Origin: Pseudomonas putida
GTDB taxonomy: Bacteria > Pseudomonadota > Gammaproteobacteria > Pseudomonadales > Pseudomonadaceae
Length of the DNA: 64,000 bases
Reading direction: 5' to 3'
Assembly: GCF_016406145.1 (NCBI RefSeq)
Contig: NZ_CP066306.1
Location: 2,108,001-2,172,000, forward strand
The translations under genes and the position numbers were made by a program. The notes beneath the pieces are model-generated. The model was not told the DNA's origin. It saw nothing but the letters and a program-made list of their open reading frames with translations, and ran no database searches. This document shows, piece by piece, positions 1-64,000 of the stretch; within the stretch, counting starts at the first letter, position 1; each line of letters begins with the position of its first letter.

Positions 1-2271
1 GCGCTCAGCGAGGGCTGGCTCTCCCGTTTCCCCAATGTACGGCGCCTGGACTTGTCGTCCAACCGGCTGATCTCGATACCTGATACCAGCGCCCTAGAGC
101 AACTGGAGCAGCTCGATCTGCGTAACAATCGCATTGTCGACATCAGTGAAGCGCAGGCCGGCTGGCTACGCGCCAACCCCGCCTGCGCGCGCTTGCAGGG
201 CAACCCACTTTCACCGGCTGCACTCGAGCGGGTTGCCGTCGAGCCTGTAGCAGCCATCCAGCAGGGGGAGGAGGGCAGCGCTCCGTGGCTCGAAGGGCTG
301 ACCGAGCGGGAAGCCGCGCCGCGACGCAGGTATTGGCAGGCGCTTGCTCAAGAACAAGGCAGCGAAGAGTTCTTCGCTTTTCTCAGTGCGTTGCTGCATT
401 CCGAGCGCTTTGCCGTAGAACCCCAAGACTTTCGGCGTCGCGTGGGTGAGCTGCTCTATTGCATGTACAACCATGCTCATGTTCGACGGGCAGTATTCCA
501 GCAGGCTGCCGTGCCACGGCGCAGCGTGGACCTCGATGTGCTGCTCGTCAATTTGAAGCTAGCGTTGCGCACAGAAGGCCTGCGTGGTTGGCGCCTTGAG
601 CATGAGTTGCGCGGCCTTGGGCGTGAGTTGTTCAGGCTTGATCAGGTTAACCGCTTTGCTGCACGGCACATCGAAGGTTTGCGCCGGCGCTCTGTGCCAT
701 TCAACCCTGGTGAGATCTACCAGGCCTTTCGGGTTCAGCTTGCAGAGCCATTGGGTATTTACGGCCAACCGACTTACCTCAGTTTCAGGCATGTCGAAAG
801 TGTGACCCCAAACGACCTGATAGAAGCCGAGGCAGCCGTATACGAGGCCGAAACAGCCGATGCACTCAGCCTGTTCCTGGCGCAACAGGCGTTCTGGCAG
901 GACCACGTCAAACTCGCTTATGCCGATCAGTTTGCAGCCATACGTCAAACCTACGACGAACGGCGAACTGCACTTTTCAGGGAGGGCGCACAAGACCCGG
1001 CCCCGACACGTGCGGCGGAGCAAATTGCAGAGCAACGCAGGGAGGAGGAGGACGCCCTGACCTTGGCGCTGGCCCGCGGCAACTATCGGATGTGGTTTCA
1101 GCTCGGACTTGTCCATGGCCCTGGCTCGCGAGCATTTGCGCATCTGTCCAGTCGCCTTGAAGCCAGCCTGGCAATCTGGCGCGGGCTGCCTGGCGACCCT
1201 GAGTATGCAGCGCGATCCAATATGGCGGAGCTCCTGCGGGGTTTCTGGCAGTCGCGTTACCACGATGAAGAGCCACCCCTGCGCTCGAGCAAGGAAAGCT
1301 GGACTGTCAGTTCGTTACCTGCGCTGCCCATGGGCATCGTGTTCGATCAGGTGCGTAAATTGTCGTTGTGCAACCAGCAGGTTTCGGTCATCGAGCCGGA
1401 TTTCCTGAGTCGGTTTCCTAATTTGGTAACAATGGACCTATCGGGCAATCGCCTGCGAGCGCTTGATGGACTTGAGCATTTGCCGCACCTGCGCAGTGTG
1501 AACCTTGGGGGTAACATGCTCGATACAGTGGTGGGCCTGGAGTACTTGACCGAACTGGTCGAGCTGGACCTCAGTGGCAATCAGCTCGATGACCTCCCCG
1601 CCGGGCTAGAGCAGTTGGCCCGCCTGACGCATCTCGATCTCTCCTTCAATCAGATCGCGGTCCTGGATGATCGGGTAGGGCAACTGGTCAGCCTTGAAAA
1701 CCTGCAATTGAGCGGCAACCTCCTGAGTGCTGTACCGAGCAGTGTCGGCAACCTTGCGCAGTTGAGCACTCTGAACGTCGGCTCGAATCGCTTGCTCACC
1801 ATCCCGGAAAATCTGAATTACTTGGGTAGACTGACCCAGTTGCACCTGCAGAACAATTTCATCACCCTCGACGCGCAATCCCAACTGCGGCTGGAGTGGT
1901 TTCCCAGGCTTGAAATTCTCAACCTTGACGCGAACCCGTTGGGGGTGGCGCCGCAGTTACGCTACAACGTTCATCTTCACTACGTATCGTTGTGTGCAAC
2001 AGGCCTGCGCCGTCTTCCTTTGACGTTGTTGCAGCGTTACCCGGAGTTGGTCTTGGACTTGCGTGGCAATCGCATCGGGGCGTTGAGCGAGGAGGCGTTG
2101 ATCTGGGTCGAAGCGCACCCGCACAGGGTCAACCTCGAGCAGAATCAGCTGAGTGAGACGGTCATGGAGCGCGTGCGTGAAGCACTGGCTCGGCTGCGGG
2201 CCGAATGGGAGCGAGCTGCTGCGCCGCAGCCGGGAACAGGAAGCAGAAGGTCTCAGAACCGCAGGGGCTGA
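1..2271 (+). CDS. LRR protein with degenerate NEL-type E3 ligase domain (5' end outside window)
   Basis: The frame is open from base 1, so the start lies upstream; 756 residues are visible. Leucine-rich repeats (FPNVRRLDLSSNRL, LEQLDLRNNRI) are followed at about residues 100-370 by a region alignable with the NEL (novel E3 ligase) domain of the second LRR-NEL protein at 24841-29337, sharing for example the LDQVNRFAARH block. About ten further LRRs then fill residues 440-710. NEL ligases transfer ubiquitin through a Cys in a CxD motif; the equivalent segment here (bases 505-530, VPRRSVDLD) has no cysteine. The order LRR-NEL-LRR is unusual, since NEL normally ends the protein, and the second LRR block closes with a WVEAHP cap like the cap before the NEL region. 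I infer a catalytically dead or rearranged effector-like protein. Confidence 0.75.
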   Translation, partial: ALSEGWLSRFPNVRRLDLSSNRLISIPDTSALEQLEQLDLRNNRIVDISEAQAGWLRANPACARLQGNPLSPAALERVAVEPVAAIQQGEEGSAPWLEGLTEREAAPRRRYWQALAQEQGSEEFFAFLSALLHSERFAVEPQDFRRRVGELLYCMYNHAHVRRAVFQQAAVPRRSVDLDVLLVNLKLALRTEGLRGWRLEHELRGLGRELFRLDQVNRFAARHIEGLRRRSVPFNPGEIYQAFRVQLAEPLGIYGQPTYLSFRHVESVTPNDLIEAEAAVYEAETADALSLFLAQQAFWQDHVKLAYADQFAAIRQTYDERRTALFREGAQDPAPTRAAEQIAEQRREEEDALTLALARGNYRMWFQLGLVHGPGSRAFAHLSSRLEASLAIWRGLPGDPEYAARSNMAELLRGFWQSRYHDEEPPLRSSKESWTVSSLPALPMGIVFDQVRKLSLCNQQVSVIEPDFLSRFPNLVTMDLSGNRLRALDGLEHLPHLRSVNLGGNMLDTVVGLEYLTELVELDLSGNQLDDLPAGLEQLARLTHLDLSFNQIAVLDDRVGQLVSLENLQLSGNLLSAVPSSVGNLAQLSTLNVGSNRLLTIPENLNYLGRLTQLHLQNNFITLDAQSQLRLEWFPRLEILNLDANPLGVAPQLRYNVHLHYVSLCATGLRRLPLTLLQRYPELVLDLRGNRIGALSEEALIWVEAHPHRVNLEQNQLSETVMERVREALARLRAEWERAAAPQPGTGSRRSQNRRG

Positions 2272-2304
2272 GAAGCGGTGTAGCCAGATGGTTATAGAAG
2301 CAGA

Positions 2305-2333
2305 GGCATGGCCACCGTGCGGTGGACCATGCC
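2305..2333. terminator. Bidirectional terminator hairpin
   Basis: The arms GGCATGG (2305-2311) and CCATGCC (2327-2333) enclose a second stem CACCG/CGGTG. The hairpin lies between two convergent genes. There is no long T tract on either side. Confidence 0.6.
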
Positions 2334-2342
2334 GGGAGACGA

Positions 2343-2837
2343 TCAACGGCGGCGGAACAGCGGCAGCGGCTCGTCGGTGGCGGCCTGATAGGTCACCGAG
2401 AAGTCCTTCAACCCTTGCAGGGCATCTTCCGGGTCCTTGTCGGCACGGACGGCGAAGGCATCGAAGCCGCAGCGTGCCAGGTAGAACAGCTGGTCACGCA
2501 GTACGTCGCCGATGGCGCGCAGCTCGCCCTTGAACTGGTAGCGGTCACGCAGCAGGCGCGCATTGGAGTAGTTGCGCCCATCGGTGAAGGCCGGGAAGTT
2601 CAGGGCGATGACCTGAAAGTGCTGCACGTCATCACCGATCTCTTCCGCTTGTTCATCGCTGTCCAGCCACACGCCCAGGCCACCGTCGCGAGCCTTGAGC
2701 ATGTGGGCATGGTCACGCCACAGTTGCAGCGGGACGATGTAGTCGTCGCAGTTGGTCAGCTCGTCGATCGTGGTTTCCTTGGGCAGCAGGTGCCAGGTTT
2801 CGTCGACGATCTGGTTGTTCTTAATGATTCGCTGCAT
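2343..2837 (-). CDS. DUF934 protein, sulfite reductase partner
   Basis: A 164-residue DUF934 family protein. The family core is visible as FPAFTDGRNYSNARLLRDRY followed by a helix with GELRAIGDVLRDQ. Its start overlaps the 3' end of cysI by 17 bases, so it is probably translationally coupled. DUF934 genes sit beside cysI in many proteobacteria and are often labelled oxidoreductase, but no cofactor motif is visible. I infer a role in sulfite reduction, perhaps in electron supply or enzyme maturation, from context only. Confidence 0.85.
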   Translation of the reverse strand: MQRIIKNNQIVDETWHLLPKETTIDELTNCDDYIVPLQLWRDHAHMLKARDGGLGVWLDSDEQAEEIGDDVQHFQVIALNFPAFTDGRNYSNARLLRDRYQFKGELRAIGDVLRDQLFYLARCGFDAFAVRADKDPEDALQGLKDFSVTYQAATDEPLPLFRRR

Positions 2838-4473
2838 AGACGCGTTCCTTGAAGGGGTCGATGCCGATACGCTGATAGGTGTCGATGAAACGCTCTTCCT
2901 CGGTACGTTGTTCCACGTACACGGCGATCAGCTTCTCGATCACGTCGGCCATGTCATCCTGGGCGAAGGACGGGCCGAGGATCTTGCCCAGGCTTGCGTC
3001 GCGCGCGGCGTTGCCGCCCAGGGACACCTGGTAGAACTCCTCGCCCTTCTTGTCCACGCCGAGGATGCCGATGTGGCCGACGTGGTGGTGGCCGCAGGCG
3101 TTCATGCAGCCGGAGATGTTCAGGTCGATCTCGCCGATGTCGAACAGGTAATCCAGGTCGTCGAAGCGGCGCTGGATGGATTCGGCGATCGGGATCGACT
3201 TGGCGTTGGCCAGCGAGCAGTAGTCACCGCCAGGGCAGCAGATGATGTCGGTCAGCAGGCCGATGTTCGGCGTGGCGAAACCACCTTCGCGCAGCTCCAT
3301 CCACAGGGCGTGCAGCTGACGCTGCTCGACGTCGGCGAGGATGATGTTCTGCTCGTGCGAGGTGCGCAGGAAGCCAAAGCTGTAGCGCTCTGACAGGTCT
3401 GCCACGGCGTCCAGCTGCTTGTCGGTCAGGTCGCCCGGGGCAACGCCGGTGGGCTTGAGCGACAGGGTCACGGCCACGTAGCCAGGGCGCTTGTGGGCGC
3501 GGGTGTTGCGCGAGCGCCAGCGGGCGAAGCCAGGGTATTCGGCGTCCTGGGCGCTGTAGTCAACGTTGTCCAGGGCCAGGTAGTCCGGATCGACGAAGTG
3601 GCGCGAAACACGCTGTACTTCTTCTTCGGTCAGGGTGGTGCTGCCGCCACGCAGGTGGGCCATTTCGGCCTCGACCTTCTCGGCGAACACTTCCGGGGTC
3701 AGGGCCTTGACCAGGATCTTGATCCGCGCCTTGTACTTGTTGTCACGACGGCCGTAACGGTTGTACACACGCAGGATGGCGTCCAGATAGCTGATCAGGT
3801 CTTGCCACGGCAGGAATTCGTTGATGAACGAACCGACCACCGGAGTACGGCCCAGGCCGCCACCGACCAGCACGCGGAAGCCCAGCTCACCGGCAGCGTT
3901 GCGCACCGGCTCCAGGCCGATGTCGTGCACTTCGATGGCCGCGCGGTCTTCCTTCGAGCCGTTGATCGCGATCTTGAACTTGCGCGGCAGGTAGGCGAAT
4001 TCCGGGTGGAAGGTGGTCCACTGGCGGACGATCTCGCACCAGGGGCGCGGGTCGATGATTTCGTCTGCGGCAACACCGGCGAACTGATCGGTGGTGGTGT
4101 TGCGCAGGCAGTTGCCGCTGGTCTGGATCGCGTGCATCTGCACGGTGGCCAGTTCGGCAAGGATGTCCGGGATGTCTTCAAGTGCCGGCCAGTTGTACTG
4201 CACGTTCTGGCGGGTGGAAATGTGGGCATAGCCCTTGTCGTAATCGCGGGCGATCTTGGCCAGTGTGCGCACCTGGCGGGCGTTCAGCTGGCCGTAGGGC
4301 ACGGCGACGCGCAGCATCGGGGCGAAACGCTGGATATAGAGGCCGTTCTGCAGGCGCAGAGGGCGGAATTCTTCTTCGCTCAGCTCACCGGCCAGGTAGC
4401 GGCGGGTCTGATCACGGAACTGCTTGACGCGGTCCTCGATGATCCGCTGATCGTACTCGTCGTATACGTACAT
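2821..4473 (-). CDS. cysI: Sulfite/nitrite reductase hemoprotein (CysI)
   Basis: A 550-residue siroheme enzyme that reduces sulfite to sulfide with six electrons in assimilatory sulfur metabolism; cytoplasmic. The siroheme-4Fe4S ligands are clear: CPGGDYC (CX5C, about residue 411) and CMNAC (CX3C, about residue 455), with the upstream TSGNCLRN block. Two ferredoxin-like half-domains are present, as in the nitrite/sulfite reductase family. The start ATG follows AGGAC by four bases. It overlaps the DUF934 gene, forming a two-gene operon. No CysJ flavoprotein is nearby, consistent with a ferredoxin-type electron donor, which is inference. Confidence 0.95.
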   Translation of the reverse strand: MYVYDEYDQRIIEDRVKQFRDQTRRYLAGELSEEEFRPLRLQNGLYIQRFAPMLRVAVPYGQLNARQVRTLAKIARDYDKGYAHISTRQNVQYNWPALEDIPDILAELATVQMHAIQTSGNCLRNTTTDQFAGVAADEIIDPRPWCEIVRQWTTFHPEFAYLPRKFKIAINGSKEDRAAIEVHDIGLEPVRNAAGELGFRVLVGGGLGRTPVVGSFINEFLPWQDLISYLDAILRVYNRYGRRDNKYKARIKILVKALTPEVFAEKVEAEMAHLRGGSTTLTEEEVQRVSRHFVDPDYLALDNVDYSAQDAEYPGFARWRSRNTRAHKRPGYVAVTLSLKPTGVAPGDLTDKQLDAVADLSERYSFGFLRTSHEQNIILADVEQRQLHALWMELREGGFATPNIGLLTDIICCPGGDYCSLANAKSIPIAESIQRRFDDLDYLFDIGEIDLNISGCMNACGHHHVGHIGILGVDKKGEEFYQVSLGGNAARDASLGKILGPSFAQDDMADVIEKLIAVYVEQRTEEERFIDTYQRIGIDPFKERVYAANH

Positions 4474-4688
4474 AAAAGTCCTGTCTCAGGCTGCATGCAG
4501 CTATTCGCGCGCACGGCCGCGCACTCCGGTTCGGAGCGGGGAAACGATATCAGGTTGCGTTTATGCGCTAAAGTGATGTTTTTGCATATGAAAAGAACCA
4601 AACGAACTAAGTGAGATCGACTGGCATTTATCCGGCACTCACTGCCGCAGGTTTATACTCGCGGGTTTGTTGGTAAGGATGTAACCGC

Positions 4689-5765
4689 ATGCTCAAGGCA
4701 TTGTGCTACAGCTTGTGCCTGAGCCTGCCGCTGGCGGCCAGTGCTCAGGCCGCTTCGGTGGTGTTCCTCAACCCGGGCCTGCCCAGTGAGACGTTCTGGG
4801 CCAGTTACTCGCGTTTCATGCAGGCGGCCGCTGACGACTTGGGCATGACGCTGAAGGTGCAATACAGCGCGCGCAATGCCGAGCGCGCACTAAGCCAGGC
4901 GCGGGCTGTGCTCAAGGGGCCGCAGCGCCCGGAATACCTCGTGCTGGTCAACGAGCAATACGTTGCGCCGCAAATCATTCGCTTGTCGCAAGGTAGCGGG
5001 GTCAAGCTGTTACTGGTCAACAACGGGCTGACTGCCAGCCAGGCGAGCAGCATTCAAGCCCAGCCCGCAAAGTACGGCGCTTTGTTAGGGGCCTTGACGG
5101 CCAATGACGAGCAGGCCGGTTACCAGATGCTGCACCAGATGGTAGCTTTGCTACCGCGCAGTAACGAGCCGGTGGACCTGGTGGCTTTCGCCGGGCTCAA
5201 GACCACGCCCGCCTCGCAGTTGCGCGAACAAGGCATGCGTCGCGCCTTGGCCGATTTCCCTCAGGTGCGCCTGCGGCAGGTGGTTTACGGTGGCTGGAAC
5301 CGCCAGCGCGCCTTTGAACAGGCGCAGCAGTTACTGCAGCGCTACCCGGATACCAAGCTGGTATGGTCGGCCAACGACGAAATGGCCTTTGGCGCCATGC
5401 GTGCGTTCGAGGCTGCGGGGCGCAAGCCTGGGCGGGATGTAGTGTTCAGCGCCGTCAATAGCTCCCCCGAGGCCTTGCGAGCGCGCATCGATGGGCGCCT
5501 GGGGGTGTTGATGGGTGGGCATTTCAGTCTCGGCGGCTGGGCCATGGTAATGCTCCATGACGATGCCTATGGTGTGGAGATCGCCCGGGACGGTAAACGC
5601 GACCATGTGATGCCGGTTTTGCAGTCGATCGATCCGCTCAAGGCAAAGCGCTGGCTCAAACTGGCGGAACAGGACGACTTTGGTGTCGACTTCCAGCGTT
5701 TCAGCGCCAGAGCGCGCCCGCCGGCTTACCGTTATCCCTTCCTGACGTCACCTGTCGACTACTGA
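4689..5765 (+). CDS. Orphan periplasmic sugar-type substrate-binding protein
   Basis: A 358-residue protein with a signal peptide (cleavage near AQA-AS, about residue 22) and the type I periplasmic binding fold (Peripla_BP_4, ribose-binding/LacI-like). Family signatures include the opening strand VVFLNPGLP, the central WSANDEMAFGAMRAFEAAG block and VVFSAVNSSPEAL. No permease or ATPase gene adjoins it, so it may serve a distant ABC importer or act as the sensor input of a kinase. It is divergent from cysI across about 215 bases. The ligand cannot be told from sequence. Confidence 0.85.
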   Translation: MLKALCYSLCLSLPLAASAQAASVVFLNPGLPSETFWASYSRFMQAAADDLGMTLKVQYSARNAERALSQARAVLKGPQRPEYLVLVNEQYVAPQIIRLSQGSGVKLLLVNNGLTASQASSIQAQPAKYGALLGALTANDEQAGYQMLHQMVALLPRSNEPVDLVAFAGLKTTPASQLREQGMRRALADFPQVRLRQVVYGGWNRQRAFEQAQQLLQRYPDTKLVWSANDEMAFGAMRAFEAAGRKPGRDVVFSAVNSSPEALRARIDGRLGVLMGGHFSLGGWAMVMLHDDAYGVEIARDGKRDHVMPVLQSIDPLKAKRWLKLAEQDDFGVDFQRFSARARPPAYRYPFLTSPVDY

Positions 5766-5850
5766 AAAACCCTGCTTGAGAGAAGGGCATTGGTCGTCTT
5801 AACTGCTGGTTGTGAAGTGCATTCCCATAATCACTACAAGAGGCAATGCA

Positions 5851-5964
5851 ATGGGAAATACAACCAAGGTCCGCAAAGCTGACAGTAGCGTCGATGCCTG
5901 GGCGATCCTCTGCCTTATCGTCCTGGTGGTGGTCACCGCCGTGTACTGGGTCAGCCACCAATAG
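5851..5964 (+). CDS. 37-residue single-pass membrane protein
   Basis: A short gene, ATG at 5851 and TAG at 5962-5964, preceded by AGAGG six bases upstream. The peptide begins MGNTTKVRKADSSVDAW, is charged at the N terminus, has one transmembrane helix (AILCLIVLVVVTAVYWV) and ends SHQ. The basic head then hydrophobic helix suggests an inner-membrane microprotein with the N terminus inside. A strong hairpin follows 32 bases downstream. I recall similar short proteins in other Pseudomonas genomes; the function is unknown. Confidence 0.75.
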   Translation: MGNTTKVRKADSSVDAWAILCLIVLVVVTAVYWVSHQ

Positions 5965-5996
5965 CCTTAGCTCCACGCCGTGACGCAAACTGAGCC

Positions 5997-6021
5997 GCCC
6001 GCGCAAGGGAGTTGCGCGGGC
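5997..6021. terminator. Strong hairpin terminator between convergent small genes
   Basis: A perfect 10-base stem GCCCGCGCAA (5997-6006) and TTGCGCGGGC (6012-6021) with loop GGGAG. It lies between the 37-residue gene and the DUF2970 gene and can serve both strands. Confidence 0.75.
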
Positions 6022-6031
6022 GGGTTGCGTT

Positions 6032-6250
6032 TCAGTGTGCTGTCAGGTGCAGCGCCAGTTGTACCAGGCCGACCAGAATCAGAATGAACACCAAGGTGAA
6101 TAGTGCGCCCAGTGCGATGAAGTGGCTGGCCTTGCCGTGGGTAAAGTCACGCGCGCGGTTTTTGCCGCTCTGCACACCCAGCGCGGCGGCGAGGATGCTG
6201 TGCAGCATCTGCCAGAAGGTAGGGGGTTTGCCTTGGCTGGAATCGTCCAT
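6032..6250 (-). CDS. DUF2970 small membrane protein
   Basis: A 72-residue protein starting MDDSSQGKPPTFWQML. The ATG at 6250 is chosen because AAGGAG lies five bases upstream; the longer in-frame start lacks this. The FWQMLHSILAAALGVQS segment is typical of DUF2970. A C-terminal transmembrane helix (ALGALFTLVFILILVGLVQLAL region) is clear. It lies 77 bases downstream of metH in the same direction but is separated from it by a terminator. Function unknown. Confidence 0.85.
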   Translation of the reverse strand: MDDSSQGKPPTFWQMLHSILAAALGVQSGKNRARDFTHGKASHFIALGALFTLVFILILVGLVQLALHLTAH

Positions 6251-6301
6251 GCTGGCTCCTTGGATATTCGGAGGCAATCAGGGACAGTGTAGATGGCAAA
6301 T

Positions 6302-6320
6302 GGGGCCGCAAAGCGGCCCC
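6302..6320 (-). terminator. metH terminator
   Basis: GGGGCCGC (6302-6309), loop AAA, GCGGCCCC (6313-6320). On the minus strand it sits eight bases past the metH stop and is followed by ATTT. Confidence 0.75.
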
Positions 6321-6327
6321 ATGAATG

Positions 6328-9300
6328 TCAGCTGTCGTAGCCCAGGTTAGGCGCCAGCCAGCGCTCGCTGACGCTCACATCCTGACCTTTGCGTGCGCTG
6401 TAGCTGTCTATCTGGTCCTTGTCGATCTTGCCCACGGCAAAGTACTGCGCCTGTGGGTGAGCAAAGTACCAACCGCTGACCGCAGCCGCGGGGAACATGG
6501 CAAAGTGTTCAGTGAGGAACACGCCGCTGGGGCCGGTTTCACCGATGGCTGTGCCATCGAGCAGGCGGAACAGCGTTTCTTTTTCGGTATGGTCCGGGCA
6601 GGCCGGGTAGCCTGGTGCAGGGCGGATGCCGCTGTACTGTTCCTTGATCAGTGCCTCGTTGTCCAGGTGTTCGTCGCGCGCATAACCCCAGTGCTCTTTA
6701 CGCACCTGCTCGTGCAGCCACTCGGCGCATGCCTCGGCCAGGCGGTCGGCGAGGGCCTTGACCATGATCGAGTTGTAGTCGTCGCCCTTGTCCTGGTAAG
6801 CCTTTGCCACTTCCTCGGCACCAATGCCGGCGGTGGTGATGAAGCCCCCCACGTAGTCGGTGACGCCACTGTCTTTGGGCGCGACGAAGTCGGCCAGGGA
6901 GAGGTTCGGCTTGCCATCGGGCTTGATGGTCTGCTGGCGCAGGTGGTGCAAGGTGGCCAGGGGCTGACCGTTGTCGCCGTAGACCTGAATGTCGTCATCG
7001 GCAACCTGGTTGGCTGGCCAGAAGCCGAACACGGCGCGCGCACTGATCAGCTTCTCGTCGATCAGTTTGTCGAGCATCTCGCGGGCATCCTTGTACAGCG
7101 AGGTTGCCGCTTCACCCACCACTTCATCGGTGAGGATGCGTGGGAATTTGCCGGCCAGGTCCCAGGAAATGAAGAACGGCGTCCAGTCGATGTACTCGGC
7201 CAGGGTGCGCAGGTCGATGTTGTCCAGCACCTTGACGCCTGTGAAGGCAGGGACCGCCGGCTGATAAGCGGCCCAGTCGTATTTTGGCTTGGCCGCCACT
7301 GCCTGCGCGTAGCTCAGGCGCTCGGTGCGGGCACTGCGGTTGGCAGTGCGTTCACGCACTTCGATGTAGTCCAGGCGGGTTTTTTCAACGAAGCCGGGCT
7401 TGAGTTCCTTGGACAGCAACTGGGTGGCCACACCTACCGCGCGGGAGGCGTCGGTTACATAGATCACCGCATCGTTGCTGTACTTGGGCTCGATCTTGAC
7501 TGCGGTATGGGCCTTGGACGTGGTGGCGCCGCCGATCATCAGCGGCAGCTCGAAGCCCTGGCGCTGCATTTCGCGGGCAACATGAACCATCTCGTCCAGC
7601 GACGGGGTGATCAGGCCGGACAAACCGATGATGTCGCACTTCTCGTCGCGGGCGGTCTGCAGGATCTTCTCTGCCGGTACCATCACGCCGAGGTCGACGA
7701 TGTCATAGCCGTTGCAGCCCAGGACCACGCCGACAATGTTCTTGCCGATGTCGTGCACGTCGCCCTTGACCGTCGCCATGAGGATCTTGCCCTTGGCTTC
7801 GGGCTTGTCGCCTTTTTCGGCCTCGATGAACGGGATCAGGTGGGCCACGGCCTGCTTCATCACCCGCGCCGACTTGACCACCTGCGGCAGGAACATCTTG
7901 CCCGCGCCGAACAGGTCGCCAACCACGTTCATGCCGCTCATCAGCGGCCCTTCGATGACTTCGATCGGGCGCGCACATTGCTGGCGGCACTCCTCGGTGT
8001 CTTCGACGATGTGTGCGGTGATGCCTTTGACCAGCGCATGTTCCAGACGCTTGCCGACCGGCAGTGAGCGCCAGGCCTCGTTCTCGACTTCCTTGGTGGC
8101 ACCCCCGCCTTTGTAATCATCGGCGATGGCCAGCAGCGCATCGGTACCTTCAGGGGTGCGGTTGAGCACCACGTCCTCGACCCGCTCGCGCAGCTCGGCC
8201 GGGATCTCGTCGTAGATCTCCAGCTGGCCGGCGTTGACGATACCCATCGTCAGGCCGTTGCGGATGGCGTGGAACAGGAATACCGAGTGGATCGCCTCGC
8301 GCACCGGGTTGTTGCCGCGGAACGAGAACGACACGTTGGACACGCCGCCCGAGCTCAGCGCATGTGGCAGGTGGTCACGGATGTAGGCGCAGGCCTCGAT
8401 GAAGTCCACGGCATAGTTGTTGTGCTCTTCGATGCCGGTAGCGACGGCGAAGATGTTCGGGTCGAAAATGATGTCTTCCGGCGGGAAGCCGACTTCATTG
8501 ACCAGAATGTCGTAGCTGCGCTGGCAGATTTCCTTCTTGCGGGCAGCGGTGTCGGCCTGGCCGACCTCGTCGAAGGCCATCACTACCACGGCCGCGCCGT
8601 AGCGTTTGCACAGGCGTGCGTGGTGCTTGAATTGCTCGACGCCTTCTTTCATGGAGATCGAGTTGACGATGCCCTTGCCCTGGATGCATTTGAGGCCCGC
8701 TTCGATCACTTCCCATTTCGACGAGTCGATCATGATCGGCACGCGAGAGATGTCCGGCTCGCCCGCAATCATGTTGAGGAAACGGACCATGGCTGCCTGG
8801 GAGTCGAGCATCCCTTCGTCCATGTTGATGTCGATTACCTGAGCACCGGCCTCTACCTGCTGCAGGGCGACCTCCAGCGCTTCGGTGTAATTCTCTTCGC
8901 GGATCAGCCGGGCGAACTTGGCGGAGCCGGTGATGTTGGTGCGCTCACCGACGTTGACGAACAGCGACTGGCGATCGATGGTGAACGGTTCCAGGCCCGA
9001 CAGCCGGCAGGCCTTGGCGATCGTTGGAATCTGGCGCGGCTTGTATTTGGCCACTGCCTCGGCGATGGCCTGGATGTGCCCGGGCGTGGTACCGCAGCAA
9101 CCGCCGATGATGTTGAGGAAACCACTGGCCGCGAACTCCTCGACCACTGCAGCCATCTCGGCCGGGGTTTCGTCGTACTCCCCGAAGGCGTTTGGCAGGC
9201 CGGCATTGGGGTGGGCGGAAACGTGGGTGTCGGCCTTGGTCGACAGCTCTTCAAGGTAAGGGCGCAGGTCCTTCGCCCCCAGCGCGCAGTTCAGGCCAAC

Positions 9301-10035
9301 GGAAATCGGCTTGGCATGGCGTACCGAGTTCCAGAACGCTTCGGTGGTCTGGCCGGACAGGGTACGGCCCGAGGCATCGGTGATGGTGCCGGAGATCATG
9401 ATCGGCAGTTCGATGCCGTCATCTTCGAACACCTGCTGCACGGCGAAGATCGCTGCCTTGGCGTTGAGCGTGTCGAAGATGGTCTCGATGAGGATCAGGT
9501 CGGCGCCACCCTCGATCAGGCCGCGGGTCGCCTCGATGTAGTTTTCCACCAGTTCGTCGAAGGTGACGTTGCGGTAGCCGGGGTCGTTGACGTCCGGGGA
9601 AATCGAGCAGGTTCGGCTGGTCGGGCCGAGCACGCCGGCAACGAAGCGTGGCTTGTCCGGCGTTTCCAGGGTCTTGGCGTCGGCAACCTGGCGGGCGATG
9701 CGCGCGCCCTGGACGTTCAGTTCGTAGACGAGCGACTCCATGCCGTAATCGGCCTGGGAAATCTGCGTGGCGTTGAAGGTGTTGGTTTCGAGAATGTCGG
9801 CGCCAGCGTCCAGGTACGCCTTCTCGATGGCAGCGATGACATCGGGGCGGCTAAGCAGCAGCAGGTCGTTGTTACCTTTTACATCGCTTGGCCAATCGGC
9901 GAAGCGCGTGCCACGATAGTCGTGTTCCTCGAGGCGGTAACTCTGGATCATAGTACCCATGCCGCCGTCGAGGATCAGAATGCGCTCATTGAGTGCGTGC
10001 TGGAGTGCTTGGAGACGAGCGCTGCGGTCGGACAT
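6328..10035 (-). CDS. metH: Cobalamin-dependent methionine synthase
   Basis: A 1235-residue enzyme transferring a methyl group from methyltetrahydrofolate to homocysteine through methylcobalamin. All four modules are visible: the homocysteine domain with zinc ligands (VGLNCALGA about 249, IGGCCGTT about 311), the pterin-binding domain ([13 protein letters not shown]), the cobalamin domain with the lower-ligand motif DVHDIGKNI (His near 760), and the C-terminal AdoMet reactivation domain ending near SERWLAPNL. The length is standard. No cobalamin riboswitch is seen in the 170-base leader, but a MetR-like palindrome lies upstream. It is divergent from cti. Confidence 0.97.
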
Positions 10036-10118
10036 AGGAACTACCTGGTCGGGCGAATATCAGAAGGTGCGGAATCATAACAAAGCTGCGCGGTTTTTAG
10101 GCGCATTGGCCATTTGCA

Positions 10119-10131
10119 TGAATTTCGTTCA
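10119..10131. promoter_or_regulatory. Candidate MetR operator upstream of metH
   Basis: TGAATTTCGTTCA matches the MetR consensus TGAA-N5-TTCA recalled from enterobacteria, including the central T/A. The palindrome extends to CATGAA (10117-10122) and TTCATG (10128-10133). It is 84 bases upstream of the metH start and 74 bases upstream of cti. MetR activates metH/metE when homocysteine accumulates. The assignment is by consensus only. Confidence 0.5.
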
Positions 10132-10204
10132 TGTTGCGCCGTGAAGCACCCAAGGTCGACCAGGCAAACGTGATGGCTTTACTAGAACCCAGGACTTTCG
10201 GCAC

Positions 10205-12505
10205 ATGGTGCATCGTTTTCTTGTCGGCGCTTTCGCGCTGCTGCTCAGCAGCGTCGCGCTCGCACAAGCCCCCCAATCGAGCGCGGTAATTTCCTACACG
10301 CGGGATATTCAACCGATTTTCACCGAGAAGTGCGTGGCCTGCCACGCCTGCAACGACGCCGCCTGTCAGCTGAAGCTGGAGAGCCCAGAAGGCGCTGTGC
10401 GTGGTGCAACCAAGATACCGGTCTACCAGGGTGAAAGGAGCAAGGCAGTCCCGACCACGCGGCTTTTCTACGACGCGCACAGCGAAGAGCAGTGGCGCAA
10501 GAAGGGCTTCTATTCGGTGCTCGACGGCCAGGGCAGCCAGGCCGCATTGATGGCACGCATGCTGGAGCTGGGGCACAAGGCGCCGCTTACCCCCAACGCC
10601 AAGCTGCCTGACGATATCGTCTTGGGGCTTGAACGCAACAACATGTGCCCATTGCCCCATGAGTTCGATGCCTATGCCGGCGCTCACCCCAAAGAGGGGA
10701 TGCCACTGGCGGTCACCGGCCTGACCGATAAGGAATACCAGACCCTGCAGGGTTGGCTGGCTGCAGGTGCGCCGGTCGAGTATGAGCCGATTCAACCAAG
10801 CGCGGCCGAGGCAAAACAGATCGCCGAATGGGAAGAACTGCTCAATCGCCCGGGGTCTACGGAGGCCTTGGTAGGGCGCTGGCTTTACGAGCACCTGTTT
10901 CTGGCGCACATCCATTTCGTCGGCGGCGAGCAGGGCCACTTCTTTCAGTGGGTACGTTCGCGCACGCCCAGCGGCCGGCCAGTCGATCTGATTGCCACGC
11001 GCCGCCCTAACGACCCGCCGGGCACCGACTTCTATTACCGATTGATTCCGGTGCAGGGTGTGATCGTGCATAAAACCCACATCACTTACCCGATGGGGCC
11101 GCAAAAGCTCAAGCGCGTGAAGCAGCTGTTCTATGCCGGTGACTGGCACGCCAGCGCGCTGCCGGGCTATGGGCCGCGCCACCGCGCCAACCCGTTCGAA
11201 ACCTTCGAGGCGATCCCGGCGGTGGCGCGCTATCAGTTCATGCTGGATAACGCCGAGTACTTCGTACGTACCTTCATTCGCGGGCCGGTATGCCGTGGGC
11301 AGATCGCTACCGATGTGATTCGCGATAACTTCTGGGCGCTGTTCCAGGAGCCGGCGCACGACCGCTATGTCACCGATGCTGCGTACCGAGGCCAAGCCAC
11401 ACCGTTGCTCGCCATGCCGGGCCAGATCGATGACGTGGGCAGTGTGCTCAGCCTGTGGCATGCCTACCGTGACAAGCGCAACGAGTATGAAAAGTTGCGT
11501 CGTGAGGCCTACGCCGAAATGCCGGCGCCGGGCTGGTCGACCCTGTGGGCCGGCAACGACAATGCGCTGCTTAGCATCTTCCGCCACTTCGACAGCGCTG
11601 CGGTGACCAAGGGCCTGGTCGGCGATGTGCCACTGACTGTGTGGCTGTTCGACTACCCGCTGCTCGAACGTACCTATTACCAGCTGGCGGTCAATTTCGA
11701 TGTATTCGGCAATGTCTCGCACCAGTTGCAGACGCGGCTGTACTTCGACCTGATCCGCAATGGTGCCGAGGTCAACTTCCTGCGCCTGATGCCAGCGGAC
11801 CAGCGTGGCGCAATTCTCAGCGACTGGTACCAGAACAGTGGCAAGGTGAAGATGTGGCTCGACTATGAAGACATCGACAGCGACACGCCAAGCGGTATCA
11901 GGCTCGACCCCCGCGATCCCAAGCGCGACTTCGGTCTCAAGCTGCTGCAGCGCACCGGCAGCCTGAATGCAGCGCCTGATCCGATCAACCGATGCCAGGG
12001 CGCCTATTGCTCGCGGCCGCAGATGAATGAACAATTCCGTAACGTCGAGCAGTCGCTCAGCCGCCTGGTATCTCGCCCGGCCGCAGGCCTAAAGGTGATC
12101 AATCAATTACCCGAAGCCACAATGTTGCGCATCGAAGGGCAGGGCGGCCAGCGTCAGGTCTACAGCCTGCTGCGCAACCGTGCGCACAGCAATGTCGCGT
12201 TCCTGCTGGGCGAGGCTGCGCGCTACCAGCCGGGGCTCGATACCCTGACCTTGTACCCCGGGGTGCTCAGCAGTTACCCGAACTTCATCTTCAATATCCC
12301 GGCGGCGGATGTGCCGGAGTTCGTCGAAGACATGGAGTACGCGCGCGACGATGCCGCCAAGTTCGAGCGCATCGTCATGCGTTGGGGCGTGCGCCGCAGC
12401 CACCCGCAGTTCTGGCGTTACTTCCATGACCTGAACACCTTCATCAAGGAAACCCAGCCGTTGGAGGCCGGGGTGCTGGACATGAACCGCTACGAGAACC
12501 TCTGA
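10205..12505 (+). CDS. cti: Fatty acid cis/trans isomerase
   Basis: A 766-residue periplasmic heme protein that converts cis to trans unsaturated fatty acids in membrane phospholipids, stiffening the membrane under solvent or heat stress; a known trait of P. putida and relatives. A signal peptide ends near VALAQA. The c-type heme motif CVACH is at residues 43-47, inside the conserved EKCVACHACNDAACQ segment. The length agrees with known Cti proteins. It appears monocistronic, divergent from metH, with a hairpin downstream. Cti activity is thought to be controlled largely after translation. Confidence 0.95.
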   Translation: MVHRFLVGAFALLLSSVALAQAPQSSAVISYTRDIQPIFTEKCVACHACNDAACQLKLESPEGAVRGATKIPVYQGERSKAVPTTRLFYDAHSEEQWRKKGFYSVLDGQGSQAALMARMLELGHKAPLTPNAKLPDDIVLGLERNNMCPLPHEFDAYAGAHPKEGMPLAVTGLTDKEYQTLQGWLAAGAPVEYEPIQPSAAEAKQIAEWEELLNRPGSTEALVGRWLYEHLFLAHIHFVGGEQGHFFQWVRSRTPSGRPVDLIATRRPNDPPGTDFYYRLIPVQGVIVHKTHITYPMGPQKLKRVKQLFYAGDWHASALPGYGPRHRANPFETFEAIPAVARYQFMLDNAEYFVRTFIRGPVCRGQIATDVIRDNFWALFQEPAHDRYVTDAAYRGQATPLLAMPGQIDDVGSVLSLWHAYRDKRNEYEKLRREAYAEMPAPGWSTLWAGNDNALLSIFRHFDSAAVTKGLVGDVPLTVWLFDYPLLERTYYQLAVNFDVFGNVSHQLQTRLYFDLIRNGAEVNFLRLMPADQRGAILSDWYQNSGKVKMWLDYEDIDSDTPSGIRLDPRDPKRDFGLKLLQRTGSLNAAPDPINRCQGAYCSRPQMNEQFRNVEQSLSRLVSRPAAGLKVINQLPEATMLRIEGQGGQRQVYSLLRNRAHSNVAFLLGEAARYQPGLDTLTLYPGVLSSYPNFIFNIPAADVPEFVEDMEYARDDAAKFERIVMRWGVRRSHPQFWRYFHDLNTFIKETQPLEAGVLDMNRYENL

Positions 12506-12558
12506 TCGGTTGCGCTGACCTTTCCGGCACACCTGCGGTCGGAGAGGTTGGGTGGTCC

Positions 12559-12577
12559 GGGGCTGCCAGGCAGCCCC
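12559..12577 (+). terminator. cti downstream hairpin
   Basis: GGGGCTG (12559-12565) and CAGCCCC (12571-12577) around CCAGG, 54 bases past the cti stop. No strong T tract. Confidence 0.5.
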
Positions 12578-12617
12578 ACTGTGGCCTCAATGCACCAAGG
12601 CAATCGCAGGGTGATCC

Positions 12618-13652
12618 ATGCTGTATTCGCTTCAGGCACTGCGGGCGTTCGCCGCCTGGGTGGTGGTCTGCCACCATTTCATGCAGATCTTTTTCGACTT
12701 CCATGCCACTGGCCCCGTTGGCCAGTTGCTCACTGACCGCGGCGCCGTGGGCGTCGACATCTTCTTCGTCATCAGCGGGCTGGTGATCTACCTTTCGACC
12801 CGAGACAAGCCCGTGGAGCCGCGTCGGTTCCTGCTCAACCGCGCGTTACGAATCATCCCTGCCTATTGGTTCTACACCGTGCTGATGGCGCTACTGCTAC
12901 TGGCCTTCAGCCAATGGATGCCACACCAGGCATTCACCTGGCATCACCTGTTGCTGTCGATGCTGTTTATTCCGGCAGAGAACCCGGGTGGCTACGGCCT
13001 GTACCCGACCTTGAACGTGGGCTGGACGCTGAACTTCGAGATGTTCTTCTACCTGTTGTTTGGCCTGGCATTCCTTGTCCGGCAACGCCACCAGTTGTTG
13101 CTGGTGACCGCTGCGCTGGTGCTGGTCAGCGAAGTGCTGGGCCGCCTTGGCGTGCTCAGCCGCTTCTACAACAACGGCATCATCTACGAATTCTTGCTCG
13201 GTATCGGCATCGGTGTGCTGTACCGCCGCGGCCTGGTGCGCGAAGGGCTGTGGTTGCCGCTGGCGGTGCTGGGTGTGGCGTGCTACGCGATCTACCACCT
13301 GGACGCGTCCCAGCGCTTGTTGCATTGGGGCCTTCCCAGCGCACTGATAGTGTTGGCGTTTGTAGCACTTGAGCGGTACTTCCAGGGCAACCGGGTGCTC
13401 AAGGCATTGGGGGACTGCTCGTACTCGGTGTACCTGATCCACGTACTGGTACTGTACGCGGGCTGGTTCGCCAGCCAGCGCCTGCACTTGAATCCCTACC
13501 TGGTCTTTGCTCTGTGCGTGCCGTCCATTGGACTAATGTCGTGGTTCAGCTACCAGTGGCTGGAGCGGGGCCTGTACCGGCGGATGCAGGCGTGGCTGGC
13601 GGCACCGCGGGAGCAAACGCCGGCGTTTGCTCTTTCCCGAGTCAAATGCTAG
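12618..13652 (+). CDS. Acyltransferase 3 family membrane protein
   Basis: A 344-residue polytopic membrane acyltransferase (Acyl_transf_3/OafA type) with about ten helices. The family N terminus MLYSLQALRAFAAWVVVCHHF carries the paired histidines, followed by GAVGVDIFFVISG and the RFLLNRALRIIPAYWF arginine motif. Such enzymes move acyl groups from cytoplasmic donors to sugars or envelope polymers. No polysaccharide genes adjoin, so the acceptor is unknown. A strong hairpin overlaps the last codons. Confidence 0.9.
   Translation: MLYSLQALRAFAAWVVVCHHFMQIFFDFHATGPVGQLLTDRGAVGVDIFFVISGLVIYLSTRDKPVEPRRFLLNRALRIIPAYWFYTVLMALLLLAFSQWMPHQAFTWHHLLLSMLFIPAENPGGYGLYPTLNVGWTLNFEMFFYLLFGLAFLVRQRHQLLLVTAALVLVSEVLGRLGVLSRFYNNGIIYEFLLGIGIGVLYRRGLVREGLWLPLAVLGVACYAIYHLDASQRLLHWGLPSALIVLAFVALERYFQGNRVLKALGDCSYSVYLIHVLVLYAGWFASQRLHLNPYLVFALCVPSIGLMSWFSYQWLERGLYRRMQAWLAAPREQTPAFALSRVKC
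13611..13632 (+). terminator. Perfect palindrome overlapping the acyltransferase 3' end
   Basis: A 22-base perfect palindrome with arms GAGCAAACG and CGTTTGCTC around CCGG, followed by TTTCCC. It lies inside the last codons (REQTPAFAL) of the acyltransferase, 20 bases before its stop, and could terminate transcription ahead of nfuA. Confidence 0.5.
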
Positions 13653-13701
13653 GACTTTGTTCGAAGGCCAGGTTGGCGTACACTTGGCCGCAAGTCTGTG
13701 A

Positions 13702-14295
<594 letters not shown>

Positions 14296-14368
14296 CCGGT
14301 AGTTCGGCGAACGGCTGGCCACAAGCTCTTAGCAACAAACTGTTACGGATTCAACCCCTGCGACAACA

Positions 14369-14400
14369 GGCCGCAGCCCGTGTTTAAAGGGCTGCAGGCC
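14369..14400 (+). terminator. nfuA downstream hairpin
   Basis: GGCC-GCAGCCC (14369-14379) pairs with GGGCTGC-A-GGCC (14389-14400) around GTGTTTAAA. It lies 74 bases past nfuA and 109 before the SCO gene. No T tract, so it could also be an mRNA structure. Confidence 0.5.
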
Positions 14401-14508
14401 ACCACCGCCTTGGTCGGGTAGAAGCGCTCGGGGTGTCATGCCAGAATGCCCGGGTTTTTCGGCCGGCCCGTCCCGAGGGTCGGCACCTTCCCTTTAAAGG
14501 ATGGTTCC

Positions 14509-15117
14509 ATGAATGATCTGTTGACCCGGCGCGCAGTCGTCGCCGGGATGGGCGTTCTCGGGCTCGGCCTGCTGGCAGGCTGCAATCCGGCCCGAGGGCT
14601 TGAGTTCAAGTACGGCAAGAACATGAGCAACGAAATCCTGGGGCGTAAGTTCCGTCTCAAGGATACCAAGGGCAATGACGTCACCCTGTCGAGCTTCTAC
14701 GGCAGCATGCCGATGATCTTCTTCGGGTTCACCCAGTGCCCGGCAGTCTGCCCGACCACCCTGGCGCGAGCGGCGCAAATCCGCAAGCAGCTCCGGGGCC
14801 GCGACCGCGATCTGTTCCAGGTGGTGTTCATCACCCTGGACCCGGAGCGCGACACGCCCGAAGTGCTCGACGCCTACGTCAAGGCCTTCGACCCCTCGTT
14901 CATGGCCCTGACTGGCACCCCGGAGGAAATCGCCGAGGTGGCCAAGGAGTTCAAGGTGTTCTACGAGAAGGTCCCTGCCGGCGATACCTACACCATCTCT
15001 CATTCGTCCACCAGCTACGTCTACGATACGCGTGGCACCCTGCGCCTGAGCCTGGGCCATTCCCTGAACGCCAAGGAATGCGCCGAAGACCTGGTCACCC
15101 TGATGGAGATCTGCTAA
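14509..15117 (+). CDS. SCO1/SenC-family copper-binding lipoprotein
   Basis: A 202-residue thioredoxin-fold protein for copper delivery to the CuA centre of cytochrome oxidase; periplasmic, lipid-anchored. The ATG at 14509 is chosen because AAAGGA precedes it and the next residues form a lipoprotein signal with lipobox LLAGC. The copper ligands are CPAVC (Cys77 and Cys81) and the downstream His in TISHSSTSYVYD. It overlaps the PCu(A)C gene by one base (TAATG), so the two are translationally coupled and probably work together. Confidence 0.9.
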   Translation: MNDLLTRRAVVAGMGVLGLGLLAGCNPARGLEFKYGKNMSNEILGRKFRLKDTKGNDVTLSSFYGSMPMIFFGFTQCPAVCPTTLARAAQIRKQLRGRDRDLFQVVFITLDPERDTPEVLDAYVKAFDPSFMALTGTPEEIAEVAKEFKVFYEKVPAGDTYTISHSSTSYVYDTRGTLRLSLGHSLNAKECAEDLVTLMEIC

Positions 15118-15605
15118 TGGCTGTTTCACTGCACCCGTTCAAGCGCGGCCTGGCCGCTATTGCCCTGCTGGGCCTGGCGCTGCCGGCTTTGGCCCAGACC
15201 ACCGTCAGTGATGCCTGGGTACGCGCAAGCGTACCGCACCAGCAGTCCACCGGTGCGTTCATGACCCTGACTGCCAGCAGCGACAGCAAGCTGATTGGGG
15301 TAGCATCGCCTGTGGCCAAGACTGTGCAAGTGCATGAGATGACCATGAACGGTGATGTGATGGGCATGAAACAGGTCGAGGCCGTGCAGCTGCCAGCCGG
15401 CAAGCCGGTGAGCCTGGACCCCAATGGCTATCACGTGATGCTGATGGGCTTGACGCAGCAGGTGAAGGAGGGCGACAAAGTCCCGCTGACCCTGACTGTG
15501 GAAGATGCCAAGGGTGGCAAGGAAACCTTGGAAGTGCAGGCAGCGGTACGGGCGCTCAACGACGAGACGGGCGGTGGGCACGACCACATGCACATGAAGC
15601 ACTGA
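15117..15605 (+). CDS. Periplasmic copper chaperone PCu(A)C
   Basis: A 162-residue secreted protein with signal peptide ending near PALAQT. The PCu(A)C copper site is visible as HEM...M and HVMLM, and the C-terminal tail HDHMHMKH adds likely metal ligands. In known systems PCu(A)C passes Cu(I) to Sco or directly to oxidase subunit II. The start overlaps the SCO stop by one base. A perfect terminator follows within ten bases. Confidence 0.9.
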   Translation: MAVSLHPFKRGLAAIALLGLALPALAQTTVSDAWVRASVPHQQSTGAFMTLTASSDSKLIGVASPVAKTVQVHEMTMNGDVMGMKQVEAVQLPAGKPVSLDPNGYHVMLMGLTQQVKEGDKVPLTLTVEDAKGGKETLEVQAAVRALNDETGGGHDHMHMKH

Positions 15606-15612
15606 TTGATCC

Positions 15613-15631
15613 GGGGCCGCTAAGCGGCCCC
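15613..15631. terminator. Bidirectional terminator
   Basis: GGGGCCGC (15613-15620), loop TAA, GCGGCCCC (15624-15631), then ACTTCATT. It separates the convergent PCu(A)C gene and the gene at 15639-15866. Confidence 0.75.
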
Positions 15632-15638
15632 ACTTCAT

Positions 15639-15866
15639 TCAGCTGCGAAAACGCGGCAGCGGCCTTTCCAGGGTCAGCGAGGTCAAGGTCTTGCGGACCT
15701 GGGCTTCGTCGGCCTCCAGGGCCTTGAGACTTGCACGGATCTTGCCAGCGGCGGGCACGTCACCCTGCCGGTCGATCCAGTCGGCGATCTCTTTGCAGGC
15801 ACTGCTCAGGCAGGCCTGGCGCTGGTTCATCAACGATATGAGGGTGGTGAGCTCTCTTTCGGACAT
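15639..15866 (-). CDS. Small helical conserved hypothetical protein
   Basis: A 75-residue protein starting MSERELTTLISLMNQRQ. The ATG at 15866 has GGAGG upstream; the longer frame would begin at a TTG that overlaps this site. It is predicted to be helical and charged, with two cysteines (QACLSSACKEIADW) and no signal or membrane segment. I do not recognise a named family. Confidence 0.7.
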   Translation of the reverse strand: MSERELTTLISLMNQRQACLSSACKEIADWIDRQGDVPAAGKIRASLKALEADEAQVRKTLTSLTLERPLPRFRS

Positions 15867-15906
15867 GGCAGGATCCTCCAATTCAGCCTTGTCAGTGTAG
15901 CAGCAG

Positions 15907-16740
15907 TTACCCGTGCAGGCAGGCGGTGCGATAGGCGCCCGGGGTCACGCCATAGGCCTGTTTGAATTGCCGGCTGAGGTGGCTCTGGTCAGCGAAGCCC
16001 AGGTTGAAAGCCACGCCGGTTGCAGTCACGCCGCTCTTGAGCATTTCCCGGGCACGGGCCAGGCGCCGTTGCTTCAGCCAGGCATGCGGCGGCAGGCCGG
16101 TGGCCTGGCGGAACACCCGGGCGAAATGGAACGGCGATAGATTAACCGCGCCTGCCAGTGCTTCGAGCGAAGGCGGTTCTGCCAGTTGGCTCTCCAGCAG
16201 CTCGCGGGCGCGGGCTACGGCCAGTGGTTCGTGGCCAGGGGGCGCGGGTTCAGCGCATTGGCCGTGTCGTTGTACCAAGGCCAGAACCGCCTGGCGCCAG
16301 GCGGTCTGTTGCTGCAGGGCACTGGCGCTGGCTTCGGACAGCCGATGCAGCTTGCTGAAGGCGATGGCCAGGGCCGGGTCCTGGATCACGCTGTCCTTGA
16401 AGCAGGGCATGCCGTGGCGGCCCAGTTCCAGCTCGTCGAGCACGCCGGTCACCCGTTCATGCTCCGGATAAAACCCGCGGTAGCGCCAGCCAGCCTCATG
16501 GGCTGTAGCGCCGGTATGCAGTTCGTCCGGGTTGATCAGCACCATGCTGCCCACGGGTGCCAGGTGCTCGCTGCCGCGGTGCCAGAAGCGCTGGGCACCC
16601 GACTCGATCACGGTGAACACGTAACCCTCGTGAACATGTGGGGCGAAGCGTTGCTGAATGTAGCGCGCATGCAGCATCTCGACATCGCCCAGCGCGGGCG
16701 CCTGCCAAAGGTGGGTCTGTTCGCGCAGGGGTGTGCTCAT
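15907..16740 (-). CDS. AraC-family regulator with cupin sensor domain
   Basis: A 277-residue regulator. The N-terminal AraC ligand-binding cupin runs from about 20 to 160 (FAPHVHEGYVFTVIESG, then MVLINPDELHTG). The C-terminal double helix-turn-helix includes SLEALAGAVNLSPFHFARVFR and GVAFNLGFADQSHLSRQFK. The ATG at 16740 overlaps the azlD stop by four bases, so regulator and transporter are one operon. I infer control of azlCD, possibly in response to an exported amino acid. Confidence 0.9.
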   Translation of the reverse strand: MSTPLREQTHLWQAPALGDVEMLHARYIQQRFAPHVHEGYVFTVIESGAQRFWHRGSEHLAPVGSMVLINPDELHTGATAHEAGWRYRGFYPEHERVTGVLDELELGRHGMPCFKDSVIQDPALAIAFSKLHRLSEASASALQQQTAWRQAVLALVQRHGQCAEPAPPGHEPLAVARARELLESQLAEPPSLEALAGAVNLSPFHFARVFRQATGLPPHAWLKQRRLARAREMLKSGVTATGVAFNLGFADQSHLSRQFKQAYGVTPGAYRTACLHG

Positions 16741-17051
16741 GTCAGCCAGCTGCGCAGCAGGAAGAAGATAAACATGCTCACCAGCATGCTCAGCAATACA
16801 CTGCGGGTCAACAACACCAGGACGATGGCCACTACAGCCCCCAGCAAGTAGGGGTTGAGCGGGCTCAGGTCCAGCTGGTGGCCGGGCAGGAAGACGATAG
16901 GCCCGCAAATGGCGGTGAGCATGCCCGGCACGGCAAAGCCCAGAAACTGCCGGGCATTGGAGCTCAGGCGCAGCGGTAGGCGCGGTTCCAGGAAAGCGTA
17001 GCGATTGAGGAACACTACGGCGCCCATGGCAAAGATCAGTAACCAGGTCAT
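16737..17051 (-). CDS. azlD: AzlD-type branched-chain amino acid exporter, small subunit
   Basis: A 104-residue protein with four transmembrane helices, starting MTWLLIFAMGAVVFLNR. AzlD pairs with AzlC to export branched-chain amino acids and analogues. It overlaps the azlC stop by four bases at its start and the AraC gene by four at its end. Substrate is by family only. Confidence 0.88.
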   Translation of the reverse strand: MTWLLIFAMGAVVFLNRYAFLEPRLPLRLSSNARQFLGFAVPGMLTAICGPIVFLPGHQLDLSPLNPYLLGAVVAIVLVLLTRSVLLSMLVSMFIFFLLRSWLT

Positions 17052-17749
17052 ACGCGGCCTCCGGAAAATTTCTGGCAGATAAAGCCGGCAGCCATACCCA
17101 GCAGGCCAGCGGCCACCAGCGCGGTTTCCCAGTGCCAGTAGCTGAAAAGGACTGAACAGAACAGCGACACCGCCACGCACACTACCGTGGCGAGGTTGCG
17201 CACGAGCGGGGCGATCAGGGCGACGAAGGTGGCGACAATGGAAAAATCCAGACCCAGCTGGTCCAGATGCGGGATGTTCTGGCCCAGCACGATCCCGGCC
17301 AGGGTGAACAGGTTCCAGGCCACGTAGAAGGTCAGGCCGACACCCAGCGCGTACCAGCGGTTGAATTGCTGTTGGTCATAGTGGCTGGTCAACGCGAAGA
17401 ACTCATCGGTCAACAGGAAACCCAGGCCCAGGCGCCAGCGCAGCGGCTGGTTCGATAGCACCGGGCGCATCGACAAGCCGTAAAGCAGATGCTGCGAGGT
17501 GAGCAGCAGTGTGGTCAGCAGAATCGATAGCAGGTTGGCGCCGCCCTTGAGCATGCCGATCGCCACCAGTTGCGCGGCGCCAGCGAACACGATCGCCGAA
17601 AGGCCCTGACCCTCCCAGGCACTGAGGTTGGCCTCGATGGCCATCGAGCCAGCAAGCAGGCCCCAAGGAGCAACGGCCAGTGATAACGGAAGAATGGCGA
17701 TGGCGCCGTGCAGAAAAGCTTGGCGGGCGATAGGCGGACTGCTTTGCAT
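17048..17749 (-). CDS. azlC: AzlC-type branched-chain amino acid exporter, large subunit
   Basis: A 233-residue membrane protein. Family features are HGAIAILPLSLAVAPWGLLAG near the N terminus, FAGAAQLVAIGML, and LLTDEFFAL. I place the start at MQSSPPIARQ (17749), which gives the usual family length; a start up to 93 bases upstream cannot be excluded because the ribosome site is weak. First gene of azlC-azlD-AraC. Confidence 0.88.
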   Translation of the reverse strand: MQSSPPIARQAFLHGAIAILPLSLAVAPWGLLAGSMAIEANLSAWEGQGLSAIVFAGAAQLVAIGMLKGGANLLSILLTTLLLTSQHLLYGLSMRPVLSNQPLRWRLGLGFLLTDEFFALTSHYDQQQFNRWYALGVGLTFYVAWNLFTLAGIVLGQNIPHLDQLGLDFSIVATFVALIAPLVRNLATVVCVAVSLFCSVLFSYWHWETALVAAGLLGMAAGFICQKFSGGRV

Positions 17750-17845
17750 GATGGCTGCAACACTATTGTTCGGTAGCGCAGCATGCCAGAGGGTGGGGCA
17801 GGTTGCTTGAACGATCTTGCTGGTTTGCCACGGCCAGAACAACGA

Positions 17846-18541
17846 TCAACGCTGGCTGGTCAACCGCCGTTGTGCAGCTACGCAACCATTAATTTCCACC
17901 GCCTTTTGCAGCAAATCCCGGCGGTGCTGCGGATCGAGGTCGCCCAGTAACCGATACACCTCAGCCTGATAGTCGCGTTGGCGCCCCCACTGCATTTCCA
18001 ACCCTTGTGGCTGGCTGCGGCTGCAAGCCAGACGTGTGGCCGGTTGCGGGTAGTAGGGCGCATACAGCGTGGCCATGCCCGGGATCGCTTCGAGTGCTTC
18101 GCGGTACCGGGGGCTGGCGTTATACGGTGGGCACCAGGTGGCGATCGCCGTAGCGGGCGGGGCAAAGCCCTGCTGGAGGCTGGCCTCGAGCAATGGGCAT
18201 GCAGCATCAGGGATTTGCGCCGCTGGCAGGTAGGTCGTGTAGTACAGTGCCAGACGGTATTGGGCCACGGGATGGCCGAGTTCCACTGACTTTTCAAGCA
18301 GGGCTACCGCAGTCGGAAGCGTACGGGCCATGGCCTGGCCTTGGCGTTTGAGTTCCGGATCGCCGCCAATGGCAGTGCGCAGCGTGTTGCCGTTAGCGTC
18401 CGGGTTATCGGCCTGCTCCAGCAATGGCAGGGCCTGGCGATAAAGCAGGTCGGCATGCGGGTCGATACGCACGTCGAGCGCTTGTGCGGCAAACGGCATC
18501 AGCGAGATGAGGAGTGCGGGCACGCGGGCGAAACCACTCAC
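17846..18541 (-). CDS. Secreted helical-repeat (Sel1-like) protein
   Basis: A 231-residue protein with a signal peptide ending near AAQALD. A Sel1/TPR-like repeat is suggested by AVALLEKSVELGHPVAQYRL. Four cysteines in the mature part (DAACPLLEA, ATWCPPYN, LACSRSQ, NGCVAAQ) could form disulfides in the periplasm. No enzyme motif. The gene follows the SGNH-like gene on the same strand after 156 bases and is probably transcribed separately. Confidence 0.7.
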   Translation of the reverse strand: MSGFARVPALLISLMPFAAQALDVRIDPHADLLYRQALPLLEQADNPDANGNTLRTAIGGDPELKRQGQAMARTLPTAVALLEKSVELGHPVAQYRLALYYTTYLPAAQIPDAACPLLEASLQQGFAPPATAIATWCPPYNASPRYREALEAIPGMATLYAPYYPQPATRLACSRSQPQGLEMQWGRQRDYQAEVYRLLGDLDPQHRRDLLQKAVEINGCVAAQRRLTSQR

Positions 18542-18697
18542 AGGCGGGCCTCACTGGCAACACAGCCCGGATAAGTAGAAAGGTACTGGTGGACGGCTCG
18601 GGTGTTCATGACAAGTACACTTGCGCCTCAGGCGTATCGGAACGACGGCCTATTCTAGCCAACCGGAAGGCCCGACCGAAAGGGCAACGCACATTTG

Positions 18698-19792
18698 TCA
18701 GACGAGCTTGATCGGTGTGACCTTGCGTTGGGCAATTTTTTCCTGGGCAAGGCCCAGTTTGGCGGTGATCACCTTGGCCAGCGCATTGTTGCCCAAATCA
18801 TTGAGGTGCAAGCGATCAATGAACAGCTCGGCCCCGAATACAGGGGAGCTGCTCAGCATGCTGTTCATGTCGTAACACGGCACCGGGTCTGCCTGGCTCT
18901 TGATGCGCCTGAAGAAGGCCATGTGCAGTTGACTGTCAAAGGCACCTTCAAGCAGTCGGTCGAAGTTGGTCGGTTGCTGTTCCAATGCCGACAGCATGGC
19001 TCGCTCTGCGGCAGGCAGCGTTTCACGGCACCATGGCAGCAGCGGTTGGAGAATGAAGGTAAGGGTGGCGTGGCTGTCGGCAAGCAAGCGTTCCCATTGA
19101 CGCAAGGTACGGCCAATGCGGTCGGCAGCCTGTGCCAGGCGTTTCTGTGGGGCGGACAATGGCCAGGCGGGGGGCGGCAGCTGCCGACGCGGAGCCAGGG
19201 CCTGGCCAAGGCGTTGCCACAGCGAGTCCCGGCGCGCCGGGCTGGCAGGTAGCACGCCTTCGTTGAAACTGTTGAGGTAGTTCCGATAGGCCTTGGCATG
19301 CAGCGCAGCGTGCGGGCCGCCTAGCATTTCGCCGAGGCCCTCGTGGGCCAAGGTGTTGATGCCGCTGAGCACCACCACGTGGCCGACTTCGCCGAAGCGA
19401 TGCTGATGGGTGAGAAACAGCAGCAGTTCCTGGCTGGCATTGAGCCCACAGCCGGCCAAGCTCAACCACACTTCTCCGGTGAGCATCGACAGGTGTGATG
19501 CCACCGTATTCTCATCGGAACTGGCACCGATCCCCAATGCGGTCGAACCGCCAACGAGCAAGTTGACACGGCCGGTGCCGCCATACTCGGCGGCCGAGAA
19601 TCGCTTGCCGGCACAATGGCTGTAGCGCAAACCGAGCGCATCGGTGTTGATGGTGCCGGAACGGTAGCCGCTTTCGTGCACATGCAGGGTGTGCGGGGCA
19701 CGGCGGCTACCCAGTTGCAGGAAACGCTGGTAGTCGAGCGACAGTGGCGCAGGCAAGCCCGGGCCTAATGTTGCGGTATTGGACTGGGTCAT
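18698..19792 (-). CDS. SGNH-hydrolase-like protein
   Basis: A 364-residue protein without an obvious signal peptide. An SGNH-type pattern is visible: VNLLVGGSTALGIGAS as block I with the candidate nucleophile Ser in GGST, VVVLSGIN as a block III-like strand, and DRLHLNDLGN near the C terminus providing a D-x-x-H pair. AAGGAG lies five bases before the ATG. It starts 42 bases after the LysE gene, so it is likely the third gene of the YqcI-LysE-SGNH operon. Some Pseudomonas annotations may call similar proteins inducer of phenazine A; that is uncertain recollection. Confidence 0.65.
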   Translation of the reverse strand: MTQSNTATLGPGLPAPLSLDYQRFLQLGSRRAPHTLHVHESGYRSGTINTDALGLRYSHCAGKRFSAAEYGGTGRVNLLVGGSTALGIGASSDENTVASHLSMLTGEVWLSLAGCGLNASQELLLFLTHQHRFGEVGHVVVLSGINTLAHEGLGEMLGGPHAALHAKAYRNYLNSFNEGVLPASPARRDSLWQRLGQALAPRRQLPPPAWPLSAPQKRLAQAADRIGRTLRQWERLLADSHATLTFILQPLLPWCRETLPAAERAMLSALEQQPTNFDRLLEGAFDSQLHMAFFRRIKSQADPVPCYDMNSMLSSSPVFGAELFIDRLHLNDLGNNALAKVITAKLGLAQEKIAQRKVTPIKLV

Positions 19793-19834
19793 GGGCGCTC
19801 CTTGTTGTCCGGCGTGGCGTCTCGCACCGAGGCG

Positions 19835-20461
19835 TCAGCCCGCCAGCTCCTTGATGTTGTAGGCCAGGCCGCCGACTGCGATCAGCAACAGCGCAACCCC
19901 CGAGGCCAGTGAAATCATCCGATTGCTACGCTGCGAGGCGATCTTGCCGATGGCAAAGATGTAAAGGCTGAGCACGGCGAAGTCGATGGCTACCCACAGC
20001 AGGGACAGCACCATCATGCTTTTGCCGAACGATTCGGTGATCTGGATGAACTGTGGGAAGAAGGCAATGAAAAAGATGATGTCTTTGGGGTTGGAAATAC
20101 CGACCATGAATCCTTGCCACAAACCGCCACGCCCAGCTTTGGGCGTTTGCGCCAGTGCCTGGCAGGCCGGCGCCTGCAGGTATTCGCGCAAGGTGCCTAC
20201 GGCGATGTAGCCGATGAACAGGCAGCCGAGCAGGCTCATGCCGCTGAGCCAGGCCTTGTCGATGGCTGCACTGGTGAGGATGATCCAGGCCGCGGCGCCG
20301 ATCAGCACCAGGGAAGCCCAGTTGGTGCCCACGGCGGTGAACATGGCCTTGCGCGAACCAGAGGCCGCGGCGGTGTTGACGATCAATGCCACGACCGGGC
20401 CTGGTGTGGCGATCAGCAGCAGTACGGTCAGGGCGTAGGTAGCGGTCAGTGCGGTATTCAC
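19835..20461 (-). CDS. LysE-family amino acid exporter
   Basis: A 208-residue inner-membrane exporter with six helices. Family signatures are LLLIATPGPVVALIVNTA near the N terminus and GFMVGISNPKDIIFFIAFFPQFI in the middle. The start is GTG at 20461, two bases after the stop of the YqcI-like gene, so the two are co-translated. LysE proteins export basic amino acids, homoserine lactones and similar compounds. The neighbouring enzyme suggests export of a modified guanidino or amino compound, which is inference. Confidence 0.88.
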   Translation of the reverse strand: MNTALTATYALTVLLLIATPGPVVALIVNTAAASGSRKAMFTAVGTNWASLVLIGAAAWIILTSAAIDKAWLSGMSLLGCLFIGYIAVGTLREYLQAPACQALAQTPKAGRGGLWQGFMVGISNPKDIIFFIAFFPQFIQITESFGKSMMVLSLLWVAIDFAVLSLYIFAIGKIASQRSNRMISLASGVALLLIAVGGLAYNIKELAG

Positions 20462-20463
20462 GG

Positions 20464-21246
20464 TCAGTTCTCGATCTGGGTGTCTGGTGTTGCGTGGACG
20501 GGGGCATGAAAGGGGCAGCGCGACGGGTTGAGCGAGCCTGCTTCCTGCAGTTGGTATTGCTTCCATTCGAAGTTGTCGGCCTGGCCGAAGAAACCCAGGC
20601 TGTCGGGCATCACGCCGTCGTTGTAGTGCTGTACGCGTTCGCGGATGCGTGCACGGATGCGCTTGCCGCTCTCGGTATCGGCATTGGCCACTTCATCGAA
20701 GTTTTCCCGCGGATTGATGACGAAGGTGATGTGATTGCCCAGGTTGCGACTTTTCATTTGATGGTGGCCGGGAAAGTTCATGTTGATGAACAACGCCATG
20801 CCGGCGTAGCAGAACGACCAGCCACTGTCGTGTGGGTCGGCCGGGATCGCTTGCGGCCATGGGTGCGGGTCACGGGCATGGACGCCGCGCAGCACCTTCC
20901 AGGCCAGTGCCTGCTGTTCGGCCAGGCTGCTGTCGGCGGCAGTTTCGAGAAACACCACCAGCGGGCTGCCAATGCGTTGCTTGACCGGCACCGGTGCTAT
21001 GGTGCGCACGTATTCGGCCAGCCCTTGTGCGATGTCATCGGCGAGCTGCTCGGCGCGGGCGAACAGGATGTGGCAGGATTCCCCGGCCACTGCCTTGCGC
21101 CCGAACAGGCACGGAAAGTCAGGGTTGGCGAGGATGTTGCGAAAATGTTGTATCGTTTTGTGCGTCCAGTGCTGCGTGTTCCGGACATGTTCAGCGGCCA
21201 GCTCTAGCGCGTCCAGGCGATAGCAGTTTCCATAACCCGTAAACAT
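20464..21246 (-). CDS. YqcI/YcgG-family enzyme, GntA-like
   Basis: A 260-residue cytoplasmic protein of the YqcI/YcgG family. Characteristic blocks are DFPCLFGRKAV, SGWSFCYAGMALFINMNFPG and HHQMKSRNLG. To my knowledge a family member, GntA of guanitoxin biosynthesis, is a heme-dependent guanidine N-hydroxylase, so this may oxidise an arginine-like compound. That substrate is inference. First gene of an operon with a LysE exporter and an SGNH-like protein, divergent from a LysR regulator. Confidence 0.75.
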   Translation of the reverse strand: MFTGYGNCYRLDALELAAEHVRNTQHWTHKTIQHFRNILANPDFPCLFGRKAVAGESCHILFARAEQLADDIAQGLAEYVRTIAPVPVKQRIGSPLVVFLETAADSSLAEQQALAWKVLRGVHARDPHPWPQAIPADPHDSGWSFCYAGMALFINMNFPGHHQMKSRNLGNHITFVINPRENFDEVANADTESGKRIRARIRERVQHYNDGVMPDSLGFFGQADNFEWKQYQLQEAGSLNPSRCPFHAPVHATPDTQIEN

Positions 21247-21287
21247 GATTTCCCCAGGCGTTTAATAAGTAGAAAATTCAAGACACA

Positions 21288-21366
21288 TGCAGGCAGGTTA
21301 TTGGCTTATCTTGGTTGTTTACCTGCATTTTCTGAGGCGTACCTAACGTTGTAAAACGCGTGGTAC
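21288..21366. promoter_or_regulatory. Divergent control region with two inverted repeats
   Basis: The 160-base gap between the YqcI-like gene and the LysR gene is AT-rich and holds TGCAGG (21288-21293) with CCTGCA (21322-21327), and GTACC (21339-21343) with GGTAC (21362-21366). Divergent LysR regulators usually bind such gaps. Which repeat is the operator is not known. Confidence 0.35.
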
Positions 21367-21406
21367 TATGACCTACTATTAGTCTCACTCATGCTTTGGG
21401 GGCATC

Positions 21407-22327
21407 ATGTCGGAACGGATCCAGGCGTTGCACGCTCTGCGTGCCTTCGAGGTCGCCTCACGTTACGGGTCGTTCACCCGCGCGGCCGAAGAGCTGGCAC
21501 TGACCCAAGGCGCCGTCAGCCACCACATCAAGACCCTCGAAGGCCTGTTCGGCTGCAATCTGTTCGAGCGACGTGGGCCCAAGTTGAGCCTCACTGAACA
21601 TGGGCGCCTGCTGGCCCAGGAGCTCAAGGTGGGCTTCAAGATCATCGAGAACGCCTGTGCACTGCTGCGTCAGGACCGCTACGGCTTGCGCTTGAAGGCG
21701 CCCTCGACGCTGACGGTCCGCTGGTTGCTGCGGGCGCTGGATGCCTTCAAGAAAGTCGATGACAGCTGCAGCGTACAATTGTCGAGCGTCTGGATGGACA
21801 TCGACACGGTGGACTTTTACTCCGAGCCCTACGATTGCGCCTTTCTTTTGTCCAACGGACGGTTTGCCTCCGACATCGAGAGTTTCAAGCTGTTCGACGA
21901 ATGGCTGATTCCGGTGTGTCACCCAGACTACATGGCGCATGAGCAGCCGGCACTGGGTGACCTGCGCCAGTGTGAACTGCTGCATCCTTCATCGGACCGG
22001 CGCGACTGGCGGCGCTGGCTGGCGCGCATGGATGCCCTGGACATCAGCATCGATCAGGGCCAGGTGTTCGACACCCTTGACCAGGGCATTTCTGCGGCCC
22101 AGCAGGGCCTGGGAATTTCCGTGGTCGACCTGGTGCTGGCCAGTGCCGACCTGACCGCAGGGCGCCTGGTCACCCCGTTCAAGCATGCAGTGGCGACCGG
22201 AGACGGGTATTACATGACCTGGCTCAAGTCCAGCCCCAAGGCGCGGCAAATGCACAAGATGCGCGACTTCCTGTTGGGGCAGGTGCCGCCATTGGCCTAC
22301 AAGGACATCAACTACCTGTACGGTTGA
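21407..22327 (+). CDS. LysR-family transcriptional regulator (GcvA-like)
   Basis: A 306-residue regulator. The N-terminal winged helix is LHALRAFEVASRYGSFTRAAEELALTQGAVSHHIKTLE (read in two parts: recognition helix AVSHHIKTLE), followed by a GcvA-type effector domain. Its divergent placement suggests that it controls the YqcI-LysE-SGNH operon. A small hairpin CGAAGC/GCTTCG follows the stop before polB. Confidence 0.92.
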   Translation: MSERIQALHALRAFEVASRYGSFTRAAEELALTQGAVSHHIKTLEGLFGCNLFERRGPKLSLTEHGRLLAQELKVGFKIIENACALLRQDRYGLRLKAPSTLTVRWLLRALDAFKKVDDSCSVQLSSVWMDIDTVDFYSEPYDCAFLLSNGRFASDIESFKLFDEWLIPVCHPDYMAHEQPALGDLRQCELLHPSSDRRDWRRWLARMDALDISIDQGQVFDTLDQGISAAQQGLGISVVDLVLASADLTAGRLVTPFKHAVATGDGYYMTWLKSSPKARQMHKMRDFLLGQVPPLAYKDINYLYG

Positions 22328-22400
22328 ACACCAGTCGAAGCGGCTTCGTGACGGTGGCGCGCTAGCGTAGAATCGTCTTTTTCAAGCAGAGGTCGTCACG

Positions 22401-24761
22401 GTGGAGTTGCAGCAGGGCTTTGTACTGACCCGGCATTGGCACGATACGCCGGAAGGCACCTGCGTGGAATTCTGGCTGGCCACCGATGCTGGGCCGCGGC
22501 TGCTGCGGTTGGCGGCGCAGGAGTCGGTGGCGTTCATTCCTCAGGCGCAGGCCGAGCACGCCCGTTTGCTGCTGGCCAACGAAACAGGTACGCAGTTCAA
22601 GCCGCTGCGCCTGAAGGACTTCGAGCATCGCCCGATGCTCGGCCTCTATACACGCCAGCATCGCCAACTAATGCAACTGGAGCAGCGCCTGCGCACTGCC
22701 GGTATCGACGTATTCGAGGCCGATATCCGCCCGCCGGAGCGCTACCTGATGGAGCGCTTCATCACGGCGCCGGTGCAGTTCGCCGGGCAACCGGATGCAC
22801 AGGGTGTTTACCGTGAAGCCCAGCTCAGGCCACTGCCCGGCTATCGCCCGGCACTGCGCCTGGTGTCGCTGGACATCGAAACCAGCGAGCATGGCGAGCT
22901 GTACAGCATCGCTCTGGAAGGCTGCGGCCAGCGGCAGGTGTACATGCTGGGCCCGGCCAACGGCGATGCCACCGGGCTGGACTTCGACCTGGAGTATTGC
23001 CCCGACCGCGCCGCCTTGATTACCTGCCTTAACCAGTGGATGGCCAGGCATGACCCGGACGCGATCATCGGCTGGAACCTTGTGCAGTTCGACCTGCGCC
23101 TGCTGCATGAGCACGCCAGGTCGTTGCAGGTACCGTTGGCCCTGGGGCGCAACGGCGCTCCGATGACCGTGCGCAGCCACTCCGGTGGCGGCCATGTATT
23201 CGCCGACGCTCCGGGACGGCTGTTGATCGATGGTATCGAAGCACTGCGCTCGGCGACCTGGAGCTTCCCGTCCTTCAGCCTCGAGAGCGTTGCCCAGACG
23301 CTGCTGGGTGAAGGCAAGGCCATCGACACGCCTTACCAGCGCATGGACGAGATCAACCGTCGCTTTGCCGAGGACAAACCGGCCCTGGCACGTTACAACC
23401 TCAAGGACTGTGAGCTCGTTACGCGCATCTTTGCCCATACCCGCCTGCTCGAGTTCCTCCTGGAGCGGTCTTCGGTCACCGGCCTGGCGGTAGACCGCAG
23501 CGGCGGATCGGTCGCTGCGTTTTGCCACTTGTACATACCGCAGATGCACCGTATGGGCTTTGTTGCCCCCAACCTTGGCAGCCGCCCCGACGAATCCAGC
23601 CCCGGTGGCTTTGTCATGGACTCGCGCCCAGGCTTGTACGACTCGGTGCTGGTGCTGGACTACAAGAGCCTCTACCCGTCGATCATCCGTACCTTTCTGA
23701 TCGACCCGGTGGGGCTGGTCGAAGGCCTGCGCTTGCCCGACGATGAGCACTCGGTAGAAGGTTTTCGCGGTGCGCGTTTCTCGCGCAGTCAGCATTGCCT
23801 GCCGGCCATTGTCGAGCGTGTCTGGCAGGGCCGGGAAGCGGCCAAGCGTGAGGGTAATGCGCCGCTGTCGCAGGCGCTGAAGATCATCATGAATGCTTTT
23901 TACGGGGTGCTAGGGTCGAGCGGTTGCCGCTTTTTCGATCCGCGCCTGGCCTCGTCGATCACCATGCGCGGTCACCAGATCATGCGCCAGACCCGCGCGC
24001 TGATCGAGGACAAGGGCTATGAGGTCATCTATGGCGATACCGACTCCACCTTTGTCTGGCTCAAGGGCGCTCATGGCGAAGCGGCTGCCGCGCAGATCGG
24101 TCACGAACTGGTGGCCCATGTCAACCGGTGGTGGCGTGAGCACCTGCGCGAGCAGATGAACCTGGAAAGCGCACTGGAATTGCAGTTCGAAGTGCACTAC
24201 CGGCGTTTTCTGATGCCTACCATCCGTGGCACCGATGAGGGTAGCAAGAAGCGTTATGCGGGCCTGGTGCAGCGTACCGATGGCAGCGAGAATGTGGTCT
24301 ACAAAGGCCTGGAGTCGGTGCGTACAGACTGGTCTGCGCTGGCACAGCAGTTTCAGCAGGAGCTGTATGGGCGGATTTTTCGCGGCCAGCCGTATCGCGA
24401 CTATGTGCGCCACTATGTGCAGCAGACCCTGGCGGGCGACCTGGACAACCTGCTGGTGTACCGCAAGCGCCTGCGCCGGCCGCTGGCCGATTACCAGCGC
24501 AATGTGCCGCCCCATGTGCGTGCCGCGCGCCAGGCCGATGAGTACAACAGCCGCCTTGGTCGCCCTCGCCAGTACCAGCGTGGGGGCTGGATCAGTTACG
24601 TCATCACTACCGCTGGCCCCGAGCCGATGGAAAACCTGCAATCGCCGATCGACTACGAACATTACCTCAGCCGGCAGTTGCAGCCGGTAGCTGATGCAAT
24701 CCTGCCGTTCGTTGGCGATGATTTTGCGACCTTGACCGGCCGCCAGTTGCAGTTGTTCTGA
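22401..24761 (+). CDS. polB: DNA polymerase II (family B)
   Basis: A 786-residue family B polymerase for replication restart and damage tolerance. The 3'-5' exonuclease motif DIE is at residues 158-160. Polymerase motif A is [10 protein letters not shown], motif [13 protein letters not shown] and motif C YGDTDST with Asp546 and Asp548. The start is GTG at 22401 followed by ELQQGF, the usual N terminus of this family. In E. coli polB is in the SOS regulon; I could not find a convincing LexA box here. It appears to stand alone between the LysR gene and the LRR-NEL gene. Confidence 0.96.
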
Positions 24762-24840
24762 CCACAGGCATTAGCTATCTAGCGCCTGTCGCAGAGCACG
24801 CTGCCTAAGCTGGCCTCTTTTCATGAAGAGGCCTCGAGCA

Positions 24841-27800
24841 ATGCACACTCCTCCGCTATCAAGCGCACAGGCAGCCATCGATGCTTTCCAGGACGCCATA
24901 CTCGGCAAGCGCCTGCCGCTCTGGTTGCGTCAGGCACCTACCGAGCAATTGCCAGCAATCAGCAAGGCATTGGCAAACAGCCTTCGCAGCCGTGAGCAGG
25001 TAGATGCGCTGCTGCGCGGCATCGAAGGCATCGACAGTTTCGTAGCATCGAAACTGGAAGAGGCCCTTGGCGAGCGTTACGGGCTTGACTGCAACTCGCG
25101 CTCGCTCAAGTTTGTGGAGGGCCATCGAGAACCTGTGATCAACAGTCAGCCGGTAGGCGCTCACCTCACCGAAGTGGTGTATGAAGAAAAGCCGCTGCTT
25201 GAGGTGGTATTGCGCAACTTCACTGCCGAACAGGCCCGGGCAGGTGGCCAGCCTCCCGGCAACCGACTGCTGGTCCCGTGCCAGGGGAGGGCTACAGAGC
25301 CCACGAGCATCGAGCTTGCCGCACTGTGCCGTGAACTGGACCTGGGTGAACGGTATCAACGTTATCTGGATGCCATTTTAAAACCTGAGGGTGATACCAG
25401 GCGTGTGGAATCTCAGCTTGTGGATGCCAGCCGCTACGCCATGCTGGTGGATGCCTACAAAGCCAGGCAGGAGGGAAAACTGGATGACAGCGAGCTCCAG
25501 TGGGCGGTGGCAGTGTGCACAGATGGAAAGCTGCTGCGCCTGGGGGGCGATCTTGTGCAGGCCAGGCAGCTGAGGTTGCTGGGTTGCCACATCCAGCAGG
25601 TGGTGGTGTTCGATGTGATTGACCAGGGCGTCTTGTTCGACACAACGCGCCGTGTCCTGCTCTATGTGCCAGGGGATCCTGTAGCGCCGTGGAGCACGTT
25701 CGAGAGCCTCGACAAACTGAACCGTGAGCTGGGGCGTCGCCTGCGAGACAAAACCTATCAGCGGTTTTTCAGCCGCTTGGTGCTGCGACGTGACAGCCAG
25801 GCGTTTTTCACGCAGGTCACGGCGCTCTTCGATGATCTGGCGGACTGGGCTTTTCGCGATCTCGATCCGCGCTTGCACGCGTACCCGCAACCGTTGTTCA
25901 ACAGCCTGGCACAGGCATGTATCCGCCAGATCAAGGAAGATGCAGCGTTGATCGCGGTGCCTGTGGCACGGCTTGATCGTGAGGTTCAACGCGAGCATGA
26001 CCAGCGCCTGGCGGCCGAAGGATGGACGCTGCTCAACCTGGCCAGTTTCTTTGTGCCGGGCCTTGGCCTGGCGCTGCTTGCCGTGACGGCCTGGGAGCTG
26101 TTGGGGGAGGTCTACCATGGCTTCGAGGCCTGGCACGAAGGGGATCGCCAAGAGGCGCTCGACCATTTGACCCATGTTGCCACCGACCTTGCCGTGCTTG
26201 CGACCACAGCGGTGGGGGTTGGCGTGGCCCGACGGCTCTGGGCGCGTTCCATGCGGGTCGATGCCATGGTGCCGGCTCAGCTGGATGACGGCACCGTCAA
26301 GCTCTGGCAACAAGACTTGGCCCCGTTTCAAACCCAGGCCCCCGTTGCAGCCGCAAGCCCGGACGCCTTGGGCATCCGGCGCCTGGATGGGCGGGCCTGG
26401 ATCGAAATGGACGGGCATCACTATCGCGTGACCGAGGTGGCCGGCGACGGTCAATGGCGCCTGCGCCCCGTCGACGGCCATGGTCCGATGCTACGTCACA
26501 ATGGTGCAGGCGCCTGGCGGTTATGGAATGATCAACCGGCCCTGTGGCGCAATACCTACCGTATGTTCCGTCGCCTGGGCGAACCATTCAGCAGGCTGGA
26601 TGACGAAGGGATCGATCTGGTTCTCCTGTTTCATGGCCTTGATGGCGACGACGTGCGTGGCTTGCATGTATATGCCCAGGCACCAAGCCCAGAAATGCTC
26701 GACAGCGTGCAGCGAGCCGGGCTCGATCAGCGTATTCGCAGCCTGGTTGGCTGTTTGCGCAGCGGCGAGCTGGTTGCAGATACGGCAGCACTTGATCATG
26801 CACGGGGGTTGCCCGGCGCGAGAGGGTTGTCAGATCAGGCGCTGGCTGAGCTGGTACGGATTCAGCGCCGAACATTGCTGCAGCGCTTGTACGAAGCGCT
26901 GCAGCCCGGCGACAGTCCTGGCAGCGCTGCGCTGCGCCGGATCTTCCCCGGGCTGCACGCACGTGCCGCACGTGCGCTGGTACACGCCGCCAGTGGCGTT
27001 GATCGCCGGCGTCTGCTGTCCAGTGGCAGAGTTGCGCTGGGTTTGGCGGAAGCGGCAAGGACCAGCCTGCTGGCTATCCGTCAGGCTCGGGTATTGGAAG
27101 CCTTTTACCTCGATACGCCGCAGAATGCAGACTTGGCAAGGGTAGCTCTGGGCCTGTTGCGGTATCTGCCTGGGCGCCAACACGGTGTGCGCTGGCGTTT
27201 GCATGAAGGTTACCTGGGCGGGCCGTTGTTGACGCGGACCGAACAAGGGCTGCGTACGTTTGACTTGCTGCACACGAACGGCACGTTCCAGTTGCTTGAT
27301 GACCAAGGCACGGCGATCGGTGAGGCGGGGGAGTTGTTCGACGTCATGGCGCCGGCCTATACCCAAGAGCAGCGTGAGGCGATGGGGATCGGCGACCCGT
27401 TTTCGCATAACCTCAGGGTGATGCTGGGGCGTGAAGCGGTCCGGCGTCGTGATGAGATGAGTCGTCTGCTCGGTGCGGTACGCCCGGGTGCTGTTCGAAC
27501 GCCCATACGCCTGGCCGATGGGCGATTAGGTTACCCGCTAGGTGGCGGTGGAGTGAGTGGCTTCGCGTCAAGAGGCAGTGCCCTGAGGGCGGCGCTGCGG
27601 GATCTCTTTCCTTGGTTGAGTGATGAGCAGATCGAGACTTTCGCCGCTGATGCTCGGCGCTCAGGGCACCAACTTGAACGGGAACTGACCGACCTTCGCA
27701 ATGAACTCATGGCTCTTCGCAACACACTGGATACATGGGTTGCACAGGAACAGGGCGATGCCAGGGAAGATCGGGATACCTTGCGCGAGACGTTACTCAG

Positions 27801-29337
27801 TAGCTGGAGTCGATCGGTTGGTGTGGGGGAACTGCAAATCGAGGCGCAACAGAACCTGCATGTCATGTTCTGCAACTTCAGGGCGGGCAGACTGCCCAAC
27901 ATACCCGCGCAGGTCAGCTTCAGAGGCGTTACCAACCTTTCGCTACTGCACCTGGATCTTCTGGAGGTGCCCAGCAGCTTCCTGCTGGCTTTCCCTAACC
28001 TGCGGACCCTCGATCTGGGGGGTAACCTGCTGACGTGCCTACCGCGCCCGTTGCTGCAGATAACGCAACTACGGCACCTCAGTCTGCCCAACAACCGGAT
28101 CCGTCTGAACCTGGCGCAATCCGCCACACTGGCCAGTTGTACGAGCCTGCAATCCCTCGACCTGTCCCACAACCCGCTGGGGCGTCGATTTACGCTGGCC
28201 GGTTTGACCGAACTGCGTTGGCTGAACCTGCGCGACACACAGATAACGCAATTCCCACCGGGCCTGTTCGACCGCGCTCAGCTGATATCCGTGGACTTGA
28301 GGGAGAACCGGATCAGGCAGATTCCAGAGCATTTCTACCAGTTGCCCGTGCAGCGTAGGCGCAGGATCCGCCTGAGTGCGAACCCCTTGGGCGAGGCCCA
28401 GACGCTTCGCTTGCAAGCCTCGTTGAGGAGCGACATTCCTGCAATGGACGACGAGCAGGTTCTTCTGCGGCTGAATTACGCTCGTGAAGTATGGGGGGAT
28501 GCGGTGGCCCCGGAGCATCGCGGCTTGATACTTGCGGCCTGGGACTCGCTGGATGGAGAGCAAGACACTGAACGTTTTTTCCGTGTCCTGCGCCAGCTGT
28601 TGCTGTCCGAGGATTTTCGTGTCGATGCACGTGCCATGGGCAATCGGGTGATGGCGGTACTGCAGGCGATGGCCATGACGCCGGAACTGAGGGAGAACCT
28701 GCTGTCCGTGGCCAATGATGAGTGGGGGTGCCAGGATGGTGCAACCTGGTGCTTGAGCAACCTCGAGCTGAACCTGCTGGTTTGGCAAGTTGAACATGCC
28801 GCTCCCGGTAAAAGCGAGCGTGCCTTGCTGAGCCTGGGCCGGCGTTTATGGCGCCAGGACAAAGTCGACCGGTTTGCTGCCAGTTGGGCACTCCAGCATG
28901 GCAGGGAACAGGAAGGGAGCGAAGTGGGGTTGGCCTTCAGGGTCGGGCTAAGGGAGCGGCTTGACCTGCCCGTGCAGGTGGGAGGTATGAGCTTCCATGC
29001 TATTTCAGGCGTTTTGGACGCGGACCTGGCAGAGGCAGAAGCTGCGGTGCGGGGTTCGGAAAACCCAAGCGAGATTGCCAGGTCGATGGTCGACCGCGAA
29101 TTCTGGCAGGCGCACCTCGAGCGTACCCACCCTGACCGATTCGCTGCGGTCGATCTGCCGTTCAGGCGCCAGCTTGAAACGCTGCTTGACGATGAAGCGC
29201 TCACCGAGGGAGCAAAGCTGGAACAGGCGGATGGCATTCGTGATGCGCAGCGCGCTGCACGCAGGGGGCTGATGCTGGACATGACAATTCGGGCCATGGA
29301 AGTGGGGCCAGAAGAATCAGGGATCCATGTGCGTTGA
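24841..29337 (+). CDS. LRR-NEL E3 ubiquitin-ligase-like effector with dermonecrotic-toxin-like N terminus
   Basis: A 1498-residue protein. The long N-terminal part (about 1-1010) resembles the DUF6543 dermonecrotic-toxin-like region and carries two hydrophobic segments near 400-460 (LLNLASFFVPGLGLALLAV and LAVLATTAVGVGV). About six LRRs follow (1040-1180; LRTLDLGGNLLTCLP, LQSLDLSHNPL), then a NEL domain with CQD, Cys1297 and Asp1299, the expected catalytic CxD. NEL ligases ubiquitinate host proteins after delivery into eukaryotic cells, so a target outside the bacterium is likely. The ATG at 24841 has AGAGG upstream; an in-frame ATG at 24823 lacks one. No secretion genes adjoin. Confidence 0.85.
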   Translation: MHTPPLSSAQAAIDAFQDAILGKRLPLWLRQAPTEQLPAISKALANSLRSREQVDALLRGIEGIDSFVASKLEEALGERYGLDCNSRSLKFVEGHREPVINSQPVGAHLTEVVYEEKPLLEVVLRNFTAEQARAGGQPPGNRLLVPCQGRATEPTSIELAALCRELDLGERYQRYLDAILKPEGDTRRVESQLVDASRYAMLVDAYKARQEGKLDDSELQWAVAVCTDGKLLRLGGDLVQARQLRLLGCHIQQVVVFDVIDQGVLFDTTRRVLLYVPGDPVAPWSTFESLDKLNRELGRRLRDKTYQRFFSRLVLRRDSQAFFTQVTALFDDLADWAFRDLDPRLHAYPQPLFNSLAQACIRQIKEDAALIAVPVARLDREVQREHDQRLAAEGWTLLNLASFFVPGLGLALLAVTAWELLGEVYHGFEAWHEGDRQEALDHLTHVATDLAVLATTAVGVGVARRLWARSMRVDAMVPAQLDDGTVKLWQQDLAPFQTQAPVAAASPDALGIRRLDGRAWIEMDGHHYRVTEVAGDGQWRLRPVDGHGPMLRHNGAGAWRLWNDQPALWRNTYRMFRRLGEPFSRLDDEGIDLVLLFHGLDGDDVRGLHVYAQAPSPEMLDSVQRAGLDQRIRSLVGCLRSGELVADTAALDHARGLPGARGLSDQALAELVRIQRRTLLQRLYEALQPGDSPGSAALRRIFPGLHARAARALVHAASGVDRRRLLSSGRVALGLAEAARTSLLAIRQARVLEAFYLDTPQNADLARVALGLLRYLPGRQHGVRWRLHEGYLGGPLLTRTEQGLRTFDLLHTNGTFQLLDDQGTAIGEAGELFDVMAPAYTQEQREAMGIGDPFSHNLRVMLGREAVRRRDEMSRLLGAVRPGAVRTPIRLADGRLGYPLGGGGVSGFASRGSALRAALRDLFPWLSDEQIETFAADARRSGHQLERELTDLRNELMALRNTLDTWVAQEQGDAREDRDTLRETLLSSWSRSVGVGELQIEAQQNLHVMFCNFRAGRLPNIPAQVSFRGVTNLSLLHLDLLEVPSSFLLAFPNLRTLDLGGNLLTCLPRPLLQITQLRHLSLPNNRIRLNLAQSATLASCTSLQSLDLSHNPLGRRFTLAGLTELRWLNLRDTQITQFPPGLFDRAQLISVDLRENRIRQIPEHFYQLPVQRRRRIRLSANPLGEAQTLRLQASLRSDIPAMDDEQVLLRLNYAREVWGDAVAPEHRGLILAAWDSLDGEQDTERFFRVLRQLLLSEDFRVDARAMGNRVMAVLQAMAMTPELRENLLSVANDEWGCQDGATWCLSNLELNLLVWQVEHAAPGKSERALLSLGRRLWRQDKVDRFAASWALQHGREQEGSEVGLAFRVGLRERLDLPVQVGGMSFHAISGVLDADLAEAEAAVRGSENPSEIARSMVDREFWQAHLERTHPDRFAAVDLPFRRQLETLLDDEALTEGAKLEQADGIRDAQRAARRGLMLDMTIRAMEVGPEESGIHVR

Positions 29338-29565
29338 CGGCATTCAGGGTAAGGGCTTGCCGGGTCCTGTCCAAAGCGGCTTTGGGCTATGCTCAGTCAA
29401 GGTGACGGTGGTTGGCGCCAGCGCCGTTGCTTTGGCTTCAGGAAGCTCGGAAATCGACGGTTACTTTTCCCCAGCCCGTTCTTGCGTGAAGTGGTTTAGG
29501 CTCCCTGTCGGATTTTTCTCCGTGATCTGTAGTCATTGGTTTATCGAGACAATAAGGAGATACGC

Positions 29566-30117
29566 ATGCTCGTCCGGTCACTGACCCTCGCTACCCTGCT
29601 TGCTGTTACCGGCCCCCTGTTTGCCGCAGACAGTGATGCGCCTTTAGCCAAGGAACTGGGCAAGGCCAGGCCATTGGTGGTTATCGCCCCGAGCAGTGCC
29701 GACCCCACCTTGCGCGGGCTGAACAAGGCACTTGAGGACCCGGCTACCCAGGCAGCCTTCAAGGAACGCAACCTTGTGCTGTACAGCGTCGCCAACATGA
29801 TGGGCAAGCGAGAGGACAAGAACCTTGAGCAGCAGACCACCATGGCCCTGATTCGTGAACTGAAACTGGGCGCGAGCAAGGGTACCAAGGTAATCCTGGT
29901 GGGCAAGGACGGCGAGCGGCACATGCTCAAGGACGACGAGACTGGCGAGCCCATCGATCCGCAGGTGATTTTCAAGGCGGTCGATGAACTGCCTGCCAGC
30001 GAAAAGGCGGTAGCGGCGCCCGAGCCTGTGGCGGCGGCCCCTGAAGCCAAGGCCAAGGACAGCAAGCCGGCCAAGCCAGCCAAACCGGCGGCCCCGCCCA
30101 AACCGCTGGAAGACTGA
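29566..30117 (+). CDS. Secreted DUF4174-like protein with Ala/Pro/Lys tail
   Basis: A 183-residue protein with signal peptide ending near PLFAAD. The ATG at 29566 follows TAAGGAG. The middle (ARPLVVIAPSSADPTLRG, then VILVGKDGERHMLKDDETGEPIDPQVIF) fits the DUF4174 thioredoxin-like pattern without the catalytic cysteines. The last 40 residues are a low-complexity A/P/K tail typical of a flexible periplasmic linker. Function unknown. Confidence 0.8.
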   Translation: MLVRSLTLATLLAVTGPLFAADSDAPLAKELGKARPLVVIAPSSADPTLRGLNKALEDPATQAAFKERNLVLYSVANMMGKREDKNLEQQTTMALIRELKLGASKGTKVILVGKDGERHMLKDDETGEPIDPQVIFKAVDELPASEKAVAAPEPVAAAPEAKAKDSKPAKPAKPAAPPKPLED

Positions 30118-30128
30118 ACTCATATCAT

Positions 30129-30150
30129 GGCCCCAGGGTTGTTTGGGGCC
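30129..30150 (+). terminator. Hairpin after the DUF4174-like gene
   Basis: GGCCCCA (30129-30135) and TGGGGCC (30144-30150), 11 bases past the stop. Weak T content follows. Confidence 0.55.
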
Positions 30151-30221
30151 TGATGTAACCATGATGGCTTCATCGCGATGCCGCGCTGAAGGTGCGCTTT
30201 GCGCGCCTGGCGCCGCTTGAG

Positions 30222-30240
30222 GGGGCTGCAGAGCAGCCCC
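30222..30240 (-). terminator. Terminator of the DoxX gene
   Basis: GGGGCTG (30222-30228), loop CAGAG, CAGCCCC (30234-30240), five bases past the stop of the minus-strand DoxX gene. Confidence 0.6.
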
Positions 30241-30245
30241 GGCGA

Positions 30246-30734
30246 TCACTTGCTGAACTGCATTCCAAGCCAATGATCGAGGCTCAATCGCCCGGCCCCT
30301 TTCAGCAGCAGTGGCAACAACGCTACCAGGTAGATCAAGGGCAATTTGAAGTTGCCAAAACCTTGGTCAGTAATCGTATATCCCTGGGCGAGCTCAGCCA
30401 GGCCCGACCAGTGCGCCGGCCAGTGCACCGCCGCAATTGCCACTACGGTCACCACCATCAGCCCCAATGACGCCAGCCGCGTCCCCAGGCCCAGCAACAG
30501 CAGCAACGGCAGTATCAACTCAGCCCACATCGACAGCTGCCAGTTCAGCTCTGCCGGCAGCTGGTTGAAGGGGAACGGGAAGCTGCCTTGAATGTCGCCG
30601 AACCAGTTGCTGGCGTTGAATTTCTCCAGGCCGGATTCAAAAAATTCCCAGGCCAGGAACAGCCGTAACGGCAGGTCGGCGCTCCAGGTTCCGAAGCGTT
30701 CGAAGGCGGACAGGGTGCGGGTCAAGGTAGTCAT
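30246..30734 (-). CDS. DoxX-family membrane protein
   Basis: A 162-residue protein with four transmembrane helices. DoxX features include [22 protein letters not shown] and the later [21 protein letters not shown]. The ATG at 30734 is chosen because the longer frame adds a non-family N terminus. DoxX proteins are poorly defined and have been linked to redox membrane complexes. It follows the next gene upstream by 14 bases, forming a two-gene unit. Confidence 0.88.
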
Positions 30735-30748
30735 TTGCTGTTGTCTCT

Positions 30749-31366
30749 TCAGGAAAGGGTACGAGCGCTGCGGCGTTGTTGGCGGGCCAGCTTGGCGGTG
30801 AGCTTGACGGCGATAGCGCTGAACATCAGGGCGAACGCTAGCGGGTACCAGCCACCCATGGGGATGCGTTTGTAGAACGACAGGCAGAACACGGCCGCCA
30901 GCACCCACATGCCGCTGCTGTGCAGGGCCTGCCAGGTGCGACCGCCCAACAGCCGCATGGGGGCCTTGAAGGAGGTGGCGGTGAGCAGAAGCAGGAACAG
31001 GTAGCCGACGGTGCCGGGCAGGCTGGACGCGAATGTACGGCCGGCCCAGAACAGCTCGGGAAAATGCTGGGCATAGCGGTAGATCAACAAGCCATGCACG
31101 GTGTGGGAGAAAGCGAATGCCAGCCCTATGTAGCGTCGCTCCTGGAGAATGCGACGGCTTGATGTGCCTGGCAGCAACGTCACCAGCGACGACGCCAGAA
31201 ACGCCAGCAGGAACAGCGCGAAGGAGCTGCGGGCGGTGGCACGGATGGCGCTGCGCAAACCGTCCGGGTCAGGTTGGCTGGCCAGCACCAAGGCGGTCAT
31301 CGCCAGGGTAAGGGTGGCGAGGGCTGCGAACAGTTTCCAGCCGGAGGGTAAGGCAAGGGCTTTCAT
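30749..31366 (-). CDS. Ferric reductase-like transmembrane protein
   Basis: A 205-residue membrane protein with five or six helices, starting [16 protein letters not shown]. The histidines in [13 protein letters not shown] and [14 protein letters not shown], spaced on two helices, suggest b-type heme ligation as in the ferric reductase-like (YedZ-type) domain. GGGAG precedes the ATG. It is upstream of the DoxX gene in a probable operon of membrane redox proteins. Confidence 0.75.
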
Positions 31367-31479
31367 CAGGGGGCTCCCGGGGAGTGGTTGTGTGACCGGG
31401 AGTGTGTCGGGGTGGGGTATCTGCAGTGTGTCGGGGGAGATGGCGTTGTGTATCGAACTGTAGGTACATCGCTTGCCTG

Positions 31480-31510
31480 TTGCAGGCGCGACACAAGGCC
31501 GCTCCTGCAA
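31480..31510. repeat. REP-like palindromic element
   Basis: TTGCAGG (31480-31486) and CCTGCAA (31504-31510) enclose CGCGACACAAGGCCGCT. Its reverse complement contains GGAGCGGCCTTGTGTCGCG, a core I recall as a frequent intergenic repeat in pseudomonads. It lies just past the end of the histidine kinase gene. Confidence 0.6.
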
Positions 31511-31527
31511 AGCGTCGCATTTTTATT

Positions 31528-32814
31528 TCAGGCCAGTTCGATCTGAGCGCACAAACCGCCACTGTCGCGATTGCTCAGGGTCAGTCGACCACCCATGGCC
31601 TGGATCAACTGGTGGGCAATGGCCAGCCCCAGTCCGGTGCCGCCAGTGCTGCGATTGCGTGAACCCTCCACCCGGTAGAACGGCTTGAGCACTTCGTCCA
31701 GCTCGTCGCCGGGAATGCCAGGCCCGTTGTCGAGCACCCGGATCACGGTCATGCCACCCTCGCGACACACCTCAAGCTCCGCGGCGCCGGCAAACTTCAG
31801 GGCGTTGTCCACCAGGTTCACCAGCACTCGGCGAAGGGCATGGGGGCGGGTTTCCAGCAGGCTGCCAGTGCTGCCATGGCGCTGCACTTTGGCGCCGCTG
31901 TCCTGGTAGTCGAACACCAGGCTGTCGAGAAAGGCATCGAGGTTGACCCGGCACGGGGTTTCAGTGCTGGTATCCATGCTGCGGGCGTACGCTACGCCTT
32001 CGCGCACCAGGTGCTCCATCTCGCCCAGGTCGCTCCACAGCTTGTCCTTCTCGACCCCTTCGTCCATCACCTCGACACGCAGCTTCATACGTGTGATCGG
32101 CGTTTGCAGGTCGTGAGAGATCGCCGCCAGCAACTGCATGCGCTCCTTGAGGTGGGCGGCAATGCGCGCCTGCAGAGCGTTGAAGGCCACAGCGGCGTAG
32201 CGCACCTCTCGCGGGCCGCTTTCGTCCAGCTGTACGCCGGGCTTGTCCGGGTCCAGGTTGTCCACTGCGCGGGCCAGGCGGGTCAGAGGGCCTATGGCCA
32301 GGTGCACTGCCAACCAGGTGCACAGCAACAATACGGCCAGCTGGATCAGCAAAACCACGGGCAGCCAACGGGCCAACGGGACCGGCGATGGGGTGACGTC
32401 GATGGTCAGCGGTGCGCCGTCAGCCAGGTTCAGGTGTGCCTGGAAGTGGGCATTCGGGCCGGGGATATCCAGGAAGGTCAGGCGGTAGTCGCTACCGATG
32501 GCCTTGACGATCGAGTCGGCGGCCATGGGCGGGTCGTCGCTTGGCATCGCCGCACCCGTTACGCCAGCGTCCAGCCGATAGCGGTACGTGCGCCGCTCCA
32601 GGCGGGGCAGCCAGGCGGGGCGTTCAGCAGCGGGCAGGCGGTCGAGGATGGCCACCGAAGTGGCGACGTCCTGTTCCAGATTGCTGAGCATCATCGAGCG
32701 GCTGCTGATATAGCGCTCATAGGCCTGCAGGCTGAACGACAGCCCGTAGGCCAGCACCAATCCGGTGATGAAGATCAGTGCCAGGCGCGAGGCGAGGGTG
32801 CGCGGCCACTTCAT
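31528..32814 (-). CDS. Sensor histidine kinase of an OmpR-type pair
   Basis: A 428-residue membrane kinase. Helices at about 10-30 and 150-172 flank a periplasmic domain; a HAMP segment follows, then the phosphoacceptor His234 in AISHDLQTPITR and the ATPase boxes LVDNALKFAG, VLDNGPGIPG and GTGLGLAIA. Its start overlaps the regulator stop by four bases. The signal is unknown; nearby redox and thioredoxin-like genes hint at envelope or redox stress. Confidence 0.93.
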   Translation of the reverse strand: MKWPRTLASRLALIFITGLVLAYGLSFSLQAYERYISSRSMMLSNLEQDVATSVAILDRLPAAERPAWLPRLERRTYRYRLDAGVTGAAMPSDDPPMAADSIVKAIGSDYRLTFLDIPGPNAHFQAHLNLADGAPLTIDVTPSPVPLARWLPVVLLIQLAVLLLCTWLAVHLAIGPLTRLARAVDNLDPDKPGVQLDESGPREVRYAAVAFNALQARIAAHLKERMQLLAAISHDLQTPITRMKLRVEVMDEGVEKDKLWSDLGEMEHLVREGVAYARSMDTSTETPCRVNLDAFLDSLVFDYQDSGAKVQRHGSTGSLLETRPHALRRVLVNLVDNALKFAGAAELEVCREGGMTVIRVLDNGPGIPGDELDEVLKPFYRVEGSRNRSTGGTGLGLAIAHQLIQAMGGRLTLSNRDSGGLCAQIELA

Positions 32815-33551
32815 GATGGCGACTCGAGCAATTGCACTGGCAGCGAGAACACATAACCTTCACTGCGCACTGTCTTGATGCAGCTGGGTTCGCGCGCGTC
32901 GTCGCCCAGGCGCTGGCGCAAGCGGCTGACCAGCAGGTCGATGGAGCGATCGAAGATATCGGCCTCGCGGCCCTGGGTCAGGTTGAGCAACTGCTCGCGG
33001 CTGAGCACCCGTTGTGGGTGGTCGAGGAACACGCGCAACAGGCGGTATTCGGCGCCACTGAGGGCCACCAGCGTGCCCTCGCGGTCGAGCAGGTGGCGCG
33101 CGGTTGTATCCAGACGCCACTGGCCGAAACCGATCAGGCGCCCGCTTTCGCTGATGGTCAGGTTGGGCGGCAACATGCGTGTGCGGCGCAGCACGGCATT
33201 GATGCGGGCCAGCAATTCGCGGGCTGAGAATGGCTTGGTCAGGTAATCGTCGGCGCCCATCTCCAGGCCGATGATGCGGTCAGTCTCGTCGTTGCGCGCG
33301 GTCAGCATCAGCACAGGCGTATTGCGGTGCTTGCCGGCGCGCAGTTCGCGGCACAGCAGCAGGCCGTCATCGCCCGGCATCATGATGTCGAGGACGATCA
33401 GGTCGACGCTGTTGGCTTCGAGGAAGGCGCGCATCTGCCGGCCATCGGCGACGATGCTGGTGCGCAGGCCATTCTTCTTGAGGTAGTTGCCGACCAGTTC
33501 GCGGATTTCGCGGTCGTCGTCGACGATCAGGATGTGATCGACATGTTCCAT
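32811..33551 (-). CDS. OmpR-family response regulator
   Basis: A 246-residue regulator with receiver domain (phosphoacceptor Asp55 in LIVLDIMMPG, acidic pair VDDD, Lys in TKPF) and a C-terminal OmpR winged helix (LSGAEYRLLRVFLDHP, RSIDLLVSRLRQRLG). The ATG at 33551 is preferred to an upstream GTG. It is divergent from the DUF2790/thioredoxin pair, whose gap holds repeated TGTAT sites, a likely target. Confidence 0.93.
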   Translation of the reverse strand: MEHVDHILIVDDDREIRELVGNYLKKNGLRTSIVADGRQMRAFLEANSVDLIVLDIMMPGDDGLLLCRELRAGKHRNTPVLMLTARNDETDRIIGLEMGADDYLTKPFSARELLARINAVLRRTRMLPPNLTISESGRLIGFGQWRLDTTARHLLDREGTLVALSGAEYRLLRVFLDHPQRVLSREQLLNLTQGREADIFDRSIDLLVSRLRQRLGDDAREPSCIKTVRSEGYVFSLPVQLLESPS

Positions 33552-33619
33552 CGGTGGGGTCCTGTGCAAGGGGAATGGGCGCAGTGTACCGAGCAGGTAT
33601 GAGCTTGCCTGCAGAGGTT

Positions 33620-33654
33620 TGTATTGCAGTGTATCTGGCCATGCAACAGATACA
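33620..33654. promoter_or_regulatory. Candidate response-regulator operator
   Basis: Direct repeats TGTAT at 33620-33624 and 33630-33634, ten bases apart, match the tandem spacing of OmpR-family sites. The second belongs to an inverted repeat TGTATCTG (33630-33637) with CAGATACA (33647-33654). The site lies in the gap between the response regulator and the DUF2790 gene. Confidence 0.4.
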
Positions 33655-33768
33655 GCAGGAGGCAGGGCGCAGGGTCAGGCGACACATGCCTGATACCTGG
33701 CGAGCGTGAAATGGCTCTCACCGGGGAACACAACGCCCCACCCTCAGAAGATGCACAGGAGAGATGCC

Positions 33769-34044
33769 ATGAACATGAAAACCCTCGCCAGCACCAGCCT
33801 GTTCGCCGCGCTCAGCTTCGGCGGCCTGGCTGCCCAGGCATCCACGCCGCCGATGGAGGACGCCAGCGTCATGCAGTACCGCTATGGCGACCGGCTTGAT
33901 ATCCAGAAAGTGCTGTCGGTGAAGGATGACCAGAGTGATGCCTGTGGCCTGGTCAACAGCCGCATGGATTACATCAACTCCCAGGGCCAGCGCCAGAGTG
34001 TGCAATACCGCACCTATGCCACGAGCGGTTGCCATGACAACTGA
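33769..34044 (+). CDS. Small secreted DUF2790 protein
   Basis: A 91-residue protein with signal peptide ending near LAAQAS. The ATG at 33769 follows AGGAGA. The mature part has the DUF2790 pattern: YRYGDRLDIQKVLSV, two cysteines (DACGLVNS and SGCHDN) and YINSQGQRQSVQYRTYATSG. It overlaps the next gene by 11 bases. DUF2790 proteins are common small periplasmic proteins of Pseudomonas, often next to two-component systems; their function is unsettled. Confidence 0.85.
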   Translation: MNMKTLASTSLFAALSFGGLAAQASTPPMEDASVMQYRYGDRLDIQKVLSVKDDQSDACGLVNSRMDYINSQGQRQSVQYRTYATSGCHDN

Positions 34045-34570
34045 GCGCCGCATGCTGTTGAAAGTGGGCGGTGTGGCCATGGCGCTCTTCGGCCTGGGGC
34101 TGGCTGGCCATCTGGCGGCCCGCGACAGTTACGGGGCCATGCCATCGCTGTCCGGGGCCAGTCAGTGGCTCAACTCGCCAGCGCTGGATGCCACGCAACT
34201 CAAAGGCAAGGTAGTGCTGGTGGACTTCTGGACGTGGGACTGCATCAACTGCCAGCGCAGCCTGCCACATGTCAACGACTGGGCACGGCGGTACGCCGAT
34301 CAGGGGCTGGTGGTGGTTGGTGTGCACACGCCGGAGTATGACTACGAGCATGATGTCAGTCAGTTGAAAAGCAAGGTGGCCCGCCTGGGGATCGCTTACC
34401 CGGTGGCGGTGGACAACGATCATCGGGTGTGGAATGCCTGGGGTAATCAGTTCTGGCCAGCGCACTACTTTGTCGATCGCCAGGGCCAAGTGCGGCATGT
34501 GCACTTTGGTGAAGGTGACTACGACGAGCAGGAGAGGGTGATAAAGGCGTTGCTGGATGAAAAAGGCTGA
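34034..34570 (+). CDS. Membrane-anchored thioredoxin-like (TlpA-type) protein
   Basis: A 178-residue protein with an N-terminal anchor helix (VGGVAMALFGLGLAGHLA) and a thioredoxin fold with active site CINC in VDFWTWDCINCQRSLP. The sequence VVVGVHTPEYDYEHD follows the family for periplasmic redoxins. The ATG at 34034 overlaps the DUF2790 gene; one at 34052 is also possible. It probably reduces or oxidises envelope thiols. Divergent from the two-component genes. Confidence 0.85.
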   Translation: MTTERRMLLKVGGVAMALFGLGLAGHLAARDSYGAMPSLSGASQWLNSPALDATQLKGKVVLVDFWTWDCINCQRSLPHVNDWARRYADQGLVVVGVHTPEYDYEHDVSQLKSKVARLGIAYPVAVDNDHRVWNAWGNQFWPAHYFVDRQGQVRHVHFGEGDYDEQERVIKALLDEKG

Positions 34571-34578
34571 GGTGTTAG

Positions 34579-34613
34579 CCGTTCCTTTCGCGGGAAACCC
34601 GCCAAAGGAACGG
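34579..34613. terminator. Strong bidirectional terminator
   Basis: CCGTTCCTTT (34579-34588) pairs with AAAGGAACGG (34604-34613), with an inner GCGGG/CCCGC stem. It separates the convergent thioredoxin-like and aroE genes. Confidence 0.8.
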
Positions 34614-34620
34614 TACTTGC

Positions 34621-35469
34621 TCAGATGAGGCTGGCGAAATGCGCCTGCATGCGCTCGGCATTGGCCTGGCGGCCACTGAACAGTTCGAACGCTTTCACCG
34701 CCTGGAACACGGCCATGTTGCTGCCATCCAGTGTCCGGCAGCCCAGTGCCCGTGCCGCGCGCAGCAGCTCGGTTTCCAGCGGGAAATAGATGATCTCCGC
34801 CACCCACAGCCGGGCATGCAGCAGCTCGACCGGCAGCGGCGTGCCCGGAAGTTTGGCCATGCCGACCGGCGTGGTGTTGACCAGCCCGTCCGCCTCGGCA
34901 ATCTCAGCCGCCAAGTCTGTGCCCACAATGGCTCGATCTGCGCCGAAGTGGCCGTTGAGGTTGTCGACCAGTGCTTGTGCGCGCGCTGCGTCCACTTCGA
35001 ACAGCACCAGCCGCTCGACCCCTTCGCCCAGCAACGCATGGGCCACTGCCGAGCCAGCACCGCCGGCACCCATCTGCACCACTTGCCGGCGCGCGACGTC
35101 GGGCAGGCCGCGACGCAAGCCCTCGGCGAAGCCCAGGCAGTCAGTGTTATGGCCCACACGCCTGCCGTCCTTGAGGACCACAGTGTTGACCGCACCGATA
35201 CCCCTGGCCTCATCGGACAGTTCGTCGAGCAGTGGCAGGATCGCCTGCTTGAACGGGTAGGTGATATTGAGCCCGGTGAAGCCTGTGTGCTGGGCGGCTT
35301 CGAGCAATTGCGCCAAGGCGCTGTCGTCCAGCTGCAGTTGGTCGGCGTCAATCAAGCGATAGAGGTAGCGTAAGTCCTGCGCATCGCCTTCATGTTCATG
35401 CAGGGCAGGGGTGCGCGACAGCTGAATACCACGGCCGATCAGGCCGGCAAGGATGGCCGGCTGAGTCAT
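34621..35469 (-). CDS. aroE: Shikimate dehydrogenase family protein (AroE/RifI-like)
   Basis: A 282-residue NADP-type dehydrogenase. The substrate site has [12 protein letters not shown] where classical AroE has SxSP, a form I associate with the RifI-like shikimate dehydrogenase group, including a P. putida member. The catalytic Lys is in [10 protein letters not shown], Asp in HNTDCLGF, and the nucleotide loop in GAGGAGSAV. Its start overlaps aroQ by four bases. It may serve quinate/shikimate breakdown or a side pathway rather than the housekeeping step. Confidence 0.88.
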
Positions 35470-35915
35470 GCTGCCTGCTCCTGGAACATTTCGGCGAAGT
35501 GCGCCAGAGCCATACGGTAGCCGTGGCTACCCAGACCGCAGATAACACCAACCGCGATCGACGAGACGAACGACAGGTGGCGGAACGGCTCGCGCTTGTG
35601 CACGTTTGAGAGGTGCACTTCGATCACAGGCAACTCGCTGGCGACCAGCGCGTCGCGGATGGCGACCGAGGTGTGGGTCCAGGCACCTGGGTTGATCACG
35701 ATACCTGCGCAGCGACCACGGGCAGCGTGGATCCAGTCGATCAGATCGCCTTCGTGATTGGTCTGGCGAAATTCGATTTCCAGGTCGTGGGCCTGCGCGG
35801 TGTCTGCGCAGCTCTGAGCCAGGTCAGCAAGGGTTTCACGGCCGTACTGGGCAGGCTCGCGAGTACCCAGCATGTTCAAGTTGGGGCCGTTGAGCACAAG
35901 GATAAGGGGCTTCAT
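35466..35915 (-). CDS. aroQ: Type II 3-dehydroquinate dehydratase
   Basis: A 149-residue enzyme interconverting 3-dehydroquinate and 3-dehydroshikimate. Signatures are [16 protein letters not shown], the catalytic Tyr in [37 protein letters not shown] and [13 protein letters not shown] VIEVHLSN. The start at 35915 gives the standard N terminus; an ATG at 35924 is possible. Forms an operon with aroE; the MFS permease upstream may supply substrate. Confidence 0.94.
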
Positions 35916-36077
35916 GGCGGGCATCACTTTGTTGTTGTTGAATGCCCGTATGTTTGTACCACCTGGTTAGTTTCGTCAATTGGGTTAGGTGTCGCATCGT
36001 GGAAAGTGGGCGATTATCGGACTCGGAGCAAAGCGTTCTCAGCGCGCGTGCTCTTGAAGGCACCATTTGTTGTGAAA

Positions 36078-36094
36078 GGGCTGCAATGCAGCCC
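36078..36094 (-). terminator. MFS gene terminator
   Basis: GGGCTGC (36078-36084), loop AAT, GCAGCCC (36088-36094); on the minus strand it is followed by TTTCAC, seven bases past the MFS stop. Confidence 0.7.
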
Positions 36095-36100
36095 CACCTC

Positions 36101-37438
36101 TCAAACCGTGCTGGCGGCCTCGCGACCCACCTCACCCCCGGCTGTTTCCTCATGCAACGATATTCGCGATGTCTCCGGCAAAGCCAACCCACCCACCAGC
36201 GCCACCAGCGCGATGACCACCAGGTAGAACGCCGGCGCCAGGCTGCTGCCGGTCTGTCCGATCAGCCAGGTCGCCACCAGCGGTGCGGTGCCGCCAAACA
36301 GCGTATAGGCTACGTTGTAGGTAATCGCCGATGCGGTGTAGCGGGTGCGGGTCGGGAAACTCTCCGACAGCAACGCGGCGGTTACCACACCACTGCACAG
36401 TGCGCCCACCGCCAACAGGATGACCCCCATCAGCGCGGCCGTCACCGACCCGGAACTGGCCAACCAATAAGCCGGGAATACACACACCATTACCCACAGG
36501 CAGGTGAAACCAATGGTCTTGCGCCGCCCGACCCGGTCTGAGAACGCGCCGGCCAGCGGACAACCGATGGCAGCGAACAGCAGGGCCACGGTGGTCACCA
36601 GCAGCGACTGGGCGCGGGTCAGGTTGCCGACCATCTGCAGGTAGGTGGCGAAGTAAGTGGTGAACATGTAGAAGGACAACGCTGTAAGCGAGATGAAGGC
36701 ACCCAGGTTGCGGATGGCCCGGCCATGGTTACGCAACGTGTCCTTGAGTGGCGAATGTTCATGGGTTTTGCCTTGAGCGATGGCCTCGCGAAATGCCGGG
36801 GTTTCCTCCATGCGCCAGCGCAGGTACAAGCCCACCAGGCCGAGCGGCGCAGCCACCAGGAACGGTATGCGCCAGCCCCAGGCTGCCATCGCTTCGGCCG
36901 ACAGGCTTGCCTCAAGGCCGTAGGCGATCACCGCCGCGCAGGCGAAGGCAGAAAAGGTCGAAACGGGCACGAAGCTGCCGTAGAACGCGCGCTTGTTCTG
37001 CGGTGCGTGCTCCATGAGGTACGCGCAGGCACCGGCATATTCGCCGCCGGCAGAAAAGCCCTGCAAGCAGCGTGCAAGGGTCAGCAGGGCAGGGGCTGCA
37101 AGGCCGATGCTGGCGTAGGTCGGCAGCAGGCCGATCAGTGTGGTGGAGCCGGCCATCAGCAGGATGGTCAGTGACAGGATGCGTTTGCGTCCCAGCCGGT
37201 CACCCAGCGCCCCGAACACGATCCCGCCCAGTGGCCGCAAGGCGAAGGCCACGGCGAAAACGGCAAAGGTCTTCAGCAAGGCCACGCTGGCGTCGCCGCT
37301 GGCGAAGAACTGACTGGCAATAATCGTTGCGAGAAAGCCATAGACGGCAAAGTCGAACCATTCGACGAAGTTGCCGATGGCGGAGGCGGCGATGACCCGG
37401 CGCAGGGTGGCGGGGGATACCTCGTGAGATGCGGACAT
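36101..37438 (-). CDS. MFS metabolite:H+ symporter (MHS family)
   Basis: A 445-residue permease with twelve helices. MHS-type features are IGNFVEWFDFAVYGFLAT at the N terminus, FGALGDRLGRKRILSLTI after helix 2 and GFSAGGEYAGACAYLMEHAP. The family imports shikimate, alpha-ketoglutarate, proline betaine and similar acids. With aroQ-aroE just downstream, shikimate or quinate is an attractive substrate, but this is inference. Confidence 0.9.
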   Translation of the reverse strand: MSASHEVSPATLRRVIAASAIGNFVEWFDFAVYGFLATIIASQFFASGDASVALLKTFAVFAVAFALRPLGGIVFGALGDRLGRKRILSLTILLMAGSTTLIGLLPTYASIGLAAPALLTLARCLQGFSAGGEYAGACAYLMEHAPQNKRAFYGSFVPVSTFSAFACAAVIAYGLEASLSAEAMAAWGWRIPFLVAAPLGLVGLYLRWRMEETPAFREAIAQGKTHEHSPLKDTLRNHGRAIRNLGAFISLTALSFYMFTTYFATYLQMVGNLTRAQSLLVTTVALLFAAIGCPLAGAFSDRVGRRKTIGFTCLWVMVCVFPAYWLASSGSVTAALMGVILLAVGALCSGVVTAALLSESFPTRTRYTASAITYNVAYTLFGGTAPLVATWLIGQTGSSLAPAFYLVVIALVALVGGLALPETSRISLHEETAGGEVGREAASTV

Positions 37439-37631
37439 GTGGAAGCGCTCCGGTTTTCAAAGGCAGCCTGGCGGATTAGTGAAGCGGTCTGGCCGCGTCA
37501 TCGTTGTTGTTGCAGGCAGTAAACCGGTGCGAGCGACAGGGCGCTTCTTCGAGGACGACGCCCAGATATCTGTTTTGACCGCGTGAGCCCCTTCGTGGCC
37601 ACGCCGCCGTCAGTGCAGCAATTAGCGGGCG

Positions 37632-38315
37632 TTACACCGAAAAAACCACCCCGGTTCGCGAAGCCGCGTTGCGAATATGCTCCTGCATCGCCTTCTGCGC
37701 CGCCGACTGTGAGCGGCGAGCCAGGGCGCGCAGAATTTTGCGGTGTTCCTGCCAGGTTTCCATCGCCCGTTCCGGGCGGATGAAGGGCAGCTTCTGGCTT
37801 TCCAGGAAAATCTCCTGGCTGGCGGTGATCACCTGCAGCATGGCTTGGTTGCCGCAGGCTTGCAGCAATTGCTGGTGAAAGGCGAAATCCAGCCGTGCGG
37901 CGGCTTCGAAGCGGCCCGCGCGCAACTCCTGATGCATCGCCTCTACATTCACTTCCAGGCGATCGATGTCGTCCGCAGTCAGTGCCAGTGCCGCCTGCCC
38001 AGCGGCGAAACCCTCCAAGGCGTAACGCAGCTGGAAGGTGTCGCTTGCAGAGACCTGTTCGGCATAGGGCCAGGCAAATGCCGAAGGCGTTGGCGCTTGC
38101 ACGAACACACCCTTGCCCGGCTGCACGCTCACCAATCCTAAAGCGCTTAGGGAGGAGAGCGCTTCTCGCAGAGAGGCTCTGCTGACCCCCAGCTGCTCGG
38201 CAAGGTCGCGCTGCGAGGGCAGGGCATCACCGGGCTGATAGCCGCCGTCTTCGATCAATTTGCGGATGCCTTGCAGGGCCTGTTCGGGGACGGCGCGGGG
38301 TAGGGTGTCGAGCAT
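37632..38315 (-). CDS. GntR/FadR-family transcriptional regulator
   Basis: A 227-residue regulator with N-terminal winged helix (GDALPSQRDLAEQLGVSRASLREAL) and C-terminal FCD effector domain (FHQQLLQACGN with metal-site His). The start is uncertain between ATG 38315 and ATG 38363. I prefer 38315 because a 14-base motif shared with the divergent ABC promoter lies directly upstream of it. It probably controls the neighbouring amino acid ABC importer and itself. Confidence 0.88.
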   Translation of the reverse strand: MLDTLPRAVPEQALQGIRKLIEDGGYQPGDALPSQRDLAEQLGVSRASLREALSSLSALGLVSVQPGKGVFVQAPTPSAFAWPYAEQVSASDTFQLRYALEGFAAGQAALALTADDIDRLEVNVEAMHQELRAGRFEAAARLDFAFHQQLLQACGNQAMLQVITASQEIFLESQKLPFIRPERAMETWQEHRKILRALARRSQSAAQKAMQEHIRNAASRTGVVFSV

Positions 38316-38316
38316 G

Positions 38317-38330
38317 CTGTTCAGACCGGT
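38317..38330. promoter_or_regulatory. Candidate FadR-type operator, copy 1
   Basis: CTGTTCAGACCGGT lies directly before the regulator start. It differs by one base from copy 2 at 38465-38478. Confidence 0.4.
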
Positions 38331-38464
38331 CGGAGGGCGATGACCTTGGCTTTTTACGGCCATTGTCAGGCGCTTGCAAGCATTGCTCCGCGCTGATGCA
38401 GGCAAATGCGGCCTTGCACAAAAGCGGGGCGTGACGGCGGCGGGGCGACTGGGCAGGCAGGCGA

Positions 38465-38478
38465 CTGTTCAGACCAGT
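38465..38478. promoter_or_regulatory. Candidate FadR-type operator, copy 2
   Basis: CTGTTCAGACCAGT, with ACTG (38464-38467) and CAGT (38475-38478) as inverted ends, lies 115 bases before the importer binding-protein gene. Confidence 0.4.
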
Positions 38479-38593
38479 AAGACCGTTCAGCGCAGGGCAT
38501 GCGCACGTAAAGCCAGTGCCAGCATGGACTTTGGCATGGCCCGTGCACTGGCCAGCCAGCACTCTTTTCCCTGGTTATCTGCGAGGCCACACC

Positions 38594-39379
38594 ATGAAGA
38601 CATTCCGCACCTTGTTCCTGGCCAGCCTGTTCTGCAGCAGCGCCCTCATGCTGCCAACCGCCCAGGCTGATGCCTTGGCCGACATCAGCGCCCGTGGCGT
38701 GCTCAAGGTGGCAGTGCCCCAGGACTTCCCACCCTTCGGCTCGGTCGGGCCAGACCTCAAGCCCCGTGGCCTGGACATCGACACTGCACAGCTTTTGGCA
38801 GACAAGCTGGGTGTGAAGCTGGCCCTGACCCCGGTAAACAGCACCAACCGCATACCGTTCCTCACCACAGGCAAGGTCGACCTGGTGATTTCCAGCCTGG
38901 GCAAGAACCCGGAGCGTGCGGCGGTGATCGATTTCTCCCGCCCTTATGCGCCTTTCTACCTGGCCGTATTCGGCCCGGCCGAGGTGGACATCGCGGGGAT
39001 CGACGCAGTCGCTGGCAAGACCATCAGCGTCACCCGTGGCTCGATCGAGGACATGGAACTGAGCGCCGTAGCGCCGAAGGGGGCGGTGATCAAGCGCTTT
39101 GAAGACAACAACTCGACCATCGCCGCCTACCTCTCTGGCCAGGTCGAACTGATCGCCAGCGGCAGCGTGGTGATGGCCGCCATTGCCCAGAAGAACCCGG
39201 CCAAGGTGCCGGTAGTCAAGGTCAAGCTCAAGGACTCGCCTGTCTATGTGGGCCTGGCCAAGAACGAGCCGGCGCTGCTGGACAAAGTCAATGCCACGCT
39301 TGAAGCCGCCAAGGCCGACGGTAGCCTTAACCGCAATGCCGAAAAATGGCTGAAGCAGCCGCTGCCGGCCGACCTCTGA
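38594..39379 (+). CDS. Polar amino acid ABC importer, binding protein
   Basis: A 261-residue periplasmic protein of the SBP_bac_3 family with signal peptide ending near TAQADA. Typical blocks are GVLKVAVPQDFPPFG, GLDIDTAQLLADKLG, VDLVISSLGKNPERA and ALLDKVNATLEAAKADGS. First gene of a four-gene importer. The exact amino acid cannot be told; GntR-FCD control suggests an organic or amino acid used as a carbon source. Confidence 0.92.
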   Translation: MKTFRTLFLASLFCSSALMLPTAQADALADISARGVLKVAVPQDFPPFGSVGPDLKPRGLDIDTAQLLADKLGVKLALTPVNSTNRIPFLTTGKVDLVISSLGKNPERAAVIDFSRPYAPFYLAVFGPAEVDIAGIDAVAGKTISVTRGSIEDMELSAVAPKGAVIKRFEDNNSTIAAYLSGQVELIASGSVVMAAIAQKNPAKVPVVKVKLKDSPVYVGLAKNEPALLDKVNATLEAAKADGSLNRNAEKWLKQPLPADL

Positions 39380-39401
39380 GCTGTACCCGGAGCCTGTCAC
39401 C

Positions 39402-40067
39402 ATGGCCTATGAATTCGACTTCGCCCCCGTGCTGGCCCAGGCCCCCCTATTGCTCAAGGGCGCCTGGTTCACCCTGCAGCTGACGGTGGTCGGCACCTTG
39501 CTGGGCGTGGCCATCGGCGTGCTCGGCGCGGGGGTTCGCGCCTGGCGTGTGCGCCCATTCGACATGCTGTTTGGTCTGTATGTGGAGCTGATCCGTAACA
39601 CGCCCTTCATCGTCCAGCTGTTCTTCATCTTCTTCGGCCTGCCGGCGCTGGGCATTCGCCTGACCGAGTGGCAGGCAGCGGTGCTGGCTATGGTGATCAA
39701 CCTGGGTGCCTACTCCACCGAGATCATCAGGGCGGGTATTCAGGCCATTCCCAAGGGCCAGCTGGAAGCTGCTGCAGCCCTGGCCATGAGCCGCTTCGAG
39801 GCGTTCCGTCATGTGGTGTTGCAGCCTGCCCTGGCCAAGGTATGGCCGGCACTGACGAGCCAGATCGTGATCGTCATGCTCGGCTCGGCGGTGTGTTCGC
39901 AAATCGCCACCGAGGAACTGTCGTTCGCCGCCAACTTCATCCAGTCGCGCAATTTCCGTGCATTTGAAACCTACCTGCTGACCACCGTGCTGTACCTGGT
40001 CATGGCCATCGCCTTGCGTCAATTGCTGGCATGGTTGGGGCAGCGCTTGCTGATGGGGAGACGCTGA
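39402..40067 (+). CDS. Polar amino acid ABC importer, permease 1
   Basis: A 221-residue HisM/GlnP-type permease. The ABC-interacting EAA loop is QLEAAAALAMSRFEAFRHVVLPQA-like (EAAAALAMSRFEAFRHVVL). IRNTPFIVQLFFIFFGLP is the usual second-helix motif. Its stop is immediately followed by the ATG of permease 2. Confidence 0.93.
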   Translation: MAYEFDFAPVLAQAPLLLKGAWFTLQLTVVGTLLGVAIGVLGAGVRAWRVRPFDMLFGLYVELIRNTPFIVQLFFIFFGLPALGIRLTEWQAAVLAMVINLGAYSTEIIRAGIQAIPKGQLEAAAALAMSRFEAFRHVVLQPALAKVWPALTSQIVIVMLGSAVCSQIATEELSFAANFIQSRNFRAFETYLLTTVLYLVMAIALRQLLAWLGQRLLMGRR

Positions 40068-40715
40068 ATGGACTTCACCTTCTGGGACATCCTGCGCAAC
40101 CTGCTGATCGGTCTGCAATGGACCTTGCTGTTGTCGCTGGTGGCCTTCTTCTTTGGTGGCCTGGCCGGGCTGCTGGTGCTGGTCGCACGCATTGCTCAAT
40201 GGCCGTGGCTGCGTGGCCTGGCGCGGGGCTACATCGAGCTGTTTCAAGGCACGCCATTGCTGATGCAACTGTTCATGGTGTTTTTCGGCATTGCCTTGTT
40301 CGGCCTGGATGTGTCTGCCTGGATGGCGGCTGCCATTGCCCTGACCCTGTTCACCAGTGCGTTCCTTGCCGAGATCTGGCGCGGCTGTGTCGAGTCCATT
40401 CCAAACGGCCAGTGGGAGGCGTCCGGCAGCCTGGCACTGAGCCGCATGGAGCAGCTGCGCCATGTGATCCTGCCACAGGCGTTGCGCATTGCCGTAGCAC
40501 CGACCGTGGGCTTTTCGGTGCAGGTGGTCAAAGGCACGGCGGTCACGTCGATCATCGGCTTCACCGAGTTGACCAAGACCGGCGGCATGCTGGCCAACGC
40601 CACCTTCGAGCCGTTCATGGTCTATGGGCTGGTCGCGCTGGGCTATTTCATCCTCTGTTACCCGCTCTCGCTGAGCGCCCGTTATCTGGAAAGGAGGCTG
40701 CATGCCCCTGCTTAG
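40068..40715 (+). CDS. Polar amino acid ABC importer, permease 2
   Basis: A 215-residue partner permease with FQGTPLLMQLFMVFFGI and the EAA loop QWEASGSLALSRMEQLRHVILPQ. It starts directly at the permease 1 stop and overlaps the ATPase gene by 14 bases. Confidence 0.93.
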   Translation: MDFTFWDILRNLLIGLQWTLLLSLVAFFFGGLAGLLVLVARIAQWPWLRGLARGYIELFQGTPLLMQLFMVFFGIALFGLDVSAWMAAAIALTLFTSAFLAEIWRGCVESIPNGQWEASGSLALSRMEQLRHVILPQALRIAVAPTVGFSVQVVKGTAVTSIIGFTELTKTGGMLANATFEPFMVYGLVALGYFILCYPLSLSARYLERRLHAPA

Positions 40716-41436
40716 AGTGTCCGCGCTGCACAAATACTACGGCGACAACCATGTGCTCAAGGGCGTCGACCTGAGCATCGAAGAGGGCGAGGTGGTAGCG
40801 ATCATCGGCCGCAGCGGCTCGGGCAAAAGTACCTTGTTGCGCACGCTCAATGGCCTGGAGTCGATCAGCGATGGCGTGATCGAGGTGGACGGTGAATACC
40901 TCGATGCCGGCCGCGCTGACCTGCGTTCCCTGCGTCAGAAAGTGGGCATGGTGTTCCAGCAGTTCAACCTGTTCCCGCACCTGAGCGTGGGCGAGAACGT
41001 GATGCTCGCGCCCCAGGTGGTGAAGAAGGCCAGCAGGGCCCAGGCGCGCCAACTGGCTGAACAGATGCTGGCGCGGGTGGGCCTGGCGGAAAAATTCGAT
41101 GCCTACCCCGACCGGCTTTCCGGTGGCCAGCAACAGCGGGTGGCGATCGCGAGGGCGCTGGCCATGTCGCCCAAGGTGCTGCTGTGCGACGAGATCACCT
41201 CGGCGCTCGACCCCGAACTGGTCAACGAGGTGTTGGGCGTGGTGCGCCAGCTGGCCAGTGAAGGCATGACCCTGATCATGGTCACCCATGAGATGCGCTT
41301 TGCCCGCGAAGTGGGCGATAAACTGGTGTTCATGCACCATGGCAAGGTGCATGAAGTGGGTAACCCGCGAGAAGTCTTTGCGGCACCGAAAACGGCCGAA
41401 CTGGCCAATTTCATAGGCTCAGTGGTATCGGCCTGA
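40702..41436 (+). CDS. Polar amino acid ABC importer, ATPase
   Basis: A 244-residue GlnQ-type ATPase. Walker A is GRSGSGKST, signature LSGGQQQRVAIARAL, Walker B VLLCDEITSALD and the H-loop VTHEMRFA. It closes the four-gene importer operon. Confidence 0.95.
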   Translation: MPLLRVSALHKYYGDNHVLKGVDLSIEEGEVVAIIGRSGSGKSTLLRTLNGLESISDGVIEVDGEYLDAGRADLRSLRQKVGMVFQQFNLFPHLSVGENVMLAPQVVKKASRAQARQLAEQMLARVGLAEKFDAYPDRLSGGQQQRVAIARALAMSPKVLLCDEITSALDPELVNEVLGVVRQLASEGMTLIMVTHEMRFAREVGDKLVFMHHGKVHEVGNPREVFAAPKTAELANFIGSVVSA

Positions 41437-41457
41437 GCCTGTATCGGTCGGTGCAGC

Positions 41458-42234
41458 TCAGGCAGCCCGCTCCAGCGCATCGAGCAGGTCGACGAACTCC
41501 ATCGCCAGTTTGTGCCGTGGCGCCAGGTGTACCAGCGGTACCGACGCCAGGTGTGACTCTCGCATCTTGATCGAACTGCTCAAGTACACCGGCAGCACGG
41601 GCATGCCCTCGCTGCGCAGTTGATCAACCAGCCTCTGGTGCAACGCTGTGCGCCCGGCGAACTGGTTGACCACAACGCCTTCCACTTGCAGCGCCGGGTT
41701 GTGGTCCAGGCGCAGCTCCTCGACTTCGGCCATGACACTGTGCAGCGCCTGGCGCGAGAAGCTGTCGCAATCGAACGGGATCAACAGGCGCTCAGCTGCT
41801 ACCAAAGCGCTGAAGGTATAGAAGTTGAGCGCAGGCGGGGTGTCGATGTAGATCCGTTCGTAGTCCTCGCCCAGCTCCACCAACAGCTTGCGCAGCTTGT
41901 TGATCTTGAACTTGCTTTCAAGCTTGCTCTGCAAGTCGCTGAGGTCTGGGCTGGCGGTCACCAGATGCAGGTTGCGGTAGCGGGTTTCAGTGATGGCCAC
42001 GCGGTGCTTTTTGCCGGCAGCGGTGACGGGCGACAGCGTCTGGCGAAAAAAGTCGGCGATGCCGGCGGGGATGGCGTCGTTGGTGAGGCCAGTGAGGTAG
42101 TAGGTGGCGTTGGCCTGCGGGTCGAGGTCCACCAGCAACGTGCGATAACCCTCGGCGGCACTGGCGGCGGCAAGGTTGCAGGCGATGCTTGACTTGCCCA
42201 CGCCACCTTTCTGATTGAAAACCACACGACGCAT
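41458..42234 (-). CDS. Orphan ParA-family ATPase
   Basis: A 258-residue P-loop ATPase with the deviant Walker A KGGVGKSS (signature first Lys), switch I DLDPQANAT and Walker B YIDTPP. No parB or centromere-like repeat adjoins, so a chromosome or plasmid partition role is unlikely. Orphan ParA proteins often position membrane or polar complexes. It is convergent with the amino acid ABC operon; its stop is 22 bases from the ATPase gene stop. Confidence 0.88.
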   Translation of the reverse strand: MRRVVFNQKGGVGKSSIACNLAAASAAEGYRTLLVDLDPQANATYYLTGLTNDAIPAGIADFFRQTLSPVTAAGKKHRVAITETRYRNLHLVTASPDLSDLQSKLESKFKINKLRKLLVELGEDYERIYIDTPPALNFYTFSALVAAERLLIPFDCDSFSRQALHSVMAEVEELRLDHNPALQVEGVVVNQFAGRTALHQRLVDQLRSEGMPVLPVYLSSSIKMRESHLASVPLVHLAPRHKLAMEFVDLLDALERAA

Positions 42235-42358
42235 TTAGACGCTCATCCATGAAGAAGGTAAATGTCAGGTTGGGGTCAATCCTATGACCAATACACGACA
42301 GTTTTATGACAATACTTGTTACATTCGGTCCAGATAACCCGCCCGTGGGGGGATTTGC

Positions 42359-42703
42359 TCAGCCGCCACTACCCGACCCACCGCTACTACCACCAGTACC
42401 ACCACTGCCGCCGCTACCACTTTCCGAGCCCGAAGCCCCACCGGAGCCCCCTGAGCCATTGCTGCCCGAGCCCTTGGTAGTTCCATCTCCCCCGGTATTG
42501 TCAGTATCATTGCTACCCGTTCCGCTGCCGGTGGCATCGGCAGGCACACCCGACCCCGTCGCACCGCCCTTGTCGCCTGCCATCGTGCCGGAGCCGGGGG
42601 GCGAGTTACCGTTGTCGTTCATGTCGGTCGCCGCCAGAGCGACGGATGTGCCGGCGCCCAGGCAAAGGGCGAGCAACAGCGCATGATGGGTAATCCGCTT
42701 CAT
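42359..42703 (-). CDS. Secreted Gly/Ser-rich low-complexity protein
   Basis: A 114-residue protein with signal peptide (MKRITHHALLLALCLGAG, cleavage near VALAAT) and a mature part made of Gly, Ser, Asp, Asn and Thr. AGGAG lies six bases before the ATG, which supports a real gene. It has no cysteine in the mature chain and ends GGSGSGG. An extracellular or periplasmic disordered protein; function unknown. The opposite strand shows a proline-rich open frame that is only its shadow. Confidence 0.75.
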   Translation of the reverse strand: MKRITHHALLLALCLGAGTSVALAATDMNDNGNSPPGSGTMAGDKGGATGSGVPADATGSGTGSNDTDNTGGDGTTKGSGSNGSGGSGGASGSESGSGGSGGTGGSSGGSGSGG

Positions 42704-42787
42704 GGGGATCTCCTGTTGGATTGATTACCCAATCTTCGGCTGGTTGGCCGGCTGCAAGGTGCCGTGCAACCGACGGATGGCCGCCAG

Positions 42788-44371
42788 TCAATGCCTGCCA
42801 GCTTCGCTGCACACCCTATTTCGCCCTTCGCGCTTGGCCCGGTATAACGCGCTATCCGCCTGGCTGAGCGCTGCACCCGGCTCGCGTTCCTGCTCGGCCT
42901 GCCAATGTGCCACCCCCAGTGAGATGGTCACCGCGCCTACCGGTTCTATCGCGGTGTCCTGCACCATCACGCGCAGCCGCTGCGCGACCGCCGTCGCGAC
43001 CGCCTCACTGGCCCCAGGCAGCAGCATAAGGAACTCCTCCCCACCGGTCCGGCACAGCAGGTCACCTTCACGGCAACAGCCACGCATGATTGCCGCCAAG
43101 CGCTGCAGCACCTGGTCCCCGACATCATGCCCATGCCCATCATTGATCCGCTTGAAGTGGTCGATATCCAGCACGATGACTGAAAATGCGCGGCCTTCGG
43201 CCTCCAGCAGCGACAGCTTGAATTCCAGGCTGCGGCGGTTGCCCAGGCCGGTGAGCGGATCGGTCTGGGCATCGCGGTTGAGCCGGCCGATGCGCTCTTG
43301 CAGCAGATTCAGGCCGAACAGCATGGCCCGTTTGAGTTCGGCGGCCTCGAAGTACCAGGCGTGTACCCTGTGCAGCCGTTCGGCGGTGCCGGTGCGGTCC
43401 ATGGTGCGGGCACCGGCGGCCAGTTGCCAAAGTGGCCTGGCGATGGTCAACGCCAGCCACCACAGCAGCAGGCTGCCCACCAGTGCCAGGGGGGCCGAGA
43501 TGCCCATGACCGTGAGAATCAGATGACTCAACGGCGCCACCGTTTGCGCCAGCGGTTGTTGCGCGACCACGCCCCAACCGGTACTGGGCACTGTGGCGAA
43601 GCCCGCCAGCATGGCTACCCCTTGGCTGTTGATGACCTGCCGCGTGCCGTGCTGCAGTTCTTTCAGCTGGTCGATCAGGGTATTGCCCTCGACCACGCTG
43701 CCTACCCGTTCGGCATTGGGGTGATAGAGCAGGCGGCGGTTGCGATCGACTACATAGAGGTAGGAGCCGTCCTTGTAGAAATGCTTGCCCAGCAGGCTGT
43801 TGAGTATGTTGCGTTCGCGCAGGTAGAGGCTGCCGCCGACATAGCCCAGGTAGCGGCCGTTGGCATCGAAGATCGGCTGCGAAAGCGCCACCACCAGGTT
43901 GTTGGCCGCCGACAGGTAAGGCGTCGACACCAAGGGCCGGCGTTCGCGCAATGCCTCTTCAGTACCGGGCGTCTGTACCTTGCGGCCAAGGTAATGACGC
44001 AGCGCAGCGGGTGAAATCGCCCTCACGATACCTTCGGCATCGACCACGAAGGTGGAGTTGAAGGCCATGCTCTGGCGCAGCAACCGTGTGGTTTCTGCTT
44101 CCAGCGCCGCACCGTCGGCCAGTTGCCGCCCCTGCACACTGGCGCTGAATGACAGCTGTTGCAAGGCAGTCGCGATGAAGGTTTCGGTGATTGCCGCCAG
44201 CTTCGCCGCATATACCCGGTTGGCTTCCAGGGCGTTATCGATGAGCAACTGGCGCTGCACCCGGTAGCTGGCGAAGTAGCTGGCACAGAGCATCACCAGG
44301 GCGGTGAGTGTGCAAAGGATGAGGATCAGCGTGCGCAAGTCCAGGCGCAGTCCATGCTTGGCGTGTGGCAA
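42788..44371 (-). CDS. Membrane diguanylate cyclase with Cache sensor domain
   Basis: A protein of about 527 residues. Two helices flank a periplasmic dCache sensor (VDAEGIVRAISPAALRHYLG, GRYLGYVGGSLYL), followed by a HAMP-like linker and a GGDEF domain with intact GGEEF active site. The product-inhibition site RxxD (REGD) lies five residues before it, so c-di-GMP synthesis with feedback is expected. The start is uncertain: TTG at 44371 has GAGG six bases upstream, while a GTG at 44383 has none. Confidence 0.9.
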   Translation of the reverse strand: MPHAKHGLRLDLRTLILILCTLTALVMLCASYFASYRVQRQLLIDNALEANRVYAAKLAAITETFIATALQQLSFSASVQGRQLADGAALEAETTRLLRQSMAFNSTFVVDAEGIVRAISPAALRHYLGRKVQTPGTEEALRERRPLVSTPYLSAANNLVVALSQPIFDANGRYLGYVGGSLYLRERNILNSLLGKHFYKDGSYLYVVDRNRRLLYHPNAERVGSVVEGNTLIDQLKELQHGTRQVINSQGVAMLAGFATVPSTGWGVVAQQPLAQTVAPLSHLILTVMGISAPLALVGSLLLWWLALTIARPLWQLAAGARTMDRTGTAERLHRVHAWYFEAAELKRAMLFGLNLLQERIGRLNRDAQTDPLTGLGNRRSLEFKLSLLEAEGRAFSVIVLDIDHFKRINDGHGHDVGDQVLQRLAAIMRGCCREGDLLCRTGGEEFLMLLPGASEAVATAVAQRLRVMVQDTAIEPVGAVTISLGVAHWQAEQEREPGAALSQADSALYRAKREGRNRVCSEAGRH

Positions 44372-44457
44372 TCCAGACCTCACTGGCGCAAAAGAAATAA
44401 CCTTACTCGTTATGGGATTGTACGGCTACGGGATGGATGTGGGGCTGTCGCAATCGG

Positions 44458-44937
44458 TCAGGAACCGGCGTTTTCCAATGCGTTCAGCTCGTCCTGCACC
44501 TGCTGCAGGCGCTGTTCGGCCAATGCCTGGGCCTTTTCATCGCGTGCTGTCTCGCGCATCAGCCGGGTAAGTTTCGCGCTCAGTTGCTGGCCGTCCTCGG
44601 TCTGCGCCAAGGCCTTGGCCTTTGCCGGGTCCCGAGTCACCTCGACGATAGTGGCGAACTCGGCGTCGCTGAAGTTCTTTTCGCTGTAGAGCTTGAACAG
44701 GTCCTGGCGCTGATCCTCGACCGTGAGGTGCTTGCGCAGCACGCTGCGGATTGTTTCTTCATCGAGTCGCGGGTGGCTACGGGTCAGCAGCAACGCCATA
44801 CGGTCGATGTTGTGCTCATAGGCTTCCTGCAAGGGCAGGTTGGCCAGGATCTGCTCTTCGCGGGTCGGCTTCTGGTCGCATGCGGCGAGAGCGGCGGCGA
44901 ACAGCAGCGGCAGCAACAACTTGGAGAGGCGGGGCAT
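44458..44937 (-). CDS. Lipoprotein with helical mature domain
   Basis: A 159-residue predicted lipoprotein starting MPRLSKLLLPLLFAAALAACDQ, lipobox LAAC. The mature part is almost wholly charged helix (EEQILANLPLQEAYEHNIDRM, later KALAQTEDGQQLSAKLTRLM). It is 74 bases from the diguanylate cyclase gene and divergent from the GNAT gene. I do not recognise a named family. Confidence 0.8.
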   Translation of the reverse strand: MPRLSKLLLPLLFAAALAACDQKPTREEQILANLPLQEAYEHNIDRMALLLTRSHPRLDEETIRSVLRKHLTVEDQRQDLFKLYSEKNFSDAEFATIVEVTRDPAKAKALAQTEDGQQLSAKLTRLMRETARDEKAQALAEQRLQQVQDELNALENAGS

Positions 44938-45054
44938 GGGCTGGCCTTGGGCGCGTTTGCGGCCGAGGATTATAGCGAGGTCGGGCCGGCCCTGCATTGC
45001 GCCGTCAGATGCTGTAGGGTAGAAACACGTTCCCCAAGCCATCGCATCAATCCC

Positions 45055-45555
45055 ATGCCCGACTGGACCTTCCAATCACCCGGCCGTGACGCCATCGATG
45101 AAGTCGTTGCCTTCGTCGACAGTGCGCGACGCGAGCTGTTCCCCATGCTCGCCCATTCGCCTTTGCCCAAGGACCTGGCCCATTTCGAGGCGACCTACCT
45201 TGATGGCGACGGACACTTTCTGGAAGCCCGTGATCGTGGCACGTTGATCGCCGTCATTGGCTACCTGCCCTATGACCATCGCTTCCGCCAACTCGATTAC
45301 CACGGCAAACGCGTCGTCGAAATCGTGCGCCTGTTCGTGCTCCCCGAATACCGCCGCAACGGCCTGGCCGCGGCACTGTTCCAGGCCTTGCGAGAGCACG
45401 CCGTCCGCGCAGGTATTGAATGTCTGTACCTGCACACCCATCCGTTTCTGGCAGGGGCGATCCGGTTCTGGGAGCGGCAGGGCTTCACGGTGATCAACGT
45501 AGAGGATGACCCGGTGTGGCGGACTACGCACATGGAACAGTTGCAGGCGGTTTAG
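45055..45555 (+). CDS. GNAT-family N-acetyltransferase
   Basis: A 166-residue acetyltransferase. The start MPDWTFQSPG at 45055 is chosen because the frame continues far upstream without family similarity. The acetyl-CoA loop is RLFVLPEYRRNGLAAALF (R-x-x-G/A form), followed by HPFLAGAIRFWERQGF. Substrate unknown; monocistronic. Confidence 0.88.
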   Translation: MPDWTFQSPGRDAIDEVVAFVDSARRELFPMLAHSPLPKDLAHFEATYLDGDGHFLEARDRGTLIAVIGYLPYDHRFRQLDYHGKRVVEIVRLFVLPEYRRNGLAAALFQALREHAVRAGIECLYLHTHPFLAGAIRFWERQGFTVINVEDDPVWRTTHMEQLQAV

Positions 45556-45641
45556 GATCTTTCCTGCTTTGCAGTGACGAGGGTGGATACCGGGAACGGC
45601 AAGGGCATCATCAATGCGGCGCACAAGGAGGATGAAACCAC

Positions 45642-46979
45642 TCAGAGCCCGCCCGACAGCGGCCACTCCACTGCCAGGCGGATCTGGTTGCCGTCCAGTT
45701 CGGCCTGCGCCGTATCCCCGCGGTGCACATTGTGCCTCAATGAAAACGCCGTGCCCTTGGCCTTGCCACTCTGCACCACATACCGCGCCTCAAGGTCTCT
45801 CTCCCAGTGCTTGCCACCCTTGCCATAGCCCAGGTACGCATACCCGCCGTTGGGGTCCACGTGCGTGCCATCGATATCGAACCCGCGCACATACAGTGCC
45901 GTCAGGTTCAACCCCGGCACCCCAAAAGCACCCATGTTCAGGTCATAGCGCGCTTGCCAGGACTTTTCGTTGGGTGCGTTGAAGTCAGACATCTGCACGG
46001 CGTTGGCAATGTAGATAGCGCCGCGGGTCACGTAGTCGAACGGCGTGTTGCCATCCACCTGCTGCCAGCCCAGGCTGAAAGCATGTGGGCCATGGCTATA
46101 GCGCGAAACCAGGCTCCAGGTGGTGTTGTCGATGCGCCCGGACAGCGCTTTGCCGGTGTCGGTGGTGCGGTACAGGTTGAGGTCCAGGCTCAGGCTGCGC
46201 CGGTCATCCAGCGCATGGGTGAGGGTGCTGCCCAGGTAATGCTGGTTCCAGGTGTCTTCATAGCGGGAGGTGTACAGGCTGGCGCCCAAGGCAGCACTGG
46301 GGTTCCACACCGCACCGGCAACGTCGAAGCTGTTGCCCTGGCGACCGTTGGAGTAATTCACGACGAAGCCCTGGTCATGGCTTGAAGCGTTGCGGTCGGT
46401 GCTTTCGTTGAAGTGGCCGGCAATCAGCTTGACCTTGTCGATTTCATTGCTGGTAAGAAAGAACCCGGTGGCGGTTTCGGGTAGCAAGCGGCTGTCGGAA
46501 GAGCTGAATACCGGCGTTTTCACCCGCTGCTCGCCATAAGACAGCACGGTGTTGGAGACGCGCAGCTTTAATGCCGCACCGCCCCGGCTGTATTCGTTCT
46601 TGGGGTGGCCCTGGTTGTCCACACCCAGTAAGCGGGCCTTGCCGGTTCGACCCCCACCGCTGTCGAGTTGTACACCAAGGTAGGCATGGGCATCGATGCC
46701 AACACCGATCAGGCCTTGGGTAAAACCGGACTGGAATGTACCCATCAAACCGTAGGCCCATTCCTCGGCCAGGCCATTGCGTTCGTTGCGGGGTTTGTAG
46801 GCATTACGGCCGGCACTGTTGCGCCCGCCATGCTTGTAATCACGCTGGTCGTAGACCGTGCGGTTGAGGATGCTCCAGCTGCTGTCTTCGACCAAGCCGT
46901 TGCTCTGCGACTGTGCGGATTCAGCCAGCGCCAAGGGCGCCAGGCCCAGTAGTGGCAGGGCAAGAAGCAAACGGTTCAT
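45642..46979 (-). CDS. OprD-family outer membrane porin
   Basis: A 445-residue outer-membrane channel with signal peptide ending near ALAESA. OprD features are GLVEDSSWSILNRTVYDQRDY, GVGIDAHAYLGVQLD, the repeated beta strands and a C-terminal IRLAVEWPLSGGL. OprD proteins admit amino acids or small organic acids. It overlaps the pseudoazurin stop by four bases, placing it as the last of five genes behind a cobalamin riboswitch. A role in nutrient or metal-chelate entry is inference. Confidence 0.92.
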   Translation of the reverse strand: MNRLLLALPLLGLAPLALAESAQSQSNGLVEDSSWSILNRTVYDQRDYKHGGRNSAGRNAYKPRNERNGLAEEWAYGLMGTFQSGFTQGLIGVGIDAHAYLGVQLDSGGGRTGKARLLGVDNQGHPKNEYSRGGAALKLRVSNTVLSYGEQRVKTPVFSSSDSRLLPETATGFFLTSNEIDKVKLIAGHFNESTDRNASSHDQGFVVNYSNGRQGNSFDVAGAVWNPSAALGASLYTSRYEDTWNQHYLGSTLTHALDDRRSLSLDLNLYRTTDTGKALSGRIDNTTWSLVSRYSHGPHAFSLGWQQVDGNTPFDYVTRGAIYIANAVQMSDFNAPNEKSWQARYDLNMGAFGVPGLNLTALYVRGFDIDGTHVDPNGGYAYLGYGKGGKHWERDLEARYVVQSGKAKGTAFSLRHNVHRGDTAQAELDGNQIRLAVEWPLSGGL

Positions 46980-47410
46980 TGGCCGGCCTCCAACTGCTGC
47001 AGTTGGGCTGCCAGGCGCGTACGTGCCCGCGCAGGCAAATCCGCTGGCAATTCGGTCAAGCCGGTATCGCCCACCTGGATCAGCATCACCATACCCATGG
47101 CCAGGTGTGGGATGCACTGGACTCCGTACACCCCTGGCACCGTAAAGGACTGCTCGAAGGGCTGGTTCAGCTTGCTCTTGAACGCCTCGGCACCTGCCGG
47201 CAGCAACCCGGGCAGGCTGGCCGCGTTGTGGCCGCTCTGGGTCGGCACGAAGCGTACCGTATCACCCGGTGCAATACGCAGGTGGTCGGGCTCATAGACC
47301 ATGGCACCGGCCGCGCCGCGGGTGAGCATCTTCACTTCGTGCACGTCGGCCAGCGCGGCGAAAGGTAGCAGAGCGTTGGCGATCAGCAGGACGGTAGTGC
47401 GCAACAGCAT
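46976..47410 (-). CDS. Pseudoazurin-type cupredoxin
   Basis: A 144-residue periplasmic blue copper protein with signal peptide ending near AALADV. Family signatures are HEVKMLTRGAAGAMVYEP and the copper ligands: His in QSGHN, and C-x-x-H-x4-M in GVQCIPHLAMGM (Cys, His, and the second Met as axial ligand). Pseudoazurins carry electrons to nitrite reductases or cytochromes. Here no denitrification gene is near; it starts 16 bases after the ABC ATPase stop. Confidence 0.9.
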   Translation of the reverse strand: MLLRTTVLLIANALLPFAALADVHEVKMLTRGAAGAMVYEPDHLRIAPGDTVRFVPTQSGHNAASLPGLLPAGAEAFKSKLNQPFEQSFTVPGVYGVQCIPHLAMGMVMLIQVGDTGLTELPADLPARARTRLAAQLQQLEAGQ

Positions 47411-47426
47411 CCGGGAGCTTCCTGGT

Positions 47427-48215
47427 TCAGGGGGCGCGAAAGCGCAGGATGCGCGCGCCGTCGAAGGGGTCGGTGAGGTAGTGGGCATGGACGCCAAAGG
47501 TGCTCAGCAAACGCTCGGGGGTGAGTACCTCCAGCGGCTTGCCGAGGGCGACCAGACGGCCGTGTTCGAGCACCGCCACGCGGTCGCAGGTCAGCGCCTG
47601 GTTAAGGTCGTGCAGGGCCACCAGGGTGGTCACCGGCAACGCCTGTACCTGTTGCAGCAGGCTCAACTGGTGCTGGATGTCGAGATGATTGGTTGGCTCA
47701 TCGAGCAGCAGTACCTGCGGGCGCTGGGCCAGAGCGCGGGCAATGTGGACGCGCTGGCGTTCGCCACCGGACAGCGAACTCCAGATGCGAGTACGCAGGT
47801 GCGAGGCATCGAGGTCGGCCAGGGCCTGTTCGACGACCGCGCGATCTTCCTGGGAAAACGGCGCCAGGGCTGACAACCAAGGGGTACGCCCTAGCGCCAC
47901 GGCGTCGAACACGCTGATGGCGTCGAGGGTGTCGGCCTGTTGCTCGACCAGCGCCAAGGCCTGGGCGATGCGCCGACGCGGCAGGCGCGCAAGCGGCTCG
48001 CCGAGCAATTGCACACTGCCGCTATGCGGCGTGCGCAGCCCGGCCAGCAGTTTGAGCAGGGACGATTTGCCGGAACCATTCGGGCCGACGATGCCGAGTG
48101 TTTCACCCGCGGCGACCGTCAGGTTGATATCGCGCAGCACGGGGTTGCCCGACAGTTGCAAACTCAAGCCTTGGCAGGCGAGCGGGGCGACCTTTGGGGG
48201 TGTCATGGCCGTCAT
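47427..48215 (-). CDS. FecE/BtuD-type ABC ATPase
   Basis: A 262-residue ATPase. Walker A is GPNGSGKSS, signature SSLSGGERQRVHIARAL, Walker B LLLDEPTNHLD and H-loop ALHDLNQAL. Members serve siderophore, heme and cobalamin importers. The start MTAMTPPK at 48215 overlaps the permease stop by four bases. The riboswitch upstream favours a corrinoid or cobalt compound over iron. Confidence 0.93.
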   Translation of the reverse strand: MTAMTPPKVAPLACQGLSLQLSGNPVLRDINLTVAAGETLGIVGPNGSGKSSLLKLLAGLRTPHSGSVQLLGEPLARLPRRRIAQALALVEQQADTLDAISVFDAVALGRTPWLSALAPFSQEDRAVVEQALADLDASHLRTRIWSSLSGGERQRVHIARALAQRPQVLLLDEPTNHLDIQHQLSLLQQVQALPVTTLVALHDLNQALTCDRVAVLEHGRLVALGKPLEVLTPERLLSTFGVHAHYLTDPFDGARILRFRAP

Positions 48216-49228
48216 GCGCGCCCCCTGCGGCTGACCAGGATCAACGCAAACACAGGTGCGCCGATCAGCGCTGTGACCACGCCCACCGGAATCACCTGGC
48301 CGGGGATCAGCGTGCGGGAAAGCATGTCCGCGGCGATCAGGAACAGCGCTCCGCCCAGGGCACTGGCCGGCAGCAGGCGGCTGTGACCGGGGCCGAGCAA
48401 CAGCCGCAGCGCATGGGGGATCACCAGCCCGACAAAACCGATGGCGCCGACGATCGACACCATCACCGCCGTCACCAGCGCTGCGCAGCTGATCAGCAGC
48501 AACTGGCTGCGCCGCACCGCGATGCCCAGCGACGCCGCCGAATCGGTGCCGAAGGTAAAAGCGTCGAGTGTGCGCCGGTGCCACAGGCACACCACCAGCC
48601 CGAACAGTGCCACTGGCAGCGCCAGCCATACTGACGGCCAGCGCACGCCACTGAGGTTGCCCAGCAGCCAGAACAGGATGCCGCGAGCCTGTTCGGCGGT
48701 GGCTGATTTGGTGATCAGAAACGCCGTCAGGGCGTTGAACAGTTGCGAGCCGGCAATCCCTGCCAGGATCACTTGGGCATTGTTGTTGCTCGGGCCGGCT
48801 GCGCGGGCCAGCACCAGGACCAGGGCGAAGGCCGCGACGGCGCCGACGAAGGCGCCGCCCGACATGCTCAGGGCAACGCTGCCCAGGCCCAGCAGGCCCA
48901 CCAGCACGGCGCCGGTCGAAGCCCCGGCTGACAGGCCCAGCAAGTAGGGTTCGGCCAGCGGATTGCGCAGCAGCGCCTGCAGGATCACCCCGCAGGTCGC
49001 CAGCCCTGCGCCACAGGCTGCGGCGACCAGCGTGCGGGTCAGGCGGTAGTTCCAGACGATACCGGCGTCGATCGGGTCGACCGGGTAACCGGCCTGCCAC
49101 AGGTGGTTGGCCAGTACCTGGTACACCACGCTGGGTGACACGGTGGTCTCGCCAATGGCAGTGCCGGCAAGCAGCGCGCCGAGCAAGGCAACCAGGGCCA
49201 GGGCACAGTAAGGCAGCATACGGTTCAT
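48212..49228 (-). CDS. FecCD/BtuC-type ABC permease
   Basis: A 338-residue permease with about ten helices. Family motifs are RLTRTLVAAACGAGLATCGVILQALLRNPLAEPYLLG (opening LRNPLAEPYLLG) and IGFVGLVIPHALRLLLG near the C terminus. ATG 49228 shares one base with the stop of the binding-protein gene. Part of the riboswitch-led operon. Confidence 0.93.
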   Translation of the reverse strand: MNRMLPYCALALVALLGALLAGTAIGETTVSPSVVYQVLANHLWQAGYPVDPIDAGIVWNYRLTRTLVAAACGAGLATCGVILQALLRNPLAEPYLLGLSAGASTGAVLVGLLGLGSVALSMSGGAFVGAVAAFALVLVLARAAGPSNNNAQVILAGIAGSQLFNALTAFLITKSATAEQARGILFWLLGNLSGVRWPSVWLALPVALFGLVVCLWHRRTLDAFTFGTDSAASLGIAVRRSQLLLISCAALVTAVMVSIVGAIGFVGLVIPHALRLLLGPGHSRLLPASALGGALFLIAADMLSRTLIPGQVIPVGVVTALIGAPVFALILVSRRGRA

Positions 49229-50238
49229 CACGGTGCAGCTTTACCGCTGGCGAAGGCTGCCGACAGGGTCTGCAGGCCCTGGAACAGACGGATACCGGCC
49301 TGCATGGCATCGGCGTCGAGGATGATGATGCGGTTGTTCTTCACGGCATCCATGTGCTGGGTTACCGGGTCGTTGCGCAGGAATTCGAGCTTCTTCTGGT
49401 AGTCGTCGGCCGGAAAGCGGCGGCGATCCATGCGGGCGATGATCAGCCACGTAGGGTTGGCCTTGGCGATGGTTTCCCAGCCCACCGTGGGCCATTCTTC
49501 GGTGGACTCGACCACGTTGCGTACACCCAGGGTGCGCAGCATGAAGTCCGCCACGCCCTGGCGACCCGCAACATAAGGGTCGATGTCGAGGTCGGCGCTA
49601 GAGAACCAGAACAGTGCCGAGGTCTGGCTCAGGTCTTTGCCGGCCAGTTGTTGCCTGGCGCTGTCCAGGCGTGCCTTGAGGTCGCTGTTCAGTGCCGCGC
49701 CGCGGTCCTGGACGTCGAAGATTTCCGCCAGCTGGCTGACGCTCTTGTAGATGCTCTGGACCTGAAATGCCTGCAGTCGCGTGCCATCGGCCCCCACCAG
49801 GTTGTCCTTGCCTTCGCAGTCCGAGGGCAGCAGATAGGTGGGGATCTTCAGTTCGTTGAACTGCTCACGGGTCGCGACCACGCCCTGGGCGCCGACCATC
49901 CACTCAAACTGCACCGCCACAAGTTCGGGGCGCTTGCCCACCACCGCTTCGAAGCTCGGGTCGTTGTCGGCCAGGCGCGGCACCTTGTCGTTCTGCGCCT
50001 TGTACTCGGGCAAGACGTTGTTGAACCACAGCGATGTGCCGGCCAGTTTGTCGCCCAACCCCAGCGCGTAGAGGATTTCGGTGCCGGCCTGGCCGATGGT
50101 CACTGCACGCTCGGGGGCGTGGGTGAAGGTTTGCGGCATGCCGCAGTTGTCCACGGTCAGCGGGTAGTGCGTGGCGGCGGCCTGTGCCGCACCGGTGAGG
50201 CTCAAGCCGACGAGCAGGGTGGCGAAACGGGACAGCAT
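49228..50238 (-). CDS. Periplasmic binding protein of the riboswitch-led importer
   Basis: A 336-residue type III binding protein (FepB/BtuF class) with signal peptide ending near AQAAAT. Blocks include RAVTIGQAGTEILYALGLGDKLAG, FEAVVGKRPELVAVQ and NNRIIILDADAM. AGGAG precedes the ATG at 50238. It is the first gene behind a cobalamin riboswitch and heads five overlapping genes. By similarity alone it would be called an iron-chelate binding protein; the leader argues for corrinoid or cobalt-chelate uptake. Confidence 0.9.
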   Translation of the reverse strand: MLSRFATLLVGLSLTGAAQAAATHYPLTVDNCGMPQTFTHAPERAVTIGQAGTEILYALGLGDKLAGTSLWFNNVLPEYKAQNDKVPRLADNDPSFEAVVGKRPELVAVQFEWMVGAQGVVATREQFNELKIPTYLLPSDCEGKDNLVGADGTRLQAFQVQSIYKSVSQLAEIFDVQDRGAALNSDLKARLDSARQQLAGKDLSQTSALFWFSSADLDIDPYVAGRQGVADFMLRTLGVRNVVESTEEWPTVGWETIAKANPTWLIIARMDRRRFPADDYQKKLEFLRNDPVTQHMDAVKNNRIIILDADAMQAGIRLFQGLQTLSAAFASGKAAP

Positions 50239-50357
50239 GCAGGGCGATCTCCTATCAGACAGTTCACGGAAGGAACGCACGGACAGGCATCGCCGAGCCC
50301 CTGCAGGCGACAGGGGCAACTCTGATGGCCAATCCCGGACACCCCGCCGGTTGGTGA

Positions 50358-50530
50358 ATGTAAGCCGGCAGGTCTCCTGACTGGTGCGTCATCACCCGGC
50401 TCCAGCCTTCCCGGATCGGCTGATCCAGTGGCATCGATGGAGCGGGCTCGGCACTTACAGTTGCGGGGGCAGTTCCGTTTGGCGCGCCTGGGCGGCCTGG
50501 GATTCCCTATTATTTCCGTGGTGGAAACCG
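50358..50530 (-). ncRNA. Cobalamin riboswitch ahead of the ABC/pseudoazurin/OprD operon
   Basis: Read on the minus strand, the conserved cobalamin aptamer elements occur in order: AATAATAGGGAATCC, the core CTGCCCCCGCAACTGT (near 50455-50472), the B12-box form GCCACTGG (near 50424-50431) and AGGAGACCTGCCGGC (near 50364-50378). The expression platform is the 120 bases before the binding-protein ATG and holds CCCCTG/CAGGGG, which could control ribosome access. Limits are approximate. Confidence 0.9.
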
Positions 50531-50575
50531 GCGGCCCGCATGGTAGACCATCAGGCAGCCGGTGAAAACGCTAAA

Positions 50576-51742
50576 TCAGAAGTACTTCAGCCAGGTGATG
50601 TCGCGTCGGCGCGCCTTGAGCCTGGCAAACCAGCGCACCGGCAGGTACAGCGCCACGGCAAGCAGCACAGCACCCAGCCACACAGCGCCAATGCCGTCGA
50701 AACCGAAGTAGTCGCCGTGATTGCGGCCGAACAGGGCGACGCTGGCCAGGTACATCAGTTTCAGCACATAAAGGTGCAGCAGATAGAAGAACATCGGCGC
50801 CGCGCCGAACACCGCCAGAGCGCCGATCCAGCGGGCTTGCCCTGCGCGTTCAAAGGCGCGCAGCAACAGCAGGCCGCAGCCCAGGGTCAAGGCCAGGAAC
50901 AACAGTGAAGGCGGGTACTTGGTGATGTTGAAGAAACTCATCACGGTCTGGGTAAGCGTCGGGTAGCCGCTCCACGGCGCTTCGCCGTAGCCATTGAGCA
51001 TGCGCAGCGCCATGAAGCCGAGCAGGGCGATTAGCCCTGCCAGCAGCAGCCGATACTGACGCTGGCCGGCATCGCTGCCACGGGCGAACCAAGGGCCCAG
51101 GCCGTAGCCCAAGGCAATTACGCCGATCCACGGCAGTACCGGGTAGGAGGTGCGCAGGCGCAGGCTTTCAGAGAGTTCCAGCCAGCCACGGTCGTGCAGG
51201 ATCGCCCACGGCACATGCATCGCCGACTCCGTGCCAAAGTGCAGGCCGTCGAGCAGGTTGTGGCCGGCGATGATCACTGCGCCCAGCACAACCAGCACCG
51301 GGCGCGGCAGCCACACCAGCAGCGACAGGGCGATCATGCTGACCCCGATGGCCCAGATCACCTGCAGGTAGATGACGCTGGGCGGCAGCTGGAACGTCCA
51401 GGCGAAATTCACCAAGGTGAACTCCAGCACAACCAGGAACAGGCCGCGCTTGAACAGGAACGCCGAGACATCGCTGCGGCCCTGATACTTCTCGCCGTAC
51501 AGCCAGGCTGACAGGCCAGTGAGCAGTACGAACACTGGTGCACACAGGTGGGCCAGGGTGCGGCTGAAGAACAGGGACGGGTCGGTGGCGTCGATGCTCA
51601 TCGGGTCGCTGACCTGGCGGTGCAGGAAGAATGTCTCGCGCACGTGGTCAAGCAGCATGAACAGGATCACCAGGCCGCGCAGGGCATCGATGCTCTGCAG
51701 GCGCTGGGTGAGCTGGGTGGGGGTGGCGGCGGCACTTGTCAT
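50576..51742 (-). CDS. Polytopic membrane protein, DUF1624/heparan N-acetyltransferase-like
   Basis: A 388-residue protein with about ten helices. The N-terminal SIDALRGLVILFMLLDHVRETFF, with Arg and the His-bearing helix, and the later SYPVLPWIGVIALGYGLG fit the DUF1624 group of acyltransferase-like membrane proteins. The ATG at 51742 is followed by a TSAAATPTQL lead. A Zur-type palindrome lies 38 bases upstream, so zinc shortage may switch it on. It stands between two riboswitch units in the same direction. Confidence 0.8.
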   Translation of the reverse strand: MTSAAATPTQLTQRLQSIDALRGLVILFMLLDHVRETFFLHRQVSDPMSIDATDPSLFFSRTLAHLCAPVFVLLTGLSAWLYGEKYQGRSDVSAFLFKRGLFLVVLEFTLVNFAWTFQLPPSVIYLQVIWAIGVSMIALSLLVWLPRPVLVVLGAVIIAGHNLLDGLHFGTESAMHVPWAILHDRGWLELSESLRLRTSYPVLPWIGVIALGYGLGPWFARGSDAGQRQYRLLLAGLIALLGFMALRMLNGYGEAPWSGYPTLTQTVMSFFNITKYPPSLLFLALTLGCGLLLLRAFERAGQARWIGALAVFGAAPMFFYLLHLYVLKLMYLASVALFGRNHGDYFGFDGIGAVWLGAVLLAVALYLPVRWFARLKARRRDITWLKYF

Positions 51743-51779
51743 GGAGGGGTCGCAGGCAGGAATGGATGTCAAATGAAAC

Positions 51780-51792
51780 GTTATCTTATAAC
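51780..51792 (-). promoter_or_regulatory. Candidate Zur (zinc) operator
   Basis: GTTATCTTATAAC fits the Zur core GTTAT-N3-ATAAC as recalled from gammaproteobacteria. The wider palindrome CAAATGAAA (51770-51778) and TTTCATTTG (51795-51803) agrees with the GAAATGTTAT...ATAACATTTC form. It is 38 bases before the membrane-protein start. Confidence 0.5.
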
Positions 51793-51855
51793 AATTTCAT
51801 TTGTGCCGGGTAGTGGTTTTTGTATTGGCGATAAGGCCATTAGAGTCAGCTCAAA

Positions 51856-53982
51856 TCAGAAGCTGTGATCCACTGTCGCGAAATACGACCGCGGCGTGCC
51901 CATGATCCATTGCGTGCCACTGAACGCCGAAGCCACATATTCCCGGTCAAACAGGTTGTTTATCTGCAGCCCCAGGCGCACATCCGGCAACAGCTGCCAG
52001 CCGATGTTGGCATCGACCACGGTATAGCCCGGCGCACGCTGAGTGTTGGCCGTATTGGCATAGCGGTCGTCCACGTACCGTGCGCCAATGCCGGCCTCCA
52101 CTTGCTGACCGAAGCCCTTGGTCAGCCACAGGTTGGCAGTACGCCGTGGCACGTTGGACGGGCGATTGCCGGCGCGATCCTGTGTTACACCAGCCACCAT
52201 TTCGTCGAACTCATCGTACTTTGCGCGCACCAGTGACGCATTGGCTGAGACCTGCCACTGCTGCGGCAAGGCCAGCTCAAGGCTCGCCTCCAGGCCATCG
52301 GAGGTTTGTTGCCCAGCCTGCTGTTTTTCATGGGTGATAGGGTCATCCACCAGCAGCTTTTTCTTGACGATGTGATAGGCCGCCAGCGTCCATTCACCAC
52401 GGCCTTCCCAGAAGCGCTGCTTCAGGCCCAGCTCGGTCTGCTTGGACTCGGTGAGGTCGTAGTTCAGTTGCGCAGGATTGAGGCTGATCAGGTCGTTCAC
52501 CCCGTCCTCGCTGGTGGAGTACTGGCCGTACAGCGATAGGTCGTCACTGACGGCGAACACCAGCCCTGCGCGCCAGTTGCCACCTTGCAGGCTACGGTCG
52601 CTGCGCGTGCCGTCGGTGAGGTTGTTGCGGTCAATGTGGTTCTGGTCGCGACGCACGCCGGTCACCAGCGACAGGCGATCGGTCAGCTGCAGGCGGTTTT
52701 CGGCGAACAGAGCGAAGGTGTGGGTCGTGGACAAGGTTTGCGGTCGCAGGGGCGAAGCACTGTGGAACCAGCCCGGGGCTGGTTGCCACGGGTCGATGTA
52801 GTCGCCGCCCACATCGTTGTACGGCGAGTTGCTGTCAACGTTGAAGCGCACCTTATTGTACTCGGCGCCAACCATCGTCCTGCTGGCAAGCCCGAACAAC
52901 GCATGGTCGAAGGTGAACGTCTGGCGATCGCCTATCTGCTCCTGATCATGCTTGATCTGCAGGTAGCTCTGGCGCAGCAGCTGTTGGCGGTCGGCGTCCC
53001 AGCTGTAATCCTCGGCATTGCGCCAATGCCGGCGGCTCTTGATGTAGTACAGCTGGTTGCTGGCACTGAGCTGGTCACTGATAGCCCAGTCAGTGGTGAA
53101 GCGGGTCCATTCGTCATGGTAGCGCTGCACGTCATTCTGAATGTTGTAGTTCTTCTTGCGCAGGCTGCTGCGGTAGTGGCCGTCGATCAGCGGCGTACCG
53201 TAGTAATTGGCGGGCTCGGCGTCGCCGCGCTCGTGGGCCAGGGTAAAGCTCAGGTCGTCAGTGGCATCGAATTGCAGTGCGGCACTCAGGGCAAGGCTGC
53301 GCGAGTTGGTGCGGTCGACCCAGCCATTGCCAGCCTGCTGGTCAAGGGTCAGGCGGTAACTCAGGCGCTTGCTGAGGCTGCCACCGCTGTCCAGGCTCAG
53401 TTGCTGGCGATCCCAGGAGCCATAGCCAAGGCGCAGGTGGTTGTGAATGTCGCCGGTGAACGGCTTTTTCGGGATGACGTTGATCACCGCGCCGGTGGCG
53501 CCTTCACCATACAGTACCGAGGCCGGGCCCCGGATCACATCGATGCGCTCTACCATCCACGGGTCGACTGGAAAGGTCTGGGTGCCGGCCCCGGTATACA
53601 AGCGTGCGCCGTCGAACAGGGTCATCACTGAACCGTGCCCGGTAAAGCCGCGCGCCGAAAGGCCGGTGCCGCCATCGCCTGGGCTGCCGATGAAGGTGAT
53701 GCCCGGCGAGCGGGTCACGGCCTCCTGCACGGTGAGGTTGTTGCGCTGCTGGATCTGTTCGGCGGTGATGCTCGTGGTGCTGGCCGGGGTTTCCAGGGTG
53801 CTGAGGTTCAGGCGTGAACCGGCCTGGGTCGGCGTGGCGAGGTCGACCTTCTGCTCAGCGCGGGTGTCGGTGATGGCTGTGGATGGCAGCGCCACCGCAG
53901 GGTTGTCGTGGTCATCGGCCAGGGCCGGCAGGGCGACGGCCAGGCAGGCTGCCAGAGGGTGAAGCTTGAAGAAACGGGACAT
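51856..53982 (-). CDS. TonB-dependent outer membrane receptor under cobalamin riboswitch
   Basis: A 708-residue receptor. The ATG at 53982 has GGAAAG upstream and opens a signal peptide ending near PALADD. The plug has TSITAEQIQQRNNLTVQEAVTRSPG and VERIDVIRGPASVLYGEGATGAVINVI; the barrel ends in the aromatic SYFATVDHSF. By sequence it resembles ferric-siderophore receptors. Its 5' leader, however, is a cobalamin riboswitch, so corrinoids or a cobalt chelate are the better guess for the ligand. Probably the outer-membrane partner of the ABC importer at 47427-50238. Confidence 0.93.
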   Translation of the reverse strand: MSRFFKLHPLAACLAVALPALADDHDNPAVALPSTAITDTRAEQKVDLATPTQAGSRLNLSTLETPASTTSITAEQIQQRNNLTVQEAVTRSPGITFIGSPGDGGTGLSARGFTGHGSVMTLFDGARLYTGAGTQTFPVDPWMVERIDVIRGPASVLYGEGATGAVINVIPKKPFTGDIHNHLRLGYGSWDRQQLSLDSGGSLSKRLSYRLTLDQQAGNGWVDRTNSRSLALSAALQFDATDDLSFTLAHERGDAEPANYYGTPLIDGHYRSSLRKKNYNIQNDVQRYHDEWTRFTTDWAISDQLSASNQLYYIKSRRHWRNAEDYSWDADRQQLLRQSYLQIKHDQEQIGDRQTFTFDHALFGLASRTMVGAEYNKVRFNVDSNSPYNDVGGDYIDPWQPAPGWFHSASPLRPQTLSTTHTFALFAENRLQLTDRLSLVTGVRRDQNHIDRNNLTDGTRSDRSLQGGNWRAGLVFAVSDDLSLYGQYSTSEDGVNDLISLNPAQLNYDLTESKQTELGLKQRFWEGRGEWTLAAYHIVKKKLLVDDPITHEKQQAGQQTSDGLEASLELALPQQWQVSANASLVRAKYDEFDEMVAGVTQDRAGNRPSNVPRRTANLWLTKGFGQQVEAGIGARYVDDRYANTANTQRAPGYTVVDANIGWQLLPDVRLGLQINNLFDREYVASAFSGTQWIMGTPRSYFATVDHSF

Positions 53983-54107
53983 GTCTTTCCACTGCTGCAG
54001 GAATGAATGGATCCCGGTGGAAAACACGCAAAGGCACAACCACCACGGGCGCAGGCGCGCACGCGGATACCGGCCTGCGCCCGCCCACCGCGGGTTGCCA
54101 AGTGAAG

Positions 54108-54285
54108 CTTCAGGCCGGTCTCCGGGCTTGCGAGGGTCATGAGGCCTTCACCTTCCCATGCGTGTGCACAGTGGTGTGTCGAAGGCTTCGCTCGCTTACC
54201 GTTGCGGGGGCAGCGCCGGACTTGTCGTGAACCAAGACGCACCGGCTTCCCGTTTCACCCTGCGCGCGGCGGCGCAGGACACCTG
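54108..54285 (-). ncRNA. Cobalamin riboswitch ahead of the TonB receptor
   Basis: On the minus strand the aptamer elements are AAACGGGAAGCCGGTG (near 54239-54254), the core CTGCCCCCGCAACGGTAAGC (near 54194-54213), CCACTGTGC (near 54166-54174) and GCCCGGAGACCGGCC (near 54113-54127). About 125 bases separate it from the receptor start. It fills most of the 365-base gene-free stretch. Confidence 0.93.
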
Positions 54286-54347
54286 AAACTGGCGCGCATA
54301 TGACCATTGGTCGGAATGCGCGTCAACCATTTACCTGCTGCTGATGC

Positions 54348-55496
54348 TCAGTGCGCGCCGGCCGACTTGCTCAGGTCGCTTTGCGCCCATTCGGTGTAGA
54401 TGCAGGCATCTGCAACCGCCCAGCGGACCTTCACGGTGTCCCCGGGCTGCATGGACATACCCGCAGCCGACAGTGCTTTCACGGTCAGTTCGGTACCGCC
54501 CGGGGTCATTACATGGCAGGTCTGGCTTTCGCCAAGGAACAGCACCTCGCCGACCTTGGCGATCACTTCGTTCCAGCCCGCTGGCAACGGTTCGCGTGCA
54601 GCCTGGTCGGTGGTGAGTGCCAGGGCCTTTTCCGGGCGTACCATGATCAGCGCATCCTGCCCCGCCGCAAGGCCAGGCGTCAGGCGGATCGCCACTGGCT
54701 GGCCTTCGAAACTGCCGGCACCGTTGCTGCTGGCCGTGATGCGCAGGAAGTTGGAGTTGCCCAGGAACGAGGCGACAAAGGCATTGGGTGGGTTCTGGTA
54801 GAGGTCATAGCCGGTGCCCAGGCCAACGATCTTGCCGTGGCTGAAGATGGCGATGCGCTGGGACAGGCGCATGGCTTCTTCCTGGTCGTGGGTGACGTAG
54901 ACGATAGTGATGCCCAGCCGGCGGTGCAGCTGGCGCAGTTCATCCTGCAGGTCTTCGCGCAGTTTCTTGTCCAGCGCGCCGAGTGGCTCGTCCATCAGCA
55001 GGATGCGCGGTTCGTACACCAGGGCGCGGGCAATCGCCACACGCTGTTGCTGGCCGCCCGACATCTGCGAAGGCCTGCGATGGGCGAACGCCTCCAGTTG
55101 TACCAGCTTGAGCATGGCGTCGACCCGCTTCTTGGTTTCGGCAGCGCCGAGCTTGCGGATGGCCAGGGGGAAGGCGATGTTGTCACGCACATTCAGGTGC
55201 GGGAACAGCGAGTAACGCTGGAACACCATGCCGATGTCGCGCTTGTGCGGTGGCACATTCACCAGCGACTGCCCCTCGACCAGAATCTCGCCGCTGCTGG
55301 GCGTCTCGAACCCGGCCAGCATCGACAGGGTGGTGGACTTGCCCGAGCCGCTGGAGCCGAGGAAGGTGAGGAACTCGCCGTCCTGGATTTCCAGGTCGAG
55401 GTTATCCACGGCGGTGAAGTCACCGTAATGCTTGTTCAGGCCGCGCAGGCTGACCAGGGTCTTGTTGTGCGCGTTGTCTTTGATCACTGCACTCAT
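54348..55496 (-). CDS. Polyamine-type ABC importer, ATPase (PotA-like)
   Basis: A 382-residue ATPase. Walker A is GSSGSGKST, signature SQMSGGQQQRVAIARAL, Walker B ILLMDEPLGALD, H-loop YVTHDQEEA, and a C-terminal TOBE domain after about 290. Last gene of a four-gene importer. Substrate may be a polyamine or another small cation; it cannot be fixed from sequence. Confidence 0.93.
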   Translation of the reverse strand: MSAVIKDNAHNKTLVSLRGLNKHYGDFTAVDNLDLEIQDGEFLTFLGSSGSGKSTTLSMLAGFETPSSGEILVEGQSLVNVPPHKRDIGMVFQRYSLFPHLNVRDNIAFPLAIRKLGAAETKKRVDAMLKLVQLEAFAHRRPSQMSGGQQQRVAIARALVYEPRILLMDEPLGALDKKLREDLQDELRQLHRRLGITIVYVTHDQEEAMRLSQRIAIFSHGKIVGLGTGYDLYQNPPNAFVASFLGNSNFLRITASSNGAGSFEGQPVAIRLTPGLAAGQDALIMVRPEKALALTTDQAAREPLPAGWNEVIAKVGEVLFLGESQTCHVMTPGGTELTVKALSAAGMSMQPGDTVKVRWAVADACIYTEWAQSDLSKSAGAH

Positions 55497-55515
55497 TGTT
55501 GTTTTCTCCGGGCGC

Positions 55516-56325
55516 TCAGGCGTTCGTTTCGGTGCGCCGGCGCAAGGCGGCGGCAATGACCATGACCAACAGCGACAGGCCGATCAGCAGCGTCGAGGCG
55601 ACGGCGATCACCGGGCTCAGGTCCTGGCGCAGGGTGGTCCACATCTTCACGGGCAGGGTTTGCAGGTCGGGGCTGGCCATCATCACGCTCAGTACTACCT
55701 CGTCCCACGAGACCAGGAAGGCGAACAGACCGCCGGCGATCATCCCCGGGCGAATGGCCGGGAAGGTCACCTTGAAGATCGCCTGCAGGCGCGAGGCACC
55801 GCAGATCACCGCGGCATCCTCGATCGACTGGTCGAACAGCTTGAGCGAGTTGATGATCGAAATGATGGTGAAGGGCAGGGCGACGATCACATGGCTGACC
55901 ACGAAGGCGAACAGCGTGCCCGTGTAGCCGAGCTTCAGAAACAGTGCATACACCGCCACTGCAATGATCACCAACGGCACGATCATGGGCATGGTGAAAA
56001 GCCCGTAGAGCATCTCGCGGCCGGGGAAGCGGCCGCGCACCAGGGCGAATGCGGTAGGCAGGCCCAGCAGCACGGCGGCGATGGTGGTCAGCACGGCGAC
56101 TTTGAAGCTGGCCAGGGCGGCGTCCATCCACTCCGGGTTGGCGAAGAACTGCGCATACCACTTGAAGGTCCAGCCTGGTGGCGGGAATACCAGCCACTGT
56201 GATGAGCCAAACGACAGCAGGATGATGAACACTACCGGCAGCAGCAGGAAGGCCGCAATCACTCCGGTGGTCAGGTACAGGCCCGTACGCAGCGGGCGCC
56301 CCATGGCATTGGGAGACAGAAGCAT
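55516..56325 (-). CDS. Polyamine-type ABC importer, permease (PotC-like)
   Basis: A 269-residue permease with six helices. The EAA-type loop is EDAAVICGASRLQAIFKVTFPAIRPG. The proline-rich turn MPMIVPLVIIAVAVY is typical of the PotC side. Six bases separate it from the preceding permease gene and 19 from the ATPase gene. Confidence 0.92.
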   Translation of the reverse strand: MLLSPNAMGRPLRTGLYLTTGVIAAFLLLPVVFIILLSFGSSQWLVFPPPGWTFKWYAQFFANPEWMDAALASFKVAVLTTIAAVLLGLPTAFALVRGRFPGREMLYGLFTMPMIVPLVIIAVAVYALFLKLGYTGTLFAFVVSHVIVALPFTIISIINSLKLFDQSIEDAAVICGASRLQAIFKVTFPAIRPGMIAGGLFAFLVSWDEVVLSVMMASPDLQTLPVKMWTTLRQDLSPVIAVASTLLIGLSLLVMVIAAALRRRTETNA

Positions 56326-56331
56326 GGCGGT

Positions 56332-57249
56332 TTACCTCGCGTTGCCGACCGGGGACTCCGGTTGCAGCTTCAGGTACAGGTAGAAGAGCACCAGGGTGAT
56401 TACCACCAGCAGTGCGGCGGCGGCGCTGGCCAGGCCCCAGTTAAGGAACGATTGCACCTGCTGGATGATGAATTCGGGCAGCATCATGTTTTGCGCGCCA
56501 CCAAGCAGTGCCGGGGTGACGTAGTAGCCCAGCGACATGACGAATACCATCAGTGCACCGGAGAACAGCCCCGAGCGGCACAGCGGCAGGAACACCTTCC
56601 AGAAGTTGGTCCAGGGGCTTGCGCCGCAGATGGAGCCTGCCTGCAGCACCATCGGGTCGATGGCATGCATGGTCGCTTGCAGCGGCAGCACGATGAACGG
56701 GATCATGATGTAGCTCATGCCGATCACCACCCCGGTCAGGTTGTGCACCATTTCCAGCGGGGCATCGATGATGCCCAGCGCCATCAACGCCTTGTTGATT
56801 ACCCCTGACCCCTGCAGCAGCACCAGCCACGAATAGGTGCGCGCCAGCAGGCTGGTCCACATCGACAACAGTACGATGTTCAACAACCAGCGGCCCCAGC
56901 CGTTGGGCACCAGGGTGATTGCCCAGGCCAGCGGGAAGCCCAGCAACACGCTGATCAGGGTGACGACGCCGGCCACCGAGAAGGTGTTGAACAATACCCG
57001 CGCATAGGCCGAGTTGGCGAACAGCTGCTCGTAGTTGCCCAGCCCCGGTACCGGCTCCAGCACGCCGCGCAGCAACAGGCCGATTAGCGGGGCGAAGAAG
57101 AACAGGCCAAGGAACAACAGGGCGGGCAACAGGTTGCGGCTGCCTTTCCAGCGCTGGCCGAGGCTTATGCGGCGCGGGGCCGTCCCCGGAGCGCCGGCGC
57201 CCGTGGGGGCACCTTGCGCGTTTTGCAGGGCGTTGATGGCGACTTTCAT
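56332..57249 (-). CDS. Polyamine-type ABC importer, permease (PotB-like)
   Basis: A 305-residue permease with a hydrophilic N terminus and six helices (LLPALLFLGLFFFAPLIGLLL first). The EAA-type loop is QAGSICGASPWTNFWKVFLPLCRSG. The start MKVAIN at 57249 overlaps the binding-protein stop by four bases. Confidence 0.92.
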   Translation of the reverse strand: MKVAINALQNAQGAPTGAGAPGTAPRRISLGQRWKGSRNLLPALLFLGLFFFAPLIGLLLRGVLEPVPGLGNYEQLFANSAYARVLFNTFSVAGVVTLISVLLGFPLAWAITLVPNGWGRWLLNIVLLSMWTSLLARTYSWLVLLQGSGVINKALMALGIIDAPLEMVHNLTGVVIGMSYIMIPFIVLPLQATMHAIDPMVLQAGSICGASPWTNFWKVFLPLCRSGLFSGALMVFVMSLGYYVTPALLGGAQNMMLPEFIIQQVQSFLNWGLASAAAALLVVITLVLFYLYLKLQPESPVGNAR

Positions 57250-58271
57250 TTCACCAACCACTCATTCCAGCGCGCGGCGATGGCCTGGCCGTTCTTGGCC
57301 CAGTAGGCGAAGTCCAGGGTGACCTGGTCCTGGGCGTAGGCGGTCGGCAGGTTCTGCGCGAGGTCTTTGTCGAGTTTGGCCACGCTGTCCAGGTTCACCG
57401 GCGCGTAGGCGGTCTTGTTGGCGAACTCGGCCTGGCCTTCGGCGCTGCTGGCATGGGCCAGGAACTTCATGGCCGCGTCCTTGTTCTTGGCGCCCTTGGG
57501 GATGACCAGGAAATCGGCCATGACCAGGTTCTGTTTCCAGCTCACGCCCACCGGCGCTCCATCTTGCTGCAGGGCGTAGACGCGGCCGTTCCAGAACTGG
57601 CCGAGCGAGGCTTCACCGGAGGCCAGCAGTTGCTGCGACTGAGCACCACCGCCCCACCAGACGATGTCTTTCTTGATGGTGTCGAGCTTCTTGAAGGCGC
57701 GGTCCAGGTCCAGCGGGTAGAGCTTGTCGGCCGGCACACCGTCGGCCAGCAGGGCCAGTTCCAGTACGCCGGGGCTCGGCCACTTGTACAGGGCGCGCTT
57801 GCCGGGGTAGGTCTTGGTGTCGAACAGAGCGGTCCAGTCCACCGGCTTGTTGGCGCCGAGCTTGCCTTCGTTATAGCCGAGCACGAATGAGAAGAAGAAC
57901 GAACCGACGCCATGGTCGGAGACGAAGCGTGGGTCGATCTTGTCGCGCGCGATGGTGGTGAAATCGAGGGGTTCGAGCAGCCCTTCACTGGCGGCACGCA
58001 GGGCAAAATCGGCTTCCACGTCGACCACGTCCCACTGCACGTTGCCGCTCTCGACCATGGCCTTGAGCTTGCCGTAGTCGGTCGGGCCGTCCTGCACCAC
58101 TTTGATGTTGGTCGATTTGCTGAAAGGTACGGCCCATGCTTCTTTCTGGGCGTCCTGGGTGGTACCGCCCCAGCTGACGAAGTTGAGGCTGTCAGCGGCC
58201 TGGGTGGCCTGACATGCCAGGGTCAGCAGGCTGGCGGACAGCACTGCGGTTACACGTTTGCTCAACAGCAT
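57246..58271 (-). CDS. Polyamine-type ABC importer, binding protein
   Basis: A 341-residue periplasmic protein of the PotD class with signal peptide ending near ATQAAD. Features are LNFVSWGGTTQDAQKEAWAVPF and WDVVDVEADFALRAASEGLLEPL. First gene of the operon. A palindromic TGGTATTCCA site lies 153 bases upstream and recurs beside the RibBA gene, which suggests joint control. Confidence 0.92.
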   Translation of the reverse strand: MLLSKRVTAVLSASLLTLACQATQAADSLNFVSWGGTTQDAQKEAWAVPFSKSTNIKVVQDGPTDYGKLKAMVESGNVQWDVVDVEADFALRAASEGLLEPLDFTTIARDKIDPRFVSDHGVGSFFFSFVLGYNEGKLGANKPVDWTALFDTKTYPGKRALYKWPSPGVLELALLADGVPADKLYPLDLDRAFKKLDTIKKDIVWWGGGAQSQQLLASGEASLGQFWNGRVYALQQDGAPVGVSWKQNLVMADFLVIPKGAKNKDAAMKFLAHASSAEGQAEFANKTAYAPVNLDSVAKLDKDLAQNLPTAYAQDQVTLDFAYWAKNGQAIAARWNEWLVK

Positions 58272-58423
58272 GGTTACGCCCTCGTTGCTTTTTGTTATTC
58301 GAGGCGGGGCTGGTAGTGCGCCCGCCAACAGTATTCGGGGAGCAGCTAAAACAAAGTGTCGGTGGCCGTTTGGTGAGTGTAGGTGGCGGCCTGCGATTTC
58401 AAGGTCTACGGGATATCATATTA

Positions 58424-58433
58424 TGGTATTCCA
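58424..58433. promoter_or_regulatory. Shared palindrome, copy 1 (importer promoter)
   Basis: TGGTATTCCA preceded by ATTA, matching 59708-59719 except for the central base. It sits in the 289-base gap upstream of the importer operon. Confidence 0.4.
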
Positions 58434-58484
58434 AGATTTTGGCAAGAGGGGGGAGGCTACCGGCCATCACTCTTTCTCGTCTCG

Positions 58485-58509
58485 AAGCTGCAAGCCTCAA
58501 GCTGCAAGC
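58485..58509. repeat. Short direct repeat
   Basis: AAGCTGCAAGC occurs at 58485-58495 and 58499-58509, with an inverted partial copy GCTTGCAG at 58552-58559. Similar AAGCTGCAAGC runs are common between pseudomonad genes. Confidence 0.6.
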
Positions 58510-58516
58510 TGTAAGT

Positions 58517-58550
58517 AAAAGCAGATCGCGTTGCGCCGCAGATCCGCTTT
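58517..58550 (-). terminator. RibBA-like gene terminator
   Basis: On the minus strand AAAGCGGATC pairs with GATCTGCTTT (one G-T pair), followed by TTAC, 11 bases past the gene stop. The outer GCAAGCT/AGCTTGC repeats lengthen the stem. Confidence 0.65.
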
Positions 58551-58560
58551 AGCTTGCAGT

Positions 58561-59676
58561 TCAGCCCTGGGGCTCGAAGGGTATGCTCTGCACCACTTCC
58601 AGCTCATACCCCGCCAACCCCGCATACTTGAGGGGCGGGCCCAGGTGGCGCAGCTTGCCAACACCCAGGTCTTGGAGAATCTGCGCGCCGGTACCGACTT
58701 CCGAGTACACCTTCGATTGGCCGCGCTGGTAGGGCCGCAACGGCTGGGTCAGTTGCGGGATGCGTTCAAGCAGCGCCTGGGAGGATTCATGGTTGGCCAG
58801 AATCACCACCACCCCGCTACCTTCCTCAGCGACCTTCTGCAGCGCAGCCCACAAGGTCCAGTTGGCCGGCCCGGCGTATTCGGCACCGACCAGGTCGCGC
58901 AGCGGGTCGATCACATGCACGCGCACCAAGGTCGGCTGTTCGCGGCGGATATCGCCCATCACCATGGCCATGTGCACACCGCCTTCGATACGGTCTTCAT
59001 AGGTGACCAGGCGGAAGGTGCCGTGTACGGTCGGCAGTTCGCGTTCGCCGATGCGCTTGATGGTCTGCTCGGTGCTCAGGCGGTAGTGGATCAGGTCGGC
59101 GATGGTGCCGATCTTGATGCCGTGGCGGGCGGCGAACACTTCCAGGTCCGGTCGACGGGCCATGGTCCCGTCGTCGTTGAGCACCTCGACGATCACCGAC
59201 GCCGGGGCAAAACCGGCCAGGCGTGCCAGGTCGCAACCCGCTTCGGTATGGCCGGCGCGGTTCAGCACACCGCCTTCGCGGGCGCGTAGCGGGAAAATGT
59301 GGCCGGGCTGCACCAGATCCTCCGGGCGGGCATCGGCGGCCATGGCTGCAGCCACGGTGCGTGCCCGGTCGGCCGCAGAAATACCCGTGGTAACCCCCGT
59401 AGCGGCCTCGATCGATACGGTGAAGGCGGTGCTGAACGCACTGCCATTGGCCGGTACCATCTGCTCCAGCCCCAAGCGCTGACAATGCTCGTCGGTCAGG
59501 GTCAGGCAGATCAGGCCCCGCGCTTCGCGGGCCATGAAGTTGATGGCCTGGGCGTCACAGCGCTCGGCGGCGATCAGTAGGTCGCCTTCGTTTTCCCGAT
59601 CCTCGTCGTCCACCAGCAGCACCATCTTGCCTTGGCGGTAGTCCTCGAGGAGTTCTTCGATCGTGTTGAAAGCCAT
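58561..59676 (-). CDS. RibBA paralogue: DHBP synthase with degenerate GTP cyclohydrolase II domain
   Basis: A 371-residue protein. The N-terminal half is an intact 3,4-dihydroxy-2-butanone-4-phosphate synthase ([21 protein letters not shown]), which makes the four-carbon precursor of riboflavin. The C-terminal half aligns with GTP cyclohydrolase II, but the zinc cysteines (C-x10-C-x-C) are missing; the segment reads [20 protein letters not shown]. So only the first activity is expected. No FMN riboswitch is seen. It lies beside an importer and shares a palindrome with it. Confidence 0.9.
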
Positions 59677-59707
59677 GCTGCACGCTCACTGTGAATAGGT
59701 GATTATT

Positions 59708-59719
59708 ATGGTATACCAT
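59708..59719. promoter_or_regulatory. Shared palindrome, copy 2
   Basis: ATGGTATACCAT is a perfect 12-base palindrome, GntR-like in form, in the 78-base gap between the divergent RibBA-like and DUF1330 genes. Confidence 0.5.
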
Positions 59720-59754
59720 CATACACAAATAGTTTTGCAACTGGAGAGTAGCGG

Positions 59755-60048
59755 ATGAAAGCGTATTGGATTGCCCACGTGGACGTGACCGACCCCGAGC
59801 AGTATCAGCAGTACACCCAACGTGCGCCCGCCGCCTTTGCGGCATTCGGCGGGCGGTTCCTCGCCCGGGGCGGGCGCAGCGAGGCGATGGAAGGGCGGCC
59901 AACTCCCCAGCGCAGTGTGGTGATCGAGTTCCAGACCTACGAGCAGGCGCTGGCCTGCTATCGATCCGAGTTGTATCAGCAAGCGTGCAGCCATCGCCAA
60001 GGTGTGGCCAAGGCAGAGGTGATCATCGTGGAAGGGTTCGAGCCCTGA
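59755..60048 (+). CDS. DUF1330 protein
   Basis: A 97-residue dimeric alpha-beta barrel-type protein. DUF1330 features are MKAYWIAHVDVTDPEQYQQY, GRFLARGG and VVIEFQTYEQALACYRSELYQ. GGAGAG precedes the ATG. Small enzymes or binding proteins of unclear role. Divergent from the RibBA-like gene across a perfect palindrome, so the two are probably co-regulated. Confidence 0.9.
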   Translation: MKAYWIAHVDVTDPEQYQQYTQRAPAAFAAFGGRFLARGGRSEAMEGRPTPQRSVVIEFQTYEQALACYRSELYQQACSHRQGVAKAEVIIVEGFEP

Positions 60049-60148
60049 ACGCGGGGCGATATCGCCTGACCTGTTGTGCTGGGTCATTCCCAGCGGCTGG
60101 CTTTTCCCCTATTGTCGGACCTATCTTCCCAAGCGATTTGGCAGGGCC

Positions 60149-60895
60149 ATGGAGAAAGTCATTGTCATCACCGGCGCCAGCCGTGGCATCGGCGCCGCCA
60201 CCGCTATGCAGGCGGCCCGCGAGGGTTACCGCATCTGCATCAACTACCACGCCGATGACCAGGCCGCGCAAGGCATTCTTGACCAGGTTCGCGCGCTCGG
60301 CGCCCAGGCCATCTGTGTGCGCGCAGACGCCAGTGTCGAGGACGAGGTGATCCAGCTGTTCCACCGCGTCGATGAAGAGCTCGGCCCCGTCACCGCACTG
60401 GTGAACAACGCGGGCACCATCGGCCAGCAAAGCCGTGTCGAAGACATGTCGGAGTTCCGCCTGCTCAAGGTGATGAAAACCAATATCGTCGGGCCGATGC
60501 TTTGCGCCAAGCACGCCTTGCTGCGCATGGCCCGCCGCCACGGCGGCGAAGGCGGGGCCATCGTCAATGTGTCATCGGTCGCTGCGCGCCTGGGGTCACC
60601 CAACGAATACGTCGACTACGCCGCCTCCAAAGGCGCCCTCGATACCTTCACCATCGGCTTGGCCAAGGAAGTGGCAGGTGAGGGGGTGCGGGTCAATGGC
60701 GTGCGCCCAGGCTACATTCATACCGCCTTCCACGACCTGTCCGGCGACCCCGACCGTGTCGCCAAGCTGGAGCCTGGCTTGCCCATGGGGCGTGGCGGCC
60801 GCCCGGAAGAAGTGGCCGAGGCGATTCTCTGGCTGCTGTCGGACAAGGCGTCCTATTCCACTGGCAGTTTCCTCGACCTGGGCGGCGGGCGCTGA
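60149..60895 (+). CDS. SDR-family oxidoreductase
   Basis: A 248-residue NAD(P)-dependent short-chain dehydrogenase. The cofactor loop is TGASRGIGAA, NNAGTIG follows, and the catalytic Ser-Tyr-Lys is VSSVAA...YVDYAASKGAL. The start MEKVIVITG at 60149 gives the usual length. It follows the DUF1330 gene by 100 bases. Substrate unknown. Confidence 0.92.
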   Translation: MEKVIVITGASRGIGAATAMQAAREGYRICINYHADDQAAQGILDQVRALGAQAICVRADASVEDEVIQLFHRVDEELGPVTALVNNAGTIGQQSRVEDMSEFRLLKVMKTNIVGPMLCAKHALLRMARRHGGEGGAIVNVSSVAARLGSPNEYVDYAASKGALDTFTIGLAKEVAGEGVRVNGVRPGYIHTAFHDLSGDPDRVAKLEPGLPMGRGGRPEEVAEAILWLLSDKASYSTGSFLDLGGGR

Positions 60896-60905
60896 GTGCC
60901 ACCGC

Positions 60906-62981
60906 TCAGGGCTGCCTGGCCTCCAGCAGCTGATGCACACACTCGGCCAGCACGTCCAGCTCGAACGGCTTGCCCAGCACATGGGCGCCTTGGAGCAGTT
61001 GGCCGTCTCCCAGCGCCGCACTGTTGTCATAGCCGGTGATGAACAGCACTTTAAGGTTGGGGTACTGTTGGCGGTAACGCTCGGCCACCTGGCGACCGTT
61101 GGGGCCTTCGGGCAGGCCGATGTCGCTTAGCAGCAGGTCCGGCGGTTCGCTACGTTGCAAGTGTGCCAGGGCGGCAGCACCAGTCTCGAAGGCTTCGACC
61201 AGGTAACCCTGCTCTTGCAGTACCTCGCTGATCACCAGGCGCAGGGCTGGCTGGTCTTCCACCAGCACGATGCGCTGCCCGCCGGCACGGTGTTTATCCA
61301 GTGAGCTGGTCTTGGGAGCCTGCGCCTGCCGCGTGGGTTGTTCGTGATGGCGCGGCAGGTACAGTTCAACGCGTGTGCCCTTGCCTGGTTGAGAAAGCAG
61401 ACGTGACTGCCCACCGGACTGGCGCACGAAACCGTAGGTCATCGACAGCCCGAGACCGGTGCCCCGGCCGATAGGTTTGGTGGAGAAGAAAGGATCGAAG
61501 GCGCGTGCAACCACTTCCTCGCTCATACCGCATCCGTTGTCGACAACGCTAATGCGCACGTAGTCGCCGCAGGGCAACCCCAAAGGGCGTGCCTGATCGC
61601 TGTCGAGGGCCACATTGTCGCCATGTATGCTGATGACACCCCCGCCAGGCAGCGCGTCACGTGCATTGATGCACAAGTTGAGCAGTGCGCTTTCCAATTG
61701 TGGCGGGTCGATGAAGGTTGGCCATAGTTCAGGGGCGAACCGGCTGTGCAAGGAAATGGATGGCCCGATGGTGCGGCGCACCAGCTCCTCGATGTCGCCC
61801 AGCAACACCGCCACCTCTGTGGCGCGTGGTTGCAGGGTTTGCTGGCGCGAGAATGCCAGCAGTCGTTGCACCAGCGATGAGGCGCGTTTGGCCATGCTGT
61901 TGGACAATTCGAGTAACTTTTCCAGCTCGTTATAGCGCTGTTGCTGCAGGCGCAGCTGGAGTAGTTCCTGGGTATTAAGGATGCTGCCCAGCAAATTGTT
62001 GAAGTCATGTGCGATGCCGCCGCTAAGCTGCCCGATAGCCTCCATTTTTTGCGCCTGACGCAGGGCCTGCTCTGCCTTGGCAAGGCGTTGTTGCTCCTGT
62101 ACCCGTTCGCTGATGTCGTAGGCGAACAGGTAGGCGCCCACCGGCGTACCTGCAGCATCACGCAGGGCATTGAAGCGCAGTTCATAATGGCGCTGGTCTG
62201 GTTGCTGGCCGAATGCACCGATCGCGGTGAACTGCTCGCCCTGCAGTGCCCGTCGCCACAAGGGCAGGATCGCATTCCGGTCAGCGGCATTGTCACCCAT
62301 CAGGGGCGGCATGAGGGCACCGACTTCCGGTGTCTGGCCATACAGGAACCGGAAGTCTTCCCTGGCCTTGCGATTGACGGCCAGCCAGTGCATGCCGTTA
62401 TCGAGCACATGCACGTTGGCTGCGCTCTGGTCGATAAGCTCTGCGAACAGGCTGCGCTGTGCCAAGGCTTCGTTGACCCTTTGCTCCAGGTGCGCATTGA
62501 GCTGCTCAAGGGCCTGCTCGGTGTTGCGCCGCTCGGTAACATCCTTGAACAGAACCGCAAGCTGCCGGCGCTGCGGCGGCTCGATGCGAAAGGTACTTAC
62601 TGACAATATGCGGCCGCTGGCTCGCAGTTCCTGTTCGAATTGCAGCGGGGCGCCGGTATGCAGCACTGGACCGTAACGGGCAACCCAAGCGTCGGCTTCA
62701 TCAGGCAATATTTCGCGCATTTTCTGGCCGGTGACGTCAGCGATGCCGGCATGCCTGGCGTAGGCGGGGTTGACGAGCACGTGCACGTAATCACTCAGCG
62801 GGCCATGCGGGCCGTCAATGAATTCGATGATGCAAAAGCCTTCGTCCATGGTGTCGAACAGAAAGCGGTAGACATCGAGGCCCGGATGCGGCTGTTGCTG
62901 CAGTTCGGTTTCAAGCTGCGCGTTACGTTGGCGCAGGGTAGCGATTTCTTCACGCAGGGCGAGCATCTCGTTCAGAGGCAT
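60906..62981 (-). CDS. Soluble hybrid histidine kinase with PAS domains and receiver
   Basis: A 691-residue kinase without transmembrane helices. A short N-terminal coiled coil (LREEIATLRQRNAQLETEL) precedes two PAS domains (about 50-165 and 190-300), HisKA (GGIAHDFNNLLGSI), HATPase (NARDALPGGG, GTGLGLSMTYGFV) and a C-terminal receiver (LLLSDIGLPEG, phosphoacceptor Asp). This order is typical of orphan kinases that sense cytoplasmic redox or light cues by PAS; no cofactor residue is evident. Its output regulator is not adjacent. Confidence 0.92.
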   Translation of the reverse strand: MPLNEMLALREEIATLRQRNAQLETELQQQPHPGLDVYRFLFDTMDEGFCIIEFIDGPHGPLSDYVHVLVNPAYARHAGIADVTGQKMREILPDEADAWVARYGPVLHTGAPLQFEQELRASGRILSVSTFRIEPPQRRQLAVLFKDVTERRNTEQALEQLNAHLEQRVNEALAQRSLFAELIDQSAANVHVLDNGMHWLAVNRKAREDFRFLYGQTPEVGALMPPLMGDNAADRNAILPLWRRALQGEQFTAIGAFGQQPDQRHYELRFNALRDAAGTPVGAYLFAYDISERVQEQQRLAKAEQALRQAQKMEAIGQLSGGIAHDFNNLLGSILNTQELLQLRLQQQRYNELEKLLELSNSMAKRASSLVQRLLAFSRQQTLQPRATEVAVLLGDIEELVRRTIGPSISLHSRFAPELWPTFIDPPQLESALLNLCINARDALPGGGVISIHGDNVALDSDQARPLGLPCGDYVRISVVDNGCGMSEEVVARAFDPFFSTKPIGRGTGLGLSMTYGFVRQSGGQSRLLSQPGKGTRVELYLPRHHEQPTRQAQAPKTSSLDKHRAGGQRIVLVEDQPALRLVISEVLQEQGYLVEAFETGAAALAHLQRSEPPDLLLSDIGLPEGPNGRQVAERYRQQYPNLKVLFITGYDNSAALGDGQLLQGAHVLGKPFELDVLAECVHQLLEARQP

Positions 62982-63083
62982 GGCGACGTCCGGCAGCAGT
63001 GCGTGGCCAAGACTTTAGCGCGACGGCTATGGATATGCCTATCCGCCACCGTGCCAGATTGCGCACGAGTAGGCAGTTTGCCG

Positions 63084-64000
63084 TCAGAACGAGCGGATTA
63101 TGCGGCCCAGGGTGTCCATGGCCCGCTCGGCGGTGTCGCTCCAAGGGGTGCCGTAGTTCAGGCGGATGCAGTTGCCAAAGCGGCGGGTGGGCGAAAATAT
63201 AGGCCCCGGAGCGATGCTGATGCCCTGGGCCAAGGCCATGTGGAACAGCTTCAGTGCATCTATCCGTTCGGGCAATTCCAGCCACAGAAAGTAGCCGCCA
63301 GAAGGCTGGCTGACTCGCGTCTGCGCGGGAAAATACCGCGAGATGGCGGCAAGCATGTTGGCCTGCTGGCCTTCCAGGGCATAGCGCAGTTTGCGCAAGT
63401 GGCGGTCATACCCGCCGTGTTCCAGGTAGTCGGCAATGGCGGCCTGGGCCGGCATCGAGGCGCACAGCGAGGTCATCAGCTTGAGCCGTTCGATCTTCTG
63501 GGCAAAGCGCCCCGCGGCCACCCAGCCGATGCGGTAACCGGGCGCCAGGCTCTTGGCGAATGAGCCGCAGTGCATGACCAGGCCTTGCGTGTCGAAGGCC
63601 TTGGCGGGCTTGGGCGCCTGTTGCGAGTAATACAGCTCGGCGTAGACATCGTCCTCGATCAGTGGCACCTGATGGCGCTGCAGCAACGCCACCAATGCCT
63701 GTTTCTTCGCCTCGGGCATACTCGCGCCCATCGGGTTCTGGAAGTTGGTCATGCACCACACGGCTTTGACCGGATGCTTCTCCAAGGTCTGGGCGAGCGC
63801 GGCCAGGTCCATGCCCTCGCGCGGCTGCACTGGAATCTCCAACGCTTTAAGCTTGAGCCGTTCCAGCACCTGCAGGCAGGCGTAGAAGGCCGGTGCTTCG
63901 ACCGCCACCAGGTCACCCGGCTCGGTGACCGCCTGCAGGCACAGGTTCAGTGCTTCCAGCGCACCGTTGGTTATCAGCAACTCCTCCATGGGCAGCATCA
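63084..64000 (-). CDS. MocR-type PLP aminotransferase-fold regulator (5' end outside window)
   Basis: The C-terminal 305 residues of a fold type I PLP protein; the frame runs off the window edge. Visible are TNGALEALNL, IEDDVYAELYY and the PLP lysine in GSFAKSLAPGYRIGW, then PSGGYFLWLELP. This matches the aminotransferase part of MocR/PdxR regulators, whose N-terminal GntR winged helix would lie outside. A plain aminotransferase is possible but less likely. Confidence 0.8.
   Translation of the reverse strand, partial: MLPMEELLITNGALEALNLCLQAVTEPGDLVAVEAPAFYACLQVLERLKLKALEIPVQPREGMDLAALAQTLEKHPVKAVWCMTNFQNPMGASMPEAKKQALVALLQRHQVPLIEDDVYAELYYSQQAPKPAKAFDTQGLVMHCGSFAKSLAPGYRIGWVAAGRFAQKIERLKLMTSLCASMPAQAAIADYLEHGGYDRHLRKLRYALEGQQANMLAAISRYFPAQTRVSQPSGGYFLWLELPERIDALKLFHMALAQGISIAPGPIFSPTRRFGNCIRLNYGTPWSDTAERAMDTLGRIIRSF

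Follow-up and report, generated by a model that had tools for sequence, protein, structure and literature searches.

CbtJKL of Sinorhizobium meliloti is described in passages of a 2021 review (PMC7689651) as a cobalt importer encoded on pSymB under an adenosylcobalamin riboswitch, and excerpts of PMC12239276 and PMC4207669 also treat it as a pSymB-encoded cobalt transporter; through these three articles the description traces to Cheng et al. 2011. The same passages of the review report that CbtJ was initially read as a BtuF-like protein and that no cobalt-specific outer-membrane receptor was confirmed at that date. Given the former, sequence by itself discriminates poorly between cobalt and corrinoids. 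Cobalt uptake must compete against copper, nickel, zinc and iron.

We analysed a window (the whole stretch of 64,000 nucleotides of Pseudomonas putida DNA) in which genes resembling cbtJKL are followed by a pseudoazurin and a porin. Its relevant features are:

45642-46979, minus strand: OprD-family outer-membrane porin (PF03573, 452.7 bits, gathering cut-off 25)
46976-47410, minus strand: pseudoazurin with a signal-peptide-like start (TIGR02375, 123.3 bits, cut-off 109.85)
47427-48215, minus strand: ABC ATPase, CbtL-like (PF00005, 127 bits)
48212-49231, minus strand: FecCD-family permease, CbtK-like (PF01032, 281.3 bits)
49228-50238, minus strand: binding protein (SBP), CbtJ-like (PF01497, 154.8 bits)
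50350-50547, minus strand: cobalamin riboswitch aptamer at the head of the five genes (RF00174, 110.4 bits, E 9e-27)
50576-51772, minus strand: HGSNAT-like membrane protein, flanked by the receptor gene and the operon (PF07786, 59.4 bits)
51856-53982, minus strand: TonB-dependent receptor, siderophore-receptor type (TIGR01783, 299.1 bits, cut-off 223.5)
54096-54301, minus strand: cobalamin riboswitch, the second in the window, ahead of the TonB receptor (RF00174, 116.9 bits)

Organisation of the operon

A first-pass annotation had proposed a cobalamin aptamer at about 50358-50530 that leads into the binding protein, permease, ATPase, pseudoazurin and OprD genes. The Rfam scan confirmed the aptamer, which matched RF00174 over its full length (model positions 1-189 of 189; gathering threshold 31.5 bits), and all five proteins passed their family models. 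At the gathering thresholds, the window gave two Rfam matches, both RF00174. With ATG start codons, which we chose for the five genes, neighbours overlap by 4, 4 and 4 bases, and the ATPase and pseudoazurin genes are 16 bases apart, in agreement with the 1-4-base overlaps or 16-base gap noted before. The interval then given for the finding, 46976-50530, left out the OprD gene. Consensus scans of 45500-50700, which are weak evidence, gave no promoter-like site (mean of 0.8 in shuffled sequences) and two minus-strand terminator-like sites, both within the permease gene. None lay between the ATPase and OprD genes, and the separate promoter and terminator between ATPase and pseudoazurin that had been named as a sign against the arrangement were not seen in these scans.

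The second riboswitch, the TonB receptor and the HGSNAT-like gene just upstream were absent from that annotation. The HGSNAT-like gene is a frequent neighbour in Pseudomonas and lies next upstream in many loci.

The gene set recurs in alpha-, beta- and gammaproteobacteria

The 80 best of the 97 relatives found made up our set of pseudoazurin loci. The first-pass annotation had suggested searching for the same gene order in other genomes; within this set the riboswitch, SBP, permease, ATPase and pseudoazurin occur together in 64/80 loci, and OprD comes next in 41 of these 64. An SBP lies upstream of the pseudoazurin in 74/80 loci and a riboswitch is present in 71/80. Among the non-Pseudomonas loci of the set (alpha-, betaproteobacteria), 18/27 have the whole set and 23/27 the riboswitch. 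The same gene order in other lineages counters a chance arrangement in the window. As controls, RF00174 was found in 0/20 other pseudoazurin loci of the class and in 1/35 of those taken phylum-wide, there downstream of the pseudoazurin.

Within Pseudomonas, the pseudoazurin (at least 64% identity) was identified in 16/149 genomes. It lies within the gene run of the SBP in 15 of these, and in the 16th it adjoins the ATPase gene on a broken contig. The weak matches of two further genomes (G040 and G101, 36-37% identity) were excluded from this count; the ORF table shows none of the importer genes at their loci (L042, L043), which were left off the locus map.

CbtJKL, the closest characterised relative found

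CbtJKL is the closest characterised relative that we found of the ABC proteins of the operon, judged by identity, conserved positions, riboswitch and gene order. The SBP, permease and ATPase are 49%, 66% and 55% identical to those of the S. meliloti pSymB set, and the two SBPs have in common 80 of the 90 positions that are conserved in 84 SBPs. In the pSymB set the riboswitch model RF00174 scores 116.3 bits, and no other locus of that record has such an SBP; replicon, riboswitch and family are the grounds for identifying the set as cbtJKL. The operon probably encodes a cobalt importer like CbtJKL under a cobalamin riboswitch, to which a pseudoazurin of its own and an OprD channel have been added.

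The cobalamin riboswitch, and the adjoining TonB receptor with a riboswitch of its own, would also suit a corrinoid importer: a functional BtuFCD supplied through the TonB receptor, with the pseudoazurin acting on the cobalt by altering its redox state or its axial ligand. We consider this unlikely. None of the NCBIfam equivalog cut-offs was reached: BtuF scored 24.0 of 234, BtuC 203.5 of 334 and BtuD 131.7 of 281 bits. The receptor scores 104.9 of the 599.7 bits required by the B12-receptor (BtuB) model TIGR01779, and a better candidate lies elsewhere in the genome (473 bits, also below the cut-off). OprD channels pass small solutes and are too narrow for corrinoids.

The hosts bear on the same choice. 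Outside Pseudomonas, cbiC/cobH was found in 25/27 hosts (a raw count over these hosts), cobJ above the cut-off in 23/27 and CobN in 21/27. Cobalamin genes also lie within 8 kb of some modules: cobW, cobB, cobO and a chelatase-like gene (L263), cobF with cobM marginally below the cut-off (L234), cobO (L244), and cobW-cobN as annotated (L269). CobN is missing in 5/5 Lautropia hosts; that these are B12 auxotrophs was ruled out, since cobJ is above the cut-off in 4/5 and CbiC is present in 5/5. It is the kinship with CbtJKL, the unmatched BtuFCD models and the frequency of cbiC/cobH that lead us to favour cobalt over corrinoids.

Two further observations favour corrinoids. The cobalt permease CbtA is present in 69/69 SBP-bearing Pseudomonas genomes (130/149 overall) and in this genome starts about 300 bases past another cobalamin riboswitch, suggesting that the need for cobalt is already served; its presence in all 69 also excludes the module as a replacement for CbtA. 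Moreover, this genome has five RF00174 riboswitches; the remaining three adjoin, by eye, genes resembling cob or cbt, and none was seen at a second FecCD importer. The first-pass annotation had suggested that the cupredoxin may act on the metal or axial ligand of an imported corrinoid, or help to reduce a chelate in the periplasm: the scores against the BtuFCD models and the kinship with CbtJKL make the corrinoid less likely, while action on an imported metal, here cobalt, is kept as the leading guess.

An Eit-type importer of iron or siderophores, with incidental riboswitch control and a pseudoazurin that aids iron redox, is improbable. Such a role has a parallel in the ferrous iron system FtrABCD, in which a cupredoxin-like partner aids iron redox. 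EitA is the best NCBIfam match of the SBP (279.7 of 640 bits) and EitC the second-best of the ATPase (259.7 of 485), both far below their cut-offs. The top models of the permease and the ATPase are putative F420-0 transporters, which counts against the cobalt reading; neither protein reaches the cut-off (295.5 of 437.35 bits for the permease, 282.3 of 372.4 for the ATPase). Against iron stand the riboswitch in most loci of our set, and the Eit region of Escherichia coli, which is without RF00174 and whose SBP shares 61/90 conserved positions, versus the 80/90 of the pSymB SBP. In Actinobacillus pleuropneumoniae, an operon with the same SBP-permease-ATPase-pseudoazurin order (APPSER1_09785-09810) is putatively associated with iron transport according to its authors, and excerpts of that article (PMC12507848) report its proteins as up under iron starvation but its transcripts as down. 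There, a second SBP follows the pseudoazurin, as in our locus L308 (matched by gene order alone). L308 and L311 have no cobalamin riboswitch in the RF00174 search.

A separate clade of pseudoazurins

The pseudoazurin of the window passes the TIGR02375 equivalog cut-off and gave no match in PADLOC. The motifs of the His-Cys-His-Met type-1 copper ligands are kept in all 81 module proteins (the window and the 80 loci). These form a single clade, with a support of 99, relative to 29 others of the class, in a quick tree that contains no canonical denitrification members from alpha- or betaproteobacteria. The signature MGMVM is present in 81/81 module pseudoazurins versus 0/29 class-level others, but also in 1/35 phylum-level others (L278), so it is a trend rather than a rule and was not retained as diagnostic of the clade. 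Pairwise distances of pseudoazurins and SBPs are correlated (r 0.87, 68 loci), although a common species history would by itself also raise r. Pseudoazurins were also found at the end of other FecCD operons, with SBPs of another type, which suggests that the partnership of pseudoazurin and FecCD importer may be general.

It is also improbable that the pseudoazurin and OprD have no common task with the importer, sharing its transcript by accident and travelling along as it spread. Many importer loci do lack them: 48/63 orthologous SBP loci of Pseudomonas have no pseudoazurin, and OprD adjoins the ATPase in 8 of these 48. Both genes are thus dispensable to the importer locus. They are also kept without it in 4/80 loci (best 80 of 97), as HGSNAT-pseudoazurin-OprD with neither CbtJKL-like genes nor riboswitch. 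However, in 7/80 loci of the same set (L201, L225, Halomonas/Vreelandella L253, L255, L256, L262 and L263) the pseudoazurin follows the SBP although permease and ATPase do not lie between them. Persistence across the three proteobacterial classes and the recurrence next to FecCD importers of another type also argue against chance.

Least probable of all is that the pseudoazurin, known as a carrier in denitrification, serves enzymes such as N2O reductase, its place in the operon reflecting a joint response to B12 loss, N2O being damaging to B12: excerpts of PMC5987163 report that N2O turns on B12-riboswitch genes in Paracoccus, and the MGMVM-bearing L278 adjoins, by eye, genes resembling norBC and nirK, but the module clade is separate from the 29 class members (the canonical proteins being outside the tree). 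N2O reductase (TIGR04244), the one denitrification enzyme searched for, was found in 0/16 pseudoazurin-bearing Pseudomonas genomes, a weakly anchored negative in that no control genome passed the model cut-off either; a role with this enzyme was set aside.

A proposed route for cobalt

If the operon serves cobalt uptake, scarcity of coenzyme B12 would lead the riboswitch to permit the making of all five gene products. OprD would pass cobalt, or a small cobalt complex, across the outer membrane. The TonB receptor, a candidate outer-membrane entry, might where present also admit either form under its own riboswitch. The SBP, permease and ATPase would then bring cobalt into the cell, for the cobalamin pathway. 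The pseudoazurin would act in the periplasm, next to the SBP. Our tentative first choice for its task is electron transfer to or from cobalt, giving an exchangeable Co(II) state. That its binding of copper keeps this stronger-binding metal out of the cobalt SBP is a more doubtful suggestion, on a par with some other task altogether, and the carrying of metal seems less likely again.

We tentatively extend this proposal. A secreted cupredoxin may be a general periplasmic partner of FecCD metal importers: in the cobalt branch, the module clade and OprD, as the outer-membrane channel for cobalt, could make uptake metal-specific by redox or copper exclusion, and in the branch with other SBPs other pseudoazurins could do likewise for another metal complex. 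This partnership, if true, would give blue copper proteins a new role beyond respiration. The operon also suggests a candidate function for pseudoazurins in bacteria where N2O reductase was not found (0/16 genomes). Riboswitch control links its cobalt-type importer to one periplasmic protein and to two outer-membrane proteins, the porin and the TonB receptor, so that simple gene deletions can probe how cobalt for B12 passes the outer membrane and the periplasm. Among the matches listed in the open-licence PMC literature, we found no description of a pseudoazurin linked with a cobalamin-riboswitch cobalt importer; the words 'azurin' and 'porin' are absent from the main text of PMC3766115.

Comparison with known systems

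The operon shares with CbtJKL the cobalamin riboswitch and the identical order of SBP, FecCD permease and ATPase, but in S. meliloti the ATPase is followed by a methyltransferase gene, with neither pseudoazurin nor OprD there. With BtuFCD it shares the transporter superfamily and the kind of riboswitch regulon, whereas its proteins are below the BtuF, BtuC and BtuD equivalog cut-offs. The closest PDB sequence of the receptor is 9rvq (named only TonB-dependent receptor), followed by CntO/FoxA. The best PDB matches of the porin are OprD and then the histidine porin OpdC (2odj and 3sy9); it resembles this family across most of its length and differs in being encoded in a cobalamin-riboswitch operon. 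Finally, the pseudoazurin belongs to the family of the canonical 1bqk, with the same copper ligands. Yet 1bqk is an electron carrier of denitrification, whereas the protein of the window is encoded in a metal-importer operon, has MGMVM in place of MGMVG, and carries Ser and Gln where 1bqk has lysines, one close to the first His and the other preceding the Cys. The Lys before the Cys is kept by many module pseudoazurins of alpha- and betaproteobacteria.

Organization of the locus

The genome around the window is that of a Pseudomonas of 5.85 Mb, and the nearest loci that bear a name belong to the P. putida group. The locus is transcribed from the minus strand in the following order:

54096-54301, minus strand: first cobalamin riboswitch, ahead of the TonB receptor
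51856-54301 (interval including its own riboswitch), minus strand: TonB receptor of the siderophore type, second in order
Between the TonB receptor and the second riboswitch, minus strand: HGSNAT-like membrane protein
50350-50547, minus strand: second cobalamin riboswitch, heading the substrate-binding protein (SBP), FecCD permease, ATPase, pseudoazurin, and OprD, in that order

The five genes from SBP to OprD are tightly packed, with 4-base overlaps and a single 16-base gap, and a sequence scan of the minus strand between ATPase and OprD revealed neither promoter-like nor terminator-like sites. The whole genome has five matches to RF00174, the cobalamin riboswitch family, including the two in the window. 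The other three adjoin cob-like genes (by eye), and one lies about 300 bases ahead of CbtA, a separate cobalt permease. The TonB receptor has its best PDB sequence match in 9rvq, followed by CntO/FoxA.

What looks by eye like a GNAT acetyltransferase gene lies on the opposite strand to the module (45076-45555, plus). Such a gene, likewise on the opposite strand, is also found beside the module in L269 and L274 (annotated) and in L254 and L214 (by eye); the two GNAT genes tested had no NCBIfam match at E-values up to 1e-20.

Pseudoazurin and OprD are optional additions in Pseudomonas

Among 149 Pseudomonas genomes, 69 encode the SBP and 18 have pseudoazurin matches, of which 16 reach at least 64% identity. 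Mapping covered 68 SBP loci (the 69th, in G076, is on a broken contig): 63 with an SBP of at least 63% identity and five with one of 42-50%. The riboswitch model matched at 60 of the 63, i.e., 15/15 loci with pseudoazurin versus 45/48 without, and upstream of none of the five. The 45 include short matches overlapping the SBP start in L091 (46.9 bits) and L093 (26.9 bits), which are probably remnants. The pseudoazurin is within the SBP gene run in 15 of 16 Pseudomonas cases; the 16th (L224), on a broken contig, adjoins the ATPase gene. Since pseudoazurin is absent from 48 of the 63 SBP loci, and eight of these 48 have OprD beside the ATPase, both genes are optional additions to the importer.

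Distribution beyond Pseudomonas

Scanning one genome per species, we obtained 97 pseudoazurin relatives and kept the best 80: 53 loci from Pseudomonas (one record labelled Pantoea) and 27 from other hosts. The locus of Pantoea sp. Ap-967 (L188) is P. putida-like, and its organism name is probably wrong. The covariance model was trained on 18 Pseudomonas riboswitches, some from the same genomes as the scanned loci, and on no locus from outside the genus; according to it, 71 of these best 80 of 97 (23/27 outside Pseudomonas) have a riboswitch ahead of the SBP. The complete succession riboswitch-SBP-permease-ATPase-pseudoazurin occurs in 64 of the same 80 (18/27 outside Pseudomonas), including Alphaproteobacteria (Sulfitobacter, Paracoccus, Microvirga, Roseomonas, and others) and Betaproteobacteria (Thauera, Lautropia, Comamonas, and Diaphorobacter). 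In 41 of the 64, those of Thauera linaloolentis, Comamonas, and Diaphorobacter among them, OprD lies no more than 2.6 kb further downstream; in some Pseudomonas loci an MFS gene intervenes.

The other 16 loci are incomplete. Three lie at or are cut by a contig end (L224, L247, L265), in two (L243, L266) the upstream riboswitch is missing or incomplete, and in seven the stretch from SBP to pseudoazurin contains neither a permease nor an ATPase gene. Among these seven, the five loci of Halomonas/Vreelandella have the order riboswitch-SBP-pseudoazurin, followed in two by a second SBP and a permease. In four incomplete loci (L222, L223, L231, L242) the order is HGSNAT-pseudoazurin-OprD, the riboswitch and the genes resembling CbtJKL (the cobalt importer of Sinorhizobium meliloti) being missing in between; three of them have a more distant FecCD importer about 5-6 kb upstream. 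These natural losses could reveal the role of the remaining genes.

The pseudoazurin occupies the same position on annotated plasmids from five hosts (Comamonas antarctica, Diaphorobacter, Roseomonas marmotae, Paracoccus ferrooxidans, and Thioclava), and each of these plasmids carries the riboswitch. Three more plasmids, from Pseudosulfitobacter, S. meliloti, and Shinella, have riboswitch and importer with no pseudoazurin there; the Shinella sequence stops at the ATPase.

Several neighbours recur. In the P. straminea group (L235:8481-9689, L238, L240, L228), an MFS gene separates pseudoazurin from OprD; in Thauera (L234:3516-4754, L244:3478-4710), one is located upstream of the riboswitch. Two that we tested match MdtH weakly, below the cut-off; the gene could serve chelator export or metal efflux. 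Tandem SBP genes precede a single permease-ATPase-pseudoazurin set in L233 and L261, each with its own riboswitch in L233 (Sulfitobacter). In several Alphaproteobacteria the gene after the ATPase or pseudoazurin encodes a methyltransferase; the cobalt operon of S. meliloti is one such case. Methyltransferase genes lie at:

L270:7885-8679
L271:9281-10063
L233:8408-9184
L258:8449-9120
L261:8446-9126
L268:9206-9985, convergent

The riboswitch is tied to one pseudoazurin clade

No riboswitch was found, at E-values up to 1, in 20 other class-level pseudoazurin loci or in the Escherichia coli Eit region. Across the phylum, a search of 398 genomes turned up 37 pseudoazurin places besides that of the window; 36 are covered by 35 fetched loci, and the 37th was already among the class-level loci. 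One of the 35 (L298) has a riboswitch, downstream of the pseudoazurin, and none has a CbtJ-like SBP upstream of it. The controls being mostly riboswitch-free, the tie concerns one clade and not pseudoazurin in general. In a quick tree without the canonical alpha- and betaproteobacterial pseudoazurins of denitrification, all 81 module pseudoazurins (window plus 80 loci) group apart from 29 class-level others with a support of 99.

Elsewhere, too, pseudoazurins come directly after more distant FecCD permease and ATPase genes: in four loci among the 35 of the phylum-level set (L298, L308, L309, L311) and in one among the 20 class-level ones (L167), with SBPs of other kinds; L244 of Thauera has such a FecCD-pseudoazurin group as a second set (8516-13411). 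Pairing of a pseudoazurin with a FecCD importer may therefore be a general feature. The gene order of L308 is that of an operon of Actinobacillus pleuropneumoniae, for which PMC12507848 reports increased proteins and decreased transcripts under iron starvation. By eye, the MFS gene behind the pseudoazurin of L309 resembles that of the P. straminea group.

Role of the pseudoazurin

The window pseudoazurin begins with a signal-peptide-like segment and possesses type-1 copper-site ligands; by family, it is therefore most likely a redox-active copper protein of the periplasm. Compared with the canonical structure 1bqk, the lysines near the first histidine and before the cysteine are replaced by serine and glutamine, whereas many alpha- and betaproteobacterial module members retain the latter lysine. 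Two residues after the axial methionine, all 81 module proteins have methionine, 1bqk has glycine, and the 35 phylum-level others have mostly alanine or glycine. One of these 35 also has methionine: L278 (3047-7819), where a pseudoazurin with the module signature MGMVM lies outside any importer operon, beside nirK- and norBC-like genes (by eye).

NosZ was detected in none of 16 hosts tested, so N2O reductase is probably not the partner there. The seven loci in which pseudoazurin comes after the SBP with neither permease nor ATPase in between hint that the two proteins work together. The pseudoazurin might act in cobalt redox, copper exclusion, or metal carrying.

Cargo of the importer

The importer probably carries cobalt or a small cobalt complex rather than a corrinoid. 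Several hosts have cobalamin-synthesis genes in its neighbourhood, including Pseudosulfitobacter, where pseudoazurin is absent. Among the 27 non-Pseudomonas hosts, some of which are drafts or metagenome-assembled genomes, cobJ is above the cut-off in 23, CobN is found in 21, and CbiC/CobH in 25, as in 5/5 Pseudomonas tested, with no baseline rate for comparison. The TonB receptor of the window, under its own cobalamin riboswitch, could be the one that takes up a cobalt complex. Against cobalt count its suitability for a larger complex and the presence of CbtA in 69/69 SBP-bearing Pseudomonas genomes tested. The window importer proteins, for their part, do not reach the cut-offs of the corrinoid importer BtuFCD. 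Nor do they reach those of the iron importer Eit, and putative F420-0 transporter models score best for permease and ATPase, yet below cut-off.

On an E. coli plasmid (L276), an operon resembling Eit belongs to the same ABC family, includes an MFS gene, and lacks a cobalamin riboswitch. Since 61 of the 90 conserved positions are shared by its SBP, the usual iron-system label deserves a check.

Comparison with known systems

The four components (riboswitch, importer family, pseudoazurin, and OprD) are already known individually. We found no description of their stable union among the open-licence PMC papers searched; older regulon papers or supplements may hold one. The closest characterised relative that we found is CbtJKL. 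PMC7689651 places its genes on pSymB under an adenosylcobalamin riboswitch, and states that the likeness of CbtJ to BtuF at first led to its being regarded as a cobalamin transporter, although it carries Co(II). We took a pSymB set as cbtJKL by replicon, riboswitch, and family, and as the sole SBP match in that record. It has an RF00174 match of 116.3 bits, the same gene order as the window, and 49% (SBP), 66% (permease), and 55% (ATPase) identity with its proteins.
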